NCBI GenBank assembly: GCA_020348925.1
Contig: CP070758.1
Span: forward strand, 1,074,237-1,135,038
Source of the DNA: Gemmatimonadota bacterium
GTDB taxonomy: Bacteria; JBHIER01; G020348925
DNA: 60,802 nucleotides
Reading direction: 5' to 3'
In this document: piece by piece, positions 1 to 60,802 of the stretch
Layout of the letters: each line of letters begins with the position of its first letter
How positions within the stretch are numbered: the first letter of the stretch is position 1
Made by a program: the position numbers and the translations under genes
Notes under the pieces: model-generated
What the model was told of the DNA's origin: nothing
The model's input: only the letters and a program-made list of their open reading frames with translations
Databases searched by the model: none

Positions 1-1219
1 CTGCCCAACCCGAGTAATCCCCCTCATCATCGCCCAAGATAACCACGTCCTCATCATCATCCAGCCAGATTTCATCGATTTCATCCCCCAGATCCTCCGA
101 GCCCAGAATGATGTACGTCTTTCCTTCCTCACTCGGCTGTTCCGTATCAGCACCAGGAGCGCCGATGACGATGTCATCGATCCCGTCGCCGTTGACATCA
201 CCGGTGGCTAGGGCCGAGCCTGAATGGCCATACTCATCATCGCCCAGGATGAGGACGTCCTCATCATCATCCAGCCAGATTGTTTCATCGTACAGCGCAT
301 ACTCCGAGCCCAAAATTACGTACGTCTTCCCTTCTTCACTTCTTACTTCCGTATCAGCACCGGGAGCGCCGATGATGATGTCATCGATCCCGTCGCCGTT
401 GACGTCACCACTGGCTAACGCCCAGCCCGAATTGGCCTCATCGCCATTGCCCACGATGAGCACGTCCTCATCACTATCTAAATAAATATCTGACGGCAGG
501 CTGGCCGATCCGAAGATGACGTATGTTTCCCCCTCGTCACTATCGGTCACTACATCAACACCAGGAGCCCCGACAATAATATCACCCACCCCGTCCCCGT
601 TGACGTCACCGGTGGCCACGGCCTGTCCCACACGGCCCCCATTATAAAAACCCCAGATGACGACATAGCCATTATTTTCAATGCCCGGGACACCCTTCTC
701 CGATCCATGCCACCCATAGACTTCTATGGTATCCGGCAGACTGGCCGAGCCGAAGATGACGTACGCCGCACCTTCGTCACTCAGATCATTCACATCAACA
801 CCTGGGGCTCCGATGATGATATCATCGATCCCGTCGCCGTTCACGTCACCACAGGCCACTGAAGCGCCAAACTCGTCACCTTCATAAGCTCCCATGATGC
901 GCACGCTCACCTTGCCCCCCAGGCCGATCTTATCCGGCAGATTGGCTTTCCCATAAATGACGTATACCTCACCCTCATCACTCCTTCCATCCGTGTCCCC
1001 ATTAGGAGCTCCTATAATGATATCGTCGATCCCGTCGCCGTTGACATCACCACTGGCCACGGCTGCGCCTGAATATCCTGCATAATCATCGCCCAGGATG
1101 CGCACATCCTCCTCGCCCTCATCCAGATCAATCGTATGCGGCAATTGAGCCTGGATCTCACCGAATCCAAAGCCCACTAAGAATGCGGCGAAAACTGATA
1201 AAAATAGAATCCTTCTCAT
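1..1219 (-). CDS. Secreted FG-GAP repeat protein, C-terminus beyond window edge
   Basis: The frame is open from an ATG at 1219 to the left edge, so at least 406 residues are present and the gene is partial. It begins with a signal peptide (MRRILFLSVFAAFLVGFGFG) and continues as repeats of about 65-100 residues. Each carries a calcium-loop core of the form GDVNGDGIDDIIIGAPG followed by EG-x-x-YVI(Y/F)G, the pattern of integrin-alpha-type FG-GAP beta-propeller blades. At least five cores are visible, all in the same frame. Start chosen because AAAGGAGGT lies just upstream. A propeller exported to the cell surface or medium is expected; ligand unknown. The nucleotide repeats within the gene are themselves similar, so copy number may vary between strains. 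Confidence 0.85.
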   Translation of the reverse strand, partial: MRRILFLSVFAAFLVGFGFGEIQAQLPHTIDLDEGEEDVRILGDDYAGYSGAAVASGDVNGDGIDDIIIGAPNGDTDGRSDEGEVYVIYGKANLPDKIGLGGKVSVRIMGAYEGDEFGASVACGDVNGDGIDDIIIGAPGVDVNDLSDEGAAYVIFGSASLPDTIEVYGWHGSEKGVPGIENNGYVVIWGFYNGGRVGQAVATGDVNGDGVGDIIVGAPGVDVVTDSDEGETYVIFGSASLPSDIYLDSDEDVLIVGNGDEANSGWALASGDVNGDGIDDIIIGAPGADTEVRSEEGKTYVILGSEYALYDETIWLDDDEDVLILGDDEYGHSGSALATGDVNGDGIDDIVIGAPGADTEQPSEEGKTYIILGSEDLGDEIDEIWLDDDEDVVILGDDEGDYSGWA

Positions 1220-1757
1220 ACCTACCACCTCCTTTGACATCGAAAGGGACACCCTAAAAAGGGCATATTCCCCACTGGTTTCACATGCACTGCATCTTCT
1301 TGTACCATTCCGCTTATAGGATCACCTCCTTTCAAAGCCATAGGTATACATGAACATGAGCATCCTGAATCGCTGCTTCGAGGGAAACAAAAAAGGAATT
1401 TGTAACATAGAATGAGAAAAAACATGAGATGAATTGAAAAGATCTCACAATTAAAGACGGTTCAGAGTAAACATCCCCTCCTGTGTGCACTCCTACCAGC
1501 ATACTACCAGCTTTCTCCGACAACTAAAGTATTGACTGCGCGTCATTATGTCAAGGAATTTCTTTTTATTTCCGATGGATTTTTATATAGTAGGGCCGCG
1601 CGAGTATTCCCATCACAGGATGGATATCTTTTACAGGCCTTGAAGAACCCTTAGGGTGGATCGTCTCGGGTAGGAAACCGAAGAGACCCATGGCGGGTTT
1701 GATATCCACTGGGATCAATATTTACGTCGCTGAGTGGAAGATTTTCATGGGCAATTA
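1220..1757. other. Long gene-free leader region upstream of the FG-GAP gene
   Basis: No convincing gene. It holds a sigma70-like promoter (1526-1554), an unusually long Shine-Dalgarno-like tract at 1319-1332 on the minus strand, a possible 28-codon reading frame (1308 down to 1222), and a roughly 75-nt element near 1613-1685 that resembles one near 4859-4930. Confidence 0.5.
1526..1554 (-). promoter_or_regulatory. Predicted sigma70-type promoter for the FG-GAP gene
   Basis: On the minus strand TTGACA (1554-1549) is followed after exactly 17 nt by TACTTT (1531-1526). This implies a leader of roughly 300 nt before the FG-GAP start at 1219. Confidence 0.5.
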
Positions 1758-4655
1758 TTACGAAGATCCACACTCGCCCATACCCAATATTGCATTTATC
1801 ATACCCACCGCATCAAGAATGTCGATGAGCCCATCGCCGCTGCAATCGGCCGCCCACTCTTCCGATGCGGTCGGGGTCTCAAGCCCCAACAGAATGTTCA
1901 CAGCACGAACGACATCGACGATGTTGACATATCCATCAGCGTTGACATCACCCTTCAGTCTCTGAGAAACAGAGATCGAAAAATCTTGGGTGTCCCTGGC
2001 CAGTACGGCATCCGTCACCTCAATGGTGATGAACGTGCTCTCCGCAGCAGTCGGTGTGCCAAAGATCATCCCGGCAAGGCTGTCAAGCCCTAATCCATCA
2101 GGCAAAAACCCTGATATGACATCCCACCTGTAAGGAGCTGTCCCACCGACGGCCAAGAGGGCCTCACTGTATGCGAAACCGACAAATCCATCGCAGAGAA
2201 CAGTGCTCACAACGACCAGAGATGGCATGTACTCAATAGTGTCCTGGAAACAATCGGACCAGTTGCCGGCCGCATCCTGGAATTGGACAAAAACCGTTTT
2301 CGTCCCTGCGAAAGGCGTCCCACCATACTCCCCGGCTGTCAGGTCCCAGTCGCTCCTGACATCGGCGTAATCCTCGGCCTCAGACCATGAGACCCCGTCG
2401 TTGCTAAACCGCATCCGGGCCCCTGACCCCAGACCGCTGAACTCATCAACAGCGCCCAGCTTATCGAGAGTGACCACGTTGGTGAACGTCGTCTCGGCAC
2501 CACTATTGATGGAAATGCTTCCGTCGACCGGTCCGGACCTATCGATGCAGAAGGGCCCCACATGAACGGGGCTCCCCCAATTCCCGGCACGATCCACACA
2601 CCGAATATGAAAATAGTGATCGCTGCCATCGCTCAGGGGCGACGATGTCACTGACCCCACACCCCCCTCAACACAAACGGTCGAGTCCGGCAGAGTGAGC
2701 GGAGACTTGTCCCACAGCGTCGCATACCCATCCAGGCCGGCACCTGGACCGGGATCCGTTGCATCGGTCCAGGCGATCTCCACGGTGGGGGCATTCGACC
2801 AGACGCCGGGCTGATGGCTGGCACTGGTCACATTCGTTGGACCATCGGGGAACACCGTATCCTTGAAAAACTGCCAGCTCCAACGACATCCCCCAGCCTC
2901 ATTACCGGCACGATCTCGGACCTTGAAGTAAATCGTATTGCTCCCCTGAGGGAGATCACCAAATCCGGGTATGGCCCAACCGTCACTGTCCCAAAAGAAA
3001 CCACCCACATTGAGAAAAAGGTTGATCCACTGACCGCTACAGGAATTTATCTGGTACCAGCCGTCGTCCAGATCGCCGTCGTCGTCAAACCCAAAGTTGG
3101 AGAAGCTGGGCGCGGTGTTGTACCATCGGCCCTGGGGCTCTGCGATCCGTTCCATGGTGGGACAGGGCAGATCATCGGTTTGGGAGGCGGAATAGGTAAA
3201 TGTGAGACCCGTACCCTCAGAAGACAGGACGACCGGAATGAGAACGATCCTGTCGTAATCTTCCCAGCTTACGGCCATGGTTCCCGCACCGTCGCCGTCC
3301 AGTTGTATCTCGGTAAATTCGGTTCCCGGATAAAAGGCCACCATCGCTGCCCAATCGTATCCATCCTGGCCGTCGAAGGTTATGCTCAGGCCCCGCTGTC
3401 CCTCAGCTTCCGGGTAGTCAAACTGAATAAAACTTGTTCCATAGAAATCGAGCGGATGATCCCCCTCATCCCCACTCGCCGGATACGTGCTGTGGATGTG
3501 GGAGGGCTTGATGTAAGGACCATTTACCCAGTTACCGCCAAATGAGAAGTGTTGCCCGTCGTCGTTCGGACCTGTAAAATAACGCCAGATGCAATATTCC
3601 TTGAGAGCCTGGTTGAAACTGCTCCCGTAAGAGGCGGCGAGAACATAATCAATGTCGGCGATGGTGTGTTCCCCCCAGTTGGTGCTGTTTCGGACCCAAA
3701 TCCGTCTCGGCAGGTCTATGTCGCTGTACCTCTCGGTCAGAAAGAAGACCCACGCGCATCCCGAATACATATATCTGTTGTAAAGCGCCGTGATGGACAG
3801 CCAGGGATTTGACAGCGGATTTTCATTCCCCGAAGTTGTCATAGTAAAAGATTCAAGAAGCTCACTGTAGACCGTATACGCCATCCAGTTTGCGCAGTTT
3901 TCTAACCAGAAAAAATGCTCGGACCAGCTGTAACTGATCTCACAGGCGTGATTGAATTCGTGAGCCACTATTTTCTTGTACTGTGAAGATTTAGCTTCAT
4001 TAGTAACAACAATATAACTGGTCCAATCCTCTTGATCGGGATCAGGCCCTTCTTGCTCAGGGGAAACATATCCATACACTTTTATGTTCTTGATATAAAT
4101 ATCATAGAGATCATCGCCACCCAGACCGTAGTCCGAAGGCGGCTCATCCCAATGCATCTCAGTGCATTGTTGACTCCAATTATGCTCGGCGTACATCCCC
4201 ACAATAAGGGCAAGTGAGTCAGGGAAAGCATCGACTAGCTGGTGGGTGTAATGAATCCTGAAATGGGTGGTTTTGAGTATTATCTCAGGACCGCTCAAAG
4301 TCGGCCTTTCAAGATGACGCTTCAATGTCCGCTGCGCCGCCGTGCTCAGCCTGCCCCAATTCCTCCGCACCTCCAAAAAAGTCGGCGTCCCGCACACAGC
4401 AGATCCATCATCCTCGGACACACCGGCCCTGTACTCCTCGGGCAGTCTCTCAAAATCATCGATCGCATAGACCTTGTACATGAGGGCAGTTTCGTAGTCA
4501 ATCTCCCCCGATTGATAGGACCTCTCTATTTTCGTCAACACGGTCCCATGAGATTTTTTCTCACTTCCCGTAGCACGTCCTGAGGAGTGAGAACTGCCGG
4601 AGAGAAACAGAACCATGAGGCCGAGAGAGACAACGGTTCCATATCGCTTTCCCAT
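1758..4655 (-). CDS. Secreted HExxH metalloprotease with Ig-like and dockerin domains (MXAN_6640-like)
   Basis: A 965-residue exported protein with an N-terminal signal peptide. The first 400 residues resemble the MXAN_6640-type putative metalloproteases. HEFNH at residues 232-236 is a zinc-binding HExxH motif, and WLENCANW about 20 residues later supplies a plausible third ligand (Glu). The middle contains Ig/fibronectin-like segments. Near residue 830 there is a putative Ig (He_PIG-type) domain (FVGFAYSEALLAVGG, then GTP). The last 65 residues form a two-repeat dockerin, with calcium loops starting GDVNADGYVNIVD and ADCSGDGLIDILD. The Ig-dockerin tail is very similar to that of the C25 protease at 54833-57277. 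The start is supported by GGAAAGGAGTGATCC upstream. Proteolytic activity is inferred from the motif; the role of the dockerin is unknown, since no cohesin is visible here. Confidence 0.85.
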   Translation of the reverse strand: MGKRYGTVVSLGLMVLFLSGSSHSSGRATGSEKKSHGTVLTKIERSYQSGEIDYETALMYKVYAIDDFERLPEEYRAGVSEDDGSAVCGTPTFLEVRRNWGRLSTAAQRTLKRHLERPTLSGPEIILKTTHFRIHYTHQLVDAFPDSLALIVGMYAEHNWSQQCTEMHWDEPPSDYGLGGDDLYDIYIKNIKVYGYVSPEQEGPDPDQEDWTSYIVVTNEAKSSQYKKIVAHEFNHACEISYSWSEHFFWLENCANWMAYTVYSELLESFTMTTSGNENPLSNPWLSITALYNRYMYSGCAWVFFLTERYSDIDLPRRIWVRNSTNWGEHTIADIDYVLAASYGSSFNQALKEYCIWRYFTGPNDDGQHFSFGGNWVNGPYIKPSHIHSTYPASGDEGDHPLDFYGTSFIQFDYPEAEGQRGLSITFDGQDGYDWAAMVAFYPGTEFTEIQLDGDGAGTMAVSWEDYDRIVLIPVVLSSEGTGLTFTYSASQTDDLPCPTMERIAEPQGRWYNTAPSFSNFGFDDDGDLDDGWYQINSCSGQWINLFLNVGGFFWDSDGWAIPGFGDLPQGSNTIYFKVRDRAGNEAGGCRWSWQFFKDTVFPDGPTNVTSASHQPGVWSNAPTVEIAWTDATDPGPGAGLDGYATLWDKSPLTLPDSTVCVEGGVGSVTSSPLSDGSDHYFHIRCVDRAGNWGSPVHVGPFCIDRSGPVDGSISINSGAETTFTNVVTLDKLGAVDEFSGLGSGARMRFSNDGVSWSEAEDYADVRSDWDLTAGEYGGTPFAGTKTVFVQFQDAAGNWSDCFQDTIEYMPSLVVVSTVLCDGFVGFAYSEALLAVGGTAPYRWDVISGFLPDGLGLDSLAGMIFGTPTAAESTFITIEVTDAVLARDTQDFSISVSQRLKGDVNADGYVNIVDVVRAVNILLGLETPTASEEWAADCSGDGLIDILDAVGMINAILGMGECGSS

Positions 4656-5019
4656 GCAGGATCACTCCTTTCCTATAAAATTGTAATTATTATTTTTAGT
4701 CATGACACGTGTGCAAAAAGCAAAATGTTGATGCTCTGGATATGTCTTCACCCCCAAGTGAACACCCCAACCTCTCCAAAAGCACACGGCTCGACGTCGT
4801 CTCGTGCTCCCTTTATAAAATGTTAGTCGCTTTTGTTATCCGGAAGGTTTCATACGTTGGGATGGATCTTTTTCATGGGCTGTGAAGCCCTTGAAAATAG
4901 ACTCGGGGAAGATATCCGAGGCGATCAATTTGGAGTACCCCGGGCAAACAGCTTAGGCGATCAAACAACATAGAAAAACATACACAAGGTGTCCTTTCAC
5001 TTTATTTTTTATCTCATCT
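4656..5019. other. Intergenic region with element resembling one near 1613-1685
   Basis: No gene seen. It contains the second copy of a roughly 75-nt element (4859-4930). On the minus strand this includes a hairpin formed by TTTTCA/TGAAAA and GGGCT/AGCCC arms, and a second small stem CTCGG/CCGAG. Confidence 0.4.
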
Positions 5020-6573
5020 TTATCTTTCTTCCCCATTCAACGGGCTCATGATGTTTTCGAGCCCTTCTTGTTCTATATTTTTCAAAGCCTTCGACATGCG
5101 AAAAGCCAGATAATTCTTATTCACGCTCCGAACATAATACACCGGTTCCGGTCCGACGTGTTTCAATGTTCCGAGCTCACAATTCCCGAACCACTTCGTT
5201 GCATCATAACCCATGTCTGCAGTAACGTTGCGAGACTCTCGAATTTTTTTGGGACCTGCATTGTACGCCGCAAGAGCAAAACGGATGCGGTCATCGGCAG
5301 AAACCTCCTTCTCGGTGAAATAATTCTCCATAATCCAATTAAAGTACTTCACTCCGGCATGAATATTATTTTCAGGGATATGGAGATTTCCAATTTCCAT
5401 TTCACGAGCCGTCTTCGGAAGAACCTGCATCAGTCCTATCGCACCGGCGGACGAGCGGGCCCGAGGATTAAAACGCGATTCCTGATAAGCCTGCGCAGCC
5501 AGCAGCATCCAATCGATACCATAGAATTCACCGTATTTTTTGAAGAGAGGGACATACTGGCAGCATTGATCCAAATCCTCACGTTTGAGCGCCGCTTCCT
5601 CCCACGGATTCTCTTCGAAGTATCGCTCAAAATAGATGTTCCCTTTCAATGTCCCCTTCTTGATCGTCTTGATGAATCGATTCAGGTTGGCTCGAAGTTG
5701 GGGATTGTTCTTCCGGACCATCCAGCCGTATCGAACATTGTCATTCAGCACAATGTGATCGTTTATTTTCAAATTCGGTAAAAGATCATGAGCAATGGCA
5801 GCGATATGACTGTCAGCTATGGTCATTTGTATAACACCCGCACTCACCATCTCTAAAATGTCACTGGTATGTATGACACCGGTCAATGTCACGACATCAA
5901 CGGGATGTAGCCTCTTATGGACCAATTTGGCGTTCAATTCTCTCAGACTCATATGATAGCTGCTGCCTTCTCGAACATGTATCCTTCGACCGCTGAGCTG
6001 CTCTCTATTTCTCATGTCTTTTATGTCCCGGTTGCTGACCAGAATTTCACGGATATTCCACTGGTACGGATCGGTAAAATCCACCTCCCTCATTCGCTCC
6101 GGGTGGATGGTCATATTCGCCGCCACAATATCACCGTATCCTTTCTTAAGTGCGGGAATGAGCAGATCATAGGGCAGAGGGATGTAATACATTTCTATTT
6201 TCAGGCCATCTCGGTCAAGGCTTGAATTTAGAAAATCTTGATATTCCTCCATCAAATTATATTCGTAGCCATAAGTTTTCCCCTTGTGGGTAAAAAAATT
6301 GTTATATGTGTAGGTGGTGAGAACACGAATTCTACCGACATCCATCATTCCCTCAAGGTCTGTTGTAGACGTGTCGAAGATATCGGAAGCCAAATCCAGA
6401 TTCCTCGGAATCCGGTCTTGAAGAGATGTCTCCTGATCTTCCGATGCACCTGTTTCTGGAAATGCTTCAAGGATAGGAGTTCTCCATGATTTCCGAATTC
6501 CAGCAAAGAGCCCGACACTGACAATAATGAAAACGCAAACACGCAATAACACGTAGAGTTTCCCCCGACTCAT
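5020..6573 (-). CDS. mltF: MltF-like membrane-bound lytic murein transglycosylase
   Basis: About 517 residues. After an N-terminal membrane anchor (LLRVCVFIIVSVGLFAG) comes a periplasmic substrate-binding-like domain (SBP_bac_3; RIRVLTTYTYNNFFTHKG, then DIVAANMTIHPERMREVDFT), followed by a C-terminal SLT domain. The catalytic Glu sits in AQAYQESRFNP, and the downstream GAIGLMQVLPKTA and ALAAYNAGPKKI motifs are intact. This two-domain order defines MltF, which cleaves peptidoglycan glycan strands to anhydro-MurNAc products. The ATG at 6573 is preferred over the GTG at 6609 because AAAGGA lies 8-9 nt before it. The start forms an ATGA overlap with a short upstream frame (6570-6815). Confidence 0.9.
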   Translation of the reverse strand: MSRGKLYVLLRVCVFIIVSVGLFAGIRKSWRTPILEAFPETGASEDQETSLQDRIPRNLDLASDIFDTSTTDLEGMMDVGRIRVLTTYTYNNFFTHKGKTYGYEYNLMEEYQDFLNSSLDRDGLKIEMYYIPLPYDLLIPALKKGYGDIVAANMTIHPERMREVDFTDPYQWNIREILVSNRDIKDMRNREQLSGRRIHVREGSSYHMSLRELNAKLVHKRLHPVDVVTLTGVIHTSDILEMVSAGVIQMTIADSHIAAIAHDLLPNLKINDHIVLNDNVRYGWMVRKNNPQLRANLNRFIKTIKKGTLKGNIYFERYFEENPWEEAALKREDLDQCCQYVPLFKKYGEFYGIDWMLLAAQAYQESRFNPRARSSAGAIGLMQVLPKTAREMEIGNLHIPENNIHAGVKYFNWIMENYFTEKEVSADDRIRFALAAYNAGPKKIRESRNVTADMGYDATKWFGNCELGTLKHVGPEPVYYVRSVNKNYLAFRMSKALKNIEQEGLENIMSPLNGEER

Positions 6574-6815
6574 TTGACAAGTCCTTTGGTGTAGTGTTGA
6601 GAATGCCACGCGGCATCTCTTTGTATAATTAATGACGAAATATTTCCTAAAGCAACCATTTTGAGCCGAACGGAAGAGATATCTTTCAAATGTACCACCG
6701 TTCCCATCGTTTCATTGTCTCGGGCCTTCGAAGCCGGATATATTTCTCGAATGCCTGCTCTTGGAACGGTAACCGTTGGTCCAAGCAACCTTGAAACATA
6801 ACCGCCAATCATCAA
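6570..6815 (-). CDS. Doubtful short ORF overlapping the mltF start
   Basis: An 81-codon frame whose TGA overlaps the mltF ATG as ATGA, the usual arrangement for translational coupling. The protein has no signal peptide, membrane segment or motif I recognise, and no clear ribosome binding site precedes its ATG. It may be a real leader gene or chance. The rest of the 6816-6995 divergent region holds no other gene candidate and presumably contains promoters for mltF and the gene at 6996. Confidence 0.25.
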   Translation of the reverse strand: MMIGGYVSRLLGPTVTVPRAGIREIYPASKARDNETMGTVVHLKDISSVRLKMVALGNISSLIIQRDAAWHSQHYTKGLVK

Positions 6816-6995
6816 AATAGAACCACCAGTAGAAAAAAAGTACCGTCAATCATAAAAAGGTAAACATTTCTACCGTACACGAAGTCACACCTTATGAAAG
6901 ATCAAAACAATGATCTTCTTCTTCGACCGAGAGACACACAGTGACTTGAGCGGGATAGAGGGATGGCCGAAAATGTATGATAGAAGGTGATGGAA

Positions 6996-8732
6996 ATGCT
7001 GAACAAATTAATGACATTGAATTTTCCTCACGTGATCGTCACACTTTTTCTTGTGACCTCTGCTTTCGGAAACGCCGGTCTCACGAACACATCCGGCATT
7101 ATAGTCGATATCCGTAATATCGGTCATCGCAATTGGGAGATGGCATCCTTTTCACTTGATAAGAAACTTGATCTCCATATTGAGGCTCGCGGGACCGAAC
7201 CACAACGGGATGATTTCGTCTATTCCTACGCCTGGATACTGGATGCTCGATCAAGAGACGTCGTGTGGGAGATGAACTTGGATAAGACATCACGAAAAAG
7301 ACGTCTCAAGAAATTTACCTACGAAAGGATGATTACGCTTTCAGAGGGTGATTACGAGGTCTATTACGCCACTTCTACTTTTTTTATGGACATGAACATA
7401 GAAGGGTTGGGTGATCTCTTCGAAAGTATTATACACGGTCTCCAAGACAAGCGATACACTGCAGACCGCGGTATTACGATCAAGGCCAAAGATTCAAGGG
7501 ACATGAAATATGTCCACGAATACGATCCACATAAAAGAGACAAGAACGTGATTCTCCAAATGACCTGCGTGGGAGATGACGAGTTTCACAAAGAAGGCTT
7601 TACTTTGAAGAAACCTGCGGCCGTTCGTATCTATGCCCTTGGGGAAGGGAGCCTGAACGACCGTGAGATGAGCGATTACGGTTGGATTATGAACACCAAG
7701 ACCCGCGAGCGAATCTGGGAGATGACGACCCGAAACACCGATCACGCCGGTGGTGCAGACAAGAACCTGCTTTATAACGATCGCTTCACCCTGCCTGCCG
7801 GTAGTTACATGGTCTCCTATGTCACTGATGGCTCCCATTCGTACGAACGATGGAACGCTCGACCTCCGTATGACCCGAACCATTGGGGCATTACACTGTG
7901 GTCAGAAGATTCAAGTTTTATCCAACAGGACGTTGTTCCACATGTTGCAACACAGGAGAAGGAGCCCGTCATCAAAATGGTTCGTATGCAAGACGATGAA
8001 TTTAGAAGTCAGGGCTTTTCTCTTTTGAAGCCGGCGGATCTTCACATTTACGCGCTGGGTGAATATGCAAGTGACACGTTTTACGATTACGGTATTATTT
8101 TGGACGCCCATACACGTGAAAAAGTATGGAGCATGACTTTTTACAATACGAAGCATGCGGGTGGTGGAAAAAAGAATCGTATTCATGACGACATCGTTCG
8201 ATTTCCTGCCGGTGACTATATCGTGTATTACATTACCGATGAATCCCATTCCTTACACGAATGGAATGCGGGTCCCCCGTATGACCCGGAAGCATGGGGT
8301 ATCACCATCTGGGTGGCGGAGGACAATTTTGAACCGAATAGCATTCAAAAGTACACGGTTCGTGAAGATCCTAATGTTCTGACGAATTTAACCGGGCTGG
8401 GGGATCAAGAGCAAGGGGTTGAACGATTCTCCTTAGACCAAAGCACGCGGGTTCGCATCTATGCTGTTGGTGAGGGTGATCGATACGACATGTACGATTA
8501 CGGATGGAATGAGGATGAAAGAGGACGGATGGTTTGGGAGATGACTTATCGGAATACCGGGCACGCTGGTGGTGCTCAAAAGAATCGTCTCTTCAACGAT
8601 GTTATCGTGTTGGGTGAAGGAGAGTACACGGTACATTTCGTCACGGACGGCTCACACTCATTCAAAAAATGGAACAGCACTCCACCTTACGATCCGTTCC
8701 ATTGGGGTATCTTGGTGATGAAGGAGGAGTGA
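6996..8732 (+). CDS. Secreted protein made of four ~130-residue repeats, unknown function
   Basis: About 578 residues. The start is the ATG at 6996, placed 8 nt after AAGG; upstream GTG and ATG codons are too close to that site. A signal peptide (PHVIVTLFLVTSAFGNAG) is followed by four tandem modules beginning near DNA positions 7095, 7550, 7966 and 8372. The last three are close copies sharing RIYALGEG, DYGW or DYGI, a W-x-M-x-x-x-N-T-x-HAGG-x-x-KN block, PAGSY-type turns, Y-V-T-D-x-SHS, a W-N-x-x-PPYDP block and WGI. The first is divergent and lacks the HAGG and PPYDP blocks. I do not recognise the family. The beta-rich, aromatic-rich repeats suggest an exported binding or structural protein. 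It diverges from mltF. Confidence 0.8.
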   Translation: MLNKLMTLNFPHVIVTLFLVTSAFGNAGLTNTSGIIVDIRNIGHRNWEMASFSLDKKLDLHIEARGTEPQRDDFVYSYAWILDARSRDVVWEMNLDKTSRKRRLKKFTYERMITLSEGDYEVYYATSTFFMDMNIEGLGDLFESIIHGLQDKRYTADRGITIKAKDSRDMKYVHEYDPHKRDKNVILQMTCVGDDEFHKEGFTLKKPAAVRIYALGEGSLNDREMSDYGWIMNTKTRERIWEMTTRNTDHAGGADKNLLYNDRFTLPAGSYMVSYVTDGSHSYERWNARPPYDPNHWGITLWSEDSSFIQQDVVPHVATQEKEPVIKMVRMQDDEFRSQGFSLLKPADLHIYALGEYASDTFYDYGIILDAHTREKVWSMTFYNTKHAGGGKKNRIHDDIVRFPAGDYIVYYITDESHSLHEWNAGPPYDPEAWGITIWVAEDNFEPNSIQKYTVREDPNVLTNLTGLGDQEQGVERFSLDQSTRVRIYAVGEGDRYDMYDYGWNEDERGRMVWEMTYRNTGHAGGAQKNRLFNDVIVLGEGEYTVHFVTDGSHSFKKWNSTPPYDPFHWGILVMKEE

Positions 8733-9271
8733 ACGATTACCGCCAGCAAACCACGGCTTGGTAACCCGGTGGCACGCCGTCCGAGAGACTGAGGGATCAC
8801 ATCAGTGAATCAGGACTACGAAATCTGCCTCGTCCAACCGATTCCTATTTTGAGTCATCATGTCGACCCCTGCATTCGCAGGGACGAATATTGTGCTTCA
8901 CAACCGAAACCACGAACTGACATTTTCAACGCAACCGTGGCATAGAACCTGACAAGAAAAGGTCAAACAGTGGTCTTCGTCGAAAAACGAGTGGTTTTTT
9001 CCGCTACCAAGGAGAACACCACATCCGACGAAATTCCTATGGAGCGTAAAAGAGCCTACTGCAGAAGGCAGCTGGTTTTCATACGGGATTGTATCTTATT
9101 TCCTCTGTTTCCTCAATTCATCCAATTTGCATGAAAACAAACTCTGATCCCTTGCCGGCCTATAACTGTATAAAATACAATGCTCCGTTTTTATGAATAT
9201 TCCCGGAGTTCAGAGGCAAGAATGGCTTATCTCTTGACAACCTCTACTTTCCTGTCTCCCCCTCTCTTCTT
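8733..9271. other. Convergent intergenic region with a small palindrome
   Basis: No gene seen between the converging 6996 gene and the cold-shock gene. It contains the hairpin CCCTGC-ATTC-GCAGGG at 8868-8883, which resembles the dispersed palindromes elsewhere in the window. The remainder shows nothing I can name. Confidence 0.4.
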
Positions 9272-9481
9272 CTATTCGGTTGACAGTTTCACACTCACTG
9301 CCTTGGGACCTTTGGTTCCCTTCTCAACATCGAATTGGACCTGTTGCTCTTCTTCCAATGAATCGAACTCTACATCTATCAGGTCTGTCTGATGGAAGAA
9401 AATCTCTCTGCCGTCTTCTGCACTGATGAAACCATACCCGCGACCGCGAATCAGCGTCTTAATCGTTCCTTTCAAATCCAT
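9272..9481 (-). CDS. Cold-shock domain protein (CspA family)
   Basis: 69 residues forming a single cold-shock OB-fold domain. The RNP1-like motif GRGYGFISAEDG and RNP2-like motif REIFFHQTDL are present, followed by the acidic loop and GPKAVSVKL end. CSD proteins bind single-stranded RNA/DNA and act as RNA chaperones. The ATG at 9481 follows GGAAGGGGG. It lies about 100 nt downstream of rpsU in the same direction, so zinc-ribbon, rpsU and csp probably form one transcription unit. It differs from the second cold-shock protein at 12557-12757 and begins with DLKGTIKTL rather than the usual G-x-VKWFN. Confidence 0.9.
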   Translation of the reverse strand: MDLKGTIKTLIRGRGYGFISAEDGREIFFHQTDLIDVEFDSLEEEQQVQFDVEKGTKGPKAVSVKLSTE

Positions 9482-9585
9482 CACCCCCTTCCTTAGGTAT
9501 CAGGAGTTCTTCACCCCGAAAGATCTCTGCTCGTTCCTCAGTCAATGCATAAGGTCCCGCAGAAAAATTAAACTTACGACAACTA

Positions 9586-9777
9586 TTAATTTCTGCCCCC
9601 GTTTTTCTGTCGTCGTAACTCTGCACACCGCCTGGCGATTTTTCTCTTCTCGCTGGGCTTGATAAAGTGCCTGGACCTTTGAGCATCCCGTAAAATACCA
9701 GATCGCTTTACCTGTGTTCGAAAACGACGCAGAACGCGATCGATAGGCTCACCAGGTTTCACCTTCACTTCTACCAT
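9586..9777 (-). CDS. rpsU: 30S ribosomal protein S21
   Basis: 63 residues, basic. It starts VEVKVKPGEPIDRVLRRFRTQVKRSG and continues HFIKPSEKRKIARRCAELRRQ, matching S21 in length and pattern. S21 sits near the 3' end of 16S rRNA on the small subunit and aids mRNA engagement. The ATG lies inside the last codons of the upstream zinc-ribbon gene (7-nt overlap), suggesting translational coupling. Its company, a cold-shock protein and a leader-controlled zinc-ribbon gene, suggests co-regulation with translation or cold stress. Confidence 0.92.
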   Translation of the reverse strand: MVEVKVKPGEPIDRVLRRFRTQVKRSGILRDAQRSRHFIKPSEKRKIARRCAELRRQKNGGRN

Positions 9778-9977
9778 CGGTTATACCCACCTTGTCCACG
9801 AGGACTACGTCCGCTGCTCCGTCTTTCACCGCTCGTGTTCTGCCTCTTTCGAGCGTTGCGGCACGATTTACATCGCTTTGGATCCTGGAAACCTCTCTGG
9901 GTGTAATAGTTCTGTTCTTCCTCAGTGAACATGAACTCCCTTCCACAGTCTTGACAGCTAATGGTTTTGTCCGCCAT
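9771..9977 (-). CDS. Zinc-ribbon domain protein (zf-trcl-like), copy A
   Basis: 68 residues. Two CxxC knuckles, CQDC (residues 8-11) and CKSC (residues 36-39), flank the FTEEEQNYYTQRGFQDPKRC segment typical of small 'probable zinc-ribbon' proteins. The tail is rich in Arg, Gly and Ser, suggesting nucleic-acid binding. AGAGAGG precedes the ATG. It overlaps rpsU by 7 nt. A paralogue at 24099-24314 is nearly identical over the ribbon. Both are preceded by related leaders of the same length and the same promoter spacing. Molecular role not established. Confidence 0.85.
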   Translation of the reverse strand: MADKTISCQDCGREFMFTEEEQNYYTQRGFQDPKRCKSCRNARKRQNTSGERRSSGRSPRGQGGYNRW

Positions 9978-10240
9978 GAGATGATACCTCTCTTAAGATG
10001 AACGGTGAAACCCATGATTCAGTAAGATCACAATTCAGGGAGTTACAATAATCACAATTCCAGGGAAAGTTCTGCGATTGTCTTTGATGGAAAATCAAAA
10101 AAGATTTTAACGACAGGCAAAAGTAAAATTTGAACATCGCGCCATCAAACAATTGTAAAGCACCTCACGATCCACTGGCAACATAGGCAGTATCTTGTAC
10201 CGAATTGAATATAGATATGATCGAATATAAAAGTCAAGGT
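9978..10240 (-). promoter_or_regulatory. Conserved promoter and ~230-nt leader of zinc-ribbon gene A
   Basis: Promoter TTGACT (10237-10232), an 18-nt spacer, then TATATT (10213-10208). The leader to the ATG at 9977 shares ordered blocks with the leader of zinc-ribbon gene B: TGCCAGTGGATCG (10180-10168), an AATCGCAGAACTTTC-type block (10079-10065), and TTGTAACTCC (10048-10039). Block positions relative to promoter and ATG agree within a nucleotide or two. Long conserved leaders are known for cold-shock mRNAs; the mechanism here is unproven. Confidence 0.6.
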
Positions 10241-10401
10241 TAAAATCTGCAGAAGTGATCGCGACTTTTCCTTGCTTTCGTACAATCAAAATAATCATCG
10301 ATTTCTTGAAATAACGAACGACTCGCAAGAAACATGCACAACGAGCACCGCAGCCATTACATTGCGTAGAATACCTCAACAAATCGATACCCATCTACAG
10401 C

Positions 10402-12066
10402 TCATCGCAACTTTCCTACCTCCATATCTTGCATGGTGTTTGTTTTGGAGTGCCAAAATTCTTGAAACACTGACTCCTGGTAGTTTTCCTCCCCAAATCT
10501 CGTGATATATTCAATCTCCATCAGGGTTAAATCAATAATGAATTTGGATTGTTTCTGAAAATGTATGAACATTGCCGCCAGATTGACAGCTGACTCAAGT
10601 GCTCCCGGATTTTTGAAAAGAACAGTGAAGAACATTTTCCAGTATAGCCAACCGGTTGTTCTGTTGAATCCTACTTTACGGCACAGTTTCAAAAAGGCTT
10701 TGCCAGTCTTGAACAATTTTCTAAGACCCGGTTTATACTTATTGCTCGGTCTCAAATGGAGAGCTGTATTGATTATTCTTTTATAATAGTGTACAGGATT
10801 ATATATGTATGTTAACACATAAATAAAATCTTTTAAAATATTCGACCTTGGTCTTCCGGTCATAAAGTTTAAGCCACTTGTCGTCTGATCAATTTCAACG
10901 CGAATATCCTTCAAGGTCGATCCCTCCTCGAACAATCTCCCTTCCCTTTTCAGGCGCCGAGTTAACTGTGTATTTGGTAATGCGTAGAGTGTCCCCAGCA
11001 TAGCCATACATATCCCAGAATCTTGAATGCAAGTGATCATAGTCTCAGCGGTTCGATCATTTTCAGTATCGAAACCGATAATGAAACCCGCATTGACAAT
11101 GATACCAAAGGAATGAATCTTCCGAATGGCTTCTGAAACTGATTTATTCACATTTTGCTTCTTACTTGTCAGGCTCAATACGTCGTTCTCTGGTGTTTCA
11201 ATTCCGATAAAAACGAAACGAAAATCCACATCCCTCATCATTTGCAAGAGGTTCTCGTCATCCGCAAGATTGATCGAAGCCTCGGTTGAAAAATAGAAAG
11301 GATATCCCTTTGGTTGAGACCACTCCCTGACGGCGGGAAGAAGTCCCTTGACATCTTTTTTATTCCCAATGAAATTATCGTCCACAAAATCTATATGCCC
11401 CCGATAGCCAAGATCGTAAAGCGTTTGGAGTTCCTGTATTATTTGATCGGAGGTCTTCGCTCGTGGTACCCTGCCGTAAAGCTCAATGATGTCACAAAAT
11501 TCGCAATTGAAGGGACACCCCCTGGAGTATTGTATTCCAACCTGGATATAATTCTTGAATTCTATCAAGTCAAACCTGGGGACTATCGCTTTCTTCATGT
11601 CTGCCCTATCATGGGAAGCATATACGCCACTGGCAGAACCCTTGGCGAAATCCTCCACCAGCATTGGAATCGTCACCTCACCTTCACCAAGGACCAAATA
11701 ATCTGCGGATTGGTATACATCGGGTTGTGATGAAGGATCCGGACCGCCGACAATAACCGGACAATTACTCTGATGTGCTCTGTCAATTATGGAAAGGATA
11801 CCCAACTGTTGGGACAGCATTCCTCCAGTACATACCACATCTGCCCAGGCAAAGTATTCATCCTGCAACGGTTCGACATTTGCATCCACGAGTTTAAACT
11901 CCCACTGCTGGGGGAGAAGCCCTGCCACTGTCATGAGACCGAGAGGTGTCGCCGGATACTTTGCTCCAACTATCTTGCACACATCGACGTAATTCCAGAA
12001 ACTAAATGTTGAAAATTTCGACTGTACGAGAAGACATCTTGTTCCATTTTCTAATAGATTTTTCAT
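10402..12066 (-). CDS. B12-binding-domain radical SAM protein
   Basis: 554 residues. An N-terminal Rossmann-like cobalamin-binding-type domain (PATPLGLMTVAGLLP, VVCTGGMLSQ, IVGGPDPSS, LGEGEVTIP) lacks the DxHxxG base-off motif. A radical SAM core follows with the [4Fe-4S] motif CPFNCEFC, GHIDFVDDNFIGN and FIGIETPE. The C-terminal 200 residues resemble the DUF4070 extension of this group. Members carry out radical methylations or other C-C chemistry on lipids, porphyrins and natural products; the substrate cannot be told from sequence. No strong ribosome site precedes the ATG, so the start is moderately secure. It stands alone between intergenic stretches. Confidence 0.85.
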   Translation of the reverse strand: MKNLLENGTRCLLVQSKFSTFSFWNYVDVCKIVGAKYPATPLGLMTVAGLLPQQWEFKLVDANVEPLQDEYFAWADVVCTGGMLSQQLGILSIIDRAHQSNCPVIVGGPDPSSQPDVYQSADYLVLGEGEVTIPMLVEDFAKGSASGVYASHDRADMKKAIVPRFDLIEFKNYIQVGIQYSRGCPFNCEFCDIIELYGRVPRAKTSDQIIQELQTLYDLGYRGHIDFVDDNFIGNKKDVKGLLPAVREWSQPKGYPFYFSTEASINLADDENLLQMMRDVDFRFVFIGIETPENDVLSLTSKKQNVNKSVSEAIRKIHSFGIIVNAGFIIGFDTENDRTAETMITCIQDSGICMAMLGTLYALPNTQLTRRLKREGRLFEEGSTLKDIRVEIDQTTSGLNFMTGRPRSNILKDFIYVLTYIYNPVHYYKRIINTALHLRPSNKYKPGLRKLFKTGKAFLKLCRKVGFNRTTGWLYWKMFFTVLFKNPGALESAVNLAAMFIHFQKQSKFIIDLTLMEIEYITRFGEENYQESVFQEFWHSKTNTMQDMEVGKLR

Positions 12067-12491
12067 TGAAATGATTACTTAACCATCATATTGTCGAATG
12101 TGAAAGCGACTTTGTATTAACGGATTGAATGGATTGGGATTGCTCTGCCTCTCGATGTCCACGGATTTGTGTAACTCACGACGGACAACATTACTTTCCT
12201 AAATTGAGCGATTCCTGGCAAACACCATGCCTTCTTCATTCTCGGTCCGATGCATCGGGTGAAGCATCTTACGCCAGAATGATGAGATGCTTCACTCCGC
12301 GCCGCGGAGCCAGCCTCGATTTTGATTTGAGATTCTGAATGACACATCCGGCTATTGTTCTGAAAAGTCGCTCAGCTTAGGTCTTTCGAATCGAAAAAAG
12401 AATGGCTCCTCTCATTTTCCCGGGGAGTAAGGAGCCGCAGCCTTAACCACCTCATGCTCTTGGATTGTTTCCTTCCTCAAGTCCCTGATAT
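12067..12491. repeat. Gene-free stretch with dispersed palindromic repeat
   Basis: It contains an 11-bp inverted repeat, GTGAAGCATCT (12259-12269) against AGATGCTTCAC (12285-12295), followed at once by the palindrome CTCCGCG-C-CGCGGAG and, about 40 nt on, GAATGACA. This architecture matches the 'GATGCTTCACTCCG...GAATGACA' style of intergenic palindromes seen in many uncultured genomes. No gene is supported. Confidence 0.5.
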
Positions 12492-12537
12492 AAAAACGGG
12501 CCTCAAAGCCAAAGAGTAATACGACAAAGAGGCCCGC
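12492..12537 (-). terminator. Intrinsic terminator of the cold-shock gene
   Basis: Minus-strand stem CGGGCCTC (12536-12529) pairs with GAGGCCCG (12504-12497), followed by TTTTT. It lies about 20 nt after the stop of the gene at 12557-12757. The loop is 24 nt. Confidence 0.75.
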
Positions 12538-12556
12538 TTCGATTGAAAAGTCGGAT

Positions 12557-12757
12557 CTATAACTTCACCACCTTCTCCGCCTTCAAACCCTTTGAGTCCT
12601 CAATGATCTCAAATTCGACTTTCTCACCCTCGTAGAGAGTTTTGAAACCCTCACTCTGAATAGCGGAATGGTGGACAAAGACATCATCTCCAGACTCCTG
12701 TCCAATGAACCCAAAACCTTTACGGTCATTGAACCATTTTACATGTCCTACTGGCAT
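12557..12757 (-). CDS. Cold-shock domain protein (CspA family), second copy
   Basis: 66 residues, canonical length. [30 protein letters not shown] contains both RNP motifs with the expected aromatic residues. AAAGGAGGTGA lies upstream of the ATG. It is a monocistronic gene with its own promoter (12879-12906), a terminator-like hairpin in the leader (12798-12836) and a downstream terminator (12492-12537). That arrangement suggests control by attenuation or RNA refolding. It likely functions as an RNA chaperone in the cytoplasm. Confidence 0.93.
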
Positions 12758-12790
12758 CTATCTTTCACCTCCTTTCGTTTCAAATTTCGG

Positions 12791-12836
12791 TAAGAAAAAA
12801 CGGACGATGATCGAATTTGCCTATCATCGTCCGTTT
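12791..12836 (-). promoter_or_regulatory. Terminator-like hairpin in the cold-shock leader (possible attenuator)
   Basis: A perfect 14-bp inverted repeat (12798-12811 against 12823-12836, 11-nt loop) is followed on the minus strand by TTTTTTCTTACC. It lies downstream of a good promoter (12879-12906) and 41 nt upstream of the cold-shock ATG. It would therefore stop transcripts before the gene unless refolded or bypassed. It could also terminate a transcript arriving from further upstream. Confidence 0.65.
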
Positions 12837-12878
12837 CTTTATCCGTCGATGTCCTTACACTTTTCGATAATCAACGCA

Positions 12879-12906
12879 AATGTACACCTTTTTTTCGAAA
12901 AGTCAA
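12879..12906 (-). promoter_or_regulatory. Predicted promoter of the second cold-shock gene
   Basis: Minus-strand TTGACT (12906-12901), 16-nt spacer, TACATT (12884-12879). The -35 context CTTGACTTTTCG is shared with the promoter of zinc-ribbon gene B. The rest of 12907-13228 holds no supported gene. Confidence 0.5.
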
Positions 12907-13228
12907 GAGAAATTTTTACTACAGCTGTCCGCGGCAACCAAAAAGTACCCAGGAATGGTGGGAGGTCTTTTCGTGTGAGCGCGTGGCAACAGGTATTTGG
13001 GTTCTGGAAGAGGAGTTCTTAAGGGGTGGGAAACCGGGATGATTGCCATCCTCGCGATGCGCGTCATCATCTTTGAACGCTCATTGTCCGTTGGCGTTTG
13101 ATAGGAATGAAGATAGGTATGCGCGTCGGCAGCATTTGCACAGTATGGGGTGAAGTTACATGAAGGGGTGTTCGGACGGAAACGATACGACTCCCGTGAT
13201 ATCTTCTTAGATCTTCTGGGAGAATGCG

Positions 13229-14047
13229 TTAGGTGATTCCATGAGGTTGTTTCGATCGCGCAAGCAGGTACGTTCCGTACGCGCTTACTAAAGAAATGAG
13301 AAAAGCGAGCAACGTCCCAAGACCAATCCCGACGGAAAGATACAAATAACGCACACACACGGCATAGACCACAACATTTATCATGCCGCTTATCATCATG
13401 GGTTTCGTCAGAGCTCTCGAGAACTCGAGTCCTCGAACTTGATAGGCGATGACTAGCGTGGAGATGAAAACGGCGGGGAAGACCGAGAACATCCCGCCAA
13501 TCGTGGGATTACTTACCCTACTGAGCCAGACGGCCAGGGCGATAATACCCCCGCTGAACAGTGCCCGCAGGGAAAGCTGACCGGGTGAGACCAAAATGTT
13601 TCGACCTTGAAAAATAGGAACGTGCAGGAGCCGTTGAAATGTGAAGTAGCAGAGAGACAGGAGAAAAAAATAGCATGCCAACGAAACTGCAAATCCAACC
13701 GGGTCGATCCGTACGGCAAGAAACGACAGAGTTCCCCAGACAAGAAACGCAGTACACAATCCGACAGCAAAACCACGCCGTGCGAATGCAGCGTAAGCGA
13801 CAAGAAACAGGCCGTTGAACCCTACGATGAGAGGGATGATTTCTGTCGCACGGGAAGCAACGTGTGGTGATTCGACGAGGCCAATGAAGAACAGGGTCAC
13901 AACCACCGTCGAGGGGATCCCCCCGATAATGCCACCTACGGCACTCCCGAAGCGCTCGGCCGCCACCGTGCAAGCCGTTACAAACAACCCCCCGACAACG
14001 AAGCTCAAGACAACTTTCAGAAAAAAGAGTGTATTCAATGGTGCCAC
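13229..14047 (-). CDS. Multi-pass inner-membrane protein with internal duplication, unknown function
   Basis: About 272 residues with roughly eight hydrophobic segments. The two halves carry similar signatures: GGIIGGIPSTVVVTLFFIGL near residues 38-57 and PTIGGMFSVFPAVFISTLVI near residues 181-200. This suggests an ancient duplication, as in many small transporters. I do not recognise the family. The start is uncertain: GTG at 14047, or TTG at 14038, which is better spaced from TTAGGTGG. No neighbour clearly indicates a substrate. Confidence 0.75.
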   Translation of the reverse strand: MAPLNTLFFLKVVLSFVVGGLFVTACTVAAERFGSAVGGIIGGIPSTVVVTLFFIGLVESPHVASRATEIIPLIVGFNGLFLVAYAAFARRGFAVGLCTAFLVWGTLSFLAVRIDPVGFAVSLACYFFLLSLCYFTFQRLLHVPIFQGRNILVSPGQLSLRALFSGGIIALAVWLSRVSNPTIGGMFSVFPAVFISTLVIAYQVRGLEFSRALTKPMMISGMINVVVYAVCVRYLYLSVGIGLGTLLAFLISLVSAYGTYLLARSKQPHGIT

Positions 14048-14084
14048 CTAACAGGGCTACTAATCCACAAGTGGACGGCTTTGA

Positions 14085-14504
14085 TTAAGATAGAGCTTCT
14101 CCGCTTCTTTCCTTCTCCCGGGCTATGATCTGACGTATTGGATCGTTATCGGCGTAGACGCGCCATTCGGCAACAAGGTCATCCTGAATGACGGCGTACC
14201 ATGCAGCGGGTATCTCCCATTTATTTTCAGGTTTCAACGTCCCATCCGAGGTGTAAGTACCGCCCGCAGTGCCGAACATACCGAAACTATTTTCATCCTT
14301 AAATATTCTTTCAATCTTGATCCAGTAATCCGGAACCATCGTATAGTAACCTTTCCAACCATTTCTCATAGTTTCCCGACCGCGCACTTTCTGTCCGAGG
14401 CCGTCCACGAAACAGTGATCCTCAGTCATGAGTTTGCACAGCCCATCGACATCTTGTGCACTGATCCTGTCGGCAAATGCCTGTACGACTTCAACACCCT
14501 TCAT
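14085..14504 (-). CDS. SnoaL-like (NTF2-fold) protein
   Basis: About 139 residues, the usual length for a single NTF2/SnoaL cone fold. It begins with the typical helix VEVVQAFADRISAQDVDGLCKLMTEDHCFVDGLG, then RGRETMRNGWKGYYTMVPDYWIKIE, and a C-terminal beta region (AAWYAVIQDDLVAEWRVYAD). Members are small hydrolase- or isomerase-like proteins or ligand-binding proteins with no universal reaction. The ATG at 14504 is chosen because GGAG lies 6 nt before it, rather than the upstream TTG at 14516. It follows another NTF2-like gene on the same strand. Confidence 0.8.
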   Translation of the reverse strand: MKGVEVVQAFADRISAQDVDGLCKLMTEDHCFVDGLGQKVRGRETMRNGWKGYYTMVPDYWIKIERIFKDENSFGMFGTAGGTYTSDGTLKPENKWEIPAAWYAVIQDDLVAEWRVYADNDPIRQIIAREKERSGEALS

Positions 14505-14541
14505 TTTATTCTCCAATCATAACCATGGTTAAGCGATTATC

Positions 14542-14940
14542 CTACTTCGATGGAACGAGGGTTCTCCACACAGCGAGCCAATTCCCCTCATCTCGAATGA
14601 AAACGAACACATCTTGGCCTGAATCGCTGTGCTCTTCACCATTCATCTCGTAATCGATCTCGTACGTATAGCTTGCGACCGCCGTATCCCGCCAGACATC
14701 TATAGTGTGATCCGACTCCGTAATTTTTTTGACAACTGCCCGGTTAATAAAGTCTTCATAACTTTGAATACACGCCTGACGTCCTATTCCTATCCTTCCG
14801 ATTCCTAACTGGGAGATCACCATATCATCATGGAAATAGTCCTGCAATCTTTCCGGATGTCCATTCATCCAAGCTCCGTTTATCCTTTTTAATATCTGTC
14901 TGATCTCTTCCCGGGCTTGTTGCTCAGCGTTAAAGATCAT
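14542..14940 (-). CDS. DUF4440/SnoaL-like NTF2-fold protein
   Basis: About 132 residues. EEIRQILKRINGAWMNGHPERLQDYFHDDMVISQLG is the usual N-terminal helix pair of DUF4440-like NTF2-fold proteins, and DVFVFIRDEGNWLAVWRTLVP is the characteristic C-terminal strand. GGAGGA sits directly before the ATG at 14940, giving a shorter protein than the open frame that reaches 15003. It is co-directional with the NTF2-like gene 37 nt downstream. Function unknown. Confidence 0.8.
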   Translation of the reverse strand: MIFNAEQQAREEIRQILKRINGAWMNGHPERLQDYFHDDMVISQLGIGRIGIGRQACIQSYEDFINRAVVKKITESDHTIDVWRDTAVASYTYEIDYEMNGEEHSDSGQDVFVFIRDEGNWLAVWRTLVPSK

Positions 14941-14977
14941 TCGAATCCTCCTCCATGATAATAATTCACAATTTGTA

Positions 14978-15399
14978 CTACCGTTTTGAACGAAAGCTTT
15001 CAAGGCGATTTATGTGCCAAGCCGGAAATCCAAACTCCTTAGCCGGTTGGACGATTCGATCGACGTAGCTGTTGGCTGGTGACCCTAACTCCATTGGAAG
15101 GGCAATATAACAAAGTGCTGGCCTCCATGTACCACCCATCGTTTCAACCAGCACTGCTTCTGGAAGATATATTCCACCCAAAATGTTCCGGGCATGAGTG
15201 TACAATCGTTTAAGTTCCTCGTGGGCGGCCGTAGCTACGATCCCGTATACACAATGTTTATCTGTTGGACAAGATTAGCCAACGGTTGAATTTGAATATC
15301 AAAACCGCTCAGTTTCGCCATTTCGTATTTTTTAGGAACAAGATCTACCTCTTTCAGAACATCAAAATTCGTGTATGCTCCGTTGAAAAATATCCACAC
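14978..15399 (-). pseudogene. Frameshifted gamma-glutamylcyclotransferase-like gene
   Basis: The N-terminal half (from about 15399) reads KKVWIFFNGAYTNFDVLKEV, then FDIQIQPLANLVQQINIVY, and hits a TAG at 15237-15235. The C-terminal half is open in another frame: YGIVATAAHEELKRLYTHAR, then GTWRPALCYIALPMELGSPA and SYVDRIVQPAKEFGFPAWHI. Together they match the order of AIG2/gamma-glutamylcyclotransferase-like proteins: FxNGxxxN, PxANL, VYGIV, then YI and PAxxYVxxI. The break lies near 15240-15250, so a +1 or -2 change restores one frame. No convincing start codon precedes 15399. The frame shift could be genuine decay or a sequencing/assembly error. Confidence 0.7.
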
Positions 15400-15461
15400 C
15401 TTTTTCGTTGTTCTAAATATATATGAAAGATTTTGTTTTGGAAGGAATAATACACTGAGCC

Positions 15462-15830
15462 TTATGACTCGGATCTCTGGGAAAACAATCTGACCGTCTC
15501 ATCATGCAGAAGAACCCAAATCGAATAAACACCAATGGCCGTTCCGATGGGTATAAAAATGAGGTCTGTTGCAGCCAGAATCAGGACCAGAATCCTCGCC
15601 CAAGACTTGCGCTTCAACAAGCCGAGACTTCCTATTATCTCAGGTACCGACAGGACGATAAAAAATCCAGCGATAGTAGTGCCAACCGTCGAGGTTAGAG
15701 CCATGGCCTGGGGATCACCGGAGAGTATTCCACCTCCCACAGCTGCAACAAAAACGCTCATTCCAATAAGAATGCACAGAGCACCAAATCCTATATAGAT
15801 GGCTGCAACAAGGGTCACATGCTTTTCCAT
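15462..15830 (-). CDS. Small four-helix membrane protein, unknown function
   Basis: 122 residues with four hydrophobic segments (near residues 5-33, 46-70, 78-92 and 93-110) joined by short loops; LLKRKSWARILVLILAATD is a typical cytosolic-positive turn. Similar small proteins are usually annotated as hypothetical or DUF-type membrane proteins. AAGG lies 7 nt before the ATG. It ends just upstream of the decayed gamma-glutamylcyclotransferase-like gene. Confidence 0.7.
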   Translation of the reverse strand: MEKHVTLVAAIYIGFGALCILIGMSVFVAAVGGGILSGDPQAMALTSTVGTTIAGFFIVLSVPEIIGSLGLLKRKSWARILVLILAATDLIFIPIGTAIGVYSIWVLLHDETVRLFSQRSES

Positions 15831-16456
15831 TATTCAACCTTCCCAGGTTCCAATTATTTACTATTGTACAAAAGCCACATGCAAACTTCATCAGTGGACA
15901 ATGCTTACTTTTATCAGGTTTCATATCGACGCCGCATTCTGAGTATCGCTGAGAAATACCCGCAAAGAAAATATACTATTGTCATGCCTTGGCTCTTCAA
16001 TGCCCTGAAGCCTGAGCCGTTAGACAGACAGGCGAACACAGCGACCGTTTTTTCCGTGTCTGAATCCCCCGCCTTAGCGGGGGATGAGTTTGGAAAAAAC
16101 AGCGTAGTGAGCCGTTGTCGTTCTCGGCGAAGGCTTTGGGCTGGCTTTTCTTTTTGTTCTTTTTCTTTGGCCAGCAAAGAAAAAGAAGATGAATAATTTT
16201 CTTATTTCTCTCAAATGGTACCCATTGCTCAAATATTTCCTCTGACTTGATTTCCCTCACTCCCACGATCCATGATTTAGAGTATCACCAAAACAAATGA
16301 GAGAACGTATCCACATATTCTTGCGCCAAGCCGGTTTTTTCTTGCTTTTTCCACATAAAATCATATCATAATGAATGGTATTACAAACTATAAGGCCATG
16401 AAATTGATGTCAAGAGGATATGCTTTTACAGTCAACTATTTCGGGGAGAAAAAAAT
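15831..16456. repeat. Gene-free stretch with two palindromes
   Basis: Contains ATCCCCCGC-CTTA-GCGGGGGAT at 16064-16085 (9-bp stem, tetraloop). At 16157-16187 a 13-bp perfect inverted repeat (TTCTTTTTCTTTG and its complement) has a GCCAG loop that can also pair with CTGGC at 16141-16145. Short frames here translate to low-complexity Lys/Glu-rich sequence and are probably not genes. A repetitive intergenic element is the likeliest reading. Confidence 0.5.
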
Positions 16457-17767
16457 ATGGAATCGTATAATTTTTTGAGCTTTGGAGGAATTTTCTTACT
16501 GCTCATCTTTGCCTGGCTATTCTCCGCTGATCGGAGAGTTATCAACTGGAGAATCATCCTCTGGGGCATCGGGCTTCAGCTCTTCTTCGGTGTCTTTATC
16601 TTCATCATCCCGGTGGGAACGAAAATCTTCCTCATTGTCAATGATCTTGTCATAAAAATCTTGGACAGCGCCAGTGCCGGAACGCGTTTCCTCTTCGGGC
16701 GGCTGGCCCTTCCACCCGGGACTGTCAACGAAGACGGGGAGACGTCTCTGGGAGCCATTTTAGCCTTCCAGGTTTTTCCTGCGGTGGTCTTTTTCTCGAG
16801 TCTCATGGGTGCGCTCTACTATCTGAAAATCATGCCGCTCCTCATCCGGGCTTTTGCCTTCATCTTCACAAAACTTATGCGCCTCAGCGGAGCCGAATCC
16901 CTGTGCGCCTCGAGCAACATCTTCGTCGGTATTGAATCGCCCTTGACCATCAAACCTCACTTAGACGATATGACCCGATCGGAACTGTGCACCATTCTCA
17001 CGGCCTGCATGGCCACCATCGCCTCCAGTGTGCTGGCTTTGTATGTCTTTATGTTGAAAGCTCAGTTCCCCACCATTGCCGGCCATCTTGTCTCCGCCTC
17101 GGTTCTCTCGGCACCGGCGGCCCTCGTCATATCCAAAATCCTTCTCCCCGAAACGGATGTTCCGAAGACGCTGGGAACCGACGTCAAACCCCATTACGAG
17201 CGTGAGAACAATGTCATCGAAGCCATTATCAACGGCTCGATGGCAGGGGTGAAGTTAGCGGTAGGAATCGGTGCCTTGCTTCTTGCCTTCCTCGGCCTTG
17301 TCGAGCTCCTCGATCTGATACTTGAATCGATCGGGGGGAAGGTGAACCTCTGGCTGGGATTGTCCGTCGACTGGTCGCTCCGCGGGCTCCTCGGCTATAT
17401 CTTCTATCCCTTCACGATTATCATCGGCATCCCACCTTCAGACGCCGGAGCCATAGCCAGGATCATCGGGGAGCGTACTGTTGCCACTGAGGTTGAATCT
17501 TACCAGGATCTCGCCCGACTCATTGCGGCCAACGGTATTCAGAATCCCAGATCCATCGTCGTCGCAACCTATGCTCTGTGCGGCTTTGCCCACATCGCAT
17601 CACTCGCCATATTCGTCGGAGGCATCTCGACCCTGGCCCCGAAACGGATCAAAGACCTCTCCGAACTCGGCTTCCGCGCCCTGCTCGGCGCCACCCTGGC
17701 CTGCCTCATGACCGCCTGCGTGGCAGGTATGTTCTTTACCAAGGGCTCGATACTGTTGGGGCGATGA
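16457..17767 (+). CDS. nupC: Concentrative nucleoside transporter (NupC/CNT family)
   Basis: 436 residues, within the normal CNT length, with many membrane segments. Family signatures include the N-terminal NWRIILWGIGLQLFFGVFIF, the gate region FQVFPAVVFFSSLMGALYY, the motif SGAESLCASSNIFVGIESPL (nucleoside/Na+ site) and the C-terminal GFAHIASLAIFVGGISTLAP. It probably imports nucleosides with sodium or protons across the inner membrane. GGGGAG precedes the ATG. It converges with the methyltransferase gene at 17932 and a small palindrome lies between them. Confidence 0.92.
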   Translation: MESYNFLSFGGIFLLLIFAWLFSADRRVINWRIILWGIGLQLFFGVFIFIIPVGTKIFLIVNDLVIKILDSASAGTRFLFGRLALPPGTVNEDGETSLGAILAFQVFPAVVFFSSLMGALYYLKIMPLLIRAFAFIFTKLMRLSGAESLCASSNIFVGIESPLTIKPHLDDMTRSELCTILTACMATIASSVLALYVFMLKAQFPTIAGHLVSASVLSAPAALVISKILLPETDVPKTLGTDVKPHYERENNVIEAIINGSMAGVKLAVGIGALLLAFLGLVELLDLILESIGGKVNLWLGLSVDWSLRGLLGYIFYPFTIIIGIPPSDAGAIARIIGERTVATEVESYQDLARLIAANGIQNPRSIVVATYALCGFAHIASLAIFVGGISTLAPKRIKDLSELGFRALLGATLACLMTACVAGMFFTKGSILLGR

Positions 17768-17822
17768 AGATCAATACAAGTCACTCAGGCATATTTTACG
17801 AGTAATCTAATTCGTACGCAGT

Positions 17823-17853
17823 GGATTCCCGCTAACAAACTGCGGGAATGACA
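17823..17853. repeat. Dispersed REP-like palindrome
   Basis: GGATTCCCGC, 9 nt, GCGGGAATGACA. Same end motif (GGAATGACA) as the elements at 40842 and 60603, located between two convergent genes. Confidence 0.6.
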
Positions 17854-17931
17854 GTTGTTGTTAGGGCAGAGTTATTCCTGAATTTCGTTGTCAGGAATCT
17901 AGGAACGGTAAAATCAAACTTCATTTCATAA

Positions 17932-18537
17932 TCAGCTTTCATTTTGTATCAAAGCCAAAGTATAATCCATACCAACATGAATATTTTTCTTGTCCTTAAA
18001 TTCAAAAATCCTTGAGACCGACGGCTCACCAAGCACCTTGATCTTATCATAAAGCTCCTGGTAGTCAGAGAATTTCTGCACCGCATGATACATCCTCTCC
18101 CTCGATATCCCGAATCTCTTTACAGCGTTCCAGCTCGCAGTCGCTTTTTCAGTTTCAGCGGTGAACCAGGCCCATTGTGATTCCGGTGCGTGATCGAGGA
18201 TGAGAACTTCCGCTGCCATTTCCAAGGCTTTACCAAGGGCAGCACCCGGATCCTCAATTTCATGCAGACAGAATTCAAAAAAGACGACGTCGCCTGAAGC
18301 GTCAACATCAGAGAAATCACTCTGTAGTGTGGATACGTTCGTCAACCTCAGATTTTCCACTACCGATTTTAGGAATTTGATGGTATCACTGTTATCGTCG
18401 ATGGCAAAAATCCGTTTCGCCCCCACGGCATAACCCATCAACTGCCCACCGCCCGCCCCGACATGAACTACCGTTTTCCCGGAGAAATCATAGAATGCCT
18501 CAAGGGTTCGAATGATTTGCTGAATATCGGTGGCCAT
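17932..18537 (-). CDS. Class I SAM-dependent methyltransferase
   Basis: About 201 residues. The SAM-binding motif I reads TVVHVGAGGGQLMGYAVGAK, followed by acidic motif II (RIFAIDDNSDTIKF), a motif resembling VSTLQSDFSDVD, and motif IV VVFFEFCLHEIEDP. The C-terminal part is variable, so the acceptor cannot be assigned. The ATG at 18537 has AAGGAGG 8 nt upstream; the longer frame to 18564 starts at a GTG with no ribosome site. It is transcribed alone. Confidence 0.85.
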   Translation of the reverse strand: MATDIQQIIRTLEAFYDFSGKTVVHVGAGGGQLMGYAVGAKRIFAIDDNSDTIKFLKSVVENLRLTNVSTLQSDFSDVDASGDVVFFEFCLHEIEDPGAALGKALEMAAEVLILDHAPESQWAWFTAETEKATASWNAVKRFGISRERMYHAVQKFSDYQELYDKIKVLGEPSVSRIFEFKDKKNIHVGMDYTLALIQNES

Positions 18538-18948
18538 TGTGGAATCCTCCTTGCGGGAACACACATACAGACACGCTTCATTTGAATAATCTCAATATCA
18601 TCATTGATCTATCAAACATTTGACTGAAAAATATGACTCATGTTTCGTTTCAAGTATCCTACCCATTCTAAAATGTCAGAGAAGCGGCATTCACATCCAT
18701 CAATACTGTAATATCTGTTTTTCTTTGGTGTTACGGGAGGTTGATATGAGTGAATGGATATGTTTTGGCCTTTCCATCGAACATCAACTCCTTCGACGGT
18801 TTGATCATCTGACAAAAGTAAAAAATCAGTCCTTGAGAAGTGAAACATTTTCGTGATTTAGTAGCACTAATATAAAAATAGTGTTACGATAAACGAGGAA
18901 TGGACCTCTTCCTCTATCTGAGATCTTTCTATAAGCACGGAGGTTCCT
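18538..18948. other. Divergent intergenic region upstream of the TonB receptor
   Basis: No firmly supported gene. A 78-codon minus-strand frame (18612-18848) lacks a ribosome site and recognisable features. The region should contain divergent promoters for the methyltransferase and the receptor. Confidence 0.3.
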
Positions 18949-20820
18949 GTGGTGAAATCGATACTATGCGGACTGATTCTTTTCATGCTTTTTCCCTTTT
19001 CGGTGCCGCGTGTACTTGCCTTGCAAGAGCAAGAAGGTTACGATTCCATTAGGGTTTACTTCGATCCCATTGTTGTCACCGGGCAGCGCTACGAGATGAC
19101 ACTAAAGGACGTGGCGGCCAGCATCTCCGTCATCTCGCCATCACACCTTAAACACACCGGTTTCTCAACAGTAGCCGACGCCGTATCATTGTTGACCCCA
19201 AGTGTATTTACGACAAGAAAATCAACAATCGGCTACGGTGTTGCTGCGCTGGCGGCTGGAACTGTGACCGTCCGAGGGGTGGGAGGCAAACCAAACGCTC
19301 AAGTCCTGGTGCTCATCGACGGACGACCCGATTTTCAGGGCATTTTCAGCCATCCGATAAACGACGGCTATCTTCTCAGCACTGTCGATCACATTGAAGT
19401 CCTGCGGGGACCGGCTTCCGGCGTATACGGTACCAACGCCCTGGGAGGTGTCATCAATATCATAACGAAAAAGCTGCCCCACTCCGGATTTCATTCGAAT
19501 CTCAGCATCGATTACGGCAGTCATCATACGCAAAAATACCTGCTCCAGCAGTCAGGCTGTATCAACGACTTCCGCTACGCTCTCAGTGCAGGGCTTCATA
19601 AATCCGACGGCCACAGAGACAATGCTGCCTTTGACAGCCAGAACTACGGAGCCAAAATTGGATATCGATTCAACAAGCACTTCGACGTCACCTTTAATGG
19701 CCATATGACACCATACCAGTTTCAAGATCCCGGTCCTAAGGACCTCGATCTGATGGGGTATTTTGAGGAAGGCGATATCACCCGATACTCGATGGATCTC
19801 ACCCTTCGCAACACCTTCACCTCAACGGACGGGACGGTGAAAATCCACGGTAATTTCGGGAAGCATAAACTGTCGGATGGATGGGAATCGGAGGACCAGA
19901 CCGTGGGAGTACTCATCTTTCAAAATGTCAGTTTTCGCAACGAGACGAAAGCAACGTTCGGTATTGATATGAAACGGTACGGCGGGGAATCATATTCCAG
20001 CGGAACCGACCTGGGAACATACTACAATGATGAATATGCCGCCTACCTTCACGTCCAAAAAGTGATTCGAGAAAGACTGATCGCCGCCACGGGCCTGCGT
20101 CTTGAGAGCAATTCTCATTTCGGATCAGAGTGGGTCCCCAAATTCGGTCTGGTCTACCATGCCTTTCCCAATACTTCACTGAGAACCTCGGTCACCAAGG
20201 GTTTCCGAACCCCTTCAATCCGGGACCTGTACCTCTTTCCCCCGGCCAATGCAAACCTGAATCAGGAACGATTATGGAATTATGAGATCGGGGTGAGCCG
20301 GTCGATTGGGAAAGCACTCTCACTGGACCTTTGTGGGTTTTCCTATGAAGGGGATCAGTGGATTGAAACCATACTTATTGCCCCGGGAGTGACACAGAAT
20401 CAGAATTCAGGATCGAACAGTGCGCAGGGTCTGGAGATGACGGCGCAGAGGCAGCCCACCGACCACATCGCAGCCTATGTCGCCCTTTCGTATATTGACT
20501 CTGATGAAAGGCTCCCCTTCGCACCAAATACAATCGGTTTCCTCACTTCATACATTGAAAAAAAGGTGAGTCTCTCCCTCTACGGCGAGCACATCGCTCA
20601 CCTTCTTTCAAGCTATCAATTGAACCAGTACCCCATCAAGACGATCATCGAGAGACAGCCACCCTATACCCTCATCAACGCAAAGATCCAACTGCAGCTA
20701 TCGCACCACCTCGGTCTCTCTCTGACAGTGGAGAACCTTTTCGACGAAACATATGAAATCCTGAAAGAATACCCCATGCCCGGGAGAACTTTTTCGAGTG
20801 GGTTGCAGTGCCGCTTTTGA
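18949..20820 (+). CDS. TonB-dependent outer-membrane receptor
   Basis: 623 residues. Signal peptide (ILCGLILFMLFPFSVPRVLA), then a TonB-box-like FDPIVVTG, then a plug domain (TVRGVGGKPNAQVLVLIDG, HIEVLRGPASGVYGTNALGG, VINIITKK). The 22-strand-type barrel ends with the usual aromatic motif (TFSSGLQCRF) after VENLFDETYEI. These receptors use the proton motive force through TonB to import siderophores, vitamin B12 or glycans. The short length and plug resemble BtuB/CirA-like members, but the ligand is not evident. Two GTG codons (18949 and 18952) follow ACGGAGG; either may be the start. It converges with the HypE remnant. Confidence 0.9.
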   Translation: MVKSILCGLILFMLFPFSVPRVLALQEQEGYDSIRVYFDPIVVTGQRYEMTLKDVAASISVISPSHLKHTGFSTVADAVSLLTPSVFTTRKSTIGYGVAALAAGTVTVRGVGGKPNAQVLVLIDGRPDFQGIFSHPINDGYLLSTVDHIEVLRGPASGVYGTNALGGVINIITKKLPHSGFHSNLSIDYGSHHTQKYLLQQSGCINDFRYALSAGLHKSDGHRDNAAFDSQNYGAKIGYRFNKHFDVTFNGHMTPYQFQDPGPKDLDLMGYFEEGDITRYSMDLTLRNTFTSTDGTVKIHGNFGKHKLSDGWESEDQTVGVLIFQNVSFRNETKATFGIDMKRYGGESYSSGTDLGTYYNDEYAAYLHVQKVIRERLIAATGLRLESNSHFGSEWVPKFGLVYHAFPNTSLRTSVTKGFRTPSIRDLYLFPPANANLNQERLWNYEIGVSRSIGKALSLDLCGFSYEGDQWIETILIAPGVTQNQNSGSNSAQGLEMTAQRQPTDHIAAYVALSYIDSDERLPFAPNTIGFLTSYIEKKVSLSLYGEHIAHLLSSYQLNQYPIKTIIERQPPYTLINAKIQLQLSHHLGLSLTVENLFDETYEILKEYPMPGRTFSSGLQCRF

Positions 20821-20859
20821 ACTGCACTACTTAAAACACCACGAATATGACTGCACGAA

Positions 20860-21093
20860 TCAACAAATACGCAGCAGGGGTTCGCCGGTTAGCATATCGA
20901 TAATCCTCGTCCCCCCGATGGCGGTATCCATAATAACTTTTTTTGGATAGTCCTCAACCACTTCACCTGTAATACACTCGTCTTTCCCATAAGGATTTGA
21001 TTGAATGATTTCCAAAACTTTGTCTGCATCTTCAGGACTGACGCAGGCCAAAAGTTTTCCCTTAACGAAACCCAAAAATTTTACTGCCGGCAC
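20860..21093 (-). pseudogene. C-terminal fragment of HypE (hydrogenase maturation protein)
   Basis: A 77-codon frame matches only the end of HypE: GKLLACVSPEDADKVLEII, GEVV, GGTRIIDML and the terminal EPLLRIC. In HypE the C-terminal Cys carries the carbamoyl/cyanide group for NiFe-hydrogenase assembly. The ATP-binding N-terminal domain (about 250 residues) is missing, so the fragment cannot be a working HypE. It begins inside the 3' end of the radical SAM gene in a different frame, which looks like a deletion junction near 21075. Expression as a small protein cannot be excluded. Confidence 0.7.
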
Positions 21094-21955
21094 GAATCGC
21101 CTGCAGATTCCAATCGTACGCTTTGGAGATCTCGGTGTGAGCGGCGAAACCGCACTTCGCGCATGAGATATCGGCTCGATTTTTCAAGTAACAGCCGTAG
21201 TTGATACTGCCGTCCGGCTCGGCATTGGCAATGAGCCAGGAGTGGCAGCGCCACGTATTCTCCTTCAAGGCTTCAAGCGTAATGTATGAATCGAGAATGG
21301 CGTAGCCTTCTCCCTTCAGCCGCATCAACTCATCCAGAACCCACACTCTTTCCGGCCGTTCCACCCACAGGTCCTGTGTGCCTTCATAGGGGTAATAGAA
21401 CTGAATCGTAATACCTTTCACTCTTCCGTCCAGAAATTCGATGAGCTCCGGAATTTCCTTACAATTGACACGATTGATGGTGATGTTGGCCAGAATTTTC
21501 GGATGCGAAGAGGATTCGATATTGGCCATGACCCGATCGAAGCTATTTCCACGATTGTAGTTGTGGGTATCACGCAGGCCATCGACGCTCACCCAGACCG
21601 TATCGGCCGAGGTCTCCAGAGGAAGAAGGCCGTTCGTTGTCACGCCTGTACAGAAGAAACGAGTTTTGGCTTCCCGCACCAAATCTTCAAACACTTTGTC
21701 CTCGTCTTTCCATATCAAGGGCTCGCCCCCCTCGAGGATGAGCAGCCGCACGCCCCCAGCGTACAGTTTGTCCATAACGCCAAGGGCGAGCGTATAAGGG
21801 ACATTGTCATCCGCCATTTTCCAGAAAGGACAGACGCGGCAGCGGAGATTGCACCGGTTGGTGATTTTGAAACCGGCCAACAGCGGTCTTCGCCGCTTCA
21901 ACAACCGAGCCTCGAGGTTGTGCTTTAAGAAATAGAGATATTGATGTCCGAACAT
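21062..21955 (-). CDS. Radical SAM / SPASM-like protein
   Basis: About 297 residues from the ATG at 21955; the frame extends to a TTG at 22048. FKITNRCNLRCRVCPFW holds the CxxxCxxC [4Fe-4S] motif, then LEGGEPLIWKDEDKVFEDLV and VWVSVDGLRDTHNYNRG. C-terminal Cys residues (WRCHSW, YGCYLKN, CAKCGF) suggest an auxiliary cluster region as in SPASM or twitch proteins. The substrate is unknown. The 3' end runs into the HypE fragment, so the original C-terminus may have been altered. It lies just downstream of the PEP-mutase-family gene on the same strand and may be co-transcribed. Confidence 0.8.
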   Translation of the reverse strand: MFGHQYLYFLKHNLEARLLKRRRPLLAGFKITNRCNLRCRVCPFWKMADDNVPYTLALGVMDKLYAGGVRLLILEGGEPLIWKDEDKVFEDLVREAKTRFFCTGVTTNGLLPLETSADTVWVSVDGLRDTHNYNRGNSFDRVMANIESSSHPKILANITINRVNCKEIPELIEFLDGRVKGITIQFYYPYEGTQDLWVERPERVWVLDELMRLKGEGYAILDSYITLEALKENTWRCHSWLIANAEPDGSINYGCYLKNRADISCAKCGFAAHTEISKAYDWNLQAIRAGSKIFGFR

Positions 21956-22060
21956 TGACTTTTCATACTTCCGAAAGAGAATCCCACCTGACCCGGTCTG
22001 GGAAGAGCAGCTCGTATTTTTCCGAAGGTGGCATCCGAAACTCTGCAATTACAATGAAAA

Positions 22061-22933
22061 CTACGACGATCCCATAATCTCATCCTCCAACGTCCTGATT
22101 TTCGAAAGTCCGACCAACTCATTGAACTCATCAAACAGCATGAGTTGATCGATGAGCGGCATGCTGTCCCCTGCCCGCTTTAATTCGAAAAGAAAATCTT
22201 TCACCTGCCGGGCGATACAATACGTCACGATACATGGATGAATGACAATACTGAAGCCAAGTTCCTTGAGACGTATGTGTGGCACAAGTGGTGTCTTGCC
22301 ACCCTCAATCATATTGACGACGGTTGGAACAGATATTTCACGGTTGACCTGTTCCATCTGCTCTTCGCTTCTCAGCGCCTCAATGAAGATAATGTCAGCA
22401 CCGAAATCGACGGCAGCTTTCCCTCTGGTTATTGCTTCCTCGAAAGAAATGGCTTCACCTGCATCGGTTCGGGCTACGATGAGCATTTCATTACGGGCAT
22501 GTAAGGCTGCCTTCAGTTTCGCAAGCCATTCATTACGGGAAATAACCTGCTTCCCGGCCATGTGGCCGCACCGTTTGGGCATGATCTGATCTTCCAGTTG
22601 AATGCAGGCGGCTCCCGCTTTTTCATATTCCTCCACCGTCCGCATTACGTTCGTCACATTGCCGAAACCTGTCTCCCCATCAGCGTAAATGGGTAGGTTT
22701 GTAACTGAAGCAACTGCCTGTAATCTCGCCAACATGGAATCAAAGCCCAAGAGATCAATATCAGGCTTGCCTAAAATACTGGCACTGGCCGAATAGCCGC
22801 CGACGACGACCATATCGAATCCTGCTTCTTCAATAAGAATGGCCGTCAGAGGATCATGCGTCCCGACAGCGATCAGGAATTCGTCTCGCTCCAACTTTTC
22901 TCGAAGAGTGTTTCCATCAGATCGATTTTGCAT
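22061..22933 (-). CDS. Isocitrate lyase / PEP mutase family enzyme
   Basis: About 290 residues, a TIM-barrel enzyme of the PEP mutase/ICL superfamily. The KRCGH signature is present (in QIMPKRCGHMAGK), as are DGETGFGN, the acidic AACIQLEDQ strand and the VARTDAGE motif. Members cleave or form C-C or C-P bonds in 2-methylisocitrate, oxaloacetate, 2,3-dimethylmalate or phosphonopyruvate. This sequence does not by itself decide among them. ATG at 22933 preferred, with GAGAGG upstream; the longer frame to 22960 is possible. It is followed by the radical SAM gene. Confidence 0.85.
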   Translation of the reverse strand: MQNRSDGNTLREKLERDEFLIAVGTHDPLTAILIEEAGFDMVVVGGYSASASILGKPDIDLLGFDSMLARLQAVASVTNLPIYADGETGFGNVTNVMRTVEEYEKAGAACIQLEDQIMPKRCGHMAGKQVISRNEWLAKLKAALHARNEMLIVARTDAGEAISFEEAITRGKAAVDFGADIIFIEALRSEEQMEQVNREISVPTVVNMIEGGKTPLVPHIRLKELGFSIVIHPCIVTYCIARQVKDFLFELKRAGDSMPLIDQLMLFDEFNELVGLSKIRTLEDEIMGSS

Positions 22934-23158
22934 TCTCAAACCTCTCTCTATGAATAGCAAAAACTTCGACAGCCCTCCAATAAAGTTCTAATCGCTTTGA
23001 TTGCAGAAAGGGAAATGTATGTATAACATAGGAAGGAAGTCAAGAGTAAAGAGCGGCATTCAGAGATTTCCTCGCTACCTGTCGATGTACAATGGGGGTA
23101 TGGCCTTGAATCGTAAATACATGCTTACTCAGAAACTATTCCATGGGTCCCCGTTATA

Positions 23159-23551
23159 TTATTCCGATGTCACTTCAATATACTTTTTCTTCAATTCTGT
23201 CTCCTGGCGAGGGACGGAATCATCCGGGACATGATAGAGAACAGTCAGAGAAACATCGTATTCACCCGGTTTGTTATATATTACCGTAGGCTCTATCTCT
23301 TTCGATTTGTCGGGTGTCCCTCCGGGGAACGCCCAGTCCCATTGGATTATTAATGCCGTGGATAAATCACCGAATTGGACTTCAAGAGGTGCTTTTCCGG
23401 AAGTGGGATGCCCACCGAATTCTGCCGGTCCCGGCCAGCTGTCTCGCCCCTGAAACAATCGGGTACTGCAACTCAGAGACAGAAAGACAATCAGAAAGAG
23501 AACGAGGAAACAACGTCCGAAAAGGTCATGAACAATTGCTATCCTTCTCAT
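23159..23551 (-). CDS. PKD-domain lipoprotein
   Basis: About 130 residues. The start at 23551 has AAAGGAGAG upstream. A lipobox (FLSLSC) predicts Cys lipidation and membrane anchoring. The mature part is a single PKD-like beta-sandwich: GKAPLEVQFGDLSTALIIQW, DWAFPGG, and PGEYDVSLTVLY with the usual Trp-Asp-Phe and Gly-x-Tyr-x-Val-x-Leu positions. PKD modules mediate protein or glycan contacts outside the cell. No enzyme domain is attached. Confidence 0.8.
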   Translation of the reverse strand: MRRIAIVHDLFGRCFLVLFLIVFLSLSCSTRLFQGRDSWPGPAEFGGHPTSGKAPLEVQFGDLSTALIIQWDWAFPGGTPDKSKEIEPTVIYNKPGEYDVSLTVLYHVPDDSVPRQETELKKKYIEVTSE

Positions 23552-24098
23552 GGTTTCTCTCCTTTCGTATTGATATGCTTTCAATCCAGGATGTCTTTGA
23601 AGGCCTGAACCCCCACTATTCGATACGTTGTGCACTTGGAGCGTTCTCAGAACAGATCGCAGACCCTTCCTGCCGTCCTGTTTCTGCCGGAGACGGTTCC
23701 TGATCCCAGACCTTCGAGTAGACAACACGATGTGCACCTGTGTCATACAGTCCTCGGACAACCATTCGCACCCATTCCCTCATTTCTTCAGAGATGCCGT
23801 CATCGGATTGAGGAACAACAGGACTCTACAGTTTCGTTTATATCTTTATATTTTCAAAACTTAGGATTCGGTACATTCTTCCCCATATTGAAGCCAACAA
23901 TCATGGGTTTTTCTAAGAGATCCATTGAAAGACGAAACATTCACCTACCGGTATGCATGTATGCCCACCTTGTGAGCAAATTTCCGTTCCCAACAGGTCC
24001 CAGGGCACTCCTTGCCGACCAGTTGGGGTGGTTTCCCGAACTTGCGGATCTGTTCTTCCTGAAAGCCTTCTGCTATTATCTACCCCCTCTCGTCCGAA
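23552..24098. other. Gene-free stretch between the PKD lipoprotein and zinc-ribbon gene B
   Basis: Overlapping frames on both strands exist, but none has a ribosome site or a recognisable product. On the minus strand, CCCAAC and GTTGGG (about 23990-24030) could pair around a GC-rich loop, which may indicate structured 3' UTR sequence of the zinc-ribbon transcript. Confidence 0.3.
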
Positions 24099-24314
24099 CT
24101 ACCGATTGTATCCACCACCTCCGCGAGGTCCACGATGACCGCCCCGCCTATCCCCCCCCATTCCGCCCTTGGGATTCCTTCTCTTACGGGCCATCCGACA
24201 CGATTTGCACCGTTTCGGATCTTGAAATCCCTTCTCGGCGTAATAGTTCTGCTCCTCCTCGGTAAAGACAAAGTCTTTATCGCAATCCTGACAAGTGATG
24301 GTCTTGTCCGCCAT
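24099..24314 (-). CDS. Zinc-ribbon domain protein (zf-trcl-like), copy B
   Basis: 71 residues: MADKTITCQDC, then FTEEEQNYYAEKGFQDPKRCKSC, then an Arg/Gly-rich tail (RGGHRGPRGGGGYNR). It is very similar to the protein at 9771-9977 except that the tail is more Gly-rich, resembling an RGG nucleic-acid-binding tail. GGGAGGTG lies upstream of the ATG. Unlike copy A it is not followed by rpsU. The leader and promoter are conserved with those of copy A, so the duplication included the regulatory region. Confidence 0.85.
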   Translation of the reverse strand: MADKTITCQDCDKDFVFTEEEQNYYAEKGFQDPKRCKSCRMARKRRNPKGGMGGDRRGGHRGPRGGGGYNR

Positions 24315-24576
24315 GAGAAATACACCTCCCTCTTGGTAAAGAATAATGCCGTGGGCTCAGCGATCACTGCCTATGGAGTTACAAAAAACCGCAAAATGAG
24401 CGAAAGTTTGCGATTTGCCTATGATTAAAGGACGTTGTGAAATCATGACGAAAATCAAAAGCAGAACTTAAACGCCGTGTAAACGGAAAATTGTACTTCA
24501 CCTTTCGATCCACTGGCACCGCAGCCCCTTGGATTCCTATAGATGAAATATACACGAAAACCAATCGAAAAGTCAA
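24315..24576 (-). promoter_or_regulatory. Conserved promoter and ~230-nt leader of zinc-ribbon gene B
   Basis: TTGACT (24576-24571), 18-nt spacer, TATATT (24552-24547), exactly as before copy A. Shared leader blocks: TGCCAGTGGATCG (24518-24506), AATCGCAAACTTTC (24415-24402) and TTGTAACTCC (24384-24375). The -10 to ATG distance is 233 nt against 231 nt in copy A. The stretch 24577-24820 contains nothing else I can name. Confidence 0.6.
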
Positions 24577-24820
24577 GGATAAAATAACATGAAGAAAATG
24601 GCAAGCGATACAGAACGACGGTCGTTATCGGCGGTACATTCGAGCGTTCTCTCACTCAAACACAACTGACACATTGAAACAGAGTTTTCGGTTGACACCC
24701 ACCGTCATTCTCCTTATTTTTAGTCTTCGCTTTGCAAGACTGTGTACGCAACAACGAAATGTGTGAACCACGCTTTTCGCCCAGTATAATCTGGGCGTTA
24801 CATTATTTGATGGAGACAAC

Positions 24821-26143
24821 ATGGGCGTAATTGAACCCAGAGTTTTTAAGGGGACTCGGGACTTTCTCCCCGAGGAGATGATCCACCGCGACCGCATCAT
24901 AGACGTCATGAAGTCAACGTTTGAAACGTACGGCTTCGAACCTCTTGAAACACCGGCTCTCGAATATTGGGACATACTCACAGGAAAATATGGCGAGGAG
25001 GGTGAAAAGCTCATCTATCGCTTAGACTATAAAGGTGGACACGAGGTTGCCTTGCGTTATGATCTCACAGTGCCTTTGTCACGGGTAATCGCCCTTTACC
25101 CTCACCTGCCCAAACCGTTTAAGCGTTACCAGATGCAGCCGGTATGGAGGGCGGATAAACCCCAGCTTCGGCAAGGGCGATTCCGAGAATTCTATCAGTG
25201 CGATGTCGACACCGTCGGATCCGGCTCAATGCTGGCCGATGCGGAGATCATTATCGTGACGCACGCGATATTGTCGAGTCTCGGTTTTCAAACCTTTCGC
25301 ATCCGAATCAACAACCGGAAGGTCCTGGCGGGTATTGTCGAATATACCTGCGGCGATCAATCACGAAGTGCCGACATATGCCGCTGCATCGACAAACTCG
25401 ACAAGATCGGAATGGATGGCGTCAAGCATGAGCTCGAAAGGTGTGACATTCCGGACGGCTCAGCCCAGAAAGTTTTAAAAATCTTAGAAATATCCGGTAA
25501 CAATGAGACGGTTTTGAGAGACTTGGAAAGGGAACTCAGCGTCTCACAAATGGGCTTGGCAGGTTTAAGCGAATTGAAAGAGGTGTTCGCCTTTCTTCAA
25601 AACAACGGACTTCCACAAGATCGGTATACATTCGATCTGCATCTTGCCCGCGGATTGGATTATTATACTGGACCGATTTTTGAGACGGTCTTGACGGATC
25701 AACCCCACATCGGGAGTTTGGCCGGAGGTGGACGTTACGACGAATTGATCGGTCTGTTCAGCGGTATCGATGAACCGGCAACGGGGACGACGATCGGTCT
25801 CGATCGAATTTACACGGCTATGCAACAGTTGAATATGCTGGAGAACGTCAAAACAAAAACTCAGGTTCTCGTCACTCTTTTCGATGACACAACGTTCAAA
25901 CAGAGCATGAGTGTCGCTCAGGAGCTGCGAGACAATGGGATAAATACCGACACCTATTTCGAGCAACACAGTATGAAGAAGCAATTCACATACGCCCATA
26001 AAAAAGGGATCCCTTATGTTGTTATTCTTGGACCGGACGAGTGTGCAAAAGATGAGATCAGTGTCAAGGATATGGAATCCGGGGAACAAAAGACCATTTC
26101 CCGAAACGCCCTCATCATCTATCTGCAAGAACTTACCGGCTGA
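24821..26143 (+). CDS. hisS: Histidyl-tRNA synthetase
   Basis: 440 residues, full length for bacterial HisRS. Class II motifs: motif 2 FREFYQCDVDTVG, the HisA region (LARGLDYYTGPIFE), GGGRYDELIGLF, and motif 3 ATGTTIGLDRI. The C-terminal anticodon-binding domain (VLVTLFDD, IPYVVILGPDE) is present. It charges tRNA-His in the cytoplasm. The ATG is preceded by GGAG. aspS follows 40 nt downstream, a common pairing, so the two are probably co-transcribed. Confidence 0.97.
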   Translation: MGVIEPRVFKGTRDFLPEEMIHRDRIIDVMKSTFETYGFEPLETPALEYWDILTGKYGEEGEKLIYRLDYKGGHEVALRYDLTVPLSRVIALYPHLPKPFKRYQMQPVWRADKPQLRQGRFREFYQCDVDTVGSGSMLADAEIIIVTHAILSSLGFQTFRIRINNRKVLAGIVEYTCGDQSRSADICRCIDKLDKIGMDGVKHELERCDIPDGSAQKVLKILEISGNNETVLRDLERELSVSQMGLAGLSELKEVFAFLQNNGLPQDRYTFDLHLARGLDYYTGPIFETVLTDQPHIGSLAGGGRYDELIGLFSGIDEPATGTTIGLDRIYTAMQQLNMLENVKTKTQVLVTLFDDTTFKQSMSVAQELRDNGINTDTYFEQHSMKKQFTYAHKKGIPYVVILGPDECAKDEISVKDMESGEQKTISRNALIIYLQELTG

Positions 26144-26183
26144 ACGGTTACATCAAACAGCACAAAACTGAAACGGATATACA

Positions 26184-27974
26184 ATGCATACAGAAACGAA
26201 AAAGAGACTAAAGCGTACACATACCTGCGGTGATTTGCAGGCTCAGCACGAAGGCCAGGAGGTCGTTCTCATGGGATGGGTGCACCGACGTCGGGATCAT
26301 GGCGGGCTTATTTTTATAGATCTTCGGGACCGATACGGCCTGACGCAAATTGTGTTCAATCCGCAGGAGAGTGAGGATATGCATGAACTGGCCAGCACCC
26401 TCGGGACCGAATATGTTATCGCAGTCAAGGGTATCGTGCGCCCACGGCCGGAGGGCATGGTCAATCCCAACATGCAGACCGGCGAAATTGAAGTTTTAGC
26501 CAAAGATTTGAAAGTTTTAAATCCTTCCAAAACACCACCTTTTCTTATCGATGACGACTCAGGCGCCAAGGAGGACCTGCAGTTAAAATACCGATATCTC
26601 GATCTCAGGCGACCTCCCCTGCAACAGGCCATTCTGTGCAGGCACAAGGTCTATCAGGCCGTTCGTGGCTTTCTGGACAACGACGGCTTTATTGAAATCG
26701 AGACTCCGATTCTGATGAAGAGCACTCCGGAGGGGGCCAGGGACTATCTTGTGCCCAGCCGGAATTTCAAAGGGAAATTCTACGCCTTGCCGCAATCCCC
26801 CCAGACTTACAAACAGATCCTCATGATTTCCGGTTTTGACAAGTATTACCAAATCGCCAAATGTTTTCGCGATGAGGATCTTCGGGCTGACCGCCAACCG
26901 GAGTTTACCCAGATCGATATCGAAATGTCCTTTGTCGAGCCCGAGGATATCTTTGACATGGTTGAGCGGATGATGGTGTACATTTTTAAGGAAGTTTTAG
27001 GAAGAGCCATCGATCGTCCCTTTCCCAGGCTGTCGTATGATGAGGCTATGGCTCAATACGGTACGGATCGTCCGGATATTCGATTCGATATGCCCTTAAT
27101 CGATATCAGCCATGTGGCGCGCAGGTGCGATTTTCGAGTCTTCACCCAGGTTCTGGAGGGTGGGGGTCACATCAAGGGAATCAAGGTGAGCGGTGGCGCC
27201 TCTCTGTCCCGGAAACAGATTGACGCACTTGCTGAAGAAATGAAGCCATTTGGTGCGAAAGGCTTATCAACAATCAAAAGGAGTGATACCGGTATCGACT
27301 CCTCTTTAGCAAAATTCTTTTCACAGGAAGACCTTGAGGAAATCGTCCGGACTTTTGATGCCCAGCCCGGGGACGTGTGTCTCATCGTTGCCGACCAACC
27401 GCACATTGTGGCGAGCAGCCTCTCTTTTCTACGAACGAAGTTAGCCCAAGAGAGGGGCCTTATTCCGGAGAATGCATTTCAGCACTGTTGGATTACCCAA
27501 TTCCCCCTCTTGGAATACGACGAGGACCGGGACAGGTACGTGGCTGCTCATCACCCTTTCACAGCACCCCGGCAAGAGGACATCGAACTCCTCGCAACAC
27601 AACCGGAAAAAGCGAAGGCCAAAGCGTACGATCTCGTCCTCAATGGTCACGAAATAGCCGGGGGATCGATCAGGATCCACACGAGCGAAATCCAGAATCG
27701 GATGTTTCGAGCGCTCGGCATCGATGAACACGAGGCGAAGGAGAAGTTCGGTTTTCTCTTGGATGCCTTCGAATACGGCGCTCCTCCTCACGGTGGTATC
27801 GCCTTCGGATTCGATCGGTTGGTCATGATTCTCGCCGGTAAAACATCGATCCGGGATGTCATCGCTTTCCCAAAAACAACGAGCGCATCATCACTTATGG
27901 ATGATTCACCATCGAAAGTGAGCGAGGAACAATTGAAGGAACTGGGACTCTGCCTGCGCCCCGAGATTGGGTAA
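26184..27974 (+). CDS. aspS: Aspartyl-tRNA synthetase
   Basis: 596 residues, bacterial-type length with the GAD insertion domain. The N-terminal OB anticodon-binding domain begins RTHTCGDLQAQHEGQEVVLM and includes VHRRRDHGGLIFIDLRDR. Class II motif 2 is FRDEDLRADRQPEFTQIDIE, and motif 3 is GIAFGFDRLVMILAG. The C-terminal FPKTTSASSLMDDSPSKVSE is typical. It charges tRNA-Asp (or Asp and Asn if nondiscriminating, which cannot be told here). An A+T-rich inverted repeat (27976-28011) follows the stop. Confidence 0.97.
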   Translation: MHTETKKRLKRTHTCGDLQAQHEGQEVVLMGWVHRRRDHGGLIFIDLRDRYGLTQIVFNPQESEDMHELASTLGTEYVIAVKGIVRPRPEGMVNPNMQTGEIEVLAKDLKVLNPSKTPPFLIDDDSGAKEDLQLKYRYLDLRRPPLQQAILCRHKVYQAVRGFLDNDGFIEIETPILMKSTPEGARDYLVPSRNFKGKFYALPQSPQTYKQILMISGFDKYYQIAKCFRDEDLRADRQPEFTQIDIEMSFVEPEDIFDMVERMMVYIFKEVLGRAIDRPFPRLSYDEAMAQYGTDRPDIRFDMPLIDISHVARRCDFRVFTQVLEGGGHIKGIKVSGGASLSRKQIDALAEEMKPFGAKGLSTIKRSDTGIDSSLAKFFSQEDLEEIVRTFDAQPGDVCLIVADQPHIVASSLSFLRTKLAQERGLIPENAFQHCWITQFPLLEYDEDRDRYVAAHHPFTAPRQEDIELLATQPEKAKAKAYDLVLNGHEIAGGSIRIHTSEIQNRMFRALGIDEHEAKEKFGFLLDAFEYGAPPHGGIAFGFDRLVMILAGKTSIRDVIAFPKTTSASSLMDDSPSKVSEEQLKELGLCLRPEIG

Positions 27975-27975
27975 G

Positions 27976-28011
27976 TTAGTGTAATATATTGTTTTTCAAT
28001 ATATTAACTAA
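27976..28011 (+). terminator. A+T-rich inverted repeat after aspS
   Basis: TTAGTGTAATATATTG pairs with CAATATATTAACTAA with one bulged G and a TTTTT loop. It lies directly after the aspS stop. It is a weak terminator candidate because it lacks G+C and a downstream T-run. Confidence 0.35.
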
Positions 28012-28070
28012 GAAAATACGCGTGAAACATCATTCTCTGACAGGGGAAAAAATTTTTTTAAAGATTTCCC

Positions 28071-28099
28071 TTGACAAGAGATAGCAATTGTGTTAATAT
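28071..28099 (+). promoter_or_regulatory. Near-consensus sigma70 promoter
   Basis: TTGACA, exactly 17 nt, TAATAT. It lies about 80 nt upstream of the coiled-coil lipoprotein gene and should drive it and the LysM gene strongly. Confidence 0.75.
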
Positions 28100-28179
28100 T
28101 AATTAAAATTTTCAGGGGTTTGGATTGAAATGAGTGAACGTTTTACTATCCACTTTTTCTGAAGAGGAGGTGTTCTCGC

Positions 28180-28470
28180 ATGTTCAAGGGAAAAGCGGCA
28201 AGAGTGCTGATGTTGACCCTGTTAGGTTTCTCCTTGATCCTTCTGCCACTCATCTCAGGCTGTGCCAAACGCCCTTCCAAAGAGGAGTTAAGCAAACTGG
28301 AAGAGGCAAAAATGGCTGCACAAGCCGCGGAGAGGGAACTTGAGGCGAAAAAATCAGAGCGTATGGATCTTGAAAAAGAGTTGGATGAGAAGCAAAGAGA
28401 ACTGAACGATCTGAAAACAGAACGGGATGAAGTTGAAAAATGCGTCCAATCCAAAAAGAAGAATCAGTAA
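28180..28470 (+). CDS. Small coiled-coil lipoprotein
   Basis: 96 residues. An N-terminal signal peptide ends in the lipobox LISGC, predicting lipidation and anchoring. The remainder is a continuous charged coiled coil (ELSKLEEAKMAAQAAERELE onward), in the style of Lpp or OmpA-adjacent lipoproteins. AGGAGGTG lies 9 nt upstream of the ATG. Together with the LysM gene 25 nt downstream it forms an apparent envelope operon behind a strong promoter. A structural role tethering outer membrane and peptidoglycan is inferred. Confidence 0.85.
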   Translation: MFKGKAARVLMLTLLGFSLILLPLISGCAKRPSKEELSKLEEAKMAAQAAERELEAKKSERMDLEKELDEKQRELNDLKTERDEVEKCVQSKKKNQ

Positions 28471-28495
28471 TTGTAAGAAAGGAGCTTCGAAAACG

Positions 28496-29326
28496 ATGAG
28501 AACTCAATACATAATATTGGGCTTGGTCGCATTGGGATTGATCATCCTCTCAGCAACTCCCGGAGTTGCACAGGAAACGATCTGTAAGAACATGGAGGAG
28601 TACCGAGCCCAGTTAGCAGAATGGCAGAAAAGGGAGGCGGATGCAAAGGCAGCGATTGCGGAGGAAGAAGCCAAAATTGCCGATTTGAAAAAGCAGATCG
28701 CTAATACCGAGTCTGAGAAGGAGTCTGTCCAAAAGGAAATTTTCAGCCTTGTCGGAACCGATAAAGCAGGGATTGCCGCTTTCGAAAGAAATCTGGACGA
28801 TTTGCGGGGGGATATCCGCATGCTGAAAGGCCTCTCGGATGAAGAGAGAGGCACACGGTATGAGGACATCATGGCAGCGGATAAGAAGTTGAAAAAATAT
28901 TCGATGTCCCCTATTGCCTGTCTTCCGGAAATGAAGGCGAAAATAGCCGACCTCGAAAGAATGATGGCCGGTATCCCAAAACTGCCAGGCACGTATACAG
29001 TCATTCGCGGTGATTGCCTGTGGACGATATCCGGGAAACCGATTATCTATAACGATCCTGTCAAATGGCCGCGAATCTATCGAGCCAACCGCGATCAGAT
29101 ACAAGATCCTGATCTCATTTACCCCGATCAAGTTTTTAAGATCCCCAGGGGGTATCCCACGACGCATATAGTTGTGCCCGGAGAATGGTTGTGTAAGATC
29201 GCCGGTTATTGGGAGATTTACGGCGATTGGAGGAAATGGACAAACATTTACGAAGCCAATCGTGACCAGATCAAAGATCCTGATCTGATCTATCCCGATC
29301 AAGTTTTGAGTATTCCGAGGGATTAA
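28496..29326 (+). CDS. Exported coiled-coil protein with two LysM-like domains
   Basis: About 276 residues; AAAGGAGC precedes the ATG at 28496. The signal peptide ends near TPGVAQE. A coiled-coil region (residues about 35-95; ADAKAAIAEEEAKIADLKKQ) is followed by two C-terminal LysM-like repeats, each running from a G-x-x-L-W-x-I-type start (YTVIRGDCLWTISGK; HIVVPGEWLCKIAGY) through NIYEANRDQI to DPDLIYPDQVLSIPR. LysM domains bind GlcNAc-containing chains such as peptidoglycan. Likely a periplasmic partner of the upstream lipoprotein. A strong terminator follows at 29456-29501. Confidence 0.87.
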   Translation: MRTQYIILGLVALGLIILSATPGVAQETICKNMEEYRAQLAEWQKREADAKAAIAEEEAKIADLKKQIANTESEKESVQKEIFSLVGTDKAGIAAFERNLDDLRGDIRMLKGLSDEERGTRYEDIMAADKKLKKYSMSPIACLPEMKAKIADLERMMAGIPKLPGTYTVIRGDCLWTISGKPIIYNDPVKWPRIYRANRDQIQDPDLIYPDQVFKIPRGYPTTHIVVPGEWLCKIAGYWEIYGDWRKWTNIYEANRDQIKDPDLIYPDQVLSIPRD

Positions 29327-29455
29327 AGACACTGGAATAGAACATAGACTGCTGATGAAGCCCTCGGCGGAATCGGGAAGAGCCAACCGGCGTCCAAGGG
29401 GCTGCTTGTCGTTGGCTCGACAGACAATCAACAATTGAGGACGGAAGTATAGACA

Positions 29456-29501
29456 AGCTCTTGGTTTCTGCATGTTTTCAGAGGCTGAGAGCTTTTCTTT
29501 T
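29456..29501 (+). terminator. Intrinsic terminator after the LysM gene
   Basis: A 15-bp stem with a few G-U pairs (29456-29470 against 29479-29493, loop CATGTTTT) is followed by TTTTCTTTT. It separates the envelope pair from the phoH operon. Confidence 0.75.
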
Positions 29502-29578
29502 AAGTGTGAAGCGTGTCACGTCACTTTTCTTCTTCATTTGTATGTGACATGTACGCACAAAAGGAATGAACTGAACGA

Positions 29579-30604
29579 GTGAGCGAGACAATATCAGAAA
29601 CATTTTCCCTCGATGGTATCGATCCTCTTTTATTTTACGGTGCCAATGACGCCCATCTGTTGCTTATCGAAGAGGCCTTTCAGACGAAAATTGCAGCTCG
29701 CGGTGACACGATTCGTATCACGGGTAATGCTACTGACGTGATGGGAGTACTATGCCTTTTTGAACATCTCTCGGAACTGGTGCTCAAAGGCAAACATCTC
29801 CATAAGAAAGATGTGAAAGCGCTTATCGATATGGTCCGGGACAATACAGGAGAAGAGTCCCCGGATCCTGCCACAAACACAATCGTAGTATCCACAAAGA
29901 AAGAATGCATCAGACCGAGGTCCCGGGGACAGAAGCTCTATGTCCAGGCGGTGAAGCAATATGACGTTGTGTTTGCTATCGGTCCGGCTGGGACGGGAAA
30001 AACGTATCTTGCTGTGGCCATGGCAGTCGCTGCATTAAAAAAGGAGGACGTAAGGCGTATTATTTTAGCCAGACCGGCTGTCGAAGCCGGTGAGACCCTC
30101 GGCTTTTTACCGGGAGACCTGAAGGAGAAGATCGATCCCTATCTCAGACCGATCTACGATGCACTCTATGAAATGATACCTCCTCTAAAACTTAAGAAAC
30201 TAATCGATGAAAAAATCATAGAGATTGTTCCGCTTGCCTACATGAGGGGCAGAACCTTGAATAATGCTTATGTCATTCTGGACGAAGCCCAAAACAGCAC
30301 TCTCATGCAGATGAAAATGTTTTTAACCCGTCTTGGCGTTCGCTCCAAAGCTATTATTACCGGCGATATTACTCAAGTCGATCTGCCGGAACATAAAATT
30401 TCTGGCCTCATCCAAATCCAACACATTCTTTCAGAGCTTCAAGGCGTTAAGTTCATCTATCTCACAGAGAAAGACGTGGTCCGACACATTCTCGTCCAGG
30501 AGATTATTAAAGCCTTTAAGGAATATGAACAGAACAGACTGAACTCCGATACTGCCCAGTCGGTAGAAAAAGTGAAGGATGTAACTCTTGCTCAAGAAGG
30601 ATAA
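29579..30604 (+). CDS. phoH: PhoH-like ATPase
   Basis: 341 residues. Walker A is GPAGTGKTYLAVAMAV and Walker B is AYVILDEAQNST; the N-terminal region is the short KH-like portion of YbeZ/PhoH proteins. RPAVEAGETLGFLPGDLKEK and the YMRGRTLNNAYVI block are diagnostic. The PhoH (YbeZ) family ATPase is genetically tied to YbeY and RNA metabolism. Translation probably begins at the GTG at 29579; no ATG suits. It overlaps the pgpH start by 17 nt, heading a phoH-pgpH-ybeY-CNNM-CNNM operon. Confidence 0.92.
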   Translation: MSETISETFSLDGIDPLLFYGANDAHLLLIEEAFQTKIAARGDTIRITGNATDVMGVLCLFEHLSELVLKGKHLHKKDVKALIDMVRDNTGEESPDPATNTIVVSTKKECIRPRSRGQKLYVQAVKQYDVVFAIGPAGTGKTYLAVAMAVAALKKEDVRRIILARPAVEAGETLGFLPGDLKEKIDPYLRPIYDALYEMIPPLKLKKLIDEKIIEIVPLAYMRGRTLNNAYVILDEAQNSTLMQMKMFLTRLGVRSKAIITGDITQVDLPEHKISGLIQIQHILSELQGVKFIYLTEKDVVRHILVQEIIKAFKEYEQNRLNSDTAQSVEKVKDVTLAQEG

Positions 30605-32909
30605 GACAAAGAAACGCTCAACGAAGGGTTCCTTTCTGCAGAGCTTTAACAACTCCACGATCCAAAAGGGCTTCATTGGAATCGTAGTCGTGGGGCTTGT
30701 AACATTTCTATTCCCCGGTGAAAAAGCACATGAATTCCCAGAATTAAAAGTGGGAGATTTTTCGACCCAGGAGATCATTGCCCCTTTCACCTTCGCAATT
30801 CAAAAGAACGACGCCGATCTGAAAAGGGAGAGGAAAGCCGCCAGGGACAAGGTTCCTCCTCTTCTCGTTCACAATGGAAAATTGACCAACCGAAAGGTTG
30901 CGCAACTGGATTCCTTCTTTACACAAATTCAAGAATTATACCTCAGCGACGCTTCCGATTCTGCAAAAATGGAGACGATTCAAAGTTCGAACTTAAAATT
31001 TACGGAAGAAGGTCTCAACTTATTGTTGAACGGTGCCGTCTGGAAAAGCAACGGTGAAGCAGCGGATCACTCAAAAAACGATTCCTCTTTTCCCATCGAG
31101 TTATTGGTTCAGCTTCATACTTCCTGTCGAAAAGTCATCTGGAATATCTACGACCAAGGGTTCGTTAGAACAACTCGCGATATTATTCCACTGGCACAGG
31201 GAAGCGTTACTATTCAAAAACGAGGGGAGGAAGAACGGCTCCCTCTGGAGAACCTAAGAGATACTGAAATGGTAAAAGCCGAAATTATAGAAACCTTAAG
31301 CGCAGATCTCACCCAGAACATGAAATCCGTTCGTCTCGGTTATGAGATCTGCACAGCCATGCTGACACCCAACCTTATTTTCAATCAAGCCGAGACCGAA
31401 GTAAGACGTCAAGAAGCGGAAGCTTCTGTCTCAACAACGAAAGGACTCATTCTTGCGGGGCAAAGAATCATTGACTCTCATGTTATGGTAACTCAGGACC
31501 ATGTCGATGCCATCAACTCCTTTATCAAAGAGAAAATGTCAAGGGAGCCACAGAAAGGGGTCTGGAAACGCTTCACCCCCCTTGTGGGTAGAATAGCCCT
31601 GATCTGTCTTCTTGTGGGCATTTTCGCTCTCTACCTTGGGATGTACAGAACTCGAATATTCGACAACAATAGACTTCTTTTGGCCATAGGACTTATCTCC
31701 ATCCTCATGACGGCAGCAGCGTCTTTCATCTTTCGAAGTTCTGCCCTCTCTGAATATCTCATACCTGTCACCATTGGTTCGATGTTGTTGACCATTCTGT
31801 TCGATGCCGAGGTTGCCATTGTGGGCACAGTCATCAATGGGCTCTTGATTGCTTCTCTGTGGCGATTCGAATTCTCTCTCGCGCTTGTTTGTCTCTTCAC
31901 GGGAATCGCAGCAATCTTCAGTGTTATGAATGTTCGACACCGCCATGATTTCTATAAACCTATGTTGTATATACCTCTCACATACATCGTCTCGATTACG
32001 GCCTTCAATCTTCTGCGCTTCGCACCAGCTGCTAAAATTCTCACTGACTGCGGTTACGGAATTGCGAACGGGATTCTCTCGCCCCTTTTGACCATAGGCC
32101 TCCTTCCTATCTTTGAGACAGTATTTCATCCCACCACTGCTATTACTCTCCTGGAAATATCAGACCTGAACCGTCCACTGTTACGAAGGCTCTCCCTCGA
32201 AGCTCCCGGTTCGTACAACCACAGTATTTGGGTGGGTGATTTGGCGGAAGCAGCCTCCGATGCTATTGGAGCCAATTCTCTTCTCGCCAGAGCCGGCGCC
32301 TACTATCATGACATTGGAAAACTAACAAAGCCGAAGTACTTTCGTGAAAATTTAGAATACAAGGAGAGAAATCCCCACGATAAACTCTCCCCGACAATGA
32401 GCAGTTTAATTTTAGCATCGCATGTTAAAGAGGGCTGTGATCTCGCGAAAAAAAACAAACTGCCCCACATCATTGGCGATTTTATAAAGCAGCATCACGG
32501 CACGAGCCTCATGGTTCTATTCTACCAAAAAACTCTTTCCCAGGGAGGTGACATAACCATAGATGACTCGAAGTTCCGTTACGCTGGCCCAAAACCCCAG
32601 ACGAAAGAGGCGGGTGTTGTCATGTTGGCCGATGCCGTCCACGCCGCTGTTATCAGTTTGAAAGAAAAAGATCGAACTCCAGGCCGGATCAAAGGTGTCG
32701 TCAACACTGTTTTCGAAAACAAATTCAGCGACGGGCAACTCAATGAATCAGACTTGACCCTTAAGGATTTAGCCATTATCGAAAAAACGTTTCTCTTAAA
32801 ATTGAAAGGAATTCTGCACGAACGGGAGGAATACCCCAACCAAAAACCGTCGTTATCTCAAACGAAGACAGAAAACCTACAGTTTGTGGCAGAGTCGTCT
32901 CTGGACTGA
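30588..32909 (+). CDS. pgpH: 7TM-HD phosphodiesterase (PgpH-like, c-di-AMP)
   Basis: 773 residues. One N-terminal membrane helix (GFIGIVVVGLVTFLFPGE), an extracytoplasmic 7TMR-HDED domain (about 50-320), seven membrane segments (about 325-510), then a cytosolic HD domain with the metal-binding HD pair in ARAGAYYHDIGKLTKPKYF (near residue 573) and FIKQHH further on. This is the PgpH architecture, which in other bacteria hydrolyses cyclic di-AMP. TTG start at 30588 with AAGGATG upstream. The position between phoH and ybeY is conserved in many phyla. Confidence 0.92.
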   Translation: MLKKDKTKKRSTKGSFLQSFNNSTIQKGFIGIVVVGLVTFLFPGEKAHEFPELKVGDFSTQEIIAPFTFAIQKNDADLKRERKAARDKVPPLLVHNGKLTNRKVAQLDSFFTQIQELYLSDASDSAKMETIQSSNLKFTEEGLNLLLNGAVWKSNGEAADHSKNDSSFPIELLVQLHTSCRKVIWNIYDQGFVRTTRDIIPLAQGSVTIQKRGEEERLPLENLRDTEMVKAEIIETLSADLTQNMKSVRLGYEICTAMLTPNLIFNQAETEVRRQEAEASVSTTKGLILAGQRIIDSHVMVTQDHVDAINSFIKEKMSREPQKGVWKRFTPLVGRIALICLLVGIFALYLGMYRTRIFDNNRLLLAIGLISILMTAAASFIFRSSALSEYLIPVTIGSMLLTILFDAEVAIVGTVINGLLIASLWRFEFSLALVCLFTGIAAIFSVMNVRHRHDFYKPMLYIPLTYIVSITAFNLLRFAPAAKILTDCGYGIANGILSPLLTIGLLPIFETVFHPTTAITLLEISDLNRPLLRRLSLEAPGSYNHSIWVGDLAEAASDAIGANSLLARAGAYYHDIGKLTKPKYFRENLEYKERNPHDKLSPTMSSLILASHVKEGCDLAKKNKLPHIIGDFIKQHHGTSLMVLFYQKTLSQGGDITIDDSKFRYAGPKPQTKEAGVVMLADAVHAAVISLKEKDRTPGRIKGVVNTVFENKFSDGQLNESDLTLKDLAIIEKTFLLKLKGILHEREEYPNQKPSLSQTKTENLQFVAESSLD

Positions 32910-32910
32910 T

Positions 32911-33333
32911 ATGGCCATTCACATTGAAACGATCCATCCACACCTAAGCATCAACACCGAAACGTTGAACCGGATAGGCGACAAAGTACTTCAAGATGCA
33001 CATCGAAGTAATTGGCCACTCTCCGTAACTTTTGTTGACGATCAATATATACAACAATTAAACAAAACCTATTTAGATCGTGATTATCCAACAGATGTTC
33101 TTGCCTTTCCCATCGATGAAATCACGAGTCCCCATAACAATCAGGAAAAGATTTTGGGAGATATATATATTTCACTAGATCGAGCCAAAGCACAAAGCCA
33201 GGAATACAGAGTTTCTTTTGATGAGGAAGTCGTTCGTTTATTTCTCCATGCTATTTTTCATCTCCTCGGAGACAGCCACGAGGAAATGGCTTCGAAAGTG
33301 GAGCACTATCTCCGTGAATTGAAAACAGTCTAA
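32911..33333 (+). CDS. ybeY: Endoribonuclease YbeY (16S rRNA maturation factor)
   Basis: About 140 residues from the ATG just after the pgpH stop. The UPF0054 zinc site is recognisable as LHAIFHLLGDSHEE, with three His ligands. The usual H-G is H-A here and YDH is DSH. LNKTYLDRDYPTDVLAFPID is the typical substrate-side motif (normally TDVLSFP). YbeY processes and checks rRNA. The deviations in the metal motif are conservative, since all His are retained, and activity is likely. It lies in the phoH operon. Confidence 0.9.
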   Translation: MAIHIETIHPHLSINTETLNRIGDKVLQDAHRSNWPLSVTFVDDQYIQQLNKTYLDRDYPTDVLAFPIDEITSPHNNQEKILGDIYISLDRAKAQSQEYRVSFDEEVVRLFLHAIFHLLGDSHEEMASKVEHYLRELKTV

Positions 33334-33345
33334 GTTTTTATTCAT

Positions 33346-34677
33346 ATGGTTTCTATGAATACTTTTATAATCTTTGAATTCGCAGTTTTCCTCTTGCTCC
33401 TCGCTTTTTCGGCGTTCTTCTCAGGATCTGAAATGGCCTTTTTCTCACTCTCCAAAGCAACCTTGCGAAGAATGCGAGAGGAAAAGCTTCATGGAAGTGA
33501 ACTTATCTCCTCTTTACTAAGCAGACCGAAGCGCCTTTTAGTCACAATATTAATTGGAAACACCTTGGTCAACGTCGCTGCTGCCTCACTTGCCGCTTTC
33601 ATCGCTATAGATCTCGCAAACCAACACGGCTGGAATGAAGTGATTGCACTTGTCATCGAAGTCTTCGGAGTCACGGCTCTTATCCTCGTATTCGGAGAGG
33701 TGACACCGAAAGTTTACGCGGTCAAATATCCGGAGAAATTCTCCCAGTTCGTGGCCGGGCCAATAAGAATAGTATCAATCATTTTTTTCCCTCTCACTTC
33801 GGTCTTAACTTCACTCACGAAAACTGTTACAGAATTGAGAGGGAAACAAGTGTCTTCGGTATCAGTTACGGAAGAAGAACTCAAGACGATGGTCGAAGTT
33901 GGGAGAGAAGAGGGAGCCCTCGACAAAGATGAACAGGAGATGATCCACAGTATCTTTGCATTCGGTGAGACAGCGGTCCGGGAAGTAATGATCCCCCGGA
34001 TCGACATGATCTGTGTGGAGATTGAAACGGAACGGGATGAGGTTCTGCAACTTATTTCATCGGCGGGCCATACCCGAATTCCAGTCTTTCAAGAAAATGT
34101 TGACAATATCCTTGGAATTTTACATGCCAAGGACCTACTCAAGGGAATGAGTCGATCTCCTGAAAACATCGATCTTTTAACGACTGCGCGAAAACCGTAC
34201 TTTGTCCCGGAGACAAAAAAGATTGATGATTTGCTGCGGGAATTTCAAAGAAAGAAGATTCATATGGCCATCGTTGTTGATGAATACGGTGGTACCTCCG
34301 GATTGGTGACTCTTGAAGACCTCTTAGAGGAAATTGTGGGTGAGATCCATGATGAATTTGATGTCGAGGAACCACTCTTTTCTCGAATAGACGAGAATAC
34401 CATCGAAGCGGATGCTCGGATTAATATTCACGATCTCAACGAATTGTTGGAAGTGGAATTACCGTCCGACGGATTCGAGACCTTGGGAGGATTCATTTTC
34501 AATCAAATGGGCAAAGTGCCTCAGGTGGAAGACAGGATTGAATACGATGATCTCACATTCATCATTAAGGAAGTATCAAGACAGCGCATCTCAAAGGTTC
34601 GCATCCAGAGAAAATCACAATCACAGAGAAAATCAGATACAGGACCTGACACAAAAGAGTACTTACCTCCAACCTAA
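33346..34677 (+). CDS. CNNM/CBS-domain hemolysin-C-like transporter, copy 1
   Basis: 443 residues. N-terminal DUF21/CNNM membrane domain (four helices; LAFSAFFSGSEMAFFSLSKA), then a CBS pair (MIPRIDMICVEIE, then KIHMAIVVDEYGGTSGLVTL), then a C-terminal CorC_HlyC domain (ETLGGFIFNQMGKVPQVEDR). Family members act in Mg2+ or Co2+ efflux and are often mislabelled hemolysins. It starts 12 nt after ybeY and is followed by a paralogue 20 nt downstream. Confidence 0.9.
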   Translation: MVSMNTFIIFEFAVFLLLLAFSAFFSGSEMAFFSLSKATLRRMREEKLHGSELISSLLSRPKRLLVTILIGNTLVNVAAASLAAFIAIDLANQHGWNEVIALVIEVFGVTALILVFGEVTPKVYAVKYPEKFSQFVAGPIRIVSIIFFPLTSVLTSLTKTVTELRGKQVSSVSVTEEELKTMVEVGREEGALDKDEQEMIHSIFAFGETAVREVMIPRIDMICVEIETERDEVLQLISSAGHTRIPVFQENVDNILGILHAKDLLKGMSRSPENIDLLTTARKPYFVPETKKIDDLLREFQRKKIHMAIVVDEYGGTSGLVTLEDLLEEIVGEIHDEFDVEEPLFSRIDENTIEADARINIHDLNELLEVELPSDGFETLGGFIFNQMGKVPQVEDRIEYDDLTFIIKEVSRQRISKVRIQRKSQSQRKSDTGPDTKEYLPPT

Positions 34678-34697
34678 CTTTCAGAGATCTTTCACCA

Positions 34698-35924
34698 ATG
34701 TACGAGCCTATCATTATCATCCTCAGCTTTCTCCTCACCGCTTTCTTTACCGGATCGGAAACCGCCCTCATTTCGGTACATAAAATTCGCCTCAAACACT
34801 GGTCAAAAATTAAGGGCAATTTGGGGAAAGAAGCTGCAGAATTTCTGACGAAACCAGAGATCATGCTGAGTACGCTGTTGGTAGGTACAAATGTGATGGA
34901 AGTTACGTTCGCCTCCTTCACTTCCGCCTATCTTGGACCCCACTTTCAAAAGGCGGTTGTTCTCTTCATCAATACTTCATTAATACTCGTATTGGGTGAA
35001 ATCATACCGAAAGCGTTCTTTCGGGATCATGCAACGGTCATTGCCCAGCGTGTGCTCATTCCCCTAAAAATTTGGTACTATATTTTCTTCCCAATCACAG
35101 TGTCTTCGTCATTCATCGCCAACTCTCTGACAAGACTTACCCACGGCGACCATCTGAAAAAAAATCTCCTCTTCACAAAAAGAGAGATGCTCGCACTCAT
35201 GGCCGAGGGTGAAAGCGAAGGAAGTATTGAGAAAAATACGCGCAGATTGGTTTCAGCTATTTTCGCTTTCAGCGAAGCTCCCGTTCGAGAGGCGATGACT
35301 CCAAGGACGGAAATTGTTGCCGTGGAAAAAGGATCGACGGTCTCTTCGGTCATGGAGTTGGTCTCTGAAAAAGGATTTTCACGAATCCCAGTATATGAGG
35401 AAAATCTTGACAACATTATTGGCTTCGTGAACGTGCTAGACATCATGGGCACCACTGACCCGGCATACAAAATCGACAGTATTATTCGGCCCATACCTTA
35501 TGTTCCCGAAACCAAGAAATGCGACGAACTATTACTCGAACTCCGTGGAAAAAAAGGCCACATAGCTGTGGTTATTGACGAATATGGCGGAACGGCCGGA
35601 TTAATCACTCTCGAGGATTTGCTTGAGGAAGTAGTGGGCGATATTTATGACGAATTTGACAAACACGAACAGATGTACTGGAAGATCAGTGATCGCTCAT
35701 TTATTATTGATGCCCGGATGAGGATTGATGATATCAATAAAATCATGAAATTGAACTTACCCCAGGGAGACTACGAGACGCTCGGCGGACTTCTCTTAGA
35801 ACACTTGGAGAGAATCCCCAAAGCCGGTGAGGAACTCACCATTAAAAATCTTCGATGTATCGTAGCAAGGGCGAATGACAAGAAAATTGATAGAGTCAAG
35901 ATCATCGTCTTAAGTTCCGATTAA
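34698..35924 (+). CDS. CNNM/CBS-domain hemolysin-C-like transporter, copy 2
   Basis: 408 residues, same domain order as the preceding gene: [20 protein letters not shown] (CNNM), [13 protein letters not shown] and [20 protein letters not shown] (CBS pair), [20 protein letters not shown] (CorC_HlyC). Shorter and clearly diverged from copy 1, so this is an old tandem duplication. CNNM proteins dimerise, so a heteromer of the two is conceivable. Probable last gene of the phoH operon. Confidence 0.9.
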
Positions 35925-36070
35925 TCAAATATTTTGAGATACTTTGTCCTGCCAATGCCTTTGCCGAAGAAAGCGCATCATTCCCTTTGAAAGCAGTGCG
36001 AGGTAATTTTTCCATTGTTCTTAAAGGGTATTTATGAAATATACTATATTCAAACACGAAAGGAGATTCG

Positions 36071-36460
36071 ATGATGAGCTACTATTTTACAAAGGTTGTA
36101 GATTTGTCTTTCGAGAATGCCGTGTCCAGGGTCACCTCAGAATTGAAAAAGGAGGGCTTTGGCATTCTGACTGAAATTGATGTCAAGGAGACACTGAAAA
36201 AGAAACTGGACGTCGATTTCCGTAAATACAAGATCCTCGGTGCCTGCAATCTTCCTTTTGCCTACAAAGCGCTTCAGGCGGAACGAATGATTGGTACCAT
36301 GCTTCCCTGCAATGTAATTGTTCAGGAAGTTGACGAGGAGAAGGCCGAGGTTTCGGCTGTCGATCCCATCGCTTCCATGCAGGCCATTAGGAATCCGAAT
36401 CTCGGGGAGGTGGCGACGGAAGTCCAGGCCAAGCTAAAGAAAGTAATAGATAGTCTGTAA
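36071..36460 (+). CDS. DUF302 domain protein
   Basis: 129 residues, the typical size. It matches the DUF302 pattern: ENAVSRVTSELKKEGFGILT, then IDVKETLKKKLDVDFRKYKI, LGACNLPFAYKAL, and MLPCNVIVQE. Cytosolic; function unknown, with proposed links to small-molecule or metal binding. AAAGGAG precedes the ATG. It converges with the amidase gene. Confidence 0.9.
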   Translation: MMSYYFTKVVDLSFENAVSRVTSELKKEGFGILTEIDVKETLKKKLDVDFRKYKILGACNLPFAYKALQAERMIGTMLPCNVIVQEVDEEKAEVSAVDPIASMQAIRNPNLGEVATEVQAKLKKVIDSL

Positions 36461-36495
36461 TCTTCAGGTATAAGCATACAATGTATCCACCCATG

Positions 36496-36522
36496 GTAGG
36501 GGTTCAATATATTGAACCCTAC
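36496..36522. terminator. Palindrome between convergent genes
   Basis: GTAGGGGTTCAA-TATA-TTGAACCCTAC with one bulged G. It lies between the DUF302 gene and the amidase gene, so it may serve as a bidirectional terminator, although no clear T-run follows on either strand. Confidence 0.45.
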
Positions 36523-36560
36523 TCTATATCATCCTGCCCATCTCACAATATTTAACTGCC

Positions 36561-37403
36561 TCATTTCGGCTCCCCAGCGAAATAATCCACCACCGCCTGG
36601 TAAAATGCCCGTGTCAGCATCCGCCGATACTCCTCCTCCGCCAGCAGATCCATGTCATGTCTGTCGGTCATGAAGCCAACTTCGACCAACACCGTCGGCA
36701 TCCGCGCCGTCCCCGGTACCCACAGATCGGCACCGTAGATCTCTCCCTTCTTCGTAATGCGCCTGCCATTATAGCTCAATTGAGCAAGGCGGTAGTCTAT
36801 TTTTCGGGCCAGTTCGAGACTTTTGGTAAATTTTTCCGAGGTTCTATCCGGATAACAGCCAGAGGAATCGATCGGCAGCGGTGTATTCCCTTCATGGATT
36901 GAATCGACACCGGTACAGTGAATGATTAACAGGTACCCTGAATCCGCCGGGCTGGAACTCCCGTTGGCGTGGATGTCGATGAGCACATCGGCCTCAGCCT
37001 TGTTTGCCTTTTCGGCTCTCGCCTTTAAATTCCTTTCCCTTCCTTCAGGAGTTGCTTCGATCTCATCGAGCCTCGTCCAGACCGTTTTCCCTCCGGCAGT
37101 CTCAATCAAGCGTTTCAGTTTGCGTCCAATATCCTCGGTGAGAGCATGCTCCGGAACGGCTCCGTTCGGACAGGCAAGAGGATTTCCAGGATAGGTCAGT
37201 CTCTCAGCCCCATTGAAGGAACTGGTCCCCACACCTCCCCCGTTGGTATGGCAGGGCTGGCCAGGCAAGGAGGGTTCGTGGCCGGCTTCGATGGCGATGA
37301 CTCGGCCTTTCAATGGTAGCGTATCATTTTCATGCACAGAGCAGCCGACCAATATGAAAGACCATATTAAGACAGCGAACAGAATAGGTATGTGTCCTCT
37401 CAT
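36561..37403 (-). CDS. N-acetylmuramoyl-L-alanine amidase lipoprotein (Amidase_3)
   Basis: About 280 residues. The ATG at 37403 follows GGAG. A lipobox (FILVGC) indicates a lipoprotein. The Amidase_3 fold is shown by VIAIEAGHEPS (first zinc His), the ALTEDIGRKLKRLIETAG helix, TRLDE, DVLIDIHANGSS (second His) and the late PTVLVEVGFMTDRHD with the catalytic Glu. Such enzymes remove stem peptides from peptidoglycan. A Cys-rich insertion (CHTNGGGVG...ACPNG) near the active site is unusual and could be a specificity loop. Confidence 0.88.
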   Translation of the reverse strand: MRGHIPILFAVLIWSFILVGCSVHENDTLPLKGRVIAIEAGHEPSLPGQPCHTNGGGVGTSSFNGAERLTYPGNPLACPNGAVPEHALTEDIGRKLKRLIETAGGKTVWTRLDEIEATPEGRERNLKARAEKANKAEADVLIDIHANGSSSPADSGYLLIIHCTGVDSIHEGNTPLPIDSSGCYPDRTSEKFTKSLELARKIDYRLAQLSYNGRRITKKGEIYGADLWVPGTARMPTVLVEVGFMTDRHDMDLLAEEEYRRMLTRAFYQAVVDYFAGEPK

Positions 37404-37526
37404 CACACTCCAATAGAATATGAAAAAGGGCGGTATCTCGTATTGCATTGAAGTTGGCAAAGAGACCCGCCCTCTTGATTTGTGTTTTCAAGACCGAATT
37501 TTGTTATGAAGAAGACCTTTGATCTA

Positions 37527-39089
37527 TCAGTCCGGCAACACCTGATGCACCACATCAATAACAGTCCCGTCCACCCACTTGATGGCGGCCACGACCTTGT
37601 CGCCCAGTTTGGGCTTGGCCGGCACCCCGCCACAGATGGTCTCAACCTCTTTCTTGAGATCTTCGATGGAGCGAATTGGCAGACTCGATCCCGAAAGGGC
37701 TTTCATAAGATCTTTCCGCAGTGGATTGATGGCAATACCCCGTTCCGTTACGACCACGTCGATGAGTTCTCCGGGTCCGCAGAGCGTTGTGACCTCATCG
37801 ACGATCACCGGAATCCGGTCACGAAAGGAGGGGATGGGGAGAATGGTGCATTTGGAGAACAGACAGTTCTGCCAGCCGCCGATCCCGTGCAGCAGCTTCC
37901 CGTCGGAATGGGTGACCACATTGGCGTTAAAATTCACGTCCACCTCCGTCGCACCAAGAACAACCACGTCCACCATGGAGGCGAAATTTCCCTTGCCGTG
38001 ATAATTGTAACTCGTGAAGGGGCTCGTGTTCACATGATTGGGATTCTCCCTCATAGACCGCACCCCCTCCAAATCAAATGTCTGGCCATCGAGAATATAG
38101 TCGGTCAATCCCTCCTCAAGCATCTTCACCGTGTACTGGGTGCTTCCCGCCCTGACGAAGCGAGCCTTGACCCCTTCCTCCCTCATCATCTGCTCGAGGA
38201 AGATGGAGAAGGATAAAGCCGTCCCGCCGGCTCCGGCCTGATAGGAAAATCCGTCTTTGAGAATACCTGCCTCTTTGACAAATTTGGCCGTCAGCTCGGC
38301 AATCAGAAGCCGATCCGGACTCTTGGTAATTTTGGTCGTGCCGGATATGATCTTCTCCGGCTCGCCGATCTTGTCCATGACGACGACGAAATCGACATAA
38401 TTGCCCTGAATCTGCCAAGGAACGCAGGGAAATGGGACGAGATTGTCGGTGACGACGATCACCTGATCCGCGTACTGCGAATCGGCCAGGGCGAAACCCA
38501 GAAGCCCACAGGCGGAGGGGCCCCGATCCCCCGTGGCATTGCCGAAGGGATCGGCTGTGGGGGCGGCGATGATGGCGATGTCGATGTGGACCTCTCCGTC
38601 CTGAACAGCCTGATACCGACCCCCGTGTGAACGGAGCACACCCAGGCCTTTCATTTTCCCGTAGCTGCAATACTCGCCCAATGGGCCATTCAGACTCCCC
38701 TCAATGTGGTGAACCACGCCGTTTTCCATGTGATCGATGAGGGGTTTGTGACAGGGAAAGGCCGCGCTCGGAAACCACATGAGATCCTTGATCCCAAGCT
38801 CGGCCGCGGCCTCGAAAACGGCATTGGCCACGAGGTCGCCGTTGCGGAAGTGATGATGGCTGGATATGGTCATTCCGTCCTTCACTCCGGCCTTCTCCAG
38901 AGCCGTCTTGATGTCTTTGACCACCTTGTTTCCGTCCGCAGGATAGCAGGCACAGGAACTTATGGGCGGAGCCGCCTTTCGACCTTCAGGGATATATTGA
39001 GCAACGCCTTTGTACGGGATAGCGGGTTTCCCGTTGATTTCGGTCACAACGGCGCGTCCGGCTGCATTTTCAACAAGTTTCTGTCCCAT
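37527..39089 (-). CDS. citF: Citrate lyase alpha subunit (CitF)
   Basis: 520 residues, full length for CitF. Family blocks: GMTISSHHHFRNGDLVANAV, GVLRSHGGRYQAV, and EVDVNFNANVVTHSDGKLLH. CitF transfers the acetyl-ACP thioester to citrate (citrate:acetyl-ACP transferase). It begins 1 nt after the CitD-CitE stop, so the two are translationally linked. Genes for cofactor synthesis and attachment (citX, citG, citC) are not in the window. Activity toward citramalate or another analogue is possible. Confidence 0.92.
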   Translation of the reverse strand: MGQKLVENAAGRAVVTEINGKPAIPYKGVAQYIPEGRKAAPPISSCACYPADGNKVVKDIKTALEKAGVKDGMTISSHHHFRNGDLVANAVFEAAAELGIKDLMWFPSAAFPCHKPLIDHMENGVVHHIEGSLNGPLGEYCSYGKMKGLGVLRSHGGRYQAVQDGEVHIDIAIIAAPTADPFGNATGDRGPSACGLLGFALADSQYADQVIVVTDNLVPFPCVPWQIQGNYVDFVVVMDKIGEPEKIISGTTKITKSPDRLLIAELTAKFVKEAGILKDGFSYQAGAGGTALSFSIFLEQMMREEGVKARFVRAGSTQYTVKMLEEGLTDYILDGQTFDLEGVRSMRENPNHVNTSPFTSYNYHGKGNFASMVDVVVLGATEVDVNFNANVVTHSDGKLLHGIGGWQNCLFSKCTILPIPSFRDRIPVIVDEVTTLCGPGELIDVVVTERGIAINPLRKDLMKALSGSSLPIRSIEDLKKEVETICGGVPAKPKLGDKVVAAIKWVDGTVIDVVHQVLPD

Positions 39090-39090
39090 A

Positions 39091-40308
39091 TTATTCCTCC
39101 TCTTCCCGCCAATTCTCGGCTAACTTGCCGGTGGCCACGGCGAGCTCGATGGTCTTGAGAGCGCGCTTGACAACCGGAGGATCGATCATCTTGCTCCCCA
39201 AGGAGACAACGCCCAAACCCTGAGCCTGGGCCTCGTCGAAAGCCCGCACGATTCGTTTCGCCTTTGTGATTTCGGTCTCCGCAGGAGCAAAGGCCTCGTT
39301 GACCACGGCTATCTGCCGGGGGTGGATGCACCCTTTGCCGTCAAAGCCGAGGGATTTGGCCTCCAAAACGCTCTGCCGCAGACCCTCCATGTCACCCACA
39401 TCGGAGAAGACGGTGTCGATAGGCTGTACCCCTGCGGCCCGCGCGGCGTTCACCACCTGACTGCGCATCCAAAAGCTCTCGCGCCCCTCCGGAGTTCGCT
39501 GTGTTCCAATATCCGCCGTGTAATCCTCCAGTCCCACAGCCAGAGCCACGACGCTGTCGGAGGCCGTGGCAATCTCGTACGATTTGATCGCCCCCAGAGC
39601 ACTCTCAATAATGGGCATGAGATAGATCGGTTTTGATATTTTGTGCTCTTTGAGGAGGTTTTTCGCTCTTTCGTCCACCTGCACGACCTGATCCACGTTC
39701 TCGCACTTGGGTATGAGGATGACGTGGACATTATGAGGGACGATATACTCGAGATCCTCGAGACCGCGCGGCACCTGATTGATCCGCACCATGCGCTCGG
39801 CCCCGTAAAAGTTGACCTGCCTGAGTCCGTTTCTGACCAGAGTCTGGGCCGCATCCTTGTGAGGGGGAGCAACGCTGTCCTCCAGGTCGAGGATGATCCC
39901 GTCCGGCTTGTGGATGCCCGCATTGATCATAAACTTCGGCTCGTCGCCCGGCAGATAGAGCCGGGAGCGGCGAAATCGGTCCCTCCTCGTATCGTATGTA
40001 CAGAAGGGCTGCATATCGGGAAGGAGTTCTTTTGTCAAATCGGGGCGTACCCGTCTGAGGACGGTCTCGAGGCGGGCCATGAGGGTGAAGGGGAGTGCTC
40101 CATAATCTTCGACCGTCACCTTCGCATGTTCAACGCCCAAATGGTCCAGACCCTTTTGACAGAGTTCCACGAGGGACTCACCATACATCACATCAACTTT
40201 GCTGGTCAGGGACACCTGGATACCGCCCGAATCCGTCAGCTCCAATGACATCCAACAATCCGAGCGAATATCCTTCCCCCTGTTCCCAGCCTCACTCTTC
40301 TTTCCCAT
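39091..40308 (-). CDS. citE: Citrate lyase ACP-beta subunit fusion (CitD-CitE)
   Basis: About 405 residues. The first ~95 are a CitD acyl-carrier domain: IRSDCWMSLELTDSGGIQVS, then VTVEDYGALPFTLMARLE. A Ser in the DIRSDC segment is the likely attachment site of the phosphoribosyl-dephospho-CoA cofactor. The rest is CitE: RRSRLYLPGDEPKFM, GIILDLEDSV, MVRINQVPRG and KGCIHPRQI. CitD and CitE are usually separate genes, so this is a fusion. CitE cleaves the citryl-thioester to oxaloacetate and acetyl-ACP. ATG at 40308 chosen because AGGA lies 9 nt before it. It overlaps the LeuD-like gene. Confidence 0.88.
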   Translation of the reverse strand: MGKKSEAGNRGKDIRSDCWMSLELTDSGGIQVSLTSKVDVMYGESLVELCQKGLDHLGVEHAKVTVEDYGALPFTLMARLETVLRRVRPDLTKELLPDMQPFCTYDTRRDRFRRSRLYLPGDEPKFMINAGIHKPDGIILDLEDSVAPPHKDAAQTLVRNGLRQVNFYGAERMVRINQVPRGLEDLEYIVPHNVHVILIPKCENVDQVVQVDERAKNLLKEHKISKPIYLMPIIESALGAIKSYEIATASDSVVALAVGLEDYTADIGTQRTPEGRESFWMRSQVVNAARAAGVQPIDTVFSDVGDMEGLRQSVLEAKSLGFDGKGCIHPRQIAVVNEAFAPAETEITKAKRIVRAFDEAQAQGLGVVSLGSKMIDPPVVKRALKTIELAVATGKLAENWREEEE

Positions 40309-40798
40309 GTTCACTCTTCCTTTCTTTCAATTTCATCCTCGTGTATGGAAGAAGCCCGCCGGCATCCCGGACGGCCATAATCTCCCGAGGCAGCGGTGGG
40401 AATTGATACGTTCGATCGCCGATGACCAATTCCCCTTCACCTAAATTCAATTGGACCTCCTGCCCCTTCTCATACTCTTTCACTGCTTCAGGGCATTCAA
40501 TAAGCAGAAGCCCCTGGTTGATGGCCGCCCGATAAAAGATGCGGGCGAAGCTCTCGGCCACCACCGCGACAATGCCGACGGCTTTGAGACCAATGACAGG
40601 TTGCTCTCGCGAGCTGCCGCAACCGAAGTTTTTTCCGGCAAAGATGATATCTCCTTCCTTCACATTGTTGGCAAAATCGGGATCAAGATCTTCCAGGAGA
40701 TGCGGCCGAATCTCCTGGGGTGTGCTGCACGTATACGTGTACTTGCCGGGAAAGAGCATGTCGGTGTTGATATCATCCCCGTATTTCCAAACGTTCAT
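40292..40798 (-). CDS. LeuD-like hydro-lyase small subunit
   Basis: 168 residues, the aconitase swivel domain as a separate subunit. GDDINTDMLFPGKYTYTCST and NFGCGSSREQPVIGLKAVGI are the family signatures. Together with the LeuC-like gene upstream it should form a heterodimeric dehydratase. Substrates known for such pairs include isopropylmalate, homoaconitate, citraconate/mesaconate and dimethylmaleate. No leucine-pathway gene neighbours it, while citrate-lyase genes overlap it, so a citrate or citramalate role fits better. GAGAGG precedes the ATG. Confidence 0.88.
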   Translation of the reverse strand: MNVWKYGDDINTDMLFPGKYTYTCSTPQEIRPHLLEDLDPDFANNVKEGDIIFAGKNFGCGSSREQPVIGLKAVGIVAVVAESFARIFYRAAINQGLLLIECPEAVKEYEKGQEVQLNLGEGELVIGDRTYQFPPLPREIMAVRDAGGLLPYTRMKLKERKSEHGKEE

Positions 40799-40841
40799 CG
40801 AGTTGCCTCTCTTAGTGCTTTCCTCAACAGCATTTTCAGTG

Positions 40842-40872
40842 TGTCATTCCGGCCGGAGTGCCGGAATCTCAA
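40842..40872. repeat. Dispersed REP-like palindrome inside the operon
   Basis: TGTCATTCCGG-ccggagtg-CCGGAATCTC sits in the 211-nt gap between the LeuC- and LeuD-like genes. It shares both half-sites with the double element at 60603-60713. Confidence 0.65.
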
Positions 40873-41009
40873 TCGCGTTACATCATATTTGGAGATTGCC
40901 GCATTCGCGGGGGAGTGACGACAAGACGAAGCCATGTGATTGTCGAGCCGGAAAATGCAGGCTTCTCCAAGTTTTCTGGGCGATATGAAAATAAATTCTC
41001 AAGTTCACA

Positions 41010-42269
41010 TCAAATGTCTCTCGGATCCGTAATTCTGCCTGTCAACGCCGACGCCGCCACTGTTGCCGGGCTGGCCAGATAAATTTCCGCCTCCTTACAT
41101 CCCATACGGCCTTTGAAATTACGATTGGCCGTACTCAGACACCGCTCGCCTGGGGCCAGAACCCCCTGATGCGCCCCGAGGCAAGGACCGCAGCCCGGCG
41201 GCAAGAGAATACCACCGGCTGCTACGAGGATTTGAAGAGTACCCTTCTCCAGCGCCGTGTCAAGCTCCGACCGGGAAGCCGGAAGAATGAGCAACCTGAC
41301 CCTGGATGAAATGTGCTTTCCTTCAAGAATACTGGCAGCTGCCTCTAAGTCCGACGCCCGACCGTTGGTACATGTCCCGATGAGGCATTGCTGAATTTCT
41401 GTGGCTTTCAGTTCGCCGGCAGGCTTCACATTATCCACGGTATGAGGGCAGGCGACCTGAGGTTCTAAAGTGGAAAGATCGTACTTCAACTCCTGAACAT
41501 AGGTCGCATCCGGATCGGCCCACAGGGCCTCATACGATCCGGGCTTTACAGCTATTGACGCGAAATAGTCCTCAACAACCTTATCGGCGGGAAACGCTGC
41601 AACTTTCGCGCCCATCTCCACACCCATATTGGACACTGTCAACCGATCGTCCATCGAAAGGTTGGGAAGGTCGCCGTGGAACTCAACGGAGCAATAATTG
41701 GCCCCGTCCGCTCCAATATCACCGATGATGTGAAGTATGAGATCCTTGGCACTGACAGGCGGCTTCAACGCCCCCTTCAGCGTCATCTTGATCGACTGCG
41801 GAACCTTGAACCACGTTTCGCCGGTCAACATCAATGCCGCGGCCTCCGTCCTATCGATGCCGGTGGCAAAGGCCCCCACTGCACCGTAGGTGCAGGTGTG
41901 TGAGTCGCTCCCAACGATGATATTCCCCGGCAGGGCCAGCCCTTTTTCCATCAATACCTGGTGACATATACCAGTACCCACGTCGAAGAAATTACGGATG
42001 CCGAAGCGTTCTACAAATTCCCTGATTGCCTTATGGTTGGTCGCCGTCTTTTCATTCGCTGCCGGAATAACGTGATCGAGGACGATCACCGGCACCTCAT
42101 GACTCGCCACCCCGAACTCATTCAATTCCTCTGAGATTTTGGAAATGATGGGAGCAGTATTGTCATGGGTTAAGAGACGATCGGGCTTTACGGTCACAAT
42201 CTGGCTCGGCTCCACCTTGCTCTGACCAGATTTTGTCGCCAGGATTTTTTCAGCAAATGTCATTCCCAT
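41010..42269 (-). CDS. LeuC-like hydro-lyase large subunit (aconitase family)
   Basis: About 419 residues. The [4Fe-4S] ligands are visible in LIGTCTNGRASDL and CGPCLGAHQGVL, with the active-site region VGSDSHTCTYGAVGAFATGI. The C-terminal MGCKEAEIYLASPATVAASA is typical of the LeuC/homoaconitase/dimethylmaleate hydratase branch. It pairs with the LeuD-like subunit encoded downstream across a repeat. ATG at 42269 chosen (GAGG upstream). The frame from 42284 overlaps the upstream fused dehydratase stop by 4 nt. Confidence 0.9.
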   Translation of the reverse strand: MGMTFAEKILATKSGQSKVEPSQIVTVKPDRLLTHDNTAPIISKISEELNEFGVASHEVPVIVLDHVIPAANEKTATNHKAIREFVERFGIRNFFDVGTGICHQVLMEKGLALPGNIIVGSDSHTCTYGAVGAFATGIDRTEAAALMLTGETWFKVPQSIKMTLKGALKPPVSAKDLILHIIGDIGADGANYCSVEFHGDLPNLSMDDRLTVSNMGVEMGAKVAAFPADKVVEDYFASIAVKPGSYEALWADPDATYVQELKYDLSTLEPQVACPHTVDNVKPAGELKATEIQQCLIGTCTNGRASDLEAAASILEGKHISSRVRLLILPASRSELDTALEKGTLQILVAAGGILLPPGCGPCLGAHQGVLAPGERCLSTANRNFKGRMGCKEAEIYLASPATVAASALTGRITDPRDI

Positions 42270-42280
42270 ACTCTTCACCC

Positions 42281-44104
42281 TCAATTCTTCAGAAGCCCGC
42301 CCCTCTGATAGATTTCCATCTGCGTATCAGAGAAAGGGGTTCCGTTCACACTTTTACCTCCAGAAAGACGCTCGATTTTTCCTGAAACAAGGTCCACCGT
42401 AATTTCCTCGCCGCTCTCAATATCCGTCCGAGTGAGGTCGGCAGCCATAATGGGCATGGCGGCGTTGATGGCATTGCGCTCGTAGATGGCCCCAAAGGAT
42501 TCAGCGATGATAAGTGTAATACCAAGGCTCTTGAAACAATCCACAGCCTGCTGGCGCGAACTGCCTGCGCCGAAATTTTTGCCCGTCACCACAATGTCTC
42601 CGGGTTTCGCCTTTTTTGAAAAATCTTCCCAACCCGGGAGATTATCGAAGGTATATTGACCCATCTGTTCGATATCAGTAATAGTCAGATACCGATTGTG
42701 AAAGATAATATCCGTGTCGATGTTATCCTGGCGGATGATCCACACGCGCCCCTTGATCTCAGTCGGTCTGGCCGGTTTTATTTCGGTCGGCTCGATAGCT
42801 TCCGTAGGCCTCTTCTCCATACCTGCGGTCTCCAGTGGTTGGGTGAAGAAAACCACCTCCTGCGGGATCTGATCTGCAGTGACAATGACACCTGCTACGG
42901 CTGATGCGGCAACTGTCGCAGGCGAGGCCAAATAGACATCACCCTTGCCCTGTTTCCCGGCGAAATTGCGATTCCCCGTGCTGACGGTCACTTCACCCGG
43001 ACCGTTCTGGCCGATCTGTCCGGCAGCGCAGCCGGCGCAGCCCGGATTGCCCACCAGGGCTCCGGCCTCCTTGAAGAGAGTGATCAATCCTTCGTCAAGA
43101 CATCGCATCCAGATGCGGTCGGTCGATGGGACGATTTTCAACACCACTCCCTGAGCCACCTTTCTACCCCTCAATGTCTCTGCAGCGGCCTTCATATCTT
43201 CATAGCGCCCGTTGGTACAGGACCCAATGAAGGCCGAGTCGATCTTGGTACCCTTCACCTCCTGAACTTGAACCACATCCTCAGGGTGACCTGGTCGAGA
43301 AATGAGCGGCTCGAGACTGCTCATGTCAATGTCTACTACTTGAGAATAATAGGCATCCTGGTCTGCATGCACCGGTGTGAATTCAACGTCGGAAGCCCTG
43401 GTGCAGTACGCAACGACCTCATCATTCGGCGGTAAAAAGACAATGATACCGCCCATCTCCGTGGCCATTGAGGCTATTGTGATCCGCCCATCCAGACTCA
43501 TGTCATCAATTACGGGACCATAGACTTCAGCGGAAAATCCCAACAGCCCATTGGCCCCAAAGTGTCGTAAGAGAGCCAAAGTAATATCCTTGGCCGTTAC
43601 TCCCTTGTGGGGTTTCCCTTTAAGTATAACCTTAATTGAAGGAGGTACTTTGAACCAAACTCGTCCGAAAGCAAAGGCTGCGGCAATATCCTGATCACCC
43701 ATCCCCTGTCCGAAGGCACCGATGGCCCCTAAAATGTTGGCATGGGAATCCGTCGAGACCAGGGTCCCCCCGGGGACGAGCAGGCCGTGATCAATGGCGA
43801 TATGAGTTCCAATGCCTCTGTTGATATCGAAGATTTTGATGCCCCGTTTCCTGGCGAAGAGACGGCAGATGTGCTGATTCGTGGCGTACTTCTGGTCGGA
43901 CCCGCCAGGATTGCAGTCGAAGGTGAAAAAAGTCTTGGTCGGATCTTCGATATCGAGATTGTTGTTCTCCAAATTCTTTACGACATTCGCCCCGCCGAAA
44001 TCACGGGCTACACGAACATCGATGGCCACATCCACGATCTGACCCGGCTCGACATCGCAACCGGCATGATTTCCAATAATTTTCTCAAGAATCGTTTTTC
44101 CCAT
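42281..44104 (-). CDS. Fused (large plus small domain) aconitase-family hydratase
   Basis: About 607 residues. The large domain carries STDSHANILGAIGAFGQGMG and the cluster ligands in FIGSCTNGRYEDM and GNPGCAGCAAGQIG. After a Pro/Thr/Lys-rich linker (around residue 450) comes a swivel domain: RVWIIRQDNIDTDIIFHNRY and NFGAGSSRQQAVDCFKSLGI. It is shorter than AcnA and resembles compact archaeal/bacterial 'aconitase X-like' or fused LeuCD enzymes. Its position as first gene of the citrate-lyase operon supports aconitase or a citrate-analogue hydratase. GAGG precedes the ATG at 44104. Confidence 0.88.
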   Translation of the reverse strand: MGKTILEKIIGNHAGCDVEPGQIVDVAIDVRVARDFGGANVVKNLENNNLDIEDPTKTFFTFDCNPGGSDQKYATNQHICRLFARKRGIKIFDINRGIGTHIAIDHGLLVPGGTLVSTDSHANILGAIGAFGQGMGDQDIAAAFAFGRVWFKVPPSIKVILKGKPHKGVTAKDITLALLRHFGANGLLGFSAEVYGPVIDDMSLDGRITIASMATEMGGIIVFLPPNDEVVAYCTRASDVEFTPVHADQDAYYSQVVDIDMSSLEPLISRPGHPEDVVQVQEVKGTKIDSAFIGSCTNGRYEDMKAAAETLRGRKVAQGVVLKIVPSTDRIWMRCLDEGLITLFKEAGALVGNPGCAGCAAGQIGQNGPGEVTVSTGNRNFAGKQGKGDVYLASPATVAASAVAGVIVTADQIPQEVVFFTQPLETAGMEKRPTEAIEPTEIKPARPTEIKGRVWIIRQDNIDTDIIFHNRYLTITDIEQMGQYTFDNLPGWEDFSKKAKPGDIVVTGKNFGAGSSRQQAVDCFKSLGITLIIAESFGAIYERNAINAAMPIMAADLTRTDIESGEEITVDLVSGKIERLSGGKSVNGTPFSDTQMEIYQRGGLLKN

Positions 44105-44185
44105 ATCAAAATCCCTCGCATAAATGTACTGTTGACCGTATTGACTTTGAAAACAAAGTATAAGGCAAAAAAAGTACAGTGTCAA

Positions 44186-44705
44186 TAGTATTGTGCAGAA
44201 AAAATAAAACTCTTTCTGAGCTGGGCGAGAATACTTAAAAGAAGTATGTTAACAAAAGTTCGAAGAGCATAAGTCCCTAAAATATAATAATTACATCCTG
44301 TGCAGCTCTTCTGTACTCTCAAACCATTTCTCTTGCGAAACTCACGTTTTGGGCGAAGATGAAATGTAATGCATTTAGGCAGGATACAATCAGTATTTGG
44401 TTCAAAAAGATTTTATGCATGTCTAAGATATTCTTTCAAGAGTGGCATTTGTATTTTCGATTCTCAAAGATCATGATCGTACTGAGAATCAACTCATTTC
44501 CAACATTTTGTCAAAAATGAATGTTATCCAAGAGAATCGTTACTTTCACTGCAAAAAAGACAGAATTAAACCATAGAAAATCATCCCCCCATCAAATTCA
44601 ATATTACAGATTTAGGGAGAAATGTCCCTGCAATAGACAGTGGTGTTTCAAAATACAATTCCACTTTCTTTATTATAAAAAGACTCTCACCTCGTAATTA
44701 GCTTT
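44186..44705. other. Divergent intergenic region upstream of kinase 1
   Basis: No gene seen. It separates the aconitase/citrate lyase operon (minus) from the kinase array (plus) and must hold promoters for both. TATTAT at 44671-44676 is a weak -10 candidate for kinase 1, at about the same distance from the start as the -10 of kinase 4. Confidence 0.35.
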
Positions 44706-44795
44706 TCCACTTGCTTTTAGACAAGAAACTGAATAGCTTACATAGAGATCTATCTATCGCTGGATTCCTCTTAACAGGAGGTTTATAAGCAAGTT
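44706..44795 (+). promoter_or_regulatory. 90-nt conserved leader, copy 1 (before kinase 1)
   Basis: Aligns without gaps to 57488-57577 before kinase 4, including CTTG...CAAG half-sites, GAATAGCTTAC, AGATCTATCTATCGCT, and AACAGGAGGTTTATAAGCAAG with the ribosome site. Conservation beyond the Shine-Dalgarno suggests a shared regulatory site, or a recent duplication. Confidence 0.65.
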
Positions 44796-47378
44796 ATGAT
44801 CGGTGAGACCATTTCCCATTACAAAATCCTCGAAAAGCTTGGTGAAGGCGGCATGGGCGTGGTGTACAAAGCCCAGGACACCAAGCTCGATCGTACAGTA
44901 GCTTTAAAATTTCTCCCACCCGAACTCACCAGAGATCCAGAGGCAAAGGAACGCTTCGTTCAAGAGGCCAAGGCAGCGGCGGCTCTTAAACAACACAACA
45001 TCTGCACCATCCATGAGATTAATGAAACCAGAGATGGTCAGACATTTATAGCCATGGACTGCTACGAGGGCCTGACGCTGAAGGGAAAAATTGAAAGTGG
45101 GTCGTTAAAACTGGAGGAAGCCGTCGATATCGCTATGCAGGTTGCCCAAGGCCTGACCAAGGCGCACGAACAGGAGATTGTACATCGGGACATTAAACCT
45201 GCAAATATCATCCTTGACGAGGATGGTGTGGCAAAGATCCTTGACTTCGGTCTTGCCAAATTGAAAGGGCAAGCCAGGATCACCCGTACTGGTACTACTG
45301 TTGGGACGGTAGCCTACATGTCGCCTGAACAAGCACAAGGGATAGATGTTGATCATCGCACAGACATCTGGTCCCTCGGTGTTGTGCTTTATGAAATGCT
45401 CACTGGGAAGACTCCTTTTTCCGGAGAACATGAAGCTGCAATAATGTATTCAATCATCAACGAAGAACCAGAACCCATTCAGAAGTATCGGTCGGATCTG
45501 TCGTCGGAGCTACTGCATGTGCTGAGCAGGGCATTGGAGAAAAATCCTGAGGAGCGTTACCAGTCCGTAAATGACATGCTCATCGATCTCAAGCGGTTGA
45601 AGCGGGATACGGATCGGGTTTCTCGAGAATCGATTTCCGAGATGACCGTTCCATCAAGACCCGAGTCAGTCAAGGGGCCGCGTCTTTCAAAAAGGTTGTG
45701 GATCGCCGGTATCGGCGTTGTTGCCGTACTCGCCATCGTTCTTGCTGTTTGGAGGACTTGGTTCGACCGGGAAGCTGAACCGGCGCAACCCCGTGTCGTG
45801 GTCTCCGTGTTCGAGAATCGCACGGGAGATTCTTCGCTCGATGCGTTGGGAAGCATGGCCATGGACTGGATCACTCAGGGATTAGCACAGTCGGGTGTGG
45901 CCGATGTCGTCCCCACCGTATCGGTCATGCAATACGCCCGTACCTATGATTCAGCGGAGGGCAAACCCTTAATTCAAACGCTCATCTTACAAACCGGCGC
46001 CACCATCGCGGTTTCGGGCGCTTATTATGTGCACGGGGACAACCTGCAATTCCAGGCCGAGGTGACCGACGCGTTGCGTGATGAACTCATCCATACGATA
46101 CCGCCCGTCATCGGATCCAGGGAGAATCCGATAGCCGGTATCGATGAGCTGCGTCAACGCGTCATGGGTGTCGTGGCCGGGCATATCGATCCGAGTTTTC
46201 AGCTGCGTATGCTATCTGAACCTCCCAGTTTCGATGTCTACCGCGAGTACGTGACCGGCACGGACCTTTTCGGTACGGATTATCCGCGGGCCATCGGTCA
46301 CTTTGAACGGGCGGCCGAGCTTGATTCGATGTTCATGCCGGCACGTATGCGTATTGCTGTTGCCTACGGGAATCAGGGGCAATGGGCCAGGGCAGACTCC
46401 ATTTGTCGCTTCATCAACCGACACCGGGAGCGTCTGAGTCCGTTTATGCGGCTTTACCTGGACTGGTACAGGGCCGTTATCCGAGGAAATGACGCCGAAG
46501 CCTACCGGTTCATCCGTCAGGCTGGTGAAATGGCGCCCAATGATTGGGTGACCAACTATCTTATCGGGTTTTTCGCAAGAAATGTGAATCGCCCCGGTGA
46601 GACCGTGGAGGTATATTCACAAATAGATTATGTGCGTACCGGTCATATCGTTGGTTCGTGGCGATTTGGTGTCCTCTGCGAGGCGCACCATATGCTGGGG
46701 GATTATGAGAGGGAATTGCAAGAAGCGCGACGTGGACAGGAGTATTTCCCGGATCTTCTATCGTTACGCGAGGACGAGGTGCGCGCCCTGGCAGGCTTGG
46801 GCCGGATCGAAGAAATCAACAAAGTGATCGACGAGAGCCTTTCCATCTCTTCCTCTTCTTCATCTTGGAGCCCAGGCTTGGTCATGTGTGGGGCGGCTGC
46901 TGAGCTGCGGGTCCGTGGTTATAAGGAAGAAGCAAAGGCAATCGCAGAACGGGCCGTGGCCTGGTATCAAAACCGTGGAACGGGTGATAATCGTTATAGC
47001 CTTGCGCGTTCACTCTATTTGGCCGAACGCTGGCAGGAAGCCGAAGCCATCTTTGAAGGGCTATCTGCGGAGGAGCCAGATGACATCGATTACATGGGGT
47101 TTCTGGGAACCCTGGCGGCACGCAGAGGGAATCGAGAAGGGGCACGACAGATTTCAGAAGAACTCAAACGTATCGAACGGCCTTATCTGTATGGCGATCA
47201 TACGTATTGGAGGGCCTGCATTGCCGCGCTACTCGGTGAACGCGAACAGGCCGTGGCCCTGCTGAGGGAATCCTTCGCCCAGGGCTATAATTATGGCGTT
47301 CTCCTCCATAATGACATGGATCTGGAACCCTTGCGTGATTACCGACCTTTCCAGGAGCTGATACGACCGAAAGGATAG
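44796..47378 (+). CDS. Membrane Ser/Thr kinase with TolB-like and TPR domains (kinase 1)
   Basis: 860 residues. The N-terminal Hanks-type kinase is complete: G-loop GEGGMG (16-21), Lys38 in VALKFL, HRDIKPAN (130-137), DFG (150-152), and SPEQ in the activation segment. One membrane helix follows (301-319). Outside it is a TolB/FlgO-like domain (VVVSVFENRTGDSSLDALGS, then ATIAVSGAYYVHGDNLQFQA), then TPR-like repeats to the end. It likely phosphorylates cytosolic targets in response to an envelope signal. First of four paralogues; its C-terminal half is the most divergent. Preceded by the 90-nt leader. Confidence 0.9.
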   Translation: MIGETISHYKILEKLGEGGMGVVYKAQDTKLDRTVALKFLPPELTRDPEAKERFVQEAKAAAALKQHNICTIHEINETRDGQTFIAMDCYEGLTLKGKIESGSLKLEEAVDIAMQVAQGLTKAHEQEIVHRDIKPANIILDEDGVAKILDFGLAKLKGQARITRTGTTVGTVAYMSPEQAQGIDVDHRTDIWSLGVVLYEMLTGKTPFSGEHEAAIMYSIINEEPEPIQKYRSDLSSELLHVLSRALEKNPEERYQSVNDMLIDLKRLKRDTDRVSRESISEMTVPSRPESVKGPRLSKRLWIAGIGVVAVLAIVLAVWRTWFDREAEPAQPRVVVSVFENRTGDSSLDALGSMAMDWITQGLAQSGVADVVPTVSVMQYARTYDSAEGKPLIQTLILQTGATIAVSGAYYVHGDNLQFQAEVTDALRDELIHTIPPVIGSRENPIAGIDELRQRVMGVVAGHIDPSFQLRMLSEPPSFDVYREYVTGTDLFGTDYPRAIGHFERAAELDSMFMPARMRIAVAYGNQGQWARADSICRFINRHRERLSPFMRLYLDWYRAVIRGNDAEAYRFIRQAGEMAPNDWVTNYLIGFFARNVNRPGETVEVYSQIDYVRTGHIVGSWRFGVLCEAHHMLGDYERELQEARRGQEYFPDLLSLREDEVRALAGLGRIEEINKVIDESLSISSSSSSWSPGLVMCGAAAELRVRGYKEEAKAIAERAVAWYQNRGTGDNRYSLARSLYLAERWQEAEAIFEGLSAEEPDDIDYMGFLGTLAARRGNREGARQISEELKRIERPYLYGDHTYWRACIAALLGEREQAVALLRESFAQGYNYGVLLHNDMDLEPLRDYRPFQELIRPKG

Positions 47379-47381
47379 ATA

Positions 47382-50030
47382 ATGATCCACCAAAAAGACG
47401 GCGGACAAGTCGGCAAAACCATATCCCATTACAAAATCCTCGAAAAGCTCGGTGAGGGTGGAATGGGTGTGGTGTATAAGGCCGAGGATACGAAGCTTAA
47501 ACGAACTGTGGCCCTGAAGTTTCTCCCACCCGAACTTACCCGTGATCCTGAGGCGAAGAAGCGCTTCATCCACGAAGCACAGGCTGCGGCGGCACTCAGT
47601 CATCCCAATATCTGCACGATTTTCGAAATCAACGAATCGGAGGATCAACTCTTCATCGCCATGGAGTACATTGAGGGTCAGGACCTGAAAGAGAAGATCG
47701 CTGCTGGTCCGATGAAAATGAGCGATGCTATAGATGTCGCCACTCAGGTTGCAGAGGGGCTCCACGAGGCCCATGAGAAGAGCATCGTTCACAGGGACAT
47801 CAAGCCGGCCAATATCATGATGACGAGCAAATCCCAGGTGAAGATCATGGATTTCGGGCTGGCAAAGCTGAGAGGGCAGACGAAGCTGACCAAAGAAGGG
47901 ACAACTCTCGGTACAATAGCATACATGTCACCGGAGCAAACACGGGGCGAGGAGGTCGATCGTCGGTCGGACATCTGGTCCATTGGCGCTGTTTTGTATG
48001 AAATGATCACCGGGCAACTGCCCTTCAAAGGGGACTACGAGCAGGCAGTGATGTATTCCATCATAAACGAAATCCCGGAGCCCATTACCGGCCTTCGAAC
48101 CGGCGTGCCATTGGAGGTAGAAAAAATCATCACGAAATGCCTGGATAAAGATCCGTCCACTCGGTACCAGCACGTGGAAGAGCTGATTGTGGATTTGCGC
48201 AGGTTCTCAAAAGAGTCGGAGTTAAAAGGAGCTTATTCCGGAACAGACGTGAGACAAAGAACACCGAAAAAGAAAATTTTACCATATGTGATAGTGGGAA
48301 TTGTCCTGGCTGCAATAGTATTGATGGTTATGCGATATCAATTTTTCGCTCCGGGGAAAGAGGATTTCATCTCGCAAAGAAAAATGATGGTTGTGTTACC
48401 TTTCGAAAACCTGGGTGCTGCAGATGATGAATATTTTGCCGACGGTATAACCGAGGAAATTACCAGTCGGCTTGCCTCCATAAAAAGTTTGGGTGTCATA
48501 TCGCGCAAGAGTGCCCTCGTATACGGGAGAACGGATAAAACCATCAGAGAGATTGGTGAGGAGTTGAATGTTGAGTACGTGCTTGAAGGAACCGTCCGCT
48601 GGGCTCGCGCTCCTGACGCTCCTGATCGGGTTCGAATTACCCCTCAGCTCATTCGGGTCTCCGATGACACCCATCTCTGGGCAGAAACCTACGAGCGCAT
48701 CATAGATGATATTTTCACCATCCAATCGGACATTGCTCAAAAGGTCACAGAGCAATTGGGGATCACACTCCTCGATTCGGAACGCAGATCCGTTGAAGCA
48801 AAACCGACCGGGAACCTCGAAGCCTACCAGGCTTACCTTCGTGGCCGATACTTCGCAGAAAGACCCCATTTCTCTTTGGAAAACTGGAATCAGGTGATAC
48901 GGAATTACCAGCAGGCAGTGGACCTTGATCCCAGTTTTGCACAAGCTTGGGCAGAGCTGTCCAGAGCTCACGCAAGGCTTCATTTCTTTCGGCACGATCT
49001 GTCTGAGGAGCGACAGGAGATGGCCAGACATGCCGCGGATCAGGCCCTCGAACTGGCCCCGGAAACTTCGGAGGTACACATCGCCCTGAGTTACTACTAT
49101 CTCTGGTCTTTGAGGGATTCCGAGCAGGCACTCAAAGAGCTGGAGATTGCCGAGAAGGGTTTACCCAATAATGCGGAAATCTTGAAAGCGAAAGCTTACA
49201 TCTTTGAGCTTCACGGGCGCTATGAGGAAGCTCAGAATGCCTTTGAAAGGGCCTTCGAGCTCAGCCCTCGAGACGCATCGCTTCCCACCGAGCTCACATT
49301 AGTCTTGTGGGTTACTCGCAATTACCCGCAGGCGGTGGAAGTCGCCAATCAGGCGATCGCCTTGGCGCCAGATGAAGCCTGGCCTTATCTTGGAAAAACC
49401 TTTACTTACTGGAGCTGGAAAGGCCCAACGGAAGAAGCGCGAACTGCGCTCGAGGCCATTCCGGTAGAGCACAGCTGGGTGCCATGGACCTGGTTCTGGC
49501 AGGAGATGTATGAAGGAAGGTATCGGGAAGCTCTTAAGCGTCTCTCTACCACTTCGGGTGAATGGATTCGACTGAAAACGTGGGCCAGGCCGATATGCTT
49601 ATTAGAGGCCTTCGCATTCGATTTTATGGGTGAATCGCAGCGTGCCCGTTCGAATTACAAAAAGGCAAGGATATTACTGGAGAAGGAGGTCGAGGTGTGG
49701 CCCGAAGATCCTCGGCTCCACAGCTCTCTGGGCATCGCTTACGCGGCCCTGGGTCACAAGGAAGATGCGATTCGTGAGGGGAAACGAGCCGTGGAGCTTC
49801 TTCCAATCACTGAGGACGCTTTTTACGGCCTGCCTTACCTCCATGATCTTGCGCACATTTATACGCTGTCGGGAGAGCATGAGGCGGCTCTGGACCAGAT
49901 AGAGCATCTTCTTACGATACCTTCGTGGATATCGATTTCCTGGCTTAAAATGGATCCCCGTTTTCGTGCGTTACGGGATCATCCCAGATTTCAAATTCTG
50001 GTGGAGAAATATTCAAGAGACGCAGGATGA
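47382..50030 (+). CDS. Membrane Ser/Thr kinase with TolB-like and TPR domains (kinase 2)
   Basis: 882 residues, intact. The kinase domain has all catalytic motifs (GEGGMG, Lys46, HRDIKPAN, DFG, SPEQ). It has an 8-residue N-terminal extension compared with kinase 1. A membrane helix (LPYVIVGIVLAAIVLMVMRY, about 306-325) precedes a TolB-like domain (MMVVLPFENLGAADDEYFAD, ITEEITSRL, VEYVLEGTVRW) and TPRs. It starts 3 nt after kinase 1 stops, with AAAGGATAG as ribosome site, and its stop overlaps the start of kinase 3 (ATGA). It is the closest relative of kinase 3. Confidence 0.9.
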   Translation: MIHQKDGGQVGKTISHYKILEKLGEGGMGVVYKAEDTKLKRTVALKFLPPELTRDPEAKKRFIHEAQAAAALSHPNICTIFEINESEDQLFIAMEYIEGQDLKEKIAAGPMKMSDAIDVATQVAEGLHEAHEKSIVHRDIKPANIMMTSKSQVKIMDFGLAKLRGQTKLTKEGTTLGTIAYMSPEQTRGEEVDRRSDIWSIGAVLYEMITGQLPFKGDYEQAVMYSIINEIPEPITGLRTGVPLEVEKIITKCLDKDPSTRYQHVEELIVDLRRFSKESELKGAYSGTDVRQRTPKKKILPYVIVGIVLAAIVLMVMRYQFFAPGKEDFISQRKMMVVLPFENLGAADDEYFADGITEEITSRLASIKSLGVISRKSALVYGRTDKTIREIGEELNVEYVLEGTVRWARAPDAPDRVRITPQLIRVSDDTHLWAETYERIIDDIFTIQSDIAQKVTEQLGITLLDSERRSVEAKPTGNLEAYQAYLRGRYFAERPHFSLENWNQVIRNYQQAVDLDPSFAQAWAELSRAHARLHFFRHDLSEERQEMARHAADQALELAPETSEVHIALSYYYLWSLRDSEQALKELEIAEKGLPNNAEILKAKAYIFELHGRYEEAQNAFERAFELSPRDASLPTELTLVLWVTRNYPQAVEVANQAIALAPDEAWPYLGKTFTYWSWKGPTEEARTALEAIPVEHSWVPWTWFWQEMYEGRYREALKRLSTTSGEWIRLKTWARPICLLEAFAFDFMGESQRARSNYKKARILLEKEVEVWPEDPRLHSSLGIAYAALGHKEDAIREGKRAVELLPITEDAFYGLPYLHDLAHIYTLSGEHEAALDQIEHLLTIPSWISISWLKMDPRFRALRDHPRFQILVEKYSRDAG

Positions 50031-52648
50031 TAGGCAGAATTATCTCTCACTATAGAATTTTGGAAAAGCTCGGTGAAGGCGGCATGGGTGTGGTGTATAA
50101 GGCTGAGGACAACAAACTTGACCGCATTGTTGCTCTGAAGTTTCTTCCACCTGAGTTAACCAGGGATCCGGAAGCCAAGGAACGCTTTGTGCATGAAGCG
50201 AAAGCCGCTTCGTCCTTCGAGCACAATAACATCTGCACCATTTACGAGATAGATGAGACCAATGACGGTCAATTATTCATTGCCATGGCCTGTTACGATG
50301 GGGAAACGTTGGAAGAAAAAATCCGGCGCGGTCCTCTGAAAATTGAAGAAGCTGTTCATCTTGCCATGCAGATGGCTGAAGGCCTGAAAGATGCCCATGA
50401 AAAGGACATCATCCACAGGGACATGAAACCTGCCAACATCATGGTAACCTCAAAAGGGCAGGTGAAAATCATGGACTTCGGTCTGGCTAAATTACGAGGA
50501 CAGACAAAGCTTACAAAGGAGGGGACGACTTTAGGTACCGTCGCATACATGTCCCCGGAGCAAGCACGAGGAGGTGAGGTCGATCAACGGTCTGATATAT
50601 GGTCACTGGGTGTCATGCTGTATGAAATGGTTACAGGGCAGCGTCCGTTCGAAGGAGAATACAATCAAGCAGTGATGTATGCCATCATGAATAACGATCC
50701 TGAACCGATAACTGGCTTGCGAACCGGCGTGCCTATGGAACTTGAAAGGATCATCCATAAGTGTATCGAAAAAAATCCTGCTGAGAGATACCAGACCGGG
50801 GCCGACCTGTTAGCCGATTTTCATCATCTTCAAAGAATCTCTTCCACACAGACCATTCCATCTAAAACGCGAATTTCCAAACCACCAGTGAGATCAATGG
50901 CAAGAAAATTAACCGGGCTTGCTGCTCTTGTGATAGTAGCAACCGTTGCCATTGTTCTGCTCGTACGCCAATTCACACCTTCCGTACACGAGGTAATACC
51001 TGAAAGAAAAATGCTGGTGGTTCTGCCCTTCGAGAACCTCGGTCCGCCAGAGGACGAGTATTTCGCCGACGGAATTACAGAAGAGATCACGAGCCGGCTG
51101 GCAGCCCTTCACGGGCTTGGAGTGATTTCTCGCACCAGTGCCTTTTATTACAAGGATACGAAGAAGACATTGAAGCAAATCGGTGATGAGTTGAAGGTCG
51201 ACTATGTGCTTTAAGGGACTGTACGGTGGGAACGTGCAACTGATAAACCGAGTCGTGTCCGGGTCACGCCCCAGCTCATCCGTGTTTCGGACGACACCCA
51301 TCTCTGGACCTCTCGCTATGATGAACAACTGGATGAAATCTTTTCTGTCCAATCGAGCATTGCTGAGGAAGTAGTCCGAGAGTTAAACGTCAGCTTACTC
51401 GAGCCGGAGAAACAGGCCATCCAGGAAAAGCCGACGGAGAATCTTGAAGCATACCAGGCGTATCTCCGGGCTATGAGCTATTGGGCACAACCTGGATATG
51501 ATCCAGAACGATTTGACCTGGCCATACAGATGTTCGAGAGGGCGGTGGAGCTTGACTCTACCTTTGTCCTGGCATATGTTGAACTTGTCGATGGTCATGG
51601 CGGGCTCTATTATCACCTCGATCCCCGTGAGGAGCGCCTGGCCAAAGCGAAAAAGGCTCTGGACCGGGCATTGACCCTTCAACCCGAACTGTCGAAGGTT
51701 CGTCTGGCGAAGGGATATTTTCACTATTACTGTTTCAAGGAGTACGATCTCGCTCTCGAGATATTTCATGCCGTGGAAAGGGATTTACCCAATAACTCGG
51801 ATATACAGGCGGCCATCGGATACATATACAGACGGCAGGGGAAAATAGATAAAGCGGTCGATCGCCTTGAACGGGCTCTTGATCTCGATCCTCAGAGTGC
51901 TCACTTACATTCTGAATTAGGCGAAACGTACGAAGCGCTTCGAGTATACGACAGGGCCGATCAGTATTTCACTCAGGCCATTGCACTGGCGCCTGATACC
52001 CGTCAGACGTATGAGATGAAAGCACAGAACTCACTCAGGTGGAAGGGAAATACAAATGAGGCTCGTTCCATACTCGCCCAGTCGCCTGGGAATGAACAAT
52101 CCATTAGTTGGATCGAATTCGATCTTTATGACCGGGAATTCAATGATGTATTGGATCGTATTTCCTCAATATCGCCAATATTGGTTGATCAACCGGTGTT
52201 CCAGGGACTCCTTCTTGTATATAAAGGTGTAAGCCATCACTATCTGAACCAGCCCGAACTCCGCCATGCCGCCTTCGACGAAGCGCGTATCCTCATGGAA
52301 AACAGGTTGAATGAGGTACCGGAGAGCCATTATTGCCATGCTATTCTGGGTATTGCCTTATGTGGATTGGGCCGGAAGGAGGAAGCAATCCGTGAAGGGG
52401 AAATTGCTGTGGAATTGATATCCGACGACCGGTTCCTCGGACCTTCATTATTAGAGAGCTTGGCCAGAATTTATGCATGTGTGGATGAAGGGGATAAGGC
52501 TATAGATATCCTTCAACAGCTCATGGAGACCCATTATGATGGAGCTATTTCAGTGTGGAACCTGAAAAAAAGTGTATCGTGGGATCCCCTTCGTGACAAC
52601 CCGCGCTTTCAAAGATTGATCGAGAAGTATTCCGTGGTGGAATCATGA
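50027..52648 (+). pseudogene. Kinase 3: kinase-TolB-TPR gene broken by one nonsense codon
   Basis: The open frame runs 50027-51214 and resumes without shift to 52648. The intervening TAA (51212-51214) replaces the Glu of the conserved YVLEGTVRW (kinase 2 has CTTGAAGGA, here CTTTAAGGG). Upstream part: full kinase domain (GEGGMG, HRDMKPAN, DFG), membrane helix (GLAALVIVATVAIVLLVRQF) and half the TolB-like domain. Downstream: the rest of the TolB domain and TPRs, possibly re-initiated at 51473. A truncated, membrane-anchored kinase lacking its TPR sensor may still be made. Otherwise the gene is a recent pseudogene, or the base is a sequencing error. Confidence 0.85.
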
Positions 52649-52725
52649 TCGACAAAACCATATCTCACTACAAAATCCTCGAAAAGCTCGATGAAGAGAG
52701 GATCTCGTTATGTTTAAGAAGTTAA
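52645..52725 (+). pseudogene. 26-codon stub of a further kinase copy
   Basis: Translates MIDKTISHYKILEKLDEE, then ISLCLRS and stop. The first 15 codons match the starts of the kinase paralogues. The ATG overlaps the kinase 3 stop as ATGA, exactly as kinase 3 begins on kinase 2. The stub then changes into the ribosome site (AGAGAGGA) of the S41 protease gene, whose ATG (52710) lies inside it. It marks a recombination or insertion junction. Confidence 0.75.
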
Positions 52726-54794
52726 ACGTAATTTCGGTAATTATAATTACATCAATTTGTATGACCAGTCCAAGGGCATCTGAACACTTTACCGATCAAA
52801 GAGCGGTGCATCCTATTATAGAACTTTCAAAAAGTAAATTTTACAATTCTGGAATATTACCAATTACTTCAACTCCCCTTTACGGATCCGAAACGGACTG
52901 GTGTGAAATAATTGACTCGACATGGGGAGAAGGTGCACCCACTGAAGAAAAACTCAGAATTTTCGATATGTTTTGGGAGACGATCGATCATAATTTTGCG
53001 TGTTTTCAAGGTTTGGATATTGAGTGGGATGATTTGCGGGCAAGATACAGACCCGAAATCGAGGGTGGAGTGAGCCGGGGCCGCTTTTGTGCAATTATGA
53101 ATCATCTTGCTTTGACATTGAGAGAATCCCATACGGCAATTATTGATACAGTAGTCAATTACACTTACCCACAACCTGGCATTCCGCTAATGCTACTTTA
53201 TACCAGGAAAATTAGCTCCGAATATGCCAATCACTTTTCTGGGCATTTTGGGGCCGGCCTGTCTCCCCTTCCTGATAGTACTCTGCTCGTATATAATACT
53301 GTAGAATCACATCCTTTAGGGCTCAGACCCGGTGATATTGTTCTTGGTTATGATGGAATTCCCTGGCATCAGCTTTTGCAGGAGTTATTGGAGGCCCAAC
53401 TCCCCATATATGGTTCCTCGGGAAGTACAGAGAGTTCATATACTCATATTCTTCAAAAGAGTGCAGGTTTGAACTGGCATTTGTTTAATACCATTGATGT
53501 CGTTAAGTATGATACTGGTGATACACTTCATCTTGATACAAGTCCGCTAATAAATCAAGACATGGAGTTTGTTGACTCAGAGTCAATGGATATTCCCGGT
53601 GTTCCAAAACCAGACATAATGAATAATGATCCCGTAAGCTATGGAATTATCGAAGGGACAAAAATCGGCTATATTTACGTTTGGATATGGTATTTTGATG
53701 CTGATTCACAGTTTTATGATGCTGTCTATGACTTACTGGACAATTATGAGACTATCGGACTTATAATAGATATTCGCAACAACACAGGTGGAAATATGTT
53801 TTTGTTTGATAAAGGATTATCACTACTCTTCAATTCTTCTGTAAGCACGATTGGGTTTGCTTCCAGATGTAATCCTAACGATCATTTTGCGATGTGCAAC
53901 GCCTGGGGTCCTGAATATTATGAGCTCCAACCTGATCCGACGACTTACTATGACAGACCAATTGCCGTGCTTATCGGACCATTATGTATAAGTGCAGGCG
54001 ATATGCTTGCATTGTGGATGAAATTTCATCCGAAGTGTCGGTTCTTTGGGAAACCAACGATGGGAGCTTTCAATGGTCCAACTGGACTATCTTTGGAGAA
54101 TGAAGATTGGAGATGCAGATATGCTGAATTCGAGGCCTATTTAGCAGATGATCCTGAGCATTATTTAACGCGTGAAGAATTGAATGTAGACGTACCTGTG
54201 TGGCTTGAACCTGATGATGTGGTCCAAGAATTGGATACAGTTGTTGAAGAGGCCAAGGCATGGATTCTCAATCAACCACATATCCGCACGTCCAGCCTTT
54301 CTCTTGATTTTGGGGTAGTTACGGTGTGTGGGTCAACTAGCCAAACACTAACTATTTATAATGATGGTTTCGTGACATTAGAGGTGAATCCACTTTCATC
54401 GAGTGATCCACAATTTGAGGTTTCATCCAAATTTCTTAGCATTGCAGGATCAGGATCAACAGATGTGGAAATAATTTTTACACCAAGAAGTGAGAACTCG
54501 GTTGAAGCATCTCTAACCCTATTATGCAATGATTCAAACCGACCACAACCTCAAATAAATCTTTATGGAGTGGGAATTTTGGAAATCGAAATCCAATTTG
54601 GTGATGTAAATAGAGATTCAGTTATTAATGTGCTGGATGTTTTGTCCGTGGTGAACCATATTCTGGGCACTGCAGAGTTCACTGATACGGAGGTGATGTG
54701 TCGGGCTGATTGCAATGCAGATGGACAAGTTAATGTCTTGGATGCCTTGGGTATTGTGAATGTAATTCTCGGAATAGGTGAGTGTGAAACGTGA
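52710..54794 (+). CDS. Secreted S41-family protease with Hydin-like and dockerin domains
   Basis: 694 residues. Signal peptide (VISVIIITSICMTSPRAS), an N-terminal helical domain, a PDZ-like segment (GLRPGDIVLGYDGIPW, about 204-219), and an S41 core: TKIGYIYVWIWYF, RNNTGG (356-361) and the nucleophile Ser428 in LCISAGDM. Then an ASPM/SPD-2/Hydin-like beta domain (about 525-620; LDFGVVTVCGSTSQTLTIYN) and a dockerin pair (GDVNRDSVINVLD; ADCNADGQVNVLD). Base composition is visibly more A+T-rich than kinases 1-2. The stop overlaps the frame leading into the C25 gene. Confidence 0.88.
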   Translation: MFKKLNVISVIIITSICMTSPRASEHFTDQRAVHPIIELSKSKFYNSGILPITSTPLYGSETDWCEIIDSTWGEGAPTEEKLRIFDMFWETIDHNFACFQGLDIEWDDLRARYRPEIEGGVSRGRFCAIMNHLALTLRESHTAIIDTVVNYTYPQPGIPLMLLYTRKISSEYANHFSGHFGAGLSPLPDSTLLVYNTVESHPLGLRPGDIVLGYDGIPWHQLLQELLEAQLPIYGSSGSTESSYTHILQKSAGLNWHLFNTIDVVKYDTGDTLHLDTSPLINQDMEFVDSESMDIPGVPKPDIMNNDPVSYGIIEGTKIGYIYVWIWYFDADSQFYDAVYDLLDNYETIGLIIDIRNNTGGNMFLFDKGLSLLFNSSVSTIGFASRCNPNDHFAMCNAWGPEYYELQPDPTTYYDRPIAVLIGPLCISAGDMLALWMKFHPKCRFFGKPTMGAFNGPTGLSLENEDWRCRYAEFEAYLADDPEHYLTREELNVDVPVWLEPDDVVQELDTVVEEAKAWILNQPHIRTSSLSLDFGVVTVCGSTSQTLTIYNDGFVTLEVNPLSSSDPQFEVSSKFLSIAGSGSTDVEIIFTPRSENSVEASLTLLCNDSNRPQPQINLYGVGILEIEIQFGDVNRDSVINVLDVLSVVNHILGTAEFTDTEVMCRADCNADGQVNVLDALGIVNVILGIGECET

Positions 54795-54832
54795 TTATTT
54801 TTGGTGAATATCTTAAGAGGGAGGTGTTTGAT

Positions 54833-57277
54833 ATGCTTCATCATATGATCTCAAAGTTGGGGATAATCAGTGCAATAATGGGTCTTGTTTCTTCTGTGCT
54901 GTTGGCAGAGAATTTGACTCTGAACTTAAGCTCAAAGGATTATTCCATAGTTGAATTGGAAGATGGCCAACAGACGATCCAAATGGAAGACTTTGGGTAT
55001 CTTCTGGATCCAGGGAAACCCCTGCTGCCGGCAAAAGTATTCATGATCGCTCTACCGCCTGGGGCAGAGGTGCTGAATGCAGCTATTACTGGAATGAGTC
55101 CCATCGAACTCCCTGGAACATATAGAATAGAGCCAGCTCCGCCAATCGTGCCTTCGGATAACAGAAGGGAGTTGGTGAAAAGGTTGATACGAGAATGGAA
55201 AGAAAACTATGATGCTACGTATTCATCTGATCAAATCTACCCTGAAAAAGTTGGAGAATATCTGGGACCGGGAGGCTTGAGGAAATATACCTTTGCTAAG
55301 ATAAGTTTCTTCCCCTTTGCCTTTCGACCAGTATCAGGAAAACTTGTGTACTACCCTTCTGCTATTGTATCCATAGACTATACATTACCTTTGTCAGACA
55401 ACTCAAAAGCTCTTGAAGTAGGACGACTCCTTTCGGACACATTAGGAGACGATCGTGCTTCTCGGTTATTGGTCAATTTTTCTCAAGCGAGCCGTTGGTA
55501 TGCTCCGGAGAAGAGAGATGAAGTTCAAAACACAACCTATGACTATGTGATCATCACCACTCCTGAATTGGAAGATGCGGTTGAACCTTTGATGAAATGG
55601 AAACAAGGAATAGGTTTCAGTGTAAAGGTGATCACTATTGCCTGGATTGATGAAAACTATACCGGATTTGATATGGCTGAGATGATTAGGAATTTTCTCA
55701 AGGATAAGTATCCTGCATCTGAGTGGGGAATTCAATATGTTCTTATTGTGGGAGACATAAGCGATATTCCCATGAGATACTGTTTTCCTGATCCTGATAA
55801 TCATGTATTTACACCGGACGATCTTTATGATAATGCCTATATTAGTGGAGAAGTTCCTACCGATTATTATTATGCTGATTTGACTGGAAACTGGGACTCA
55901 GATGGAGATGGATATTATGGAGAGTTTCGTCAAGATGAAGAAGTAGATTTTGTTTCTGAGGTTTGGATTGGACGAATACCGTTAAGCGATTGGTTGACTG
56001 TTAATAATATCTGTAAGAAAATTGCACTATTTGAGAGCGACGTTGGTTCTTGGAAAAACAATGCTCTACTTCTTGGTGCAATAACGTTCTATAACTTCGA
56101 AGACGGCGATCCACACTATAGCAAAACTGATGAAGCCGGTGTGATGGAAGACATGAAAACATTTTTATTAGAGGGATGGAATTGCACACGGATGTATGAA
56201 AAAGATGGATTAGATCCATCGTCATTTACATGTGAGACTCCGCTGACTCAAGACAATGTAGTATCATATTGGTCAACAAATCAATATGGTATTGTAACTT
56301 GGTCGTCGCATGGATGGGTAAATAACGCTGCTCGTGTAGTCTGGGAACAGGATAATGGAAATGGCTTTCCTGAATGGGCAGAGGATGAATTGCATGGATA
56401 TCCATTTATTGAAAACGCAAATACAGCCTCATTAGATGATGACTATCCCTCAATAGTTTTCGGCTCGGCTTGTATGAATTCATATCCTGAAGTTGACAAT
56501 CTCGGTACAAGATTATTGGAAAGGGGTTCTTCAAGCATAGTGGCGGCTACCCGTGCTGTGGCAGGTCCTTTTGGTAGACAACACAAGGATGTAGGTGGGA
56601 ATATCTCATGTAACTACTATTTCTTTCATTATATTATTAGTGAGGAGAATAAAGTTGGAGAAGCACTCTTCAACTCAAAAAACTATTACCATGACCATTT
56701 CTTATCTTCAGGTTTCTGGGACTATCAGAATCTGTACGCAAATTGTTTATACGGTGATCCGGCATTGGTTAGGGAAGGTATACCAAAAGATTCTCAATCA
56801 CTCACTATTCTCAATAATTTCATGCCTCCAGCTTTTGTTGGTTTTGCGTATAGCGAGCCCCTTCTGGCTGTGGGTGGAACACCTCCGTATCACTGGAATT
56901 TGACTGATGGATCCGTGCCCGATGGAATATCGCTTGATACTCTTTCAGGGGTCATTTTAGGAACACCAACAGTTGTCGAAACGACTACCTTCACTATTGA
57001 GGTAACAGACGCCGAACACAAAACAGACTTTCAAGATTTCTCTATGACTACTTCTATTGGAAAGAAGGGCGATGTAAATGCAGACATGCAGATTAACGCT
57101 GTCGATATGCTTCAGGCAGTAAATATACTGACAAGAAGTTACTCACCGACTCATTTTGAAATGTGGGCTGCTGATTGTAATGGTCCAGTTGGAAATTGTG
57201 ACGGTGATGGAGTAATTAATGTATTAGATATTGTTAAATTTGTGAGATTTATTTTAACTTTGGAGGAATGTCCTTAA
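54833..57277 (+). CDS. Secreted C25 (gingipain-like) cysteine protease with Ig and dockerin domains
   Basis: About 814 residues; GGGAGGTG lies 6 nt before the ATG at 54833. Signal peptide, a gingipain-type N-terminal beta region, then a Peptidase_C25 domain (about 236-645) with VLIVGDISDIP, the catalytic His in VTWSSHGWV (about 493) and Cys in IVFGSACMNSYP (about 547). A He_PIG-type Ig domain (FVGFAYSEPLLAVGG) and a dockerin (GDVNADMQINAVD; DGDGVINVLD) follow. The same Ig-dockerin tail ends the metalloprotease at 1758-4655. Likely cleaves extracellular proteins. It pairs with the S41 gene as a two-gene cassette. Confidence 0.9.
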   Translation: MLHHMISKLGIISAIMGLVSSVLLAENLTLNLSSKDYSIVELEDGQQTIQMEDFGYLLDPGKPLLPAKVFMIALPPGAEVLNAAITGMSPIELPGTYRIEPAPPIVPSDNRRELVKRLIREWKENYDATYSSDQIYPEKVGEYLGPGGLRKYTFAKISFFPFAFRPVSGKLVYYPSAIVSIDYTLPLSDNSKALEVGRLLSDTLGDDRASRLLVNFSQASRWYAPEKRDEVQNTTYDYVIITTPELEDAVEPLMKWKQGIGFSVKVITIAWIDENYTGFDMAEMIRNFLKDKYPASEWGIQYVLIVGDISDIPMRYCFPDPDNHVFTPDDLYDNAYISGEVPTDYYYADLTGNWDSDGDGYYGEFRQDEEVDFVSEVWIGRIPLSDWLTVNNICKKIALFESDVGSWKNNALLLGAITFYNFEDGDPHYSKTDEAGVMEDMKTFLLEGWNCTRMYEKDGLDPSSFTCETPLTQDNVVSYWSTNQYGIVTWSSHGWVNNAARVVWEQDNGNGFPEWAEDELHGYPFIENANTASLDDDYPSIVFGSACMNSYPEVDNLGTRLLERGSSSIVAATRAVAGPFGRQHKDVGGNISCNYYFFHYIISEENKVGEALFNSKNYYHDHFLSSGFWDYQNLYANCLYGDPALVREGIPKDSQSLTILNNFMPPAFVGFAYSEPLLAVGGTPPYHWNLTDGSVPDGISLDTLSGVILGTPTVVETTTFTIEVTDAEHKTDFQDFSMTTSIGKKGDVNADMQINAVDMLQAVNILTRSYSPTHFEMWAADCNGPVGNCDGDGVINVLDIVKFVRFILTLEECP

Positions 57278-57487
57278 ATTTTTTCTGTTATTTTTGGAGA
57301 TATCTATCAACATCGTTTACATTCCGGGATTGAAGGATAACTTTGAAAAAAAGTGCTTTCTATCAATATAATGCGTATCTATCTTACCCAATATACTGTG
57401 CTGTTCTCCGTCAATACTTTATACGTGAAATGTGGATTACATATGTTATAATGAGGCTGTCTCAAATGTCTTAAATGTCCGTATTTT
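57278..57487 (+). promoter_or_regulatory. Upstream region of kinase 4 with extended -10 promoter
   Basis: TGTTATAAT at 57444-57452 is an extended -10 element about 125 nt before the kinase 4 ATG. No gene or terminator is evident in this stretch. Confidence 0.45.
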
Positions 57488-57577
57488 TCCCCTTGTTTTT
57501 AAACAAGAAAATGAATAGCTTACGAATAGATCTATCTATCGCTAACTTCCTTTTAACAGGAGGTTTATAAGCAAGCC
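57488..57577 (+). promoter_or_regulatory. 90-nt conserved leader, copy 2 (before kinase 4)
   Basis: Gap-free match to the leader of kinase 1. Here the CTTGTTT-TT-AAACAAG half-sites form a perfect 7-bp palindrome (57492-57507), a candidate operator or hairpin. It ends in AACAGGAGGTTTATAAGCAAG and then the ATG. Confidence 0.65.
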
Positions 57578-59809
57578 ATGATCGGCGAAACTATCTCTCA
57601 CTATAAAATACTGAAAAAACTGGGTGAAGGTGGCATGGGAGTGGTATATAAAGCTAAAGATACCAAACTTGACCGCACAGTTGCACTAAAATTTCTTCCT
57701 CCAGAACTCACCAAAGATCCTAATGCAAAGGAGCGCTTTATTCAAGAGGCAAAAACTGCTTCAGCCCTGCAACACAACAACGTCTCCACTATCCATGAAA
57801 TTGATGAAACTGCTGATGGCCAAATATTCATAAGCATGGACTTCTATGAGGGAGAATCCTTACAAGAGAAGATTGAAAAAGGGTCGCTCGATATAGAAGA
57901 AGCGATTGATATTGGCACTCAGATAGCCGAGGGTCTTCATGAAGCCCATGAAAAGGGAATCGTCCATCGAGATATCAAATCTGCCAATATTATGATCACA
58001 TCCAAAGGGCAGGCGAAGATCATGGACTTCGGTCTGGCCAAGTTGAGAGGGCAGAAAAAACTAACAAAAGAAGGGACGACTGTCGGGACGGTTGCCTACA
58101 TGTCTCCCGAGCAAGCGCGGGGTGATGAAGTCGATCATCGGACGGATGTCTGGTCTCTTGGTGTGGTGCTCTATGAGATGTTGACGGGACATATGCCGTT
58201 CAAGGGTGATTACGACCAGGCACTAATATACTCAATATTGAATGAAGATCCAAAACCACCTTCTTTCTATCGCACAGAAATACCGCCCTACTTAGAACAG
58301 ATCCTCATAAAAATGTTAGAGAAGGAGTCGAAAAATAGGTACCAGACTATGCAGGAGGTACTTGTAGAGTTAAATAAAACAGGTGTTGATTCTTCAACAT
58401 CACAAGAGTGTCAAAAGTCGATAGTCGTTCTGCCCTTTAAAAATATGAGCCCTGACAAAGAAAACGAGTATTTCAGTGATGGCCTTACTGAAGAAATTAT
58501 TACGGACCTTTCAAAGATACATGCACTCCGAGTTATTTCCCGTAATTCTGCAATGATGCTGAAAGGATCTCGAAAATCCACAAAAAATATCGCACGAGAG
58601 TTAAACGTTCAATACGTCTTGGAAGGGAGTGTACGGAAAGCCGGGAATAATCTCCGAATCACTGCGCAGTTGATTGATGCAAAAGATGATACACATCTAT
58701 GGGCAGACAAATATAGTGGGACGCTGGATGATGTTTTTGTGATTCAGGAGAAAGTCTCGAACGAAATCGTTAAAGGCTTGCAGATAAAGTTGAGTCCGGA
58801 AGAAAAAAAAGAAATCGGACAACATCCTATCCAGGATATGCGTGTCATGGAGTGCTGGCTCAGGGCGAAACAGGAGATTCACCACTATACGAAAGAATCT
58901 CTTGATAGGGCTGTTTCCATGATCGAAGATGGTCTGGAAGTAGTCGGTGATAATGCTCTCCTTTACTGGGGCCTCGGATATATTAACTGGTTTTATGTCA
59001 ATTTGGGAATTCATTTGGATACAAAATATTTAAATAGAGCAGAAGAATATGTCAACAGAATATTTGAATTGGACTCTAATTCCTTTTATGGATTTCAATT
59101 ACAGGTTTTGATTGCTTATAAGAGAGGTGATTTTAAAAAGTCGATTGAATACACAAAGCGGGCGCTTGAACTTGAACCGACCAACCCTGAAGCTCTGGAC
59201 CACATTATCTGGATGTATGCAGATGTGGGAAAAACAGAGAATTCTGCTAAATTAATTGACAGGTTATTATCTGTGGATCCTTTGACACCTCACAACCACT
59301 GGGCGGAGGGATTTACCTTGATGGTGAGCGGACACTTAGAGGATTCAGTCAAATCTTTCCGAAAATGCTATGAATTGGAATCTGGAAATTATGTCTGGAG
59401 ATGGGCGTATGCATCAGCACTTTATATGAATAAAGAGTACGATAACGCAGATGCAATAGCAGATCTTGTGGAAAAAGAGGCCTCTAATGATCTTTTGAGC
59501 AGCTTGTTATTATTCACCAAATATGCGATAAGAAGAGATAGTGATAAAGCACTGCGAATGGTTACAGATGATCATCAAGCATTTAGCGATTGGGATGAGT
59601 TGGTGGCCTGGGCACTTGCACAAGGCTATGCGCTAATTAATGAAAAAGAAAAGTCATTGAACTTTCTTGGAAAAGCGGTTAACCGTGGATTTATAAATTA
59701 TCCATTTTTCTCCAGATATGATCCCTTTCTTGAGAACATCCGCGATGAGGAGAGATTCAAGAAATTGATGGAAAAAGTAAAATATGAATGGGAGCATTTT
59801 GAGATATAA
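57578..59809 (+). CDS. Cytosolic Ser/Thr kinase with TolB-like and TPR domains (kinase 4)
   Basis: 743 residues. The kinase domain is complete (GEGGMG, Lys38, DFG 150-152), although the catalytic loop reads HRDIKSAN instead of HRDIKPAN. It passes directly into the TolB-like domain (SIVVLPFKNMSPDKENEYFS, IARELNVQYVLEGSVRKAG) near residue 275 with no membrane helix, unlike kinases 1-3. TPR-like repeats follow. It is therefore probably soluble and senses an intracellular cue. More A+T-rich than kinases 1-2. It lies after the protease cassette and shares its leader with kinase 1. Confidence 0.9.
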   Translation: MIGETISHYKILKKLGEGGMGVVYKAKDTKLDRTVALKFLPPELTKDPNAKERFIQEAKTASALQHNNVSTIHEIDETADGQIFISMDFYEGESLQEKIEKGSLDIEEAIDIGTQIAEGLHEAHEKGIVHRDIKSANIMITSKGQAKIMDFGLAKLRGQKKLTKEGTTVGTVAYMSPEQARGDEVDHRTDVWSLGVVLYEMLTGHMPFKGDYDQALIYSILNEDPKPPSFYRTEIPPYLEQILIKMLEKESKNRYQTMQEVLVELNKTGVDSSTSQECQKSIVVLPFKNMSPDKENEYFSDGLTEEIITDLSKIHALRVISRNSAMMLKGSRKSTKNIARELNVQYVLEGSVRKAGNNLRITAQLIDAKDDTHLWADKYSGTLDDVFVIQEKVSNEIVKGLQIKLSPEEKKEIGQHPIQDMRVMECWLRAKQEIHHYTKESLDRAVSMIEDGLEVVGDNALLYWGLGYINWFYVNLGIHLDTKYLNRAEEYVNRIFELDSNSFYGFQLQVLIAYKRGDFKKSIEYTKRALELEPTNPEALDHIIWMYADVGKTENSAKLIDRLLSVDPLTPHNHWAEGFTLMVSGHLEDSVKSFRKCYELESGNYVWRWAYASALYMNKEYDNADAIADLVEKEASNDLLSSLLLFTKYAIRRDSDKALRMVTDDHQAFSDWDELVAWALAQGYALINEKEKSLNFLGKAVNRGFINYPFFSRYDPFLENIRDEERFKKLMEKVKYEWEHFEI

Positions 59810-59812
59810 TGA

Positions 59813-59842
59813 ATGATCGATGAGACTGTAAACTGCGCTTAA
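59813..59842 (+). pseudogene. Short remnant of another kinase start
   Basis: ATG ATC GAT GAG ACT GT matches the kinase 1 start (ATG ATC GGT GAG ACC AT) at 14 of 17 positions. It lies 4 nt after the kinase 4 stop, where a next tandem copy would begin, and then hits a stop (MIDETVNCA). Short, so chance resemblance cannot be excluded. Confidence 0.45.
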
Positions 59843-59904
59843 ATATCTGATATGTTATGTGGTAAAGCAATTGAGGATACATCGCAATTTAATGGGAGGA
59901 CAAA

Positions 59905-60447
59905 ATGATAAAATTTCTCATGATTATTCCTTTGGCTCTGATACTCTCTTTTATGATCGGCTGTCAGGACAGGGAAACAATAGCCACACTTGAAGAATTC
60001 AAAGCCAAGGCAGAGGTTGAAAAGCAGAATAAGGAGATTGTTCGTAAATGGATAGAAGAAGTCAATAAAGAAAATTTTGAACAACTGTTCAGTGAATTAT
60101 GGGCTGAGGACTGTAGACAATATATGAATTCAAATCCAGAACCCATAGACAATGAACAATTTAAACAAATGATTGAACATTTCTATTCAAATTTCCCAGT
60201 CACCACACATGAAATACATGATCTCATAGCGAAGGGAGATATGGTCGTAGCAAGGTTTTCGGCACGAACAACTCATGATGTGGAGTCGTATGGGGTACCG
60301 GCTACCGGCAGGGAACTCGAGTGGAGAGCCATATCCATATTCCAGATATCTGACGGTAAGATACAAACAAGATGGGAAGTTGCGGATATACTAAGCATGT
60401 ACGAACAACTTGGCATGGAGCTTCAAATGAAGAAAGCCAAAAAATAA
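59905..60447 (+). CDS. SnoaL-like lipoprotein
   Basis: 180 residues. Signal peptide with lipobox (LSFMIGC), then a SnoaL-like polyketide-cyclase/NTF2 fold: NKEIVRKWIEEVNKENFEQL, MIEHFYSNFPVTTHEIHDLI, GDMVVARFSARTTHDVESYG, and FQISDGKIQTRWEVADILSM. GGGAGGA precedes the ATG. Unlike the cytosolic NTF2-like proteins at 14.1-14.9 kb, it should be membrane-anchored on the periplasmic or outer face. Ligand unknown. Confidence 0.85.
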   Translation: MIKFLMIIPLALILSFMIGCQDRETIATLEEFKAKAEVEKQNKEIVRKWIEEVNKENFEQLFSELWAEDCRQYMNSNPEPIDNEQFKQMIEHFYSNFPVTTHEIHDLIAKGDMVVARFSARTTHDVESYGVPATGRELEWRAISIFQISDGKIQTRWEVADILSMYEQLGMELQMKKAKK

Positions 60448-60602
60448 AGAGTTGTTTTAGATTTGTGTACGTCACATACTTCTTTAGCCTGTATTATTCA
60501 TAGAATTGGTCTGAATATAAATTAACATGCCTCTTTTATTTGACTTATGAAAGTTAATGGATTTGAACTCCGTTGGTTTATGTTTTCCAAAGAAACCCTG
60601 CA
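60448..60602. other. Short region with no recognised feature
   Basis: Nothing supported between the lipoprotein stop and the double palindrome at 60603. The stretch 60714-60802 also shows no gene. Confidence 0.3.
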
Positions 60603-60713
60603 TGTCATTCCGGTTTTATACCGGAATCTCCTTCGTAGAGAAGAAGTTGAGCCCACCGAGGAGATTCCGGCACGGAGTTTACCCCGTATTCTTTTACGGG
60701 GGCCGGAATGACA
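60603..60713. repeat. Double REP-like element with terminal inverted repeats
   Basis: TGTCATTCCGG (60603-60613) pairs with CCGGAATGACA (60703-60713). Inside, CCGGAATCTCC (60621-60631) pairs with GGAGATTCCGG (60660-60670). This is two inverted REP-like units around a spacer, as in BIME structures; a single unit occurs at 40842-40872. Confidence 0.75.
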
Positions 60714-60802
60714 GCTTGTGAATAGAGCAGGTTAGAGACAAGAAATTGAAAAAAACACATAATCATGGCTGCACCCGACTGGCGAGCGGTATTGCGATTT
60801 GG

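What the first reader, a model, noticed from the sequence alone, without database searches (positions are those of the whole stretch)
9978..10240. Conserved ~230-nt leader before both zinc-ribbon genes
Leaders A (9978-10240) and B (24315-24576) share an identical promoter layout (TTGACT-N18-TATATT) and ordered identical blocks of 10-13 nt, with the same spacing to the ATG. Intervening sequence differs, as expected for a selected RNA structure. Copy A controls rpsU and a cold-shock gene too, so a cold- or translation-responsive RNA switch is plausible.
Basis: partly seen in the sequence, partly recalled or inferred. Interest (0 to 1): 0.66.

Follow-up and report, generated by a model that had tools for sequence, protein, structure and literature searches.

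The report
Shared leader of two zinc-finger genes
Two old duplicate genes for a small zinc-finger protein keep a strikingly similar stretch of regulatory sequence in front of them, so that stretch probably controls them, but nothing here shows that it is a cold-sensing RNA switch.

Summary
Leaders A and B (both on the minus strand) share a TTGACT-N18-TATATT promoter, identical blocks of 13, 11 and 10 nt in the same order, and near-equal spacing to the ATG. The duplication is not recent: synonymous sites of the two zf_Tbcl (PF13451) genes look saturated (3 of 10 fourfold sites identical), while the best leader blocks are 70-83% identical. The leader is therefore probably under selection.

There is no Rfam match. 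Neither leader folds better than shuffles. The two-sequence consensus fold is not significant (z about -0.7; E. coli csp leader pairs give -1.0 to -2.5). Predicted start-site accessibility hardly changes with temperature. No homologue was found in about 470 other genomes, but this genome's phylum has no second held member, so covariation could not be tested. Block 1 is also promoter-shaped (TTGCCA-N18-TACAAT), a DNA-level rival.

The link to translation and RNA chaperones is good: operon A is zf-rpsU-CSD, and a genome of another phylum carries zf-rpsU-RRM with the same overlapping junction.

The well-supported RNA element nearby is different: four csp genes of this genome (one at 12557-12757) share a leader hairpin with 7 compensated pairs.

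The parts
10208..10237 (-). Promoter P1 of leader A, TTGACT-N18-TATATT, inside CCTTGACTTTT
   Evidence: -35 context shared with leader B and the csp gene
9978..10201 (-). Leader A, about 224 nt from the expected transcription start to the ATG
   Evidence: start site inferred from the promoter only
10151..10180 (-). Block 1 of leader A: TGCCAGTGGATCG-NN-AGGTG-NNN-TACAATT; also reads as a promoter TTGCCA-N18-TACAAT
10019..10048 (-). Block 3 of leader A: TTGTAACTCC ... GTGATC ... CTGA, complementary to block 1 (possible long-range helix)
   Evidence: pairing not significant
9771..9977 (-). zf_Tbcl gene A (PF13451), 68 aa with an R/G-rich tail
   Evidence: 5.1e-18
9586..9777 (-). rpsU (ribosomal protein S21), start overlaps the end of zf A by 7 nt
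   Evidence: 6.1e-17; sequence
9272..9484 (-). Cold-shock-domain gene of operon A
   Evidence: 1.9e-20; no terminator-like site between it and rpsU
24547..24576 (-). Promoter P1 of leader B, TTGACT-N18-TATATT
24315..24540 (-). Leader B, about 226 nt from the expected transcription start to the ATG
   Evidence: start site inferred
24489..24518 (-). Block 1 of leader B, TGCCAGTGGATCG-NN-AGGTG-NNN-TACAATT (promoter-like GTGCCA-N18-TACAAT)
24357..24384 (-). Block 3 of leader B: TTGTAACTCC ... GTGATC ... CTGA
24099..24314 (-). zf_Tbcl gene B, 71 aa, 73% identical to A, no rpsU behind it

Best explanation
Leaders A and B are an old, duplicated 5' regulatory region that has been kept by selection in front of two zf_Tbcl genes. 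It most likely works mainly in the mRNA, in the manner of csp-type leaders: a strong sigma-70 promoter makes a roughly 225-nt untranslated leader whose short conserved, largely U-rich or unpaired blocks are contacted by RNA-binding proteins (the encoded CSD and zf proteins are obvious candidates) and so tune translation or stability of the zf gene and, in A, of rpsU and csp behind it. Shown: conservation, shared promoter, operon content, age of the duplication. Inferred: that the leader acts as RNA, which protein binds, and the direction of control.
For: Leader similarity z 15 against shuffles with none upstream. Synonymous sites saturated while blocks are 70-83% identical. Conservation extends through the transcribed region to the SD and ATG, beyond any promoter. 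The operon encodes an S21 protein and a CSD protein. zf-rpsU with an identical RW-stop/ATG overlap recurs in G265 with an RRM gene third, and zf_Tbcl lies within 250 nt of a CSD gene in other genomes (L082, L090, L092). E. coli csp paralogue leaders show the same pattern of patchy 45-77% identity.
Against: No excess fold stability, no significant consensus structure, no temperature effect in prediction, no homologue elsewhere. Block 1 can be read as DNA. The saturation estimate rests on few sites. Nothing was measured.
Confidence: 0.45

Rival explanations
1. DNA-level control: tandem promoters (P1 plus a second promoter P2 in block 1, T/GTGCCA-N18-TACAAT) with a regulator site in the conserved P2 spacer GTGGATCG-NN-AGGTG. 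The leader RNA itself is then mostly unimportant.
For: Promoter-like match in both copies with the same 18-nt spacer, coinciding with the best conserved block. Conserved spacers are usual where a regulator binds.
Against: A promoter-like match arises in 13-26% of shuffled leaders. Conservation continues well downstream of P2 (block 3, SD). Allowing 3 mismatches, the core occurs nowhere else in the genome, so there is no regulon to back a regulator site.
Confidence: 0.28
2. A structured RNA switch or thermosensor closed by block 1/block 3 pairing (CAGU-GGAUCG with UGAUC-ACUG, AGG-UACAA with UUGUA-CUCC) around a variable interior.
For: The conserved blocks can pair with each other in nested order: 17 pairs, 16 of them unchanged; permuting the blocks gives as good a fold in only 24 of 500 cases.
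Against: Column shuffles do as well in 20-25% of cases. Shuffling the conserved letters gives 82/500. Pairs that never vary are no evidence. GATC is self-complementary. The B centroid lacks the helix. No predicted temperature response.
Confidence: 0.15
3. Leftover similarity from gene duplication or gene conversion with no function.
For: Only two copies, in one genome.
Against: Synonymous sites of the adjacent gene are near saturation while blocks are intact and neighbouring leader stretches are random; conversion would have homogenised the coding sequence too.
Confidence: 0.07

Closest known systems
cspA-family 5' leaders of E. coli (Rfam RF01766, cspA thermoregulator)
   Same: Long untranslated leader after a strong sigma-70 promoter, short conserved blocks kept between old paralogues, genes for small RNA-binding proteins.
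   Different: No Rfam match, different sequence, longer leader, weaker consensus structure than csp leader pairs in the same test; gene is zf_Tbcl, not csp.
Bacillus subtilis cspB/cspC 5' UTRs with cold shock boxes (described in PMC8307031)
   Same: Conserved boxes shared by the leaders of paralogous RNA-chaperone genes; control by the encoded proteins considered.
   Different: No sequence relation was tested; those boxes have genetic evidence (suppressor mutations), these have none.
The csp leader of this same genome (window 12758-12872 and three other loci)
   Same: Shares the CTTGACTTT -35 context and the gene neighbourhood; all serve RNA-chaperone-type genes.
   Different: Has a covarying hairpin and U-rich sequence behind it that A/B lack; the R2 model does not hit A/B.

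Membership tests
cspA thermoregulator (RF01766) | Covariance-model match at or above gathering score | tested here: not met
   No match to leaders A or B up to E 5; loci L063 and L089 also empty
cspA thermoregulator (RF01766) | Precedes a cspA-family coding sequence | tested here: not met
   First gene is zf_Tbcl; a CSD gene is third in operon A only
RNA thermosensor (general) | Temperature-dependent accessibility of the start site | tested here: inconclusive
   Predicted accessibility almost flat from 5 to 70 C; prediction only
Structured cis-regulatory RNA (general) | Covarying base pairs across homologues | not testable with these tools
   Only two sequences; 5 of 40 pairs changed on both sides, but column shuffles give as good a consensus in 123/500
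Structured cis-regulatory RNA (general) | More stable than shuffled sequence | tested here: not met
   z -0.84 and -0.58
Leader peptide / attenuation | Short upstream ORF with conserved frame, or terminator before the gene | tested here: not met
   No terminator-like site in either leader; inspection of the A/B alignment shows changes at all codon positions and no shared frame
zf_Tbcl (PF13451) | Pfam match over the curated cut-off | tested here: met
   65.2 and 70.4 bits against 24

The most novel reading that the evidence does not exclude
A and B are two copies of an undescribed class of regulatory mRNA leader, found so far only in the single held genome of its phylum, that couples synthesis of a zf_Tbcl protein to ribosomal protein S21 and a cold-shock chaperone.
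Probability: 0.25. Interest if true: 0.55.

Novelty: new variant of a known kind. Interest (0 to 1): 0.36.

Why it matters
zf_Tbcl proteins are common and without known function. No solved structure matched and full-text searches found no paper on the family accession or on a zinc-ribbon/S21 operon. A conserved leader and a recurring operon with S21 and an RNA chaperone (CSD here, RRM in another phylum) point to a role in translation or RNA remodelling, and give a concrete promoter-leader unit to test. The csp leader in the same window is a cleaner RNA element with compensatory changes.

Tried and rejected
Rfam at gathering and lax thresholds: nothing for A/B. blastn of leader A in 97 other genomes and on plasmids: only chance-level pieces. 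R1 covariance model in 386 diverse genomes, 4 genomes of the phylum of G320 and 82 of the phylum of G321: one hit at 24 bits (L095), which lies antisense inside an ORF, rejected; one at 20.7 bits covering only the non-conserved interior (L096), not followed up. Upstream regions of 28 clostridial and 28 other zf_Tbcl loci: no motif. Pattern scans of viral contigs: nothing. Leader peptide: no conserved frame. Anti-SD switch by the CTCC in block 3: considered and rejected by inspection, it does not match the SD of leader A. Common origin of A/B with the csp leader: one 13-nt match between B and L122 (1 of 300 shuffles as good) that A lacks; model R2 does not hit A/B.

Full report
What is there. 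Both leaders are on the minus strand, upstream of two zf_Tbcl genes (PF13451). Each starts with a sigma-70-type promoter TTGACT-N18-TATATT (10 of 12), 230 and 232 nt before the ATG. They align with a score far above shuffles (354 against 89, sd 17), and the similarity stops sharply upstream of the -35 box. It is patchy: promoter 72%, then 28 nt without similarity, block 1 83%, interior 54%, block 3 70%, a further 25 nt without similarity, and SD-ATG 80%. Only these two copies exist in the genome.

Is the similarity just recency? No. The proteins are 73% identical, and where the codon encodes the same residue only 14 of 36 third positions agree, 3 of 10 at fourfold sites, which is close to random. 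A neutral leader would have been erased. This rests on few sites, but it argues that the blocks are kept by selection.

Is it a structured RNA? The conserved blocks are partly complementary: CAGU-GGAUCG with UGAUC-ACUG, and AGG-UACAA with UUGUA-CUCC, which would close a long-range helix around the variable interior. The tests do not bear this out. Each leader folds no better than dinucleotide shuffles (z -0.84, -0.58). The consensus fold is matched by 123/500 global and 99/500 local column shuffles; restricting pairing to conserved letters gives 82/500, and permuting whole conserved blocks 24/500. As a control, pairs of E. coli cspA, cspB, cspG and cspI leaders in the same test give z from -1.0 to -2.5, against -0.6 to -0.7 for A/B, so the test has some power and A/B fall short. 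Predicted accessibility of the SD and start codon hardly changes from 5 to 70 C. Rfam gives nothing.

Does it occur elsewhere? Not in what could be searched: 97 other genomes by blastn; 386 diverse genomes, 4 genomes of the phylum of G320 and 82 of the phylum of G321 by covariance model; upstream of 56 zf_Tbcl loci; plasmids and viral contigs. The genome is the only held member of its phylum, so the absence is weak evidence and covariation cannot be judged.

DNA-level rival. Block 1 reads as a second promoter, TTGCCA-N18-TACAAT in A and GTGCCA-N18-TACAAT in B. Such a match appears in 26% and 13% of shuffled leaders, so it is not significant alone, but its coincidence with the best conserved block makes tandem promoters with a regulator site a serious alternative.

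Function. Operon A is zf_Tbcl, rpsU (7-nt overlap) and a CSD gene, with no terminator-like site between them. In G265, of another phylum, zf_Tbcl is followed by rpsU with the same junction (stop of zf inside ATGGTA of rpsU) and then by an RRM protein. zf_Tbcl lies near CSD genes in three further loci (L082, L090, L092). Gene B stands alone. A role in translation or RNA remodelling is therefore reasonable by association, and self-regulation through the leader is the mechanism I favour, at 0.45.

A better RNA element next door. The csp gene at 12557-12757 and three other csp genes of the genome (L121, L122, L124) share a 115-130-nt leader with the same CTTGACTTT-type promoter, a TTTTCGAAA box, a CATCGAC box and a long hairpin followed by U-rich sequence. 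Of 20 consensus pairs, 7 show changes on both sides, 0 of 500 shuffles reach this, and sliding the helix destroys it. The window copy folds at z -4.18. It looks like a terminator-type attenuator in front of csp. CSD proteins affect read-through at terminators in B. subtilis (PMC8307031), which makes feedback control a testable idea. The R2 model does not hit A/B. RF01766 matches these csp loci only below its cut-off, with a model that also spans the coding region.

Verdict. A cis-regulatory leader is likely, RNA or DNA level undecided. A cold- or translation-responsive structured switch is not supported by any test available here.

Noticed in passing
window 12755-12906 (minus strand); L121, L122, L124: Leader of the csp gene, shared by four csp genes of this genome: promoter, TTTTCGAAA box, CATCGAC box, long hairpin with 7 compensated pairs and U-rich sequence behind it (window copy 12840-12795), then AAAGGAGGTG. 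Terminator-like attenuator, z -4.18.
   Followed up: partly
window 9586-9977 and L064: zf_Tbcl-rpsU gene pair with the same overlapping junction (RW-stop over ATGGTA) in two phyla, followed by CSD here and by an RRM protein in G265.
   Followed up: partly
L064 1687-1890 (minus strand): Leader of the G265 zf-rpsU-RRM operon has no A/B motif but folds far better than shuffles (z -3.67), with a long stem GGUAUCGUAAAAAGU/ACUUUUUACGAUUGUAUC just before the RBS.
   Followed up: partly
window 10238, 12907, 24577 (minus strand): CTTGACTTT occurs only three times in the window, at exactly the three promoters of zf A, csp and zf B; 12 times in another 400 kb of the genome. Possibly a promoter class for RNA-chaperone genes.
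   Followed up: no
L122 and window 24450-24470: 13-nt identity CTTTTGATTTTCG between leader B and one csp leader, absent from leader A; may be chance.
   Followed up: partly

What the first reader, a model, noticed from the sequence alone, without database searches (positions are those of the whole stretch)
44796..59842. Kinase array with embedded secreted-protease cassette
Four kinase-TolB-TPR paralogues, one broken, and two stubs of further copies surround two dockerin-tailed protease genes. Three kinases are predicted to be membrane-anchored with the sensor outside; the fourth is predicted to be soluble. Each next copy begins on or just after the stop of the previous one, which points to unit duplication. 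That proteases and sensors form one signalling-secretion system is a hypothesis from proximity only.
Basis: partly seen in the sequence, partly recalled or inferred. Interest (0 to 1): 0.7.

Follow-up and report, generated by a model that had tools for sequence, protein, structure and literature searches.

The report
Kinase genes sharing leader with surface proteins
A run of sensor-kinase genes in an uncultured bacterium lost one member where two secreted protease genes now stand, and a 100-base start region found before scattered kinases also sits before unrelated surface-protein genes, hinting that sensors and surface proteins are switched on together.

Summary
The array is real. Kinases K1-K3 (44796-52648) are packed stop-to-start; K3 is cut by an in-frame TAA (51212). 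Stub A (52645) is the truncated start of a lost fourth kinase, at whose place S41 and C25 protease genes stand. Two claims fail. K4 is not the next tandem copy: it has its own 300-bp upstream region and leader. Protease-kinase proximity is no more than chance: 1 of 11 strong C25 places within 5 kb of a kinase (P 0.33), 0 of 3 other S41 paralogues, 0 of 80 kinase loci from named genomes. Instead I found a ~100-bp leader with at least 17 copies here: 7 before kinases (K1, K4 included), 1 before a kinase pseudogene, 9 before genes with signal-like N-termini, two of these with a clear truncated kinase start. Among five kinases it is 82% identical where fourfold sites are 35%. K4's kinase domain groups with S13, whose sensor groups with S9 and A2, so the halves recombine. 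Best reading: shuffled sensor kinases whose 5' control region is shared with, and probably taken over by, surface-protein genes. Kinase-TPR arrays and dockerin-tailed gingipain-like proteases are known kinds; the leader is the new part, its function inferred.

The parts
44696..44794 (+). leader copy of K1 (family of at least 17)
   Evidence: sequence-only profile R2, 90.8 bits; 95 of 98 identical to the S13 leader
44522..44588 (+). partial copy of a dispersed intergenic repeat upstream of the K1 leader
   Evidence: profile R3, 22 bits
44796..47378 (+). K1: Ser/Thr kinase, one membrane segment, TPR
47382..50030 (+). K2: Ser/Thr kinase, one membrane segment, TPR
50027..51214 (+). K3, 5' part: kinase and membrane segment, ends at an in-frame TAA
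51215..52648 (+). K3, 3' part: TPR region, open in the same frame
   Evidence: dN/dS against the intact paralogue A3 about 0.12-0.26
52645..52725 (+). stub A: 15 codons of a lost kinase, then 11 unrelated codons and a stop, overlapping the S41 start
52710..54794 (+). S41 peptidase with signal-like N-terminus, Ig-like domain and dockerin
   Evidence: 47-52% identical to three paralogues elsewhere in the genome
54833..57277 (+). C25 (gingipain-family) peptidase with signal-like N-terminus, He_PIG and dockerin; the frame is also open from GTG 54791
57482..57575 (+). leader copy of K4
   Evidence: profile R2, 81.9 bits
57578..59809 (+). K4: Ser/Thr kinase, FlgO-like domain, TPR, no membrane segment
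59813..59842 (+). stub B: 9-codon kinase-start remnant (weaker case)
59905..60447 (+). SnoaL-like protein with lipoprotein-type signal

Best explanation
The locus is a product of a recombining kinase family. Membrane-anchored Ser/Thr kinases (catalytic domain inside, FlgO/TPR sensor outside) and a soluble variant multiply and exchange parts through their conserved 5' half: leader, start and kinase domain. In the array, a fourth kinase after K3 was lost except for its first ~46 nt, and the S41 and C25 protease genes now follow there, in line with K1-K3 and so probably co-transcribed with them. The leader is a ~100-bp control region, most likely regulatory DNA plus ribosome-binding site, shared by dispersed kinases and by at least nine genes with signal-like N-termini. 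Some of the latter carry an eroded kinase start between leader and gene, so they probably took over the control region of a decayed kinase. Shown: gene layout, stub homology, 17 leader copies and what follows them, leader conservation, tree conflict for K4/S13. Inferred: that the leader controls expression, that sensors and surface proteins are co-regulated, that the proteases act at the cell surface through dockerin-cohesin binding.
For: Stub A is collinear with an intact kinase start in another array. A profile built from 10 leaders found 17 places, 7 of them not used to build it (150 of 2126 candidates scored); the rebuilt profile again gives 17, with a gap from E 9e-10 to 0.015 (150 of 1393 scored). 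What follows: 7 kinases, 1 kinase pseudogene, and in 9 of 9 others a gene with a signal-like N-terminus, among them four NosD beta-helix proteins, one of which has a T9SS sorting tail, an S74-chaperone protein and a DUF362 protein with a Tat-like signal. By the loose rule 108 of 258 genes of an even 399-kb sample score as signal-bearing, by a stricter one 87. Truncated kinase starts are clear at 4316685 and 973753 and degraded at 4261841 and 24205 (by eye). Leader 82% identical against 35% at fourfold sites over 10 kinase pairs. K4+S13 kinase domains group with 99/99 support, while S13's FlgO domain groups with S9 and A2 at 96/96, K4 outside.
Against: 9 of 9 falls to 6 of 6 independent families, chance 0.005 (loose) or 0.0015 (strict), with a home-made signal rule, in a genome rich in such genes. 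No promoter was shown. The best sigma-70-like site of the region (57343-57372, 11 of 12) lies about 110 nt upstream of K4's leader core, so the leader may be transcribed rather than be the promoter. RNA structure is not supported by covariation nor Rfam. No convincing leader in 10 other genomes; G000 is the only genome of its phylum held, so conservation rests on paralogues and may partly reflect gene conversion. The two other arrays do not begin with this leader. Four of the nine non-kinase copies (4323253, 973071, 24205, 1887384) score only E 2e-7 to 0.007 with the first profile. Mosaicism is not uniform: of 9 kinase pairs computed, S6-S7 shows no contrast between halves and A3-B3 is more diverged in its TPR part; K3 and A3 stay together in both trees.
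Confidence: 0.5

Rival explanations
1. The leaders and stubs are only debris: kinase genes decay often in this genome, and what follows a dead kinase is exported only because such genes are common here. The leader has no role for the downstream gene.
For: A multiply broken kinase with leader exists at 4729834. S10 and K3 carry in-frame stops. 34-42% of sampled genes score as signal-bearing.
Against: 9 of 9 (6 of 6 families) is above that background. At 647385 the leader's ribosome-binding site leads straight into the ATG of a signal-bearing gene. In the trio 4261841, 24205, 973071 the leader is 63-70% identical against 39-56% upstream and 51-58% in the spacer; the relic region is 55-68%, so only partly lower.
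Confidence: 0.3
2. Proteases and kinases at this locus form a dedicated signalling-secretion module, in which the kinases sense and control the secreted proteases.
For: Co-directional genes with overlaps or short gaps from K1 to C25. A dockerin gene lies divergent beside one kinase of a Zixibacteria genome (L103).
Against: Association does not recur in this genome and no C25 or S41 is found in 80 kinase loci from named genomes. Dockerin tails are common here: 15 ORFs in 399 kb.
Confidence: 0.12
3. The kinase-protease junction is an assembly chimera at a repeated kinase start.
For: Kinases lie at contig ends in this scaffolded assembly (A4, B4, S11 run into 100-N gaps). GC3 falls from 0.51-0.57 (K1-K3) to 0.34 (S41, C25).
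Against: No N in the window. The first 46 nt of the stub are at most 42 of 46 identical to any of 11 compared kinase starts, as an old remnant would be.
Confidence: 0.08

Closest known systems
Membrane Ser/Thr kinases with C-terminal TPR or WD40 arrays in Planctomycetota and Myxobacteria (PMC11032199, 12 passages read)
   Same: cytoplasmic Pkinase, mostly one membrane segment, TPR in the periplasm; lineage-specific expansion, some duplicates adjacent
   Different: here a leader is shared with exported-protein genes and kinase and sensor trees conflict for K4/S13; that paper was searched for six terms only
Dockerin-tailed C25 gingipain-like peptidase and cohesin scaffoldin of Ca. Stygibacter, Cloacimonadota (PMC8542988, 6 passages read)
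   Same: signal-bearing C25 protease with C-terminal dockerin in a genome with cohesins
   Different: here 96 cohesin places (73 over cut-off), and the C25 gene sits in a kinase array
Tandem kinase genes in other phyla found here (e.g. L120 Ignavibacteria, L132 Acidobacteria)
   Same: same-strand kinase neighbours under 1 kb apart in 7 of 80 loci
   Different: no C25 or S41 match in any of the 80 loci

Membership tests
Hanks-type membrane kinase with TPR | Pkinase domain over cut-off | tested here: met
   K1, K2, K3, K4: 184-201 bits, cut-off 31.7
Hanks-type membrane kinase with TPR | catalytic Lys, HRD and DFG residues kept (motifs recalled) | tested here: met
   K38, H130-R131-D132, N137, D150-F151-G152 invariant in 11 aligned kinases incl. 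K1, K2, K4; HRD and DFG also seen in the K3 ORF
Hanks-type membrane kinase with TPR | one membrane segment between kinase and TPR | tested here: inconclusive
   hydropathy only: K1-K3 yes, K4 none
Peptidase C25 | C25 domain over cut-off | tested here: met
   142.5 bits, cut-off 23; C25 propeptide 31.6 bits, cut-off 22
Peptidase C25 | catalytic His and Cys kept | not tested
   no solved relative found by sequence
T9SS sortase PorU | NCBIfam cut-off 420 bits | tested here: not met
   40 bits
Peptidase S41 | S41 domain over cut-off | tested here: met
   50.7 bits, cut-off 24; PDB relative 4l8k, with an SA pair aligned
Cohesin-dockerin complex | dockerin on both proteases | tested here: met
   40.9 and 24.6 bits, cut-off 22.9
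Cohesin-dockerin complex | cohesins in the same genome | tested here: met
   96 places, 73 over cut-off; the model also rings in 2 of 14 control genomes (E. coli, Methanosarcina), so some may not be true cohesins
Cohesin-dockerin complex | physical binding of these dockerins | not testable with these tools
   needs protein
Structured RNA leader (riboswitch or thermometer) | covarying base pairs | tested here: not met
   two structures, both within shuffled controls; no Rfam match at gathering score
Regulon with a shared upstream element | same upstream element before several transcription units | tested here: met
   17 copies
Regulon with a shared upstream element | drives transcription, co-expression | not testable with these tools
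   no expression data

The most novel reading that the evidence does not exclude
Sensor kinases act as donors of a control cassette. Their recombining 5' ends seed the same regulated control region in front of surface-protein genes: a kinase copy lands next to a surface gene, decays, and leaves its leader to drive that gene. One regulatory input would then govern a growing set of sensors and surface proteins, including the S41 and C25 proteases through K1's operon.
Probability: 0.25. Interest if true: 0.65.

Novelty: new variant of a known kind. Interest (0 to 1): 0.48.

Why it matters
If the leader is a shared control region, it gives a directly testable regulon that ties Ser/Thr kinases with unknown inputs to surface proteins in a phylum with one held genome. 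It would also show a route by which gene decay rewires regulation. The conflicting kinase and sensor trees suggest how bacterial sensor repertoires diversify by swapping halves.

Tried and rejected
Structured RNA leader: rejected for lack of covariation; fold z-scores ran from -2.9 to +0.5 in 12 copies. Leader including the upstream block: the block is a separate dispersed repeat, 62 places at E<=1 with only 150 of 3027 candidates scored, so I kept to the 100-nt core. Search for named relatives by the C25 protein: 30 pattern matches, none a relative. Search of 10 other genomes for the leader: 5 have some match at E<=10, best E 8.8e-4 and partial. 'relatives' gave only same-domain genomes and 'phylum' only G000. 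A second leader type (A1 and S11, 95% identical over 174 nt) was not found before other genes: the other 4 of 6 matches are short (28-43 nt) and lie at its kinase-start end. A kinase-start-like site at 9998 has no kinase or leader nearby and is taken as chance.

Of the 14 loci with two or more kinase fragments, 13 remain after merging frames. Rows dropped before counts: for I used 11 of 14 C25 places and 25 of 28 kinase places, leaving out the three weakest of each; of 19 own-genome places only the 4 that cover the S41 domain. The signal rule is a home-made hydropathy rule that overcalls; for the nine leader genes the start was picked by hand. No significance test was run on the synonymous-site contrasts. 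The dockerin profile also catches calcium-repeat proteins such as L167, so the extrapolated dockerin number is an upper estimate.

Full report
What is there. Three kinase genes K1-K3 (44796-52648) run in one direction with a 3-nt gap and an ATGA overlap. K3 is interrupted by an in-frame TAA at 51212-51214; after it the frame stays open and its dN/dS against the intact paralogue A3 is about 0.12-0.26, so the break is probably recent or an error (inference). Stub A begins on K3's stop: the 75% alignment with array A runs through K3 and into the next kinase and stops at 52694. S41 (52710-54794) and C25 (54833-57277) follow; both have signal-like N-termini. After 300 bp comes K4 (57578-59809), with its own leader, then the short stub B and a SnoaL-like gene with a lipoprotein-type signal.

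Setting. G000 is listed as one 5.04-Mb contig but consists of pieces joined by runs of exactly 100 N; the window's right end abuts one. PF00069 is found at 28 places, with two further four-kinase clusters at 657788-665922 and 4843763-4853087; their last genes run into N gaps. G000 is the only genome of its phylum held, so tests in close relatives were impossible.

Protease-kinase link. Of 14 C25 places in the genome I used the 11 strong ones, and 25 of 28 kinase places. One C25 lies within 5 kb of a kinase (random mean 0.39, P 0.33), one of 4 S41 (P 0.15); only this locus has C25 within 10 kb of S41. The scaffold gaps make this test approximate. In 80 kinase loci from named genomes (1,073,913 bases; the best 80 of 585 confirmed) no C25 or S41 match was found by profiles that recover 9 of 9 and 4 of 4 own control loci, some of which built the profiles. 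13 of the 80 hold two or more kinases and 7 hold same-strand neighbours under 1 kb apart. A dockerin profile hits 2 of 80, of which L103 (Zixibacteria) looks real and stands divergent from the kinase. Dockerins are frequent in G000: 15 ORFs in the 399-kb sample, which would extrapolate to at most about 190. Cohesin matches number 96, 73 over cut-off. So dockerin-tailed proteases are ordinary for this organism, and such a protease is described in Cloacimonadota (PMC8542988, passages read).

The leader. Blastn showed that the region before K1 and K4 is shared with other kinases. A profile of 10 copies found 17 places, 7 of them new, with E from 6e-34 to 0.007; a second profile of 16 copies again gave 17, the next match at E 0.015. 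In both searches only 150 candidates were scored (of 2126 and 1393), so 17 is a lower bound. Downstream: kinases S13, K1, S9, S8, K4, S10, S12; a pseudogene at 4729834; and nine genes with signal-like N-termini at 4316685, 973753, 2993785, 647385, 4261841, 24205, 973071, 4323253 and 1887384. Truncated kinase starts are clear at 4316685 (24-codon ORF) and 973753 (14-codon ORF), degraded at 4261841 and 24205 (by eye), and unclear or absent in the rest. The nine genes form six families by my reading of their N-termini and Pfam matches: three share one, two another. Chance of 6 of 6 is 0.005 with the loose and 0.0015 with the strict background.

Constraint. Among K1, K4, S8, S9 and S13 the 98-nt leader is 82% identical while fourfold sites of the kinase domain are 35% identical; K1 and S13 have 95 of 98 leader positions equal and 17 of 74 fourfold sites equal. 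Either the leader is under strong selection or it is homogenised by gene conversion. RNA pairing does not covary, which favours a DNA element. No promoter was demonstrated; the best sigma-70-like site of the region lies upstream of K4's leader core, so the leader may be transcribed.

Mosaic kinases. In the kinase-domain tree K4 groups with S13 (99/99). In the FlgO-domain tree S13 groups with S9 and A2 (96/96) and K4 lies outside, on a long branch. S9-S13 and S8-S10 have proportions of synonymous differences of 0.78 and 0.83 in codons 1-256 against 0.47 and 0.48 in codons 257-420; K3-A3 has 0.81 against 0.68 (257-395), 0.59 and 0.48 further on. This fits exchange of kinase domains between paralogues near codon 256. 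Against it, S6-S7 shows no such contrast (0.77, 0.78, 0.73), A3-B3 the reverse in its TPR part (0.67 against 0.91), and K3-A3 group together in both trees. No significance test was run, and gene conversion and domain swapping were not told apart.

Reading. Kinases with outside TPR sensors are a known kind (PMC11032199, passages read), and tandem copies occur in other phyla. What is unusual is that the 5' region is common to kinases and surface-protein genes and that eroded kinase starts stand in between in some cases. K1's leader heads the run that ends in S41 and C25, which would place the proteases in the same set. The regulatory role is inference. My literature searches were on kinases, dockerins and cohesins; none was made for such a leader, so I do not claim that it is absent from print.

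Noticed in passing
G000:C1, 96 places: Cohesin domains at 96 places (73 over cut-off) and, by extrapolation from 15 ORFs in 399 kb, up to ~190 dockerin genes: a cellulosome-scale cohesin-dockerin set in a phylum with one held genome.
   Followed up: partly
window 44522-44588; G000:C1, 62 places at E<=1: A dispersed intergenic repeat of ~80-105 nt with two inverted repeats by eye (AAAGTGAA..TTCACTTT and GACAG..CTGTC), often upstream of the leader but also elsewhere.
   Followed up: partly
window 60485-60734: Interspersed repeat with CCGGAATGACA-like palindromes, 78% identical to a copy in L013 and with shorter copies in L001 and L005; the contig ends just after it.
   Followed up: no
L001:11317-13947: Kinase A1, whose outside part resembles propeller repeats by eye rather than FlgO-TPR; its leader is shared only with S11.
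   Followed up: no
L003:3815-6760: Gene with two complete kinase domains in one frame (two PF00069 places in a 990-codon frame).
   Followed up: no
window 1770-2225 (-): The He_PIG-dockerin tail of C25 is 54% identical to the tail of another protein on the same contig, which suggests that tails are exchanged between proteins.
   Followed up: no
G000:C1:268926-268954: A 29-nt match to a kinase start with no PF00069 place listed there: possibly one more stub.
   Followed up: no
L103:8111-9064 (-): Dockerin-bearing signal-like gene divergent from a TPR-type kinase in a Zixibacteria genome.
   Followed up: no
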